From: Fidelibacterota bacterium
GTDB taxonomy: Bacteria; Fidelibacterota; UBA8477; JABMPR01
NCBI GenBank assembly: GCA_013202385.1
Contig: JABMOT010000300.1
Coordinates: 1 to 35,312 of the forward strand
Length of the DNA stretch: 35,312 bases
Reading direction: 5' to 3'
The first letter of the stretch is position 1; each line of letters opens with the position of its first letter. This document shows positions 1 to 35,312 of this stretch, piece by piece. A program made the translations under genes and the position numbers. The notes under the pieces were generated by a model. That model saw only the letters and a program-made list of their open reading frames with translations. It had not been told where the DNA came from and did no database searches.

Positions 1-42
1 CGCCCAGGACTTGAACCTGGAACCAAATGATTAAGAGTCAAA
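1..42 (-). tRNA. Partial tRNA-Lys(CUU): 3' part only (anticodon loop, variable loop, T arm, start of acceptor 3' strand), running off the left edge
   Basis: Reverse complement reads TTTGA CTCTTAA TCATT TGGTT CCAGG TTCAAGT CCTGG GCG. The T arm is a perfect 5-bp stem with a TTCAAGT loop. Anticodon loop CTCTTAA gives CUU. Only the 3 inner pairs of the anticodon stem form, and no D arm is recognisable upstream. Confidence 0.55.
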
Positions 43-122
43 TGGCTGTGTTGGTATATCGCTATGAGTCAGTGAGTTATAAAATAGTGAAACAGACAGC
101 ATCCCAATTTATATCCCCGATA

Positions 123-2885
123 TTACCTCAAATACACCATCTTGATCGTCTCACTATATGATCCTGCCTGCAATCGACAGAAATACACACCTGTACTCAC
201 TTGATTTCCTGATTGATCCAAACTGTTCCACTGCACCTCATAACTACCTGAAGATTTTAGGGCTTTATCAAGCTTCTTTATCTCTCTCCCCCTAATATCG
301 AATACGGACAGACTAATTAATGTTTGCTCAGACAGAGAGTAACTAACGGTGGTTGTTGGGTTGAAAGGGTTTGGACTGTTCTGAAATAACTTATAAACCA
401 TTGAACCATGTAAGCTCTCTTTTAGTGATACAGGCGCACTGGGATCTGTGTAAACATAGGCTTTTCCATTTTGAGGATAACCGTAAGCACCCACGATGAT
501 ATCATCATAACTGTCGCCATTTATATCTCCTGCTTTAGAAACAGAGTATCCAAAATAATCATTCTCATTCTCTCCGCTAATAATTACAGCCGCAGTGATA
601 TCCATGGAGTCTTCTCCGTAATACAGACATACGGTACCAGTTAGTGTATTTTTGCCATACGCTCCAACAATCACATCACCAAATCCATCATTATTAAAGT
701 CACCAGCCGTTGAAACGGAGTATCCATAGAAATTCTCAGTCTCCTCGCCCGTCATTATCAACTCTGGGGTATTATTCATGGCAATACCACCGTAATATAT
801 ATAGCTTCGACCAGTATTTGATTCATAGCCGTATGCGCCCACAATCACATCATCATAACTATCATTGTTTACATCTCCCGCTGTGGAAACGGAGCTGCCA
901 AAATAATTGAAGATTCCCTCACCTGTTAAGATGACATCAGCATTGTCATCCATTGAGCCACCCCCATAATAGATATAACTACGACCTGTATACGATTGAT
1001 AACCCGGGGCCCCAATGATCACATCAGCATAGCCATCATTGTTTAGATCTCCTGCTTTTCCTATGGAACTTCCAAAAAAATGGGACGTCCCTTCACCAGT
1101 TAAAATGACATCGGCGACATTATTCATAGAACTACCACCCAAAAATATATAGCAACGACCTTTGTCCTCTAGATAGCTTGGAGCCGCAACAAGAACATCA
1201 TCATAGCCATCATTGTTTACATCACCGGCCATTGAAACGGATTGGCCAAATTTATGGCGCGAAAAAGATCCACCCACACCACTCATGATCACATCCGGTG
1301 AACTGTTCATATTAGAACCGCCAAAAAAAATATATGACCTCCCACTACTATTATTAAAGCCAAATGCCCCTACTATAACATCATCATAACCATCGTTGTT
1401 TACATCGCCAACGGGAGCAACTGAATATCCAAAATTCTCATATTCCTCTGTTCCGGTCATAATAACATCAGCAATTGAATCCATTACCAATGACCCGTAA
1501 TAGATATATACTCGACCCGTATACGTATTGTACCGATGTGCACCCACGATTACGTCATCAAACCCATCATTATTAACATCACCAGCCATAGCAACTGACC
1601 GTCCATAAAAATTGTCAACAGCCTCCCCATTCATGACGACATCGGGCAAACTGTTCAGGTGTAGCCCACCAAAATAAACGTATGCTCTTCCTGTATTTGA
1701 GTTGTATCCATGAGCTCCAACAACAACGTCATCGTAACCATCGTTGTTTACATCCCCAGCGACTGAAAGAGCTGAACCAAAATCATCATCTCCTCCTTCC
1801 CCTGGTATTATCATGTCGGGAATATTATCCATATCCGTGCTTCCTAAAAAGACATAGGCTTCTTGATGCCAGGCACCCACTATAACGTCATCAAACCCAT
1901 CGTTATTCATATCACCTGCAGTTGAGACTGTATAACCAAAACGGTGATAAACACCTTCTCCATTCATCGTTACATCAGCAGTATTATCCATCTCGCTGGC
2001 ACCGTAATAGACGTATGCTCGACCTGTATATGAGTTATAATTTGTAGCGCCAACTATAACATCAGCATAGCCGTCATTGTTCACATCTCCTGCACCGCAG
2101 ACTGATATTCCAAATTCATTATCTGTAATTTCTCCTGTCATAATCACATCTGCATTGTCATCCATGGAAGTAGCGCCAAAATAAATGTAAGCCCGACCTC
2201 GATCTGAGTCATAATTCTTTGCACCTATAATGATGTCATCATAGCCATCATTATTGATATCACCTGCTGCTGAAATCGATTTTCCAAAAACATCAGAAAA
2301 ACCTTCACCAGATAAGGTTATGTCAACAATCGTATCCATTGCTGTGCCACCAAAAAAGACATACACTCTGCCAGTATTTGAATTATGCGCAGGTGCACCT
2401 ATTATGACATCATCATAGCCATCATTATTGATGTCCCCAGCCGTGGAAACAACGTATGCAAAATCATTATTAGCAGTTTCACTTCTGAGAATTATGGCTG
2501 GGGTTGAATCGAACTCGTCACCACCTAAATAGATATAAGCGCGATGATAGTCATTAGCTCCCACGATTATGTCGTCATATCCATCATTGTTGACATCACC
2601 AGCATTTGAGACGGAGCTACCGAAATGATTATTTTCCCCCTCCCCCTCCAATGTCACATCGGGGACCGCATCCATCGCACTTCCACCAAAATAGATATAG
2701 GCTACACCAGTCCCTGTAGAGCTCTCTGGGACCCCCACAACTATATCATCATACCCATCGTTGTTGACATCACCAAGAGAGCTGACAGACCTACCGAATT
2801 CGCCCTCACCAATAGAGTTCCTCTCTATAAAGCTTTGTAGTAGCTGAGTTTGAGCATAAACACTCAGATTGACAAGCAACACCAT
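123..2885 (-). CDS. Secreted FG-GAP repeat (integrin-alpha-like beta-propeller) protein with T9SS type A sorting domain; start uncertain (ORF open to 3050)
   Basis: 14 copies of a GD(V/I/L/F/M)N(N/G)D(G/S)(Y/F)xDV(I/V)(V/I)GA core. C-terminus has LFQNSPNPFNPTTTVSYSL...GVYFCRLQAGSYSETIKMVYLR. M56 (IIKMVLLVNLSVYAQ) is a possible start. Confidence 0.88.
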   Translation of the reverse strand: MVLLVNLSVYAQTQLLQSFIERNSIGEGEFGRSVSSLGDVNNDGYDDIVVGVPESSTGTGVAYIYFGGSAMDAVPDVTLEGEGENNHFGSSVSNAGDVNNDGYDDIIVGANDYHRAYIYLGGDEFDSTPAIILRSETANNDFAYVVSTAGDINNDGYDDVIIGAPAHNSNTGRVYVFFGGTAMDTIVDITLSGEGFSDVFGKSISAAGDINNDGYDDIIIGAKNYDSDRGRAYIYFGATSMDDNADVIMTGEITDNEFGISVCGAGDVNNDGYADVIVGATNYNSYTGRAYVYYGASEMDNTADVTMNGEGVYHRFGYTVSTAGDMNNDGFDDVIVGAWHQEAYVFLGSTDMDNIPDMIIPGEGGDDDFGSALSVAGDVNNDGYDDVVVGAHGYNSNTGRAYVYFGGLHLNSLPDVVMNGEAVDNFYGRSVAMAGDVNNDGFDDVIVGAHRYNTYTGRVYIYYGSLVMDSIADVIMTGTEEYENFGYSVAPVGDVNNDGYDDVIVGAFGFNNSSGRSYIFFGGSNMNSSPDVIMSGVGGSFSRHKFGQSVSMAGDVNNDGYDDVLVAAPSYLEDKGRCYIFLGGSSMNNVADVILTGEGTSHFFGSSIGKAGDLNNDGYADVIIGAPGYQSYTGRSYIYYGGGSMDDNADVILTGEGIFNYFGSSVSTAGDVNNDSYDDVIVGAYGYESNTGRSYIYYGGIAMNNTPELIMTGEETENFYGYSVSTAGDFNNDGFGDVIVGAYGKNTLTGTVCLYYGEDSMDITAAVIISGENENDYFGYSVSKAGDINGDSYDDIIVGAYGYPQNGKAYVYTDPSAPVSLKESLHGSMVYKLFQNSPNPFNPTTTVSYSLSEQTLISLSVFDIRGREIKKLDKALKSSGSYEVQWNSLDQSGNQVSTGVYFCRLQAGSYSETIKMVYLR

Positions 2886-3215
2886 TTTAATAATGGGACC
2901 TATCACATTAGATGGTCTCAAAATGCCCCCTCTGGTTATTAATCTTAAAAGATAAAATTGCCGGTAAAAGTTTTGACCCAAGATTTTAACATGAATCAAG
3001 GTTTGTAAAAGTCCATATTGAAGTAATAAAAAATTAATGGTGTCAATCAAGGGGCAATCGCCATATTGTATATTGTAGACTGCGCAGAATATTTATTTGA
3101 GAGTTCTAATAATTTCATGTCAAGCGCAATTAGTGTGCCTTCGTGGTATAGGATTTGCAATTAGGGATTGAACTTAATTCTACCAATGTAATTCATTTGG
3201 TCAAAAGGGGGTTCG

Positions 3216-5477
3216 ATGTATAGGTTCGTTCTGTTGTTTATGTTGCCATTGTCCATTTTCTGTCAGGTATTGGTTGATTATTTAGATGTCGCTATTCCAG
3301 CACCCACATCTGCCCCAGAGTACAAATCTTACTCCATTCAAATTCACACTGGCCTCTTGAGAGTAGATGAGGGCTATGATCAATCTGGTGGTAGAGTTGG
3401 AATCTTTGACGCTCCTTTTTCTCAGAATGGAAAAATGAAGTATTTGGAGACCAACCTCTCTGTACAGTATCACCCAGTGCAAAATTCAATTATATCCTTT
3501 TCAATTCCTACCCAACTCATGGCCACCCTGGAATATGATTTTCTATTCAACGATCAAGTCCAGGCAACAAGCCTTGACGGCGCTGAAGGACTCGGGGATA
3601 TTGAGTTAGGATATAAATACCTGCTAGCAAGAAAACCAGAAGAGCGGCAAGTATATAGTTTTGATGTTATCCTTCCCACCGGCCAAACCGTTGATGACAA
3701 TGCTGATATTGCCTTTGGTTCTGGACGGGGAGCCACAAGATTCAAAGTTGGCTGGGCTGGCAATTTTCTGCACTACCGACCCATTGGATTGAGAAATTCT
3801 GTCACCCTCAATTATGAATATTTTTTGCCTGAATCAAAAAAGGATGAGGATGGATCCTGGACTGAAGTACAGGGAGATATCCTTAACGTTGGTCTGGGCT
3901 ATTCATACTTACTTAATAAATTTTCTACAGGCTGGCCAGTCGACCTCGGAATCGGCATGGAATGGGCTTATGAATACCGAAATAATGATGTGATAGATGG
4001 GGATGAGCAAGCCCTTACCCGAAGTTTCGGAGGTATCATAAGACCCAATATTGGAATTGGGTATCGTAGTGAAAAGCTTGGAACAGTCACCTTTAGCCTC
4101 TCAAAAGACTTTTCAACTCACGGTCGAAATATAATGGCCGATCAATTTCTCTCGTTTGACTTATCGTATAAACCAAGTTTCAACAAGCCCTCTGGCCTCG
4201 CGTTGCGAGCAGTCGATAGAAGTATACTACAGGATAAGTATGCTTCAGTAGATCGAAAGAAAAAGAAAAAAGAGAATGTTGTGAAAACGAACCCGAAAAC
4301 AAACTCGAAAACAAAGGAGAAAACGAGAGGTAGCTCGTTTTCTCGAATTGATAAACAAGCTTCCAAACATCCCGTTTTTAAGCTTAAAAGAACTTTACCC
4401 GAAAGCCCACCCATCTTTCAAATTGAATATTACTCATATTCATATACAAGTAATGAAACTTATCCAGATTCTATTTTCTCAGTGCGTACTCTTGATCTTA
4501 GTATAAAAGAGGATGCGTTCAAAGCATACGCTTCAGCCAATGCAGATTCAATCGACTGGCAATCGGCTTTGGGAGTCACTGGGTATACATTTGTTCCTCA
4601 ACGCCAATTTGCACTATCTTTAGGCAACTTGACACCCTTTCAAATAAGTGGCGAACCTGTTTCAGAGGCAGATTCGGGATACATGTCCATTGTGGATCTT
4701 TCATGGGGATTTAACGACAGGATTGGAGCTGGAATTGGATTTACATCGACACCACCCGAGTTTTATTACATAAGTGATAGTGTGGCGGTCGTTTCAGGCC
4801 TTCCACTTAATGAAAATAAAGTAAAATTTCGAACATGGTATCGGTCTAGACATTCCGAAAAGCTAAGAAGTGTTGTCGAATTAACTTATGAAGCCAGTAT
4901 GGGACATATGTCTGAGCCATCTTCAATCGTTGGCGGTGGTGCACATCAATTAGAATTCGGTATCAATGGTGGTGTTGACTATCTCGTCATGAAAAACACA
5001 TTCGCCTCAGTCAAGGCTGGATTTGCCTTCTCACCGGAAGGCGTGTATCAAGAAAGGTTCCAATTTTCACAAATGGGAGTGGATTTTGACACTACCATCT
5101 CTGTAGGCGCCAATCCTGGCAATGAATTCCTGTTCTCAACACAAATTGTTAGATCTGGAAAAGTAAGATCCTACCAGCGCATGGTTACTGTAATCCCATC
5201 ATTGGGAATTGAACTGCAGTTAAGAGCAAGAGGTTCTGAATCTTTTGATGGTCAGGATATACCAAATTCAAACGGGCACTTGGTTGCTATCACTCCGAAA
5301 ATTGGTTTGTTTGGAGAAATAAAACGCTTTAAGAGTCTCCCGTTTAGAGTGAATATGGGATATACTATTCCTGTTTCATATGATCGCTATCCAGCAATCT
5401 CTGGAGCACAAATTGAATTCATTATGAGGGGCAGTTTAAAAAGCTTCTTCACCCAAATTTTGGAGATGACAGAATGA
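3216..5477 (+). CDS. Outer-membrane beta-barrel protein, apparently two barrel-like halves joined by a Lys-rich linker
   Basis: 753 aa, signal peptide MYRFVLLFMLPLSIFCQ, G-rich start context, alternating amphipathic strands in both halves, linker KKKKKENVVKTNPKTNSKTKEKTRGSS. Confidence 0.7.
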   Translation: MYRFVLLFMLPLSIFCQVLVDYLDVAIPAPTSAPEYKSYSIQIHTGLLRVDEGYDQSGGRVGIFDAPFSQNGKMKYLETNLSVQYHPVQNSIISFSIPTQLMATLEYDFLFNDQVQATSLDGAEGLGDIELGYKYLLARKPEERQVYSFDVILPTGQTVDDNADIAFGSGRGATRFKVGWAGNFLHYRPIGLRNSVTLNYEYFLPESKKDEDGSWTEVQGDILNVGLGYSYLLNKFSTGWPVDLGIGMEWAYEYRNNDVIDGDEQALTRSFGGIIRPNIGIGYRSEKLGTVTFSLSKDFSTHGRNIMADQFLSFDLSYKPSFNKPSGLALRAVDRSILQDKYASVDRKKKKKENVVKTNPKTNSKTKEKTRGSSFSRIDKQASKHPVFKLKRTLPESPPIFQIEYYSYSYTSNETYPDSIFSVRTLDLSIKEDAFKAYASANADSIDWQSALGVTGYTFVPQRQFALSLGNLTPFQISGEPVSEADSGYMSIVDLSWGFNDRIGAGIGFTSTPPEFYYISDSVAVVSGLPLNENKVKFRTWYRSRHSEKLRSVVELTYEASMGHMSEPSSIVGGGAHQLEFGINGGVDYLVMKNTFASVKAGFAFSPEGVYQERFQFSQMGVDFDTTISVGANPGNEFLFSTQIVRSGKVRSYQRMVTVIPSLGIELQLRARGSESFDGQDIPNSNGHLVAITPKIGLFGEIKRFKSLPFRVNMGYTIPVSYDRYPAISGAQIEFIMRGSLKSFFTQILEMTE
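4283..4330 (+). repeat. 12-bp tandem repeat, four copies (GAAAACnAnnnn), encoding the KTNP-KTNS-KTKE-KTRG linker
   Basis: GAAAAC occurs at 4283, 4295, 4307 and 4319, exactly 12 nt apart. Confidence 0.75.
4317..4344 (+). repeat. Perfect 11-bp inverted repeat with 6-nt loop inside the CDS
   Basis: GAGAAAACGAG-AGGTAG-CTCGTTTTCTC. Confidence 0.85.
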
Positions 5478-6127
5478 AACAGAAGTTAATTAGGACCCTC
5501 TATGGCATAATTGCAATTATGCTATGGATATCGATTCTATCAATGAATTCTTGTGCTGTTCATAATAGTATGAATGCAGAATATAGAAATAACCTGAAAA
5601 AGATCGTAGCAACTGGGGAACAGCAAGCACTTCTTTTTAATCTTGAGGATACTGATAATCTTCGTCATGGACAAAAAAGAGCCACCGTATATGAAAATAT
5701 TGGTGGACCCGTCATATCATATTCTCTAAAAAACAGTTCCACTGAATACAGGCTTGATTTATATGACCAGACCCTTCCAAGTGCAGTTAGTCTTTGGACT
5801 GGCATCGTTGGAGAAGCTTATTATAGCTCAAAAACGAGTATCCTCACCGGTAATATCGGCTTGGCTGGTGGGTTAAAGAAGGATGAGTACTTCCGGAAGT
5901 ATCTAATGATTTATGCCGATGATGAACTATGGCAATGGGGAACCTTAGAATCTCTTTCCAAGACTGGAGATCCTACTGTGGAGGCGATCATCACTCAAGG
6001 CACTGAAATTGTTGACGATTTCATAAGATTATCGATTGAGCGAAAGAGGAGAAATACGTGGGTAACTTTTGGTACTCTTGCAATCACTTCATTCGCCGCA
6101 ATTTCTTACCTAATCTCAAGCATATAA
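5474..6127 (+). CDS. Putative lipoprotein with C-terminal hydrophobic segment
   Basis: 4-nt ATGA overlap with the upstream gene. Lipobox-like LSMNSC. C-terminal TFGTLAITSFAAISYLI. Confidence 0.65.
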   Translation: MKQKLIRTLYGIIAIMLWISILSMNSCAVHNSMNAEYRNNLKKIVATGEQQALLFNLEDTDNLRHGQKRATVYENIGGPVISYSLKNSSTEYRLDLYDQTLPSAVSLWTGIVGEAYYSSKTSILTGNIGLAGGLKKDEYFRKYLMIYADDELWQWGTLESLSKTGDPTVEAIITQGTEIVDDFIRLSIERKRRNTWVTFGTLAITSFAAISYLISSI

Positions 6128-6136
6128 TCCTCAGAT

Positions 6137-6814
6137 ATGGAGCAAAAAGTGATTAAAAAAATAGTTCTATGCACAATTGTTCTAACCTCCCTGTTTTCAT
6201 GTGCATCAGAAAAATCAATCTTTCATGGAGTAGATGGCATCAGGTTAAATATGTCAAATTTAGATATCAAAGAACTCCTTAAGAAACCTAAGGACGTGCA
6301 CTCCTTTGGTACCAATGCAGAGATTTTAGTATACACAAACCTTAACCACTACACCGGTCAAGACGAGTATTATGTGTATTTAGTGGATAATAGTGTACAT
6401 TTTTTTGGCTTGATCCACGAATTCCTCCGTCATACTGACGAGGATCTTAGAGAAGTTGGTGACTTTATTGTTCAGACCCGCATAAAAGAGAAAAAGCATT
6501 ATAGTAAGTCAATGGCGGTACTCAAATTTAAGATGCGCCAGCAATCAGTAATCGAGTCACTGGGCGAACCATTAATTCAAAGTTCTATTGTTATTCCAGA
6601 CAAGAATGATGCAGAATTTAGCTTTCTTATTTATACGAATCTGATCTTCAACGATGAGTTTCCAACACTTTTATCCTTTTCCAACGGACAGTTGATGTAT
6701 TGGGGTCTATTTGAAGATTTTCATAAGAGTCTCAACCCAGTTGATAATGCTATTGGTCATGCAGCCTCACGACTCTATCGTGAGAATACAATGGACACAA
6801 TAACAAAGTTTTAA
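6137..6814 (+). CDS. Putative lipoprotein with internally duplicated domain, possibly SmpA/OmlA-like
   Basis: Lipobox-like TSLFSC. Two similar segments ending VYLVDNSVHFFGLIHEF and LLSFSNGQLMYWGLFEDF. Confidence 0.65.
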   Translation: MEQKVIKKIVLCTIVLTSLFSCASEKSIFHGVDGIRLNMSNLDIKELLKKPKDVHSFGTNAEILVYTNLNHYTGQDEYYVYLVDNSVHFFGLIHEFLRHTDEDLREVGDFIVQTRIKEKKHYSKSMAVLKFKMRQQSVIESLGEPLIQSSIVIPDKNDAEFSFLIYTNLIFNDEFPTLLSFSNGQLMYWGLFEDFHKSLNPVDNAIGHAASRLYRENTMDTITKF

Positions 6815-7180
6815 GGCTAAAACGTGATCCCCCTTACAAACATCACTCTGCAGGGGGTGTTATAAGCTGTCCAAGACACAATCCTGGATGCAACTGAATA
6901 TCAATCAACTGGCGACCCCCGACTTGCAAGACAGGAGCTAAATCTCATTTTTTAAATCAATGCTCTGGCAGATATCGATCAGTCAAGACCGTACCATGTA
7001 CTTAAATCCAGCAGTAATAAATGAGCTTGAAATGTACTTCATAAAAGCTGGCTCTGCACACTCGAGAGAATTCAATTGCAATATTCCTTGACTCAGCCTG
7101 CTTCCCAAGTTATCATTGTAACATATTTTTCAATAACTACTATTTTATGAAAGTATTATTTCATTATTAATCAAAAAAGA

Positions 7181-8263
7181 TTGATTGATCGCTTTCTCGA
7201 ACTGGCCCGATTAGATGCTCTTTCTGGCAATGAGCGTTCCGTAGCTGATTATCTTCTCGATTTTGCACGCACTCGAGGTCTCTCCCATCGAGAGGATGAT
7301 GCTGGAAGGGAGAATTCCAGCAGCGCCGGCAATGTCCTTATCACCTATGGGGACGGTGGAAAAACCCTTTTTATGTCTCACATGGACACGGCTCGCTCAA
7401 CCAAACGGCTCAAACCTGTCCTCCATGAAGATCGGATTACGTCAGATGGCCAAACGGTTCTTGGTGTGGATAATCGTGTGGGAATCACTGCCCTACTAAG
7501 TGCTTTGGATGTTATCGTATCACAAGGACTGCAATGCCCGGGGTTTACCCTAGTTTTCACAATCTGTGAAGAGAGCAGCCTCGCAGGCTCGAATTTTCTC
7601 TCCGTACCCGATAGCATTACCCAGGCATATGCCTTTGATTCCAGTTATCGTCCCGGTACCTATATTTGCCAGGCACCTGGAGCAAAGACTTTTGATGTTG
7701 AAGTGATTGGAAAAGCCTCACACTCAGGCATAGCTCCCGAAGCAGGGATTAATGCCCTGCAAATTGCTGCTCGAGCGATTGCAGAACTTCCTCTCGGTCG
7801 TGTAGACCAAGAATCTACCATGAACATCGGACCCTTTTCCTCCACAGCGGCGACCAATGTTATTCCACCGCGAGTAAAATTTACAGGTGAAATGAGATCA
7901 TCCACCATTGCCAAGGTCGAAGCGCTTGATTTATTTTTGCAGAAACATCTCTCTAAAATGCTGGATGGAACCGGTGCCACTTTTATATATGATTCTGCCT
8001 GGGATTTCCATCCCTATACCATTGAGACTGATGCTCCATTACGCCTCCGACTTGAAAACGCAATCACAGCAATCGGCTTAAAACCAGTCGGTTTGCATTC
8101 ATTTGGTGGCAGTGATGTAAATGTTCTCAATGGCAAAGGTGTTCCTGCCATCAACCTGGGAGTCGGAGCCCAGAATCCCCATTCAAATGATGAATTTATT
8201 CTTTTTGAGGATTTAATAAACGCTACTAAAATTGCACTGGAGCTCATGCGCAATGCGAACTAG
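7181..8263 (+). CDS. M20-family metallopeptidase (PepT-like), predicted cytoplasmic; TTG start
   Basis: MSHMDT, VLGVDNRVG, ICEESSLAGS, KASHSGIAPEAGINAL and terminal NPHSNDEF motifs. No signal peptide. Confidence 0.85.
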   Translation: MIDRFLELARLDALSGNERSVADYLLDFARTRGLSHREDDAGRENSSSAGNVLITYGDGGKTLFMSHMDTARSTKRLKPVLHEDRITSDGQTVLGVDNRVGITALLSALDVIVSQGLQCPGFTLVFTICEESSLAGSNFLSVPDSITQAYAFDSSYRPGTYICQAPGAKTFDVEVIGKASHSGIAPEAGINALQIAARAIAELPLGRVDQESTMNIGPFSSTAATNVIPPRVKFTGEMRSSTIAKVEALDLFLQKHLSKMLDGTGATFIYDSAWDFHPYTIETDAPLRLRLENAITAIGLKPVGLHSFGGSDVNVLNGKGVPAINLGVGAQNPHSNDEFILFEDLINATKIALELMRNAN

Positions 8264-9125
8264 AACCTTTTTTGCCCTTCCTTTAGTTACACTCTTCATG
8301 TCATGCCAGTCCGGTGCACCCGTTTACGAGAATATGGGTCATTTGATTATAATCGGAGGTGGAGAAAGAACTGCTGAGATCATGAAAAAAACGGTGGAAT
8401 TGGCCGGCGGGTCAGCATCTCGCTTTCTCATCATCCCCCAGGCCAGTAGTGAACCCCTGGAAACTGCACAATATCAACAGGCCGACATTCTAAAGTATGG
8501 TGCCGGTGAAGTCAGCTATTTGTTGCTGGATAGTAGCAATGTCGACTCAATCGGTCATCTGGAAAGCATCCGCCATGCAACGGCCATCTTTTTCTCCGGT
8601 GGAGATCAAATTAGACTCACTCGCCTGCTCCTGGGCACCCAATTGCTTGAAGAAATCAAAGCTTTATATCAGCGCGGCGGTCTGATCAGTGGAACCAGCG
8701 CTGGTGCGGCGATCCAGAGCGAATTAATGATTACTGGAGAAGAGCTGATCAATCAAGATGAGGATCGGCCATATAATACAATCGCTCCAAACAATATTGA
8801 GACTGTCCAGGGCTTTGGTTTTGTTCCTGAGGCCATCATCGATCAGCACCATATCAAACGTCGTCGTAATAATCGTGTTATCAGTGCTGTCCTGGAGCAT
8901 CCCGAATTGCTCGGAGTTGCCATCGATGAGAGCACGGCTATCCTGGTAAATCCCGATCGTAGTTTCCAGGTTTTAGGCGACGCCACAGTCATCGTTTATG
9001 ATGCCAGACATGCCCAAAATATAAGATTAGACAAGTTTAACAACTTCGCCGTTGATGATATGAAAGTCCAGCTGTTAATGAATGGTGACCGATTTAGCCT
9101 GATAACGGGGAAAAGGCTTCAATGA
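8253..9125 (+). CDS. Peptidase S51 family, cyanophycinase-like, predicted lipoprotein
   Basis: LIIIGGGER start motif, FFSGGDQIR, nucleophile elbow SGTSAGAA, DQHHIKRRRNNR and GVAIDESTA motifs. Signal MRTRTFFALPLVTLFMSC. Overlaps the upstream stop. Confidence 0.87.
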   Translation: MRTRTFFALPLVTLFMSCQSGAPVYENMGHLIIIGGGERTAEIMKKTVELAGGSASRFLIIPQASSEPLETAQYQQADILKYGAGEVSYLLLDSSNVDSIGHLESIRHATAIFFSGGDQIRLTRLLLGTQLLEEIKALYQRGGLISGTSAGAAIQSELMITGEELINQDEDRPYNTIAPNNIETVQGFGFVPEAIIDQHHIKRRRNNRVISAVLEHPELLGVAIDESTAILVNPDRSFQVLGDATVIVYDARHAQNIRLDKFNNFAVDDMKVQLLMNGDRFSLITGKRLQ

Positions 9126-10519
9126 CATCCATCCGCACTAAAACACCAGATACATTTGTAATATTGTTCTCAATATTGGTGGTTATTGCCGCTTTGACCT
9201 GGATCATTCCTGGAGGTGCTTTTGATAGCCATGAGATAAATGGACGCTCAGAGGTAATACCAGGGACCTTTCACCAGGTTGAAAGTGATCCCCAGGGCTT
9301 TGGAGCTGTCCTCATGGCTCCAATCAGAGGCTTCGTCGATGCAGCTCTTATCATCGGCTTTGTACTCCTGGTGGGTGGTGTTTTTGGGATATTGCAACGC
9401 ACGGGTGCCATCACTGCGGGTATCTCAACGCTTGCGAGGGCACATGATCGATCCAAGACAGTCCGAATCTTAATCATTCCCCTGTTTATGACCATTTTCT
9501 CTCTCGCCGGTGCCGTTTTTGGAATGAGTGAAGAGATCATTCCCTTCATTATCATATTTATACCTCTGGCTCTGAAAATTGGTTACGATAGCATGGTTGG
9601 TGTGGCAATCCCATTTCTTGGAGCGGGAGTTGGTTTCGCGGGCGCATTCTTGAATCCATTTACCGTTGGCATCGCACAGGGCATTGCAGAAGTCCCCTTG
9701 TTCTCAGGATTGGGTTATCGTTTTCTACTCTGGACTACCGTCACCACCATCGCAATTCTGTATGTGATGCACTATGCCAGGAGAATAAAAGAAGATCCAT
9801 CCCTGAGTATGACTTACGCGATTGATTTAAAAAAACGTGAAAAATATTTGGATGATACAGATAGCTCTCTCTCAATCCTTAGCTCTCAACATTACCAGGC
9901 CCTCCTGGTATTCGCTTCAGGCCTGCTGGTTCTGGTTTGGGGTGTCCTGGCCAGACAATGGTATATTGAAGAAATTGCCGGATTATTTCTGATCACAGGC
10001 ATTTTGGTGGGAATCGCTGGCCGCCTGAAGGTGAGCGAGATTACAGAATCATTTACTTCAGGAGCGAAGGATCTGGTCATGACTGCCCTGATCATTGGTC
10101 TCGCAAGAGGCATTTTGATTATCGCCAAGGATGGACAGATTATCGATACCATGCTGAATGCGCTCTCGGCTCAGATTATTTCTCTTCATCCAATCATTTC
10201 ATCGCAATTCATGTTCATGATTCAAACCATTGTCAATTTCTTTGTCCCCTCTGGCAGCGGCCAGGCAGCCTTAACCATGCCAATAATGGCTCCCTTATCT
10301 GATCTTGTAGGTGTCTCACGACAAACAGCCGTCCTCGCCTATCAAATGGGCGATGGTTTTGGGAATATGATTATTCCCACGTCTGCAGTGACAATGGGTG
10401 TGCTCACGTTGGCAGATATCCCCTGGCAGCGCTGGGCAAAATGGCTCCTACCCCTGGAACTTGTTTTTCTCGTACTTGGACTTTTCTTCCTAATCCCACC
10501 CTTTTTTATGGGTTGGTAG
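9122..10519 (+). CDS. YfcC-family membrane transporter
   Basis: 465 aa, strongly hydrophobic with many TM segments. N-terminal TPDTFVILFSILVVIAALTWIIPGGAF and NFFVPSGSGQAALTMPIMAPLSDLVGVSRQTAVLAYQMGDGFGNMIIPTSAVTMGVL are typical. ATGA overlap with the upstream gene. Confidence 0.87.
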   Translation: MTSIRTKTPDTFVILFSILVVIAALTWIIPGGAFDSHEINGRSEVIPGTFHQVESDPQGFGAVLMAPIRGFVDAALIIGFVLLVGGVFGILQRTGAITAGISTLARAHDRSKTVRILIIPLFMTIFSLAGAVFGMSEEIIPFIIIFIPLALKIGYDSMVGVAIPFLGAGVGFAGAFLNPFTVGIAQGIAEVPLFSGLGYRFLLWTTVTTIAILYVMHYARRIKEDPSLSMTYAIDLKKREKYLDDTDSSLSILSSQHYQALLVFASGLLVLVWGVLARQWYIEEIAGLFLITGILVGIAGRLKVSEITESFTSGAKDLVMTALIIGLARGILIIAKDGQIIDTMLNALSAQIISLHPIISSQFMFMIQTIVNFFVPSGSGQAALTMPIMAPLSDLVGVSRQTAVLAYQMGDGFGNMIIPTSAVTMGVLTLADIPWQRWAKWLLPLELVFLVLGLFFLIPPFFMGW

Positions 10520-10559
10520 GAATAGTTAATATTATCAATAACATAACGGAGGATTTATC

Positions 10560-11681
10560 ATGAAAAATGCTAGCAAAATCAGGCTTGGACTTCTCGTTCT
10601 GCTGCCAATTCTAGCCATGTCACAAGTTTATGTTAACTCAGATTCTATTGGCGTTTACCTCAAAAATTACGGTGAAATCGAGATCTGGGGACCCATGGCT
10701 CCCGGTGATCCTGTCAAACAAGTCGACCGTATCACTTTGCTGGTTGGCACGGATGAAACTGCCGTTTACGATTATTCTGAAGATGCTGACGTCGACGAGG
10801 CATCGGTTCTGATTGCAGATCCAACCCTTAGCGACATGGAGGGCTATACCAGCATCAACAATTTTTATTCATTCGCACCTCCAGATATTTTTGCCACAAT
10901 TTCCCCTTATGCCTGGAATGATGCTGAATATGTCATCGTTCATATGGTCGTAACCAACACTGCAGACACTGCCATTGATGCACGTGTAGGATTAGAGATC
11001 ATCCCCCAGATCGATGGTGATTATGATGGTATCAATACCTGGATGCCCGGGGGGAACTTCCTGGACATGACCCGTGGCAGCGGCAACCATATCGGTTTTA
11101 AGTTTTTATCCCATGGAATGGCTTCCCTTTCTCAATTCGTATGGTACAGTGGATATAATGATTCAGATGCCGATCTCTATAACTGGATGAACACCAACCA
11201 GATTGACACCGTCATGGTATGTACCAACCCCGATGATGGTATTGTATCAATCCCTGCAACAGGAGCGATAACTCTGGAACCCAACGTAGGCCTTGATTTC
11301 TATTATGGTGTTGCACGTGGATTAACTCTTAGTGCTCTTGAGGCGAATATGGTTGACCTCCAAACAGCCTATAATACCATTTTTACTGTTGGAGTTGACG
11401 ATATTGATCTTCACCCTGAAACTTTTAGTCTCTCTCAAAACTATCCCAACCCCTTTAACCCTTCCACTGAAATTAGTTTCTCATTACCTGCAGACGGCAT
11501 TGCATCCCTCGATCTGTTCAATCTCAGAGGTGAGCTTGTCGCATCGTTGCACAATGGCTGGATGGCTGCAGGTTCATATTCCCAGAGTGTGAATGGGTCA
11601 AATCTGCCATCGGGTATTTATATCTATTCTCTTACATCGAATGGCATTCAACTCACTAAAAAGATGACTTTACTCAAATAA
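10560..11681 (+). CDS. Secreted protein of unknown function with T9SS type A sorting domain
   Basis: Good RBS (ACGGAGG). Signal peptide. C-terminal SLSQNYPNPFNPSTEISFSL...GIYIYSLTSNGIQLTKKMTLLK. Confidence 0.87.
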   Translation: MKNASKIRLGLLVLLPILAMSQVYVNSDSIGVYLKNYGEIEIWGPMAPGDPVKQVDRITLLVGTDETAVYDYSEDADVDEASVLIADPTLSDMEGYTSINNFYSFAPPDIFATISPYAWNDAEYVIVHMVVTNTADTAIDARVGLEIIPQIDGDYDGINTWMPGGNFLDMTRGSGNHIGFKFLSHGMASLSQFVWYSGYNDSDADLYNWMNTNQIDTVMVCTNPDDGIVSIPATGAITLEPNVGLDFYYGVARGLTLSALEANMVDLQTAYNTIFTVGVDDIDLHPETFSLSQNYPNPFNPSTEISFSLPADGIASLDLFNLRGELVASLHNGWMAAGSYSQSVNGSNLPSGIYIYSLTSNGIQLTKKMTLLK

Positions 11682-11692
11682 ATTTAAGCGAA

Positions 11693-11719
11693 CTCGAGCC
11701 TGGATTTTCCAGGCTCGAG
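11693..11719 (+). terminator. Strong hairpin between the T9SS gene and the RpiR gene; terminator or regulator-binding site
   Basis: CTCGAGCCTGG-ATTTT-CCAGGCTCGAG, perfect 11-bp stem. No clear U-tract, so the terminator role is not certain. Confidence 0.6.
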
Positions 11720-11741
11720 AAATATTATCTGGACGCAATAA

Positions 11742-12575
11742 ATGGTAAAAGAACGTATACGATCTGTACATCAGGATTTACCGCCTAACCAAAAATTATT
11801 GGCGGAGTTTATCCTGAATCACCTGGAAGAGATTTCCTTTTGGAGCATTCACAATTTAGCCAGCCAAGCGGGGACCAGCTCTGCCAGTGTTGTTCGATTT
11901 GCTCAACGCTTGGGATATGCTGGATATCCTGCTCTGCGTGAGGATATTGTTAATATTCTGAAAACCGAAATCAACCGTGACCACGTATCACGCATTGAGA
12001 CCCTTGAGGGTGATGTTCTGAGTCGGGTCGCCAATCAGGATGTCCAGGACATCAACGATACACTTAAGCAAATCAACCGTTCAGATTTCAATGCTGCAGT
12101 GGATTTTATTCTGGTTGCCAAAAGGGTTTATACGGCCGGGTTAGGGATTTCAAATTTGATGTCGGAAATTTTGGCCTATCAGCTGAATCAGGTTGGAATT
12201 GCTGCCAGCCCCCTCCGTTCTGGACCTTCCAGCTTTTTAGAACAACTCGCTTTTTTTGATAAGGATGACCTCCTGATTGCCTTCTCGTACCCGCCATACT
12301 CTGAGGAAACGATTAAACTGGCAAAACTTTCACGAAAGAAAGGTCTTAAGGTTCTGGCAATCACCAACAAACCAGCTGCACCAGTAAGCTTTCATTCAGA
12401 TGTTGTTTTATCGGTAAAGAGTGAGAATGTTCTTTTCACAAATGCCTTTGCTGCCATTTCTGTAATAATAAATGCCTTAGCCACAGAATGTGCCCATCGC
12501 GATAAAACAAAAGCACAATCAATGTTATCACACTTTCAAACCATTAATGGAATCTCTGATGAACAGAACACCTAG
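11742..12575 (+). CDS. MurR/RpiR family transcriptional regulator (HTH plus SIS domain)
   Basis: N-terminal LPPNQKLLAEFILNHLEEISFWSIHNLASQAGTSSASVVRFAQRLGYAGYPALRED is a canonical RpiR HTH. SIS-like AKRVYTAGLGISNLMSEILAYQLNQVG. Confidence 0.92.
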   Translation: MVKERIRSVHQDLPPNQKLLAEFILNHLEEISFWSIHNLASQAGTSSASVVRFAQRLGYAGYPALREDIVNILKTEINRDHVSRIETLEGDVLSRVANQDVQDINDTLKQINRSDFNAAVDFILVAKRVYTAGLGISNLMSEILAYQLNQVGIAASPLRSGPSSFLEQLAFFDKDDLLIAFSYPPYSEETIKLAKLSRKKGLKVLAITNKPAAPVSFHSDVVLSVKSENVLFTNAFAAISVIINALATECAHRDKTKAQSMLSHFQTINGISDEQNT

Positions 12576-15102
12576 ACGAGCAAGTTTTATCCAATCTCGG
12601 AAATTAAGCCGCTTCATCCTTCTTTTGATAGGACTCCCGGTCATCCTATTGTCTGGAGTCACGGGAAAACTTAGCGGGACTATAACAGACGCAGATGATC
12701 AGACTCCTATAATTGGGGCAACCATTCAGCTGGTAGGCACAAATTATGGACGAATTTCAGATGCATCCGGTCATTTTATTATCCTGAATATTACACCGGG
12801 AAACTACGATGTTAAAATCTCCTTTATAGGTTATGAAACCGTTATCATTGAGAGTCTTGATATCAGGGTTGATCTAACATCCACTATTGAAGTCAATATG
12901 CGACCTGCAGTGCTTGAAGGCGAAGCGGTCGTGGTGACAGCTGCTACCGTTTCCATCAATATGGATCTGACTGCCTCCATGGCTGTTATTACCCAGGAAC
13001 AATTTGATGCCCTGCCTATTGCTGATGTTGGCGATGCGCTGGCACTCCAGGCAGGGGTTGTAGGATCTGGTTCAAATTTAAATATCAGGGGTGGCCGTTC
13101 CAATGAAGTCGCTTATCTGATTGATGGTATGTATGTCCAGGATCCACTATTGGGGGGATTTGCTACAGATCTGGGCAACGATGCCATTCAAGAAATGAGT
13201 CTCTTGAGTGGAACGTTTAATGCTGAATATGGCAATGCGCTCAGCGGTGTGGTAAATATCGTAACCCGAGAAGGTGGTCGTCATTGGAGTGCCCGAGTTC
13301 AAAGCCGGGTTGGGTCGTTTCATTATGGCAAAGACAGTCTCAAAGCCGAAGGTGGACGCGTGAACTGGTTATTGAGCGGACCCTTGATTGAAGACAATCT
13401 GGCTCTTTTTGTTTCAGGAGAGCATACTGGACACGATGGCTATCTGCCCTTTGGGTTTAATACAGCAGATTCCTATTTCGCAAAACTGACATTTACCGGG
13501 ATCAGCCGATTGAAGGTGAATACAATGTATCGGAATTCATGGCGAAATTGGCAAAATTACAGCCACTCCTGGCTGTATGCTCCAGAACAATATTACCAAT
13601 ACAGTTCCTCTAGTGAGCAAATCGCACTGAATTTGACTCACACATTGTCAGAACGGCTCTTCTATGAGTTTCGTGTTTCCCAATTCAAGCAACACTTTCG
13701 CCAGGGAATCTGGCTTGACACAGACAGCACGGATCATTGGATGAGAGTGGATGAATATGTTCCATGGAATGAGTATCAGCTTAACCCAGATGCGGGAAAC
13801 GGTCATGAATTCTATTCTTATGGCAATCCTCCCACTTATGTGGACAGCGAAAGTAAAACAATCGATGTTCGCGGTGATATGGTCTGGCAGCCCGGTAGAT
13901 GGAATGAAATAAAAACAGGGATTCAGATCAAATCCCACCAGTTGAAGTTGTTGGATATTTACGATCCCCAACGTGATCACCCCTATATTGATGACTATGA
14001 AGAAGCCCCTTTTGAGCTCGCTGCCTATATTCAGGATAAAATTGAATTTCCATACCTGGTAATCAATCTCGGGCTACGCTTTGACAATATGGACGGCAAT
14101 GCAGCCTATCGGAATGACCCCCTCCTCGATACGGTGCTGACCCCGGCGGCATCCAGAAGCCAGATCAGTCCCAGATTGGGAATTGCCCATCCAATTTCAG
14201 ATCGAACAAAAATCCATTTTGCGTACGGTCATTTTTTTCAAAACCCAGAATACCAATATCTGTATGAAAATTCTCAGTATGATGTGACCGTGAGAGAGCC
14301 CCTTTTTGGACAGCCAAATCTGGATGCTGAAAGAACGGTTGCCTACGAGGTCGGTCTATCCCACCAGTTTAACGATGCCCTGGTCGGTCGTTTCACAGCA
14401 TATTATAAGGACATTACAGGGTTGATCGGTACCCATTACTACCCTCCATATACAGATGAAGCTCCCAATCAGTATGTTGGCTACACCCTCATCGTGAATG
14501 AAGATTACGCCAATACCAAAGGGTTTGAAGTGAATCTGGATTATAATGCTGGACGTCGAATCGCCGGCAGCATCACCTATACATTTTCTGTCGCCAAAGG
14601 GAGTGCTTCTTCAGAGGGTGAACAATACCCTGGAACCTCTGAGTCTACACGACTCTACTTCCTGGATTTTGACAAAGCACATGGATTTAACGCATTTGGC
14701 AGTTGGAGATTGGGAAACCGAGAAGGACCCAGATTGGGAGATTTCTTCCCCTTCGCCAAAACCGAAATTGGCTTTATTCTCCGAGCCAGCACGGGCTACC
14801 CCTATACTCCCAGCGGACGCGATGTTGGATTTGTAGAATTGAACTCCCTAAGACGGCCAGCTACCTATTCCATCGATATCGAAGCGGGACGAGAATTTCC
14901 ACTCCCTGGTAAACTCTATGGGCGGCTCTTTTTAGAAGTTTTGAATTTATCCAATGTCTCCAATATTCGCTATGTGTACTCAGATACTGGAGATCCGGAT
15001 TACACCTTGGTCGGCGGGCATAGTGAAGCATACATGCGCGATCCTTCAAATTATGGCCCCCCAAGAAATTTTCGTCTTGGCCTTACACTTGGATGGGAGT
15101 AG
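12559..15102 (+). CDS. TonB-dependent receptor with N-terminal carboxypeptidase-regulatory-like domain
   Basis: GKLSGTITDADDQTPIIGATIQLVGTNYGRISDASGHFIILNITPG; plug VGDALALQAGVVGSGSNLNIRGGRSNEVAYLIDGMYVQDPL; NAEYGNALSGVVNIVTREGG. The ORF is open from 12490, but M at 12559 gives MNRTPRRASF with a signal peptide. Confidence 0.92.
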   Translation: MNRTPRRASFIQSRKLSRFILLLIGLPVILLSGVTGKLSGTITDADDQTPIIGATIQLVGTNYGRISDASGHFIILNITPGNYDVKISFIGYETVIIESLDIRVDLTSTIEVNMRPAVLEGEAVVVTAATVSINMDLTASMAVITQEQFDALPIADVGDALALQAGVVGSGSNLNIRGGRSNEVAYLIDGMYVQDPLLGGFATDLGNDAIQEMSLLSGTFNAEYGNALSGVVNIVTREGGRHWSARVQSRVGSFHYGKDSLKAEGGRVNWLLSGPLIEDNLALFVSGEHTGHDGYLPFGFNTADSYFAKLTFTGISRLKVNTMYRNSWRNWQNYSHSWLYAPEQYYQYSSSSEQIALNLTHTLSERLFYEFRVSQFKQHFRQGIWLDTDSTDHWMRVDEYVPWNEYQLNPDAGNGHEFYSYGNPPTYVDSESKTIDVRGDMVWQPGRWNEIKTGIQIKSHQLKLLDIYDPQRDHPYIDDYEEAPFELAAYIQDKIEFPYLVINLGLRFDNMDGNAAYRNDPLLDTVLTPAASRSQISPRLGIAHPISDRTKIHFAYGHFFQNPEYQYLYENSQYDVTVREPLFGQPNLDAERTVAYEVGLSHQFNDALVGRFTAYYKDITGLIGTHYYPPYTDEAPNQYVGYTLIVNEDYANTKGFEVNLDYNAGRRIAGSITYTFSVAKGSASSEGEQYPGTSESTRLYFLDFDKAHGFNAFGSWRLGNREGPRLGDFFPFAKTEIGFILRASTGYPYTPSGRDVGFVELNSLRRPATYSIDIEAGREFPLPGKLYGRLFLEVLNLSNVSNIRYVYSDTGDPDYTLVGGHSEAYMRDPSNYGPPRNFRLGLTLGWE

Positions 15103-15103
15103 G

Positions 15104-17947
15104 ATGATGAATATTAGTCACAAATCCACATCACAATTTCTGGTTACAGCTTTTCTGACAATCATCCTTATGGCGATCCAGTCACCCTCTTTAGAGGCTG
15201 GCGAAAACTATAGAGATAGACAGAATCCAGCTGAGTCTCTCGCGAAGGCGGCTGATATTACGGATCGTGCAGCCGGCACACACAATGGCAGCAATATTGG
15301 ACTGTTCTTCGAAAACCGGGGAAAATTATATCCCAGAAGACTCGCTGATGGTCCATCCGGTGAGTTCCCTATCAATAGCGGTCATCATTATATCTACCGT
15401 ATCAATCCCTTCGTCGGTGTCGCCCCTGATACAGATTCAGGACGCCAGGCAAATATGATCCAGGGTCGTTATACTGAGAATGAAGAATGGGAAGCCGTTG
15501 GTGGTTATCATAATCCAGATTTTGCCCGTGTAGCCATGAGTGATCAGCCCAACACCTGGCCAATCTCAGGCTGGCCGGTTAAGGATGAGGCTGGCAATCC
15601 CATTATTGTCTCCAGCCAGGATAGTTATTGTGTCTTCGATGATCAAAATAACACGGTGGAGGAGCTGGGCATACAAATGGCTCAAACTGGCTATGCCTTC
15701 GGATTGGCCTATGCTGAAGACCTGCTATTTTTCACATATGAAATTACCAATAATTCTGCGACCACTTACGATAGCGTCTATTTCGCTATGTATCTGGATT
15801 TCGATATAGGAAATATTAGTGGTGGCGATCCTGAATATCTGGACGATGTCCTGGGTTTCGACGCTGCAAATGATTTCGTAACGCTTCGAGATGCCACTGA
15901 TTATTCAGCGGAATGGGGCGGTGCTACGGGAATATTCGGTATGACCTTTCTGGAGACTCCGTCCATGGGCGGGATTACAGACCTGCACTATAATCTGGCC
16001 GGCGGTGATATTGATGATGATTCACTTCAGCTGGTGATCTTGTCCAGCAATCAGGATTATCTTCCTTCAAACTTTTTGGTAGATGACTATATCCACACAG
16101 GCAGCGATGGGAATGTTCACATCGATGATGTGAGTCTGATTGACCCAGCCTCAAATTCTGAATATGTCATTACCATGTCAGCAGGTCCTTTCAATCTAGG
16201 TCCCAATGATACACTAAAATTTATCACTTGTATCGTCGCTGGCGTAAATGAAGCAGATTTATATAACAATTTAGCGGTAGCCCAGGACCTGTACGCACTG
16301 GACTTCGAAACACCAAAACCACCTGTTACACCTTCGCTAAGCGCTGTGGCAGGCAGCAATGAAGTCACGCTTTATTGGACCAACGCCATTGAGGGTCTGG
16401 CCGATGAAATTTCGGGGATTCTGGATTTTGAGGGTTACAATCTTTATAGAAGCGTGGATCGCGGCACTAGCTGGGATCAAATTGATAGAAACACCTTTCC
16501 AGAAACCGGAGCGGAAGCAGTTCCCCTGGCAAGTTTCGATCGCTTGAATGGAATTGGTGAGGATCTGGGGATCAAATATTCCTATACCGACAATTCCGTA
16601 ATCAATGGCTTTGAGTACTGGTATTCACTCACGGCCTTCGATCAGGGAGATACCCTCATCATCAGTCTAGAGAGTCCCATTGGTAATACCACGGCTGCAG
16701 TCAACACAATTAGTATCATTCCCCTCTCCACAGCCGCTGCATCTGTTCCTGCAACAATGGCAAATATCCACCATTTTGGGACCGGTATTTCCAATTATTC
16801 TATCAATGCTATCCCGCTGAGTATCAGCCAGTTAAGTGACTACAGCTATAGAATGTATTTTGATTATATTGGTCGTTCTGAAATTGGCAATACTGGCGTG
16901 GAAGCCCTTGCGGTAATTCTGGATTCAAGTCTTACAGGAAATGATCATTATGGCGTGGAATTTGTCCCTGCTAATAAATTTAATTTGCATAATATGACCA
17001 CTGGAGAAGTCATTCGAGAAGGCTACCCATTCAGAGTGGGTGTGAGTTACACCCTCGCTCCGGGAATGAAGATTGAGTTTCAAATTACTGACACAAGTAA
17101 AGCACCGAGTCCAGGAGATTACCTGAGTCTCAACTTTTCAGTTATGCTGGAACAGATAGCTGGCCAAGATACACTTGTGGTGCTCCCCTGGCAGAAGTTT
17201 GATGAAAGGACTCAATTGGTATCAGTTGATGGTCTCCTACTTTCATTGACTCCTCAGGTGGAATTACAAGATATCGACATCCCTCCCGTCCTCGATTTTG
17301 ATCTCAACTTTGTGGTTGAAAACCCCGATGCCCTACTGGATAGTTCATACCAGATTAACATTATCGGTTCTTCAATGGATACATCAAATCTACGCTTTTT
17401 AATTGTGAGTATTCTGAATAGTGACCTTAGCTATGTCATTGAAGCAGACACCGTTTTTGACGGTGAATCGTTAAGTTTTAATGGTATCTCCGTTTCTTTT
17501 GACTTCAATCCAGATAATCCTCCACCTGCAGGCACAACCGCGACCCTGACTTCAGTACCTGCATTGTCTCCAAATATTCAGGATGGTTTCCAATTTGGGA
17601 TTCTGGATAGCAGAACAGATTTTAACAAATTGGAGGAATCGCTTTCGGCTATTCGCGTGGTTCCAAACCCTTATGTGGTTGGATCTTTGTGGGAGATTGA
17701 ATTTGGTGAATTGCGAAGAGAGCCCTTGCGGCAGATTCAATTCACAAACCTGCCTTCTGAATGTGATATTTATATCTTTACATTGGCCGGTGGATTGATA
17801 AAAACATTGTCGCATGAGTCGATCACAGGAACCGAGATATGGGATATGCGGGCCGAAGGCGGACGTGAAATAGCTGCCGGCATCTACCTCTATCAGGTCA
17901 AAGCCGCTAACTTTGAATATTTTAATCGTTTTGCGGTGATCAAATGA
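15104..17947 (+). CDS. Large secreted protein with VVPNPY-type C-terminal (T9SS-like) domain
   Basis: Starts right after the receptor stop (TAGGATGATG). C-terminal IRVVPNPYVVGSLWE...GREIAAGIYLYQVKAANFEYFNRFAVIK. The ORF is open from 14954, but the in-frame ATG at 15104 precedes a signal peptide. Confidence 0.85.
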   Translation: MMNISHKSTSQFLVTAFLTIILMAIQSPSLEAGENYRDRQNPAESLAKAADITDRAAGTHNGSNIGLFFENRGKLYPRRLADGPSGEFPINSGHHYIYRINPFVGVAPDTDSGRQANMIQGRYTENEEWEAVGGYHNPDFARVAMSDQPNTWPISGWPVKDEAGNPIIVSSQDSYCVFDDQNNTVEELGIQMAQTGYAFGLAYAEDLLFFTYEITNNSATTYDSVYFAMYLDFDIGNISGGDPEYLDDVLGFDAANDFVTLRDATDYSAEWGGATGIFGMTFLETPSMGGITDLHYNLAGGDIDDDSLQLVILSSNQDYLPSNFLVDDYIHTGSDGNVHIDDVSLIDPASNSEYVITMSAGPFNLGPNDTLKFITCIVAGVNEADLYNNLAVAQDLYALDFETPKPPVTPSLSAVAGSNEVTLYWTNAIEGLADEISGILDFEGYNLYRSVDRGTSWDQIDRNTFPETGAEAVPLASFDRLNGIGEDLGIKYSYTDNSVINGFEYWYSLTAFDQGDTLIISLESPIGNTTAAVNTISIIPLSTAAASVPATMANIHHFGTGISNYSINAIPLSISQLSDYSYRMYFDYIGRSEIGNTGVEALAVILDSSLTGNDHYGVEFVPANKFNLHNMTTGEVIREGYPFRVGVSYTLAPGMKIEFQITDTSKAPSPGDYLSLNFSVMLEQIAGQDTLVVLPWQKFDERTQLVSVDGLLLSLTPQVELQDIDIPPVLDFDLNFVVENPDALLDSSYQINIIGSSMDTSNLRFLIVSILNSDLSYVIEADTVFDGESLSFNGISVSFDFNPDNPPPAGTTATLTSVPALSPNIQDGFQFGILDSRTDFNKLEESLSAIRVVPNPYVVGSLWEIEFGELRREPLRQIQFTNLPSECDIYIFTLAGGLIKTLSHESITGTEIWDMRAEGGREIAAGIYLYQVKAANFEYFNRFAVIK

Positions 17948-18960
17948 GGACCCTGAGGATGAATTATAGAACAATGAGGGTTAGAGCCCTATTCACTTTG
18001 ATCTTTGCCACATTGGTTTCAGGTCAAAATCCCAACCTTGGATCAGCTGCTGCTCAATTTCTCAAGATACCTGTTGGAGCCAGATCAGCCGCTCTGGGCG
18101 GTGCTATGACAGGGATGTCCACTGATGCGACTGCCCTATTCTGGAATCCGGCTGGAATTGCACAGGATCATTCACACTCCGTGCATTTCTCTCAGGTTCC
18201 CTGGATGACCTACTTCAATTTAACGGCAGTGGGTTACACACTTAATTTACATGATCTGGGAACATTAGGGTTTCATGCCGTAGGATTGGGCATGGAAAAA
18301 ATGGAAATCACAACTGAATTGCAACCTGATGGAACTGGCCAATTCTTCGATTCTCAGGATATAGTAATCGGCGCATCGTATGCCCGAAAACTGACGGACC
18401 GTTTTAGCATGGGTTTTACCACTAAATATGTTTATCAGAGGATTTGGAATGAGACTGCCTCAGGTATCGCGTTTGATGTTGGCACCCATTACAGTATTGA
18501 TTTTCTAAACACAGCCATTGCAATGTCTATGCGAAATTTTGGAGCTGATCTTCAATTTGAAGGACCAGATCTGCTCATCGTTCATGATGACAACGATCTC
18601 TTCCCAAATCGCCTGCTCCAGGCATCGAAACAAACTGAAAAATATCCATTACCACTAAGCTTTCAATTCGGGCTGTCCTCAGATCTCATTCATTCGACCT
18701 TCTTCAATGCCAGATTGGGTATTGATGCAGTACATTTGAATGATGAAAATGAGCAGATCAGAATCGGACTTGAAGGCAGTGTAGTCCAGCGCTTCTTCCT
18801 CCGCGGAGGCTATCAATTTAACAATGATGTGGACGCTGGAAGTCTGGGCGTGGGTTTACAACAACGTATCGATAACACGATTATCAAACTGGATTATGCC
18901 TATGTGCTGCATAAACACCTTGAAGATAATCGTTTCCTCTCATTGAGCCTGGTATTCTAG
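17944..18960 (+). CDS. PorV/PorQ family outer-membrane protein
   Basis: GSAAAQFLKIPVGARSAALGGAMTGMSTDATALFWNPAGIAQ is a family hallmark. ATGA overlap with the upstream gene; alternative start at 17959. Confidence 0.9.
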   Translation: MRTLRMNYRTMRVRALFTLIFATLVSGQNPNLGSAAAQFLKIPVGARSAALGGAMTGMSTDATALFWNPAGIAQDHSHSVHFSQVPWMTYFNLTAVGYTLNLHDLGTLGFHAVGLGMEKMEITTELQPDGTGQFFDSQDIVIGASYARKLTDRFSMGFTTKYVYQRIWNETASGIAFDVGTHYSIDFLNTAIAMSMRNFGADLQFEGPDLLIVHDDNDLFPNRLLQASKQTEKYPLPLSFQFGLSSDLIHSTFFNARLGIDAVHLNDENEQIRIGLEGSVVQRFFLRGGYQFNNDVDAGSLGVGLQQRIDNTIIKLDYAYVLHKHLEDNRFLSLSLVF

Positions 18961-20474
18961 TGAAACCATTTATCACCGAAAACCTTCCGCAGCCTGGAGT
19001 GAAGTGGTTGTTTAAGCTCTGCATTTTAACTCTGTTTATTGCTCACTCATTAGGGGCTCAGATTTCTGAAGCACTCGAGCATAATACCCAGCTCACCAAT
19101 TATGCCGAATTAACTCGGATTGTCAAAGATCTCGATTCAGATTCTCGATTTACCGTGACCGAGGCAGGCAAAAGTGGCGAAGGTAGATCCTTGTGGCTGA
19201 TTCGGATTTCAGATCCTATGCGAACAGCCAAATGGCGCGTCTTCTTTTATGCTCAGCAACATGGGAATGAACCGGCTGGGAAGGAAGCCCTGATCTATCT
19301 TGCCAAAGCCATTCAGGAAAACCCAAAACTGTTAGGTCGTGGAATTGAATTATGGCTCATGCCCATGGTGAATCCTGATGGTGCTGAACGGGATCAGCGT
19401 AGAAATGCAGTGGACGCAGACCTGAATCGCGATCACATGATTTTGGAACAACCAGAAACACAGGCTTTGCACAAAACGTTTAGAGCTATTCTACCCCATT
19501 TGGCCATTGATTGCCATGAATTTGCCAGAGACAGCGATGATTATATGGAAAAGGGCTGGATCGAGTGGACAGAAATCATGATGGATTTTGCCAATTATCC
19601 CCTCCTCGATGATGCCCTCGTTATAGAGGGCGCTGGACTGGTTAATCGAGTCGGCAAAGCCATGCTCAAGCAGGGAGTCCATTTTCAGCGCTATTTTGTT
19701 GGCGGGGTTCCTCCTGACGGAGAACAACGCTATAGTGCTCCCGATATGGACGGTGGTTTGAATGGAGCTGCTATTTATGGCGGGCTTTCATTTATCATTG
19801 AAGGCGGCGTTTATCGGAAGGACAATGAAGACAATCATGATTTACCCAAACGTGTGAATAACTACACTCGATTGCTTTTAGAGGTTCTGAAGGACAAAAA
19901 GATTCGAAGGCAGACTCTTGCCTTACTTAACCGCCAGACGAAGCCAGAGCTGCCAATTTGGATTCCAAACAACTATTTCTGGGCTAAATCAAGTGAAGCG
20001 ACACTGAATATCCCGGTAATAGACAGTCAGACTCAGAATGTTATGCAAATTCCAGCCCCGAATTTCATGCCTGACCTGGTCATTAAAAAAAGTGTATCCA
20101 GACCTCAGGCTTACTTGATTCAGCCAGAACATGCAGCTGTTTTTAGCGAACTATTGCAGCAACATGCAATCCCCTTTGATGTGATACAGCAACCCGCTAC
20201 CTATCAAATTCAATATTGTTTACTGGATACTGTTGAAATGGAATTCGATGACCTCTATCATAGGTATGGTGGGCGCGTTATTTCCTCTATGCAAGCAGTT
20301 GAGAGTCACAGGGTTGAAGCGGGTTCTCTATTCGTCCCTGTGGATATGAAAAATGGATTGCGGGCAATGGCAATTCTTGAACCAACCCAGATGTTTGGCC
20401 TCTATCAATATCCCACTTATTTCAAGCTGGTCGCAAGTGATCGAAGATTGCCAGTGGTCCGTCTCATAAAATAG
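18960..20474 (+). CDS. Secreted M14-family zinc carboxypeptidase
   Basis: FYAQQHGNEPAGKEA (HxxE), DLNRDHM, AIDCHEF (zinc His) and SFIIEGG (catalytic Glu). Signal peptide. GTG start overlapping the previous TAG (TAGTG). Confidence 0.88.
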   Translation: MKPFITENLPQPGVKWLFKLCILTLFIAHSLGAQISEALEHNTQLTNYAELTRIVKDLDSDSRFTVTEAGKSGEGRSLWLIRISDPMRTAKWRVFFYAQQHGNEPAGKEALIYLAKAIQENPKLLGRGIELWLMPMVNPDGAERDQRRNAVDADLNRDHMILEQPETQALHKTFRAILPHLAIDCHEFARDSDDYMEKGWIEWTEIMMDFANYPLLDDALVIEGAGLVNRVGKAMLKQGVHFQRYFVGGVPPDGEQRYSAPDMDGGLNGAAIYGGLSFIIEGGVYRKDNEDNHDLPKRVNNYTRLLLEVLKDKKIRRQTLALLNRQTKPELPIWIPNNYFWAKSSEATLNIPVIDSQTQNVMQIPAPNFMPDLVIKKSVSRPQAYLIQPEHAAVFSELLQQHAIPFDVIQQPATYQIQYCLLDTVEMEFDDLYHRYGGRVISSMQAVESHRVEAGSLFVPVDMKNGLRAMAILEPTQMFGLYQYPTYFKLVASDRRLPVVRLIK

Positions 20475-20638
20475 CAGGATTCTCGAAATTGGATCTGGGG
20501 AATACTTTGAGTTGTCCTTTTACCAGATTTATGGCTATGCACAACGGTCACATTCACCCAATATTCTGTGCAATTGAAGAAATATCCTTCCCTTTAATTC
20601 ATCTAAAGTGTGCGCTTTAAGCGGGGTTCGATGTATTA

Positions 20639-22132
20639 ATGAAATCTAGACTGCTTATCACATTGGCTTTCTTTCTATTGACATCCTGTGCATTCATTTT
20701 ACCACCAGAAACGAAGACGACCTTAGGGACTGATACACAATTTTGGTATCAGGATAGCACGCTGCAAAATCTGCTTGATGTTAACACCAGTTCCTCCCTA
20801 AGGACTGATAATAGTGTCCGCCTGCTGGTAAATGGTGTGTCAAGTTTTGCCCGGCGATACGAAAACATCCGCTCGGCGACCTTTATCTTTGTAAAAACCT
20901 TTCTGTTCACTGATGATGAGGCTGGGAGGGAGATGGCCAGAGTCCTGGCAGAAAGAGCTCAAGCTGGAATTCCCGTTGTTCTACAATACGATGTTAAAGG
21001 GTCCATTGAATCTGCTACGGTTGTTGTGGACATGTTTGCACAATCCACTCCCATGCTACCATTTGGCGAAAAGCGCATCATTCATGAAATGCGAAAAGCG
21101 GGTGTGATTATTGTTCCCACAAACGCGCCGAGCCGACCCTATGAATTGACCGAATGGACAGAAAATATTGAGAGATTGTTCCAAAACCCTGTTGCTGCCT
21201 TGAAGCGATCGGGAGAATCACTTATTCTGTACGATTATTGTGACCACGAAAAGTTCTTTATTACTGGCCACGAAGGAGGTGAGATCCGGGCAATAGTCGG
21301 TGGCATGAACATCGCCGGCGAGTACGCCTTCGGGGGCATTCCCGATCGAAGAGACACTGTGAGTGCTAAGGCTGGGTGGCATGATGTTGATGTTGAAGTC
21401 CGTGGCCCGGCAGCAGCTGAAATCTGTGAAGAGTTTCTGAAGGATATGAGAAATCAGACAGGCCGTGAACTACCATCAATATTGACAGAAATATCAAATA
21501 GGTATGCAGCTAAACCTGACTCGAGCTACGGTGAAGCCACTGTCCGATTTGTGGTTCATCATCCCCTTGTCGATCGCAGCAGATCCGTGGAAGAACTTTA
21601 TCTTATCTTACTGAAGAGTACTCCCGCAGAAGAACCCATCTTTATTGCCACTGCATATTTTGCACCTTCAAAGCGGATTCGAGAAGCAATAACTGAGCAT
21701 GCAAAACGCGGTGGTAAGGTTATCGTTCTGACGAACTCCCTGGAGTCAAACAACCATCCAATTCTATCTGTAGCAGCTAATTTTGCTGCACTTGATATCA
21801 TGGAGGTTACAACTAATTTCCAGCTCTATGAGTGGATACCCAGACCCGCAGATGGTGAAGAAACCATGCACCAAAAACTCGCATCATTCGGTCAGAATGG
21901 ACCGACCATAGTGGGCTCATTTAATCTGGATGCCCAAAGCGCGGTCCACAATACGGAGTCCGTAGTGCTTATAAATGACCCGACATTCAGGGATAACATA
22001 GATGTATTAACTCAATACTATTTGAGTCCGGCCTGTTCCAAGCGCGTTCATCGAGAGGATCTCGAGACAAAACCAATCCTAAATCGAATCCACTCTTTTC
22101 TGACCCACGAGCTAGCCTGGTACTGGCTATAA
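20639..22132 (+). CDS. Phospholipase D-like / cardiolipin synthase-like lipoprotein
   Basis: Lipobox FFLLTSC. HKD-like HEKFFITG...GGMNIAGEY and HQKLASFG...VGSFNLDAQS. WHDVDVEVRGPAA. Confidence 0.85.
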   Translation: MKSRLLITLAFFLLTSCAFILPPETKTTLGTDTQFWYQDSTLQNLLDVNTSSSLRTDNSVRLLVNGVSSFARRYENIRSATFIFVKTFLFTDDEAGREMARVLAERAQAGIPVVLQYDVKGSIESATVVVDMFAQSTPMLPFGEKRIIHEMRKAGVIIVPTNAPSRPYELTEWTENIERLFQNPVAALKRSGESLILYDYCDHEKFFITGHEGGEIRAIVGGMNIAGEYAFGGIPDRRDTVSAKAGWHDVDVEVRGPAAAEICEEFLKDMRNQTGRELPSILTEISNRYAAKPDSSYGEATVRFVVHHPLVDRSRSVEELYLILLKSTPAEEPIFIATAYFAPSKRIREAITEHAKRGGKVIVLTNSLESNNHPILSVAANFAALDIMEVTTNFQLYEWIPRPADGEETMHQKLASFGQNGPTIVGSFNLDAQSAVHNTESVVLINDPTFRDNIDVLTQYYLSPACSKRVHREDLETKPILNRIHSFLTHELAWYWL

Positions 22133-22216
22133 TTGAATAAGCTCAGCTGAGCCCAATTCAGGAATATCACATTTAACTAATATACCTTACTGACTGATAC
22201 ATAGATAGTTAGGAGT

Positions 22217-22246
22217 ATTTTGATATATTCCTGTATACATCAAAAT
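22217..22246. terminator. Candidate bidirectional terminator between convergent genes
   Basis: ATTTTGAT-A-TAT-TCCTGT-ATA-C-ATCAAAAT: 8-bp plus 3-bp stem with one A-C mismatch, between PLD (+) and cyclase (-). Confidence 0.45.
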
Positions 22247-22259
22247 GAATCGCGAAGAC

Positions 22260-23261
22260 TCAAGCATCTGACAGAGTTTGGAGTCTCTCGATAGCTGCGT
22301 TTAATTTAGCGATCGCAGTGCTACGATCATCTGTAGTCAAGTCTTTCAGATTGATATTCAGCGAGAAACCACACAGTGATTCATTCAATTTATCAGATGC
22401 ATCTTCGTCGGTGTGCCCCAGGAGAACCTCATAAACATCGACCACTCGGTCAAAGCCTTTGACTTGAATGGAATCTTTCTTGATACAGGGAATATCTTCA
22501 CGGACCAGACTCCAGGTATCATGAGAGATTTGAATACTACCTGGTGCAGCATTTGACTCCAGGCGGCTGGCCAGGTTAACCCGATTGCCAATAATGGTGT
22601 AATCCATGCGCTCTTCACTCCCAAAATTTCCCACAGTACAATAGCCTGTGGTGATTCCCATTCGAACTTGAAAGTTCTGAGCGATGCCTTTGGGAGCCCA
22701 GAGTTGTTCCAGGTCCGCAATGGCTGCCTGCATATCAACGGCCATTTGAACGCAGGACCTTGCGTCCTCACCAATACCCTTAGTCTCTGGATCACCGAAA
22801 AAGACCAGTATGGCATCACCAATGAATTTGTCAAGTGTGCCACCGTGCTTTAGAACGATTTGAGCCATTTTATCAAGATAGGAGTTGAGCAAATATGTCA
22901 GATCTTCAGGCTCCATTTCATCTGTTTGACTGGTAAACCCTACAATGTCAGAAAAGAAAATGGTTAGTTTTTTTCGATATGTTTCGAGACGCACATCTCT
23001 GGCACCGCTGAAAATTGAGGAATAGACCTGTGGAGACAGGTATTTAGCCAGTTTTTTGGCAAGCACTTCAAGCTCATCGTTTTTATGACGAACCAGTGCT
23101 TCCTGGGCTTCAATTTCTTTATTTAAAGTAATGAAAAGCGAAGAATTTCTATCCCACATTTTCTCCAGGGAAACGCGATTTGCTTCAGAGCGAGCCAACT
23201 TCTTGCTCAGGAAACGAATTTCCTTCTCAAGTGAGGCAATATCCTGTGCGGGATCGCTCAA
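22260..23261 (-). CDS. Class III nucleotide cyclase (predicted adenylate cyclase) with N-terminal coiled coil
   Basis: FFSDIVGFTSQTD and LDKFIGDAILVFFGDP metal/base motifs; MDYTIIGNRVNLASRLE. Heptad-like N-terminus ASLEKEIRFLSKKLARSEANRVSLEK. Confidence 0.92.
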   Translation of the reverse strand: MSDPAQDIASLEKEIRFLSKKLARSEANRVSLEKMWDRNSSLFITLNKEIEAQEALVRHKNDELEVLAKKLAKYLSPQVYSSIFSGARDVRLETYRKKLTIFFSDIVGFTSQTDEMEPEDLTYLLNSYLDKMAQIVLKHGGTLDKFIGDAILVFFGDPETKGIGEDARSCVQMAVDMQAAIADLEQLWAPKGIAQNFQVRMGITTGYCTVGNFGSEERMDYTIIGNRVNLASRLESNAAPGSIQISHDTWSLVREDIPCIKKDSIQVKGFDRVVDVYEVLLGHTDEDASDKLNESLCGFSLNINLKDLTTDDRSTAIAKLNAAIERLQTLSDA

Positions 23262-24409
23262 ATATCACCAATTACGAGACTCACAAAGGTCTCATTGTGA
23301 AGACGAGTCGCCCCTCCCCGTTCTAGTGGTGCAATTTCTCCATAGGCATAAAAACCGCCAACGGGTATACCTGGGACTGCGTCGCGGAGCAGCTGAACTT
23401 CTTCCTGGGTCCTGGTTCCCAGAAGCATCTTTCTGCCGGCACATGACACACACAGGATGCCTGAAGGTGTGGTTCCAGGGTACGAGGAAAGGGCATGGGT
23501 AACTGAATCGCTAGCTGCTTCGATAACATTATCTCTCGTCGCATGGGTAATCTGAACCCAGGCGTCTGCCGGTATATCCCCGACCATGGTTAAACTCCCA
23601 TCTGTGTTTTCACCCAGTATAGGTGATCTCAGATAGAAGGTTTTAAATGCTTCGTCATCAAAAACGGCCAGGGGGTATTCACCGAGCGTATCAAGATTTT
23701 GTCCCAGATAACGTTCGTAGAACGCGGCTGCGGTCTCATCTCCAATGCGTTTGATAGTTCCAGAACCAACTGATGTAGCCCTTGCTGGTTTGCCTATGGG
23801 CTGCCACCCACTACTCACAGAATGAGAAAATAGAATAGGACCTGAAACCAGCAGATAGGGAATCGCATCAGATAATACTTCATGATTGAAAAACTGATAT
23901 GACTTTTCGAAGCGCCATTGATCTCCTGCATTCCCGCCAATAAGGGTGCAATGTTCCCCCAGCGCTTTGCGCATTTCAGTCACAACCCCGTCTGAACTCG
24001 TCGTTAGACTGGAACTGGTCATAAAGCACAACTTTGGCGCTTCTATATTGGCCAGATTCGCCTGGATCGATTCATGGATAATCTCACCAGGATTTTTGGA
24101 GATTTCCTTTGCCACTCCAGCATGAAAATTGATCGTGTCTGATGCAAATAGAGTGAGCACAACACCGTCCTCGGTGAATCCTCTCTCGCTGGAGAGCTCA
24201 CCGTCTGTGGTGCAACCAATGAGAGCAATTCCCGGGAAAGCGGCATTCAAACCATCAACTAGCGTCTGAAATTCATGATCGATTGCCGCATACAAAATAC
24301 CCGCCTTCGGTATCTCTGCACCGAGTTGCGATCGACATTGTTCTATTACTTCAGCGATGGCATCCGTTGAATCGATGTCCTCACTATGACCAATCACCAT
24401 TTTTAGCAT
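23258..24409 (-). CDS. FIST-domain signal sensor protein (FIST_N plus FIST_C)
   Basis: AGILYAAIDHEFQTLVDGLNAAFPGIALIGCTTDGELSSERGFTEDGVVLTLFAS; GGNAGDQWRFEKSYQFFN; late LCVSCAGRKMLLGTRTQEEV...PVGGFYAYGEIAPL. Confidence 0.9.
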   Translation of the reverse strand: MLKMVIGHSEDIDSTDAIAEVIEQCRSQLGAEIPKAGILYAAIDHEFQTLVDGLNAAFPGIALIGCTTDGELSSERGFTEDGVVLTLFASDTINFHAGVAKEISKNPGEIIHESIQANLANIEAPKLCFMTSSSLTTSSDGVVTEMRKALGEHCTLIGGNAGDQWRFEKSYQFFNHEVLSDAIPYLLVSGPILFSHSVSSGWQPIGKPARATSVGSGTIKRIGDETAAAFYERYLGQNLDTLGEYPLAVFDDEAFKTFYLRSPILGENTDGSLTMVGDIPADAWVQITHATRDNVIEAASDSVTHALSSYPGTTPSGILCVSCAGRKMLLGTRTQEEVQLLRDAVPGIPVGGFYAYGEIAPLERGGATRLHNETFVSLVIGDI

Positions 24410-24784
24410 GGTTCAACTCCCTCTAATGCTATCGAGCATCTGTTTTTGACTATATATACATGATAATATTTGTATCTAATTAATAAGAAGATATATTTTT
24501 TCCTAATCATTTATGAATAGAATAAATTCTCAATATCTCTATATCATTGATACCTAAATATATACAGAGTTTACTTAATTCTCTCTAAATCATATTGAAT
24601 TGTAGTTGAGGAGTCGTTTCTCAGAGGAAAACCGGGCTCCATTCTATCGCTTTTTTAACAAGACCAAGCAAAACAGAGGTTTTCAAATAATCAACGTTGA
24701 CATCCTAAGAATTATTGACCACCCTTCGCAGTGGATGGTTATTTTCAGATCGTAACACTCACTTAAACCTAATATTGGATTGAT

Positions 24785-25456
24785 ATGCGAGAAGTTGATC
24801 TTTACCCCCCACTCAAGGAATATCTGCAAAACCAAGGCTATGAAGTAAAAAGTGAAGTGCAACACTGTGATGTGATCGCTATTCGTGATACGTCCATTGT
24901 TGTGGTCGAGCTCAAATTATCTCTCAATCTTACCATATTGCTTCAAGCTGTAGATCGGCTTACGCTCACAAACACCGTTTACATAGGTGTTCCCAAGGGA
25001 ATTCCAGCATTAAAAAAACACCGAAAAAGGATCGTAAAACTCATGCGAATGCTTGGTCTTGGTTTGATTGTCATCGACCCTGCCGCCAGGTTTGGAGGGG
25101 TTGATGTCCTATGTGATCCAAGTGAATACAAACCCAGACAGGTTAAAAAGAAGACTCAGCGCTTATTGAGGGAGTTCAGCCAAAGGGATGGCGATCCCAA
25201 TCAGGGCGGCAGTACGACTCAGCAGAGTATCATGACGGCTTATCGTCAAAAATCAATTGCCATTGCGACCTACCTGCGAGTGAGCGGAGAAAGCAAGGCT
25301 GCGTTTATCGCTAAAGCGCTGACTGAAGCAAAGACTCGCATCATCCTCTACGATAACGTTTATGGCTGGTTTGAGCGTCACGGCAAGGGTAGGTATAGTC
25401 TTTCATCAAAAGGCCTTTCAGAACTGGACGAGTGGATTTCCCGAAATCAACAATAG
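24785..25456 (+). CDS. DUF2161-like PD-(D/E)XK-type phosphodiesterase
   Basis: LYPPLKEYLQNQGYEVKSEVQHCDVIAIRDTSIVVVELKLSLNLTILLQAVDRL has a D...ExK nuclease-like core. C-terminal winged-helix-like YGWFERHGKGRYSLSSKGLSEL. Confidence 0.78.
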   Translation: MREVDLYPPLKEYLQNQGYEVKSEVQHCDVIAIRDTSIVVVELKLSLNLTILLQAVDRLTLTNTVYIGVPKGIPALKKHRKRIVKLMRMLGLGLIVIDPAARFGGVDVLCDPSEYKPRQVKKKTQRLLREFSQRDGDPNQGGSTTQQSIMTAYRQKSIAIATYLRVSGESKAAFIAKALTEAKTRIILYDNVYGWFERHGKGRYSLSSKGLSELDEWISRNQQ

Positions 25457-25530
25457 TATGAATTCATAAATTTGCCATTTCATTATCCCTCATAAAAGCT
25501 AAACTAGTCTAAATTCGAGGGGGCTTAACC

Positions 25531-28245
25531 ATGCAGCGCAAATGGACCATACTTTTTATAATACTCTTTAGTGCAATGCCTGTGACTGTATGCTCCACGG
25601 GGACAGTTTATCTGGTCCTCGGCTCCGATACAGCAATTTGGGATGGAATGACTGTAAACCGCTATCAGTGCAGTTATAATCTCGACCTCTATACAAATCC
25701 CTTGATGAATGCCTATGAAGTCATGGATCCGGCGTTTCGAGCTCAATTCATCGATTCCTACGGCCAGGCAATGAAAATGACCTGGTGGATGATGGCCGGT
25801 AACATTTTCCGTTATGCAACCAACACCGATGTTCCCGTGCCCAATATCATGACTCTATATTTGATGCAGAAGTATCACGGCGAAAACGTATTGATCAATG
25901 GCGATGAATTGTCGCTTCATTATCATACCTTTTTCTGGTCTGATTATGATCAGGATGGTATGTATTTTTGGAATCAGGCTCAAACATTTGGTGAATCTCG
26001 GGCTGACTTTGATGTCACGTTAGCCCAATTCCTGCTGGAGGAGAATGTATTCCCAGTATCTTTCAGAAGCGGCTGGCATTTCATGGATAATGAGTGGCAA
26101 CACTATTTGAATGACATACTCCCCTATAGCATGCATAACGATTGGCCAGTTCATCATATTGATAATGAAGAACCAACAGATAATAATTACGATTGGTCAC
26201 AGGCACCTCAATCGTTTGTTCCCTTCAGACCCTCACTGGACAATTATCAATTGCCGGGTGACGGTCCTGCCTGGAATGTCCGCTCGGCTCCATTCCAGCG
26301 AGTCGCCTCCCAGGGTTTGATGGACACGGTCTTCGCTCATGCCAGCGAGGGTGTTGATCAGGTAGCCTGTTTCTGGGCTCATCTGCCAGAAGTCGATTTC
26401 CCAGATAATATGGCGCTCATGGATCAAATGGCTCATGAATCTGCTGATCTTTATCCTGATGTGGATTTTCGCTATTGTACGGCTATAGAAGCCATGCAGC
26501 GCTGGCGTGGAACCCTGGATGAAACCCAACCAGAGCTCAGCGTTACGGTTCAGGGATCCGGTGATAACCTTCGCTATGCCATAGCGTCTAATGAACCGCT
26601 GTTTCAACCTCAACCTTTTGTTGCAGCCAAATTCAAAGACGAAAGCTATCAAGTCATCCCTTGCACTCAAACCGATGACAACACCTGGCTGACGGATATT
26701 ATTCCGTATTCATCAGAATTGGCTAAAATTGGCTTCGCAGCAACGGACACATCAGGCAATCTGAGTACGGTGTTCTTGCCCCTCATCCCAGATGATATTT
26801 ATATTGATAATACCGACTCTGAATATCATGAACTCGCCGGGAACTGGAGCGGTAATTCCGCTGCGGCCTGGGGCGTGGACTCCCGAAAAGCTCAAGTAGA
26901 TGCAGATAACCCAGTCCATGTTGCCTGGGCTCCGAACATCGCTGAGGCGGGCTATTATCATATCTTTATGCAAGTGCCAGAATTGAACGATGTCCCCTGC
27001 CCGGTTGAGATTGTCATTCACTCAGGAAATACGGTTGACACGTTGCACTACACAACCCCCTTGCCTGCAAATGAATGGATTTATCTGGCGACCCCTGAGC
27101 TTCAAATAGGTCAAGCTGAGGTTATTGAACTTTTCTCAAGACTCCCTGAAACAATAAATTCTGCTGAACTGACCGTTGATGTCATCAAACTGTCAGCCAT
27201 GGTTCGTCAGCGAGACCTTCGCCTTTCAAGTCAGGTTATCGATTTTGCAGAAGTCAGTCAGGGACAGACAGTTACGCAGATTCTTCAAATCAGCAATCGT
27301 GGACTTGAAGCCTTAACCATCCAGGATATACTGAGTGCTAATGGGTTTATCAACACGGAAATTCAAGGACCATTTCAGATTCAAAGTATGGAAAAATTGG
27401 ACCTGATGTTGAACCTCCATCCAGATCAGTTGGGCTTGCTTATCGATACTCTGATCATCCAAAGCAATGATAGCATGCACCCTGAGCTGCAAGTGGTGGT
27501 GACAGCCAGTGTTCAATATCCCTTTTATGTAATTGACAATGAGGATAGCGTGAGCTACAGCGAATCTGGCAATTGGTTCACCAGCGTGGCTCAAGCATTT
27601 GGAGAATCCAGCCGCTATGCATGGCTAAATGAAGGTGCATCAGCCTCTTTTGCATTGCATCCTGAAACCTCGGGAATCTATGACGTTTTTGAGATTGTCC
27701 CAACTACTGTCAATTCAGCGGAGGCTGCCCTGTACATTTTAAAAATTGCCGGAATCGCTATTGATTCAGTCTATCAAAATCAAAATACAGGTAGCGGAGG
27801 CTGGGTGAATCTGGGGCGTTATTATCTTCCTTCCGCAGCATCAGTCTTTCTGGAAGTCCACGATCCTGGAGTCAGTATAATTGGATCTGTACTTCGGGCC
27901 GATGCCATAAAAATTCAAATGATCCAGCCTGTAAGTCTGGATGAAGAGGTTAAGAAGCAGACAGCCGATATTTTCGCACTATTTCAGAATTATCCTAACC
28001 CCTTCAATCCTACAACGACTATTCGATATCAAATACCCTCACAATCCTCGGTGAAGGTAGCCGTCTTTGATGTACAGGGGCATGAAGTCATTGTACTCCA
28101 AGAAGCTTTGCAATCGGCAGGTTCACATGAGTTAATCTGGAATGGAATGGACAAGACGGGTCACCCCGTAAGTACGGGTGTTTATTTTTGCCGTTTGCTT
28201 GCTGACCAGTACACTCAAACCATCAAGCTGCTACTTATCAGGTAA
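25531..28245 (+). CDS. Multidomain secreted protein: possible polysaccharide-deacetylase-like N-terminal domain, golvesin-like domain, ASH/choice-of-anchor-D-like domain, second golvesin-like domain, T9SS sorting domain
   Basis: Signal peptide; NGDELSLHYHTFFWSDYDQDG and FPVSFRSGWHFMDNEWQHYLN; AEAGYYHIFMQVPE and SGIYDVFEIVPTT; LRLSSQVIDFAEVSQGQTVTQILQISNRG; FQNYPNPFNPTTTIRYQIPSQ...GVYFCRLLADQYTQTIKLLLIR. Confidence 0.75.
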   Translation: MQRKWTILFIILFSAMPVTVCSTGTVYLVLGSDTAIWDGMTVNRYQCSYNLDLYTNPLMNAYEVMDPAFRAQFIDSYGQAMKMTWWMMAGNIFRYATNTDVPVPNIMTLYLMQKYHGENVLINGDELSLHYHTFFWSDYDQDGMYFWNQAQTFGESRADFDVTLAQFLLEENVFPVSFRSGWHFMDNEWQHYLNDILPYSMHNDWPVHHIDNEEPTDNNYDWSQAPQSFVPFRPSLDNYQLPGDGPAWNVRSAPFQRVASQGLMDTVFAHASEGVDQVACFWAHLPEVDFPDNMALMDQMAHESADLYPDVDFRYCTAIEAMQRWRGTLDETQPELSVTVQGSGDNLRYAIASNEPLFQPQPFVAAKFKDESYQVIPCTQTDDNTWLTDIIPYSSELAKIGFAATDTSGNLSTVFLPLIPDDIYIDNTDSEYHELAGNWSGNSAAAWGVDSRKAQVDADNPVHVAWAPNIAEAGYYHIFMQVPELNDVPCPVEIVIHSGNTVDTLHYTTPLPANEWIYLATPELQIGQAEVIELFSRLPETINSAELTVDVIKLSAMVRQRDLRLSSQVIDFAEVSQGQTVTQILQISNRGLEALTIQDILSANGFINTEIQGPFQIQSMEKLDLMLNLHPDQLGLLIDTLIIQSNDSMHPELQVVVTASVQYPFYVIDNEDSVSYSESGNWFTSVAQAFGESSRYAWLNEGASASFALHPETSGIYDVFEIVPTTVNSAEAALYILKIAGIAIDSVYQNQNTGSGGWVNLGRYYLPSAASVFLEVHDPGVSIIGSVLRADAIKIQMIQPVSLDEEVKKQTADIFALFQNYPNPFNPTTTIRYQIPSQSSVKVAVFDVQGHEVIVLQEALQSAGSHELIWNGMDKTGHPVSTGVYFCRLLADQYTQTIKLLLIR

Positions 28246-28459
28246 TATTTTAAAAGTAATCCTGCTTTTTTTATTTTTCTTCGGTGGATCAGATTTCATG
28301 TATAAATATGACACAGACAGGTACTTTTGCTGCAAACAATACCCCATTTTATAATTGTAATTGAGAACCATTATCGTTATCAAATTATGATATTTTTGAT
28401 CTTCTTTACTTGATATGGGCATATATTTTACATCGAACGAAAAATATATGGAGTTATAA

Positions 28460-29479
28460 ATGAACAAACCGATACAAAATTTCATCATCTTTTCACTCCT
28501 GGTTTTGGTGTGGAATCAATCTGTTATGGCACGAAACTTCCGTGTTAACCAAATCCCAAATGGGAGCGAAAATGGTTGTGCCAATTGTCATGTTAATCCT
28601 GCTGGCGGTGGAACACGAAACGCATTTGGTTCTGCTGTAGAAGACGGTTTTCTAGATGGAAGTGGCAATGTTACCTGGAATGCAAGTCTAGCCTCACTGG
28701 ATTCGGATGGTGATGGTTTTAGCAATGGCCACGAATTGGAAGATCCGTTTGGTTTATGGACTATTGGTTCAGGAGCCCCAGGTACATCGTCTTTAGTGAC
28801 TTTTCCTGGAAATGCTTCAAGCGTTCCTGCGGGCAGCGGTGCAGCTCTCTCAATGCAGCTCAATTTTATAAATTTTGGACCCCATCTTGGACAACTCTTT
28901 CAGGTCCGAGTAGAACTCACCAGCACGGGTGAGCAGGTCGCTTTTGAAGAAGTAGCGGCTATCTCCGAAGCAGCCTTTGATATAACTTTTATGCATATTC
29001 TGGAATCGGGTGAAACCTATAATATTGAATACTGGGCCGATTTCAGCGGAAATGGCAGCTATGATGCCCCTCCAGGTGATCATGCCTGGCGGAACACTGC
29101 TAGCAACATCTCCGGCGATCAAAGCCTGACTCTTACCCACAACACAAATTGGGTAGATATTGGAAACCCGGTAGGTCTTGACTTTGAGCCCCTCGCCCCT
29201 ACTGCCCTATCCTTACACGCGAACTATCCCAACCCCTTCAATCCTGAGACGACTATAAGCTTTAGTCTGGATGTGGCTCAGCAGATCGATTTGAGGGTCT
29301 ATGATATGCGTGGAAATTTGGTCAATTCCCTGTATTCTGGTTTTGCTCAAGCTGGAAAGCATGATTTTCGCTTCGATGCTAGAAGCGCCAACGGAGAAAT
29401 TCTGGCAGCCGGGATCTATTTTTACCAAATAGAATCCACACTTGGCGTACAAACTCAACGAATGACGCTTTTAAAGTAA
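28460..29479 (+). CDS. Secreted CxxCH-containing (single putative haem c) protein with calcium-binding-like repeat and T9SS sorting domain
   Basis: RBS GGAG. Signal peptide. NGCANCHVNPAGGGTRNAFG; LDSDGDGFSNGHELEDPFG; NYPNPFNPETTISFSLDV...GIYFYQIESTLGVQTQRMTLLK. Confidence 0.78.
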   Translation: MNKPIQNFIIFSLLVLVWNQSVMARNFRVNQIPNGSENGCANCHVNPAGGGTRNAFGSAVEDGFLDGSGNVTWNASLASLDSDGDGFSNGHELEDPFGLWTIGSGAPGTSSLVTFPGNASSVPAGSGAALSMQLNFINFGPHLGQLFQVRVELTSTGEQVAFEEVAAISEAAFDITFMHILESGETYNIEYWADFSGNGSYDAPPGDHAWRNTASNISGDQSLTLTHNTNWVDIGNPVGLDFEPLAPTALSLHANYPNPFNPETTISFSLDVAQQIDLRVYDMRGNLVNSLYSGFAQAGKHDFRFDARSANGEILAAGIYFYQIESTLGVQTQRMTLLK

Positions 29480-29505
29480 GTTTCCTGACATTTGGGTTTA
29501 TCTGG

Positions 29506-29536
29506 AAGCCGTTCCTCAGTGGAGCGGCTTTTTTTT
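29506..29536 (+). terminator. Rho-independent terminator
   Basis: AAGCCGTTCC-TCAGT-GGAGCGGCTT followed by TTTTTT. Confidence 0.85.
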
Positions 29537-29632
29537 GTATTATGAGTTTGTGGTTTTCGGAATAACTCCCTGACCATTTTCTCGAATACTCGCATCTCCT
29601 CACAGTGATCCACATCTCATTTGTCCACCTAT

Positions 29633-29676
29633 TTTGAAGTGTCACAGCTAAAGTACTTGTGCAGCATTTGAAGTGT
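29633..29676. promoter_or_regulatory. Direct repeat TTTGAAGTGT x2 (34 nt centre to centre) upstream of the CotH gene; possible operator/promoter region
   Basis: TTTGAAGTGT at 29633-29642 and 29667-29676. TACAAT follows the second copy. Confidence 0.3.
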
Positions 29677-29748
29677 GATACAATATTGGTTGTGTTAAAA
29701 TGAAATCGTAGCCTAAAAAAGCTGAATCATCCTAACAGGGGACACCGC

Positions 29749-32700
29749 GTGAGAAGACGAAACCACACCCTAAAAGCTATCCTGATTCTCACCCTATTTG
29801 GAATGCTCCCACTCCTGGCTCAAGATATCGTAATCAACGAATTTCTGGCCTCCAACGTACGCGATTTTCCGGAGATGTATGATTTTGGTGATTACAACGA
29901 TTGGATCGAGCTATACAACAGTTCAACCTCGATTGTTAACATGGCTACCTACTTCCTTTCCGACGACGAACAAGACCCCTTAAAATGGAAATTCCCAGCG
30001 AATACCACCCTAGAGGCGAATGGTTTCTTATTGATCTGGGCAGACGGTTTTAATGATGGTCCCGGTAGCCCCTATGTTAGAGAAACCTGGCCCTGGGATT
30101 CATATAACACTCAGCATTATCATACAAATTTCAAATTAAGCCAAGGCGGTGAGCAACTGGTCCTCTCCAGAGCAGATATTGGCGAGAGTCTTGTCCTGGT
30201 TGCCATTGAATCATTCTGGAAATATCTGGACGATGGTTCTGATCAGGGATCCGCCTGGACTGATCCTGCTTTTATTGATAATTCCTGGAATTCTGGTCCT
30301 GCAGAACTTGGATATGGCGACGGTGATGAGGCGACCCAAGTGGGTTTTGGACCTGATGGATCAAACAAATACATCACTACCTATTTTCGGAAAACATTTA
30401 CTCAAGATTTTCCTGAGAGCATCCAGTCCCTCACAATCCGATTAAAACGTGATGATGGTGCGGTTGTATACTTAAATGGTAATGAACAATTCCGATCCAA
30501 CATGCCTGCAGGTGATATTTTCTATAATTCGCCGGCTAGTTCGGCAGTTTCTTCCAATGATGAATCAGCATTTTTTAACTTCAATGTCAATCCAGCTGAT
30601 TTGAGAAGTGGTGAGAATCTGATTGCCGTTGAAATCCATCAAGTAAGTGGAAGCAGTTCTGATGTGAGTTTTGACCTGGAACTTATTGGAGAGAATTACC
30701 AAAATACTGAGATCATTGAAATCCGTAATTATGATGAACAACTCACTGACATTTCATCTGGAAAACGAATCTCGGACAACAGCTGGGCTTTTTTTGGTGA
30801 GCCTACACCAGGATATCCTAACACAACGCCATCAGTAACTGGAATCGAAAAATCGACTCCGGTTGCACCTTCCCTCGAAAGTGGATTTTATTCTGGTGCT
30901 CAGACAGTGACACTATCAACCAGCTCTCCCAGTGCCCAAATACACTATACCCTGGATGGGAATCGCCCCACAAGCAGTTCCCCGCTCTATTCTGGATCAA
31001 TTCCAATAGCTGCTACAAGCGTGCTCAAAACAAGATCTTTTGATGCCGGGTTTCTGCCTGGTCCCACTTTAACAGCCAGTTACTTCATTGATGAGCAAAG
31101 CTACTTGCCCACTATTTCTCTCATTGCAGAGCCACCCACTCTTTGGGATTCTGATATCGGGATTTATGAAAATGAATACAAGCAACGAGAGATCCCTGTA
31201 ACCATAGAATATTTCACTCCTAATATGGAAGCTGGTTTCAAAATCTCCGCTGGTGCCCGATTGGGAGGCATGAACATCTGGACCAAACCCCAAAAACCGT
31301 TTACCATATATACCCGTAACCGCTTTGGAGACGACCTGATCAACTATCAGCTTTTTCCATCCAAAGCGATAACAGACTTTTCCAGAATAGTTTTTCGAAA
31401 TGGTGGCGATGACTGGGAAGAGACTTTGATCAGAGATCCCATGACCGAGAGTCTGGTTGATGGAATGATGGAATGTCAATACATGGCCTATCAGCCCTCT
31501 GCCCTATTCCTCAATGGTGCTTACTGGGGAATTCATAATATCCGAGAGAAATTTGATACCCGTTACTTTTTCGAAAATTTTGGAGTTGATCCCACAAACA
31601 TTGATCATCTGGAGTACGCGGCTACACCTCCCGGGACCCGGCTACAGGTTATTGAAGGTAATCTCGATAACTACAATTCGATGATATCATTTATCCAGAG
31701 CAACGATATAAATCAACCTGAGCTCTATGCTGAGCTTGAACAGTTAATGAATATTGACGGGTTTATTGATCATGTTGCAATGACTCTGTATTGTGCCAAT
31801 ACCAGTTGGAGTCACAATCGTGAATGGTGGAGACCCAGGGCAGAGGGTGGGAAATGGCAGTGGCTCATTGTTGATGTCGATCGTGGATTTAATCCAGCTA
31901 ACATCAATAACAACCTCCTGGATAACCTCTTACAAGATTATCTACTGTTTCAGTATCTAATGAATAGTCAGATTTTCAAGGATCGATTTCTTCAAAGGAC
32001 AGCGGCTCACATTAACAGTACCTTCCGCTACGAAAGAGTCAGCAACATTGTTGATAGCCTCTCTGCAGGAATCGCTGCAGAAATGCCACGACATATACAA
32101 AGATGGGGCAGCTCAGGTAGCGTGTCCTCCATGAGTTATTGGGAAGATCAATTGGATGATATCAAGTCATTTGCCCAGAGTCGGCCGGGAATCCTGTTCA
32201 ACCAGTTTAACAGTGAATTGGGCTTGAGCGGCACAATCGAGATTTCAGTGGCTGCTGAACCGACAGGGGCTGGGAACTTCTTCATAGATAATGTTCCATT
32301 GAAGAATCCCGCAGAATCTGGATTATATTTTAAGAATACGCCTCTGGTGGTGCAGGCTATTCCTGCACCGGGGTATCATTTCATGGGATGGGCAGGGCTT
32401 CCTGATTCAGCCTCCCTCCTGTATGATTGCCAGATGGATACCTCCTTTACGGCTTTGTTTCAATTGACTGAAGAAATTATTCTTCCCCAGATCATCAACC
32501 AGAACACAGTGCTGGTAGCAACCCAACCTTACATTGTTGTTGAGAATTTGAGAGTAGAGGCGGGAATCACCCTCACTATAAGCGAGGGTGTTGAAATCAG
32601 GTTACATGATGACAGTAATATTATTGTGGAAGGCCAGCTCCTGATCAATGGCAGTTTAAACAATCCCGTGAACATAACTGCCAACACTTCTGCAGGGGCA

Positions 32701-34389
32701 AGCCAATGGGGAGGCATCTCCTTTGGCAGCCAGACGGACACTTCTAGAATTCTCTACACAAACATTCGAGGCGCTTCACGGGGTGTTAACCCTATCATCC
32801 ATCGCGGGGCCATTTCTGCCAAGGATAGCCATTTGCAGCTTGATTTTGTGGATCTTCAAGATGTTGAGTTCCCAATTTATATTGAAGGCGGCTCCAGCAG
32901 CATTTCGAATTGTACAATCAGATCGGAACATATCTGTGATTTCATCAATGTGAAACGGGGAGTCATCCGCATAGACCAGTGCACTTTCTATGGTGGGGAT
33001 GCTCCAGATACTGACGCTATTGATCTTGACGGCGTTACTGATGGTATTGTCTCGAATAACCGCATATACAATTTCGCTGGTTACAACTCCGATGGCATCG
33101 ATATTGGTGAAGCGACCAATGGTGTACTGCTCACTTCAAATCTGATCTATCATTCGTCTGACAAAGGCATTTCTGTTGGTCAGGACTCCTACGTCATCAT
33201 CGATCGGAACGTAATTATTGGATGCGTTAATGGTGTTGCAATCAAAGACAATTCCAGCGCTTTACTTACAAACAACACATTTTATAACAACCACAACAGT
33301 GTGTCCTGTTATGAGAAAAATGAAGGAGCAGGTGGCGGTTCCGCTGAGGTTGTAAACTCTATCCTCGCTGGAAGTATTGTTTCCTCGGTTTACGCCGATC
33401 AATTCTCTTCTATTGCCGTCAGTTATTCACTCTCAAATACAGAGCTCATCCCCGGGCTTGGTAATCTTTTCCTGGATCCCCTCTTTGTTAATCAATCAGT
33501 CTACAATCTTGAGTTGAGCATGAATTCACCAGCCATTGATGCCGGCGATCCGAATCGACCGTTGGATGATGATGGCAGCACATCTGATATTGGTGCATAC
33601 TATTCCTATAGTGCCAATGACTATCCATTTGAGATTCCAGGTCACTTCCTTGAGCAGCTCCTGATTAATGAGCTCCTAGCCAGTAATGGTGTTACGAACA
33701 GTGATGAAGCCGGTCAATATGACGATTGGCTGGAAATTTATAACCCTACGAATCAAATGATAAATCTGTCAGGATTGTATTTGACTGATAGTCCAGACAA
33801 TCTCACAAAATGGAGCTTCCCGAACGATATGACCGGTCTTGAACCTGGAGGCTACCTGTTGGTTTGGTGCGATGAGGACATTAATCAGGGAGCTCTCCAT
33901 ACACCCTTCAAGCTGAATGCCGGAGGTGAATATCTGGCACTTGTAAACACAAATGGAATATCCATCATCGATTCTATTCGTTTTGGTCCTCAGGCAACAG
34001 ATATTGCTTTTGGGAGGTCACCTGATGGTTCGACTCAATGGACGACCCTGGTGCCCACTCCAGGGAGTTCTAATGGTGTTGCAGCCTTGCAGGCTACCTC
34101 GCTTTTACCCCAACAGCTGGTCCTACACCAGAACTATCCAAATCCCTTCAATCCAATCACGACAATACGTTATGACATTCCAGATATCACCTATGTTCAT
34201 TTATCTATCTATGATCTAAGAGGCAGATTGGTTAAAACATTGGTGGATGGCCAACAAACGGCAGGATACAAGTCAATACAATGGAATTCAACCAATGACC
34301 GAGGAGTTACTGTGGCCACTGGGATCTACTTATATACCATTCAAACTGATTTTGGCAGACGTACAAAGAAGATTGTCTTATTGAAATAG
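29749..34389 (+). CDS. Giant secreted CotH-kinase-family protein: split lamin-tail domain with inserted beta-sandwich, chitobiase-C-terminal-like domain, CotH, bacterial-repeat-like domain, right-handed beta-helix, second lamin-tail domain, T9SS sorting domain
   Basis: VINEFLASNVRDFPEMYDFGDYNDWIELYN; PSAQIHYTLDGNRPTSSSPLYSG; VTIEYFTPNMEAGFKISAGARLGG...FRNGGDDWEETLIRDPMTESL...WQWLIVDVDRGF; LLINELLASNGVTNSDEAGQYDDWLEIYNPT; NYPNPFNPITTIRYDIPD...GIYLYTIQTDFGRRTKKIVLLK. GTG start. Confidence 0.88.
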   Translation: MRRRNHTLKAILILTLFGMLPLLAQDIVINEFLASNVRDFPEMYDFGDYNDWIELYNSSTSIVNMATYFLSDDEQDPLKWKFPANTTLEANGFLLIWADGFNDGPGSPYVRETWPWDSYNTQHYHTNFKLSQGGEQLVLSRADIGESLVLVAIESFWKYLDDGSDQGSAWTDPAFIDNSWNSGPAELGYGDGDEATQVGFGPDGSNKYITTYFRKTFTQDFPESIQSLTIRLKRDDGAVVYLNGNEQFRSNMPAGDIFYNSPASSAVSSNDESAFFNFNVNPADLRSGENLIAVEIHQVSGSSSDVSFDLELIGENYQNTEIIEIRNYDEQLTDISSGKRISDNSWAFFGEPTPGYPNTTPSVTGIEKSTPVAPSLESGFYSGAQTVTLSTSSPSAQIHYTLDGNRPTSSSPLYSGSIPIAATSVLKTRSFDAGFLPGPTLTASYFIDEQSYLPTISLIAEPPTLWDSDIGIYENEYKQREIPVTIEYFTPNMEAGFKISAGARLGGMNIWTKPQKPFTIYTRNRFGDDLINYQLFPSKAITDFSRIVFRNGGDDWEETLIRDPMTESLVDGMMECQYMAYQPSALFLNGAYWGIHNIREKFDTRYFFENFGVDPTNIDHLEYAATPPGTRLQVIEGNLDNYNSMISFIQSNDINQPELYAELEQLMNIDGFIDHVAMTLYCANTSWSHNREWWRPRAEGGKWQWLIVDVDRGFNPANINNNLLDNLLQDYLLFQYLMNSQIFKDRFLQRTAAHINSTFRYERVSNIVDSLSAGIAAEMPRHIQRWGSSGSVSSMSYWEDQLDDIKSFAQSRPGILFNQFNSELGLSGTIEISVAAEPTGAGNFFIDNVPLKNPAESGLYFKNTPLVVQAIPAPGYHFMGWAGLPDSASLLYDCQMDTSFTALFQLTEEIILPQIINQNTVLVATQPYIVVENLRVEAGITLTISEGVEIRLHDDSNIIVEGQLLINGSLNNPVNITANTSAGASQWGGISFGSQTDTSRILYTNIRGASRGVNPIIHRGAISAKDSHLQLDFVDLQDVEFPIYIEGGSSSISNCTIRSEHICDFINVKRGVIRIDQCTFYGGDAPDTDAIDLDGVTDGIVSNNRIYNFAGYNSDGIDIGEATNGVLLTSNLIYHSSDKGISVGQDSYVIIDRNVIIGCVNGVAIKDNSSALLTNNTFYNNHNSVSCYEKNEGAGGGSAEVVNSILAGSIVSSVYADQFSSIAVSYSLSNTELIPGLGNLFLDPLFVNQSVYNLELSMNSPAIDAGDPNRPLDDDGSTSDIGAYYSYSANDYPFEIPGHFLEQLLINELLASNGVTNSDEAGQYDDWLEIYNPTNQMINLSGLYLTDSPDNLTKWSFPNDMTGLEPGGYLLVWCDEDINQGALHTPFKLNAGGEYLALVNTNGISIIDSIRFGPQATDIAFGRSPDGSTQWTTLVPTPGSSNGVAALQATSLLPQQLVLHQNYPNPFNPITTIRYDIPDITYVHLSIYDLRGRLVKTLVDGQQTAGYKSIQWNSTNDRGVTVATGIYLYTIQTDFGRRTKKIVLLK

Positions 34390-34467
34390 ATGGGTTCGTA
34401 GATTTAAAATTTGCTGATTTTTGGTGAATCACTCACCTCTTTGTTAGGATTTGGACTTGAAGAAAGT

Positions 34468-34522
34468 TGGTGGGTGCTTGGCTAGGATTGCCTGGTGTAC
34501 GGAAGATACATTACACCCACCA
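34468..34522. repeat. 9-bp inverted repeat between convergent genes (possible long-loop terminator)
   Basis: TGGTGGGTG (34468-34476) and CACCCACCA (34514-34522). Confidence 0.35.
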
Positions 34523-34539
34523 GCTGATAAATTCTTTTG

Positions 34540-34944
34540 CTATTCAGAAGGCAGCTTCGAGCTCGCCGGCTGAGAGTTGGTTAATTCAATAACAGTCTCG
34601 AGTAATTCTGTGTGTTTAATCGGCTTTGTCAGCGTCTTATTCGCGCCAAAAGCTTCCGCCCAGTGAAGACTTTCCGTGAGGTGCATCCTGCCACCACCGG
34701 AAATAGCGATAACCTTTAGATCTTTATTGGTTTTTCTAATGGACCTGATGACTTCTAATCCATCCATATTTGGCATAAATATATCAGTAATCACCAAATC
34801 AACGCCAAAATCCTGTAGAATATTCAAACCCTCGCGTCCATGGCTTGCTTCGATCACCGTATAGCCTTTACGGGATAATAAAGTGTTTATTGCGCGCCTA
34901 ATGCCGCTATCATCCTCAATAACCAGGATAACTTTATCACTCAT
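34540..34944 (-). CDS. Single-domain CheY-like response regulator (ORF open to 35007; MSDKVILVIEDD start preferred)
   Basis: LVIEDDSGIRRAI; phospho-Asp motif DLVITDIFMPNMDG; VIAISGGG; TLTKPIKHTELLETV. Confidence 0.92.
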   Translation of the reverse strand: MSDKVILVIEDDSGIRRAINTLLSRKGYTVIEASHGREGLNILQDFGVDLVITDIFMPNMDGLEVIRSIRKTNKDLKVIAISGGGRMHLTESLHWAEAFGANKTLTKPIKHTELLETVIELTNSQPASSKLPSE

Positions 34945-35312
34945 TGACATTCCGATATCAGTTGCTGATTTAAAACTAAGTTCACTCATTCTTTCCATTA
35001 ATTCCAATAATTATGCCAGAATAGATTTTATAAGCTATACATTTGAATTTACTAGATTTATGAATTTTGAAGATTTAATGATAGTAGGAATTATTTTACA
35101 CAATTAGGTCAATGTAGCATATATATATTCCAGTCTTGAAACGGCAGCAACCAGCGAGGAATAGTGAAACCCTTATTATCTCCAGACTAAAATGTATAAT
35201 CTGTTTGCTCGACCTCAGTTTTATAATTCCTCCTTGTTTCGCAGATGGAAACACACTTGAATTCAACTCGTAAGTGCAACTCAAAAGGTATTGCAAAAGG
35301 GGTAAGCTGTTA

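Follow-up and report, generated by a model that had tools for sequence, protein, structure and literature searches.

Cyanophycin (multi-L-arginyl-poly-L-aspartate) is a nitrogen-storage polymer of cyanobacteria. It is nitrogen-rich, and its recycling by bacteria that do not produce it is poorly mapped. Clusters combining a cyanophycinase, an isoaspartyl dipeptidase and a transporter have been described in genomes without cphA1 (PMC10206079), and passages of the same paper name Flammeovirga pacifica WPAGA1 as carrying a cyanophycin-scavenging cluster and strain L21-Spi-D4 as carrying a cyanophycin utilization locus (Ben Hania 2017, as cited in PMC10206079). Enzymes annotated as M14 or as succinylglutamate desuccinylase/aspartoacylase are reported there to be beta-Asp-Arg hydrolases; for Firmicutes and Bacteroidota, the paper regards the isoaspartyl dipeptidases as still undiscovered (PMC10206079). 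Searches of the literature for Marinimicrobia together with cyanophycin or with PorV/TonB gave no useful results.

The window analyzed here is the whole 35,312-nucleotide contig JABMOT010000300.1 (C287 in our numbering) of a 3.17-Mb genome in 318 contigs, 72% complete, from a phylum named Ca. Neomarinimicrobiota, or Fidelibacterota in another record of the same phylum. Judging from predicted proteins and gene order, a locus in this window is probably a scavenging system for external cyanophycin. Its nine genes are all intact, lie on the forward strand at the positions in Table 1 and form two tightly packed strings, as the first-pass annotation had described them. In block A (M20, S51, YfcC and a T9SS cargo), the M20 and S51 genes overlap by 11 bp and the S51 and YfcC genes by 4 bp, with the cargo gene starting 40 bp later, while the genes of block B (RpiR, TonB receptor, a second cargo, PorV-family and M14) all abut or overlap. 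The 60-bp gap between the blocks holds a strong hairpin. A cardiolipin-synthase-like PLD gene (20639-22132) follows M14 after 164 bp and was not found beside the M14 genes of relatives in the regions compared.

Table 1. Features of the locus, with window coordinates and supporting matches
Feature	Position	Strand	Evidence
M20 metallopeptidase, PepT-like, without export signal	7181..8263	+	PF07687/PF01546 over cut-off
S51 cyanophycinase, exported, probable lipoprotein	8253..9125	+	TIGR02069; best start ATG 8253
YfcC/DcuC-family inner-membrane transporter	9122..10519	+	PF03606 372.6 bits
Secreted protein with T9SS type-A tail, no assigned function	10560..11681	+	PF18962, TIGR04183 over cut-off
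Strong inter-block hairpin	11692..11719	+	z = -4.8
RpiR-family regulator, altered SIS loop (PPYS)	11742..12575	+	PF01418, PF01380
TonB-dependent receptor, carboxypeptidase-regulatory-like N-domain	~12559..15102	+	PF13715, PF07715
Exported 948-aa protein, VVPNPY-type tail	15104..17947	+	PorZ tail match alone
PorV/PorQ-family outer-membrane protein	17944..18960	+	NF033709 200 bits vs cut-off 90
Exported M14 metallopeptidase	18960..20474	+	PF00246 62.9 bits

The S51 protein scored 178.7 bits against TIGR02069, above the curated cut-off of 126.6, and its best solved structures were the cyanophycinases 7uqv and 3en0. Nine CphB positions (101, 132, 172-174, 178, 180, 183 and 201), which we take from CphB structure work to be pocket and catalytic (Ser/His) residues, are all identical in this protein and in all 88 aligned S51 relatives. 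By sequence, it is a cyanophycinase. Its signal ends in LFMSC, and its earlier description as a lipoprotein is plausible by eye for the window; four locus-linked orthologues have no cysteine after the signal, so lipidation would be lineage-specific. The protein is also distinct from the S51 proteins likely to serve storage. CphA1 was over cut-off in 15 of the 245 phylum genomes, beside a different S51, and these storage-type S51 proteins (seven sampled) form a separate clade with 99% SH-aLRT support. None of the eight genomes that carry the locus, the window genome included, had CphA1 over cut-off, a zero that fits scavenging without being decisive, since chance alone would produce it in about one case of two (p = 0.54).

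Compared with the published scavenging clusters, the locus has the cyanophycinase with its clustered transporter and no cphA1 over cut-off in any of its genomes. The transporter scored 420.5 bits against NF008611 (basic amino acid antiporter YfcC; cut-off 500), and YfcC recurrently adjoins S51 across loci. A clustered isoaspartyl dipeptidase, IaaA or IadA, is the missing component: IaaA had no match in the 72%-complete window genome, and IadA was not over cut-off there or in any of the 245 phylum genomes. As this feature is a defining one, we keep the locus apart from full members of the scavenging cluster. Among the eight locus genomes, themselves incomplete, IaaA is absent from five (G000, the window genome, and G002, G202, G205 and G206) and present in G187, G225 and G226, lying 3.5 kb upstream of M20 in the last. 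Since neither IaaA nor IadA could be detected in the window genome, M20 and/or M14 probably performs the final dipeptide step there.

In M20, the metal and catalytic residues H67, D69, D97, E130, E131, D153 and H334 are invariant in seven loci, and in M14 the HGNE and NRD motifs, H186 and E281 are invariant. Chemically, beta-Asp-Arg is aminosuccinyl-arginine, which we infer would bring it near the N-succinyl amino acids of ArgE/DapE-type M20, AstE-type M14 and the racemase-like enzyme discussed below. The PF24827 AstE/AspA domain served as a proxy for CphZ, and M14 scored 22.0 bits against it (cut-off 25); a profile search with M14 against solved structures gave no CphZ-named match, leaving its assignment as a CphZ orthologue unsupported. 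Predicted structures of M14 and of the 948-aa cargo (mean pLDDT 44.7 and 39.0, each from four aligned sequences) were too poor for fold search. Two further lines of support were discarded. Mutual exclusivity of M20 and IaaA was dropped because 80 loci divided into 9 with M20 only, 8 with IaaA only, 1 with both and 62 with neither (Fisher p = 1). Arginine catabolism was set aside: in the 72%-complete window genome, arginase and ADI gave no match, and no ornithine aminotransferase reached its cut-off.

The linkage of the genes was followed in the regions around S51 genes among the 245 phylum genomes and in 80 GTDB loci. Several Ca. Neomarinimicrobiota families, Ignavibacterium and Calditrichota share, in varying forms, the order M20 - S51 - YfcC - RpiR - TonB - T9SS cargo - PorV - M14. 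Genomes G225 and G226 carry M20-S51-YfcC-cargo-RpiR-TonB; in G226 the string runs on into cargo-PorV-M14, genes that G225 has on a second contig. Other families (G002, G202, G205 and G206) retain M20-S51-(YfcC)-RpiR-TonB, which in G202 and G206 is followed by cargo and PorV, then by further genes, M14 and another S51, this one T9SS-tailed. Of the GTDB loci, L053 (Ignavibacterium) and L056 (Calditrichia) have the block, and L057, from another Ignavibacteriota genome, has M20-S51-S51b-M14. Versions in Bacteroidales bacterium CF (L072, a complete genome) and its relative L066 are shorter, with SusC-like, SusD-like, adhesin-like, M20, S51, YfcC and M14 genes; there SusC/SusD, recognized by eye, occupy the TonB-cargo-PorV position. 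Additional genes in the loci of relatives encode an NhaC/ArcD-like transporter and the second S51 with its T9SS tail. Tight gene packing by itself could be ordinary; conservation across phyla is beyond chance.

At the genome level, the M20 clade is present in 9 of the 245 phylum genomes, and the M14 clade (>400 bits) in 7, all inside those nine (Fisher p about 4e-12, kinship ignored). Within the genus of the window, 3 genomes have S51, M20 and M14 together and 16 have none of the three. The first-pass annotation had proposed a single utilization system, comparable to a polysaccharide utilization locus, in which the peptidases and transporters act on an unusual peptide polymer, and had named beforehand a loss of linkage between blocks A and B in relatives as one observation that would overturn it. 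The order is instead kept across families and phyla, which supports the proposal at the level of predicted activities. The predicted substrate can be narrowed to cyanophycin by the curated S51 family, the pocket residues and the published scavenging cluster, in which this S51 and YfcC also occur.

A rather unlikely alternative is that the locus scavenges other peptides (arginine-rich, lysine-rich or isoaspartyl) or N-acyl amino acids, with S51 as a general beta-aspartyl peptide cutter and M14, M20 and a racemase-like enzyme acting on N-acyl-arginine-type compounds. Genome G186 holds M20-YfcC and M14-NhaC pairs without any S51, so these pairs can serve other substrates, and the superfamilies of M20 and M14 include N-acyl amino acid hydrolases. 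In G225 and G226, M20 has a racemase/OSBS-family (N-acyl amino acid racemase-like) gene as its neighbor, as does M14 in two Bacteroidales. However, neither the window nor most of the loci compared have this gene, the S51 family is curated as cyanophycinase, and the S51 pocket residues are conserved without exception. The racemase-like gene of some loci would be needless for cyanophycin, and we count it against cyanophycin scavenging, along with the G186 pairs, the arginine catabolism genes that were not found and the IaaA of G187, G225 and G226.

The TonB receptor of block B scored 90 bits against TIGR04056 (SusC), under the cut-off of 368, and no SusD match was found among the window genes scanned. 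The 948-aa cargo had no Pfam match, is retained between the TonB and PorV genes in relatives and is presumed to be the surface partner of the receptor; the type-A cargo of block A keeps its position in G225, G226 and the Ignavibacterium locus. The PorV-like protein belongs only to the broad PorV/PorQ family, with 73.9 bits against NF033710 (PorV proper; cut-off 250). As the SprA translocon is over cut-off on contig C90 of the window genome, T9SS secretion is plausible. About ten more TonB-cargo-PorV triads occur in this genome without these peptidases, so the triad appears to be a general uptake module that was recruited at the locus.

This recurrence, and the hairpin lying between the blocks, would fit blocks A and B being two separate neighbors, one an operon for peptide or arginine utilization and the other a TonB/T9SS uptake operon with no relation to it; we regard this as highly unlikely, since the blocks adjoin each other in several families and in three phyla, even where no such hairpin lies between them, and since M14 presence follows M20 presence genome by genome. 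The hairpin itself, CTCGAGCCTGGA-TTT-TCCAGGCTCGAG, had been noted at 11693-11719 and is real, with a perfect 12-bp stem that none of 200 shuffles equaled. In G225 and G226 the corresponding position holds hairpins of equal strength, the one in G225 showing paired changes. With no T-run and no match in the terminator scan, it is not a canonical intrinsic terminator.

The SIS loop of the RpiR regulator reads PPYS, invariant in nine loci of three phyla, where the solved regulator 4ivn has SGST, and this speaks against a phosphosugar as the likely effector. Scavenging of muropeptides or peptidoglycan, raised earlier as the rival reading, with M14 as a murein tripeptide amidase and RpiR as a phosphosugar sensor, is very unlikely: RpiR regulators often bind phosphosugars, and the Bacteroidales M14 beside an enolase-superfamily epimerase-like gene resembles the mpaA-ycjG gene pair of E. 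coli, but M14 scored 15.2 bits against the MpaA model NF007897 (cut-off 157), the epimerase-like genes are of OSBS/NSAR type (over the TIGR01928 cut-off) and not L-Ala-D/L-Glu epimerases, the phosphosugar loop is replaced in all nine RpiR proteins, and a cyanophycinase is not a murein enzyme.

Scavenging of external cyanophycin thus draws on the S51 match and pocket, the conserved gene order, the nested M20 and M14 clades with their joint presence and absence in the genus, the lack of CphA1 with a separate storage-type S51 clade, the lack of curated IadA throughout the phylum and of IaaA in five of the eight locus genomes, the second S51 and further transporter in relatives, and the Flammeovirga pacifica locus (L085), which in our data reads S51b - SusC-like - SusD-like - lipoprotein - S51 - IaaA - YfcC - S51-like - ornithine aminotransferase. 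From these we infer the substrate, the compartments and what M20, M14, YfcC, RpiR and the cargo proteins do. The TonB receptor, its surface partner and the PorV-family protein would capture the polymer or its oligomers and deliver them to the periplasm, where the exported S51 would cleave the backbone to beta-Asp-Arg dipeptides and the exported M14 may remove arginine or cleave dipeptides. YfcC would import the dipeptide or arginine across the inner membrane, cytoplasmic M20 would split beta-Asp-Arg into Asp and Arg in place of IaaA/IadA, and RpiR would detect a product and regulate the locus.

Two concrete enzyme clades are thereby tied to cyanophycinase in four phyla, as candidates for the undiscovered enzyme of Bacteroidota, and as they include a complete genome, that of Bacteroidales bacterium CF, the question is open to testing with purified proteins. 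The locus further indicates a recurrent TonB-cargo-PorV module standing where SusC/SusD would be. With slightly more doubt than belief, we suggest two things together: that the M20 proteins of the locus-linked clade, and possibly the exported M14 proteins of theirs, make up a new class of cyanophycin dipeptide hydrolases, not related to IaaA/IadA, that covers part of the undiscovered isoaspartyl dipeptidase activity of Bacteroidota; and that, in Neomarinimicrobiota, Ignavibacteriota and Calditrichota, TonB - T9SS cargo - PorV triads serve as an uptake module like SusCD.

Among known enzymes, the S51 protein shares its curated family and its catalytic and pocket residues with the cyanophycinases CphB, CphE and CphI, and differs in being exported, in its setting in a predicted scavenging locus and in its clade, which is separate from that of the CphA-linked CphB proteins in this phylum. 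The closest solved structures of M20 belong to the peptidase T family (3gb0, E 9e-49; 3rza, E 9e-45), whereas its score against TIGR01883 (PepT-like) is 214 bits, under the curated cut-off of 274, and it falls in its own locus-linked clade. M14 shares with CphZ (M14 / AstE-AspA type, PMC10206079) the M14-like superfamily and the cyanophycin gene context, but is nearer to zinc carboxypeptidases, exported and longer, making it a distant relative at most. As a whole, the locus resembles a SusC/SusD polysaccharide utilization locus in joining TonB capture genes, degradative enzymes, a transporter and a regulator, with peptidases in place of glycoside hydrolases, no SusD and a receptor under the SusC cut-off. 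With the cyanophycin utilization and scavenging clusters it has in common the cyanophycinase, the clustered transporter and the lack of cphA1. It shares S51, YfcC and TonB-type capture genes with the Flammeovirga pacifica locus, from which it differs in having M20 in place of IaaA, an added M14, and TonB-cargo-PorV in place of SusC/SusD.

In genome G186, the M20 and YfcC genes occur without any S51 gene, and the genes downstream of them look by eye like the arginine-biosynthesis genes argC and argB and an aminotransferase. Of the 80 GTDB S51 loci, 20 have an ornithine-aminotransferase-like gene no more than 10 kb from S51. Most of them are Flavobacterium loci (L081, L084, L089 and others); L085 (Flammeovirga pacifica), L111 and L080 are also among them. 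This neighbor is an independent link between S51 and arginine use.

Many relatives' loci also carry a second, larger S51 enzyme with a near-complete cyanophycinase pocket (QSD[T/S]HRRR[D/E]), which in some genomes bears a T9SS tail; a search of the window's own genome, which is 72% complete, did not find it. A gene of the OSBS/N-acyl amino acid racemase type adjoins M20 in two Neomarinimicrobiota and M14 in two Bacteroidales. Storage clusters of CphA1 (cyanophycin synthetase) and CphB are present in other Neomarinimicrobiota (G124:C310, G095:C71, G093:C29, G068:C39 and G131:C105), some of them sharing a short contig with the isoaspartyl peptidase IaaA.

Positions of features in the window and in extracted loci (L032 and L033, relatives G225/G226; L057, Ignavibacteriota; L066 and L072, Bacteroidales; L157, G186)
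Feature	Window	Extracted loci
Hairpin between blocks A and B	11692-11719	L032 2268-2319; L033 13521-13582
OSBS/N-acyl amino acid racemase-type gene		L033 7610-8722; L032 7083-8276; L066 13938-15044; L072 14097-15200
Second, larger S51		L038 15378-17057; L161 815-2491; L159 222-2117; L057 10785-12857; L085 1988-3907
M20-YfcC region without S51		L157 9324-18356

The hairpin separating the two gene blocks is not followed by a T-run. As two relatives retain it at equal strength, with changes paired between its two arms in G225, comparison of these sequences suggests an RNA role.

Elsewhere in the window, overlapping minus-strand genes encode a FIST-domain sensor and a class III adenylate/guanylate cyclase (22260-24409), and a secreted protein of 1546 aa (29749-34389) has a T9SS tail in addition to CotH kinase, lamin-tail and beta-helix domains.

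Across the window's own genome (L144-L156), about ten triads of TonB receptor, VVPNPY-type cargo and PorV-family protein were found, some close to other transport genes. This triad is possibly a SusCD-like module of these phyla.
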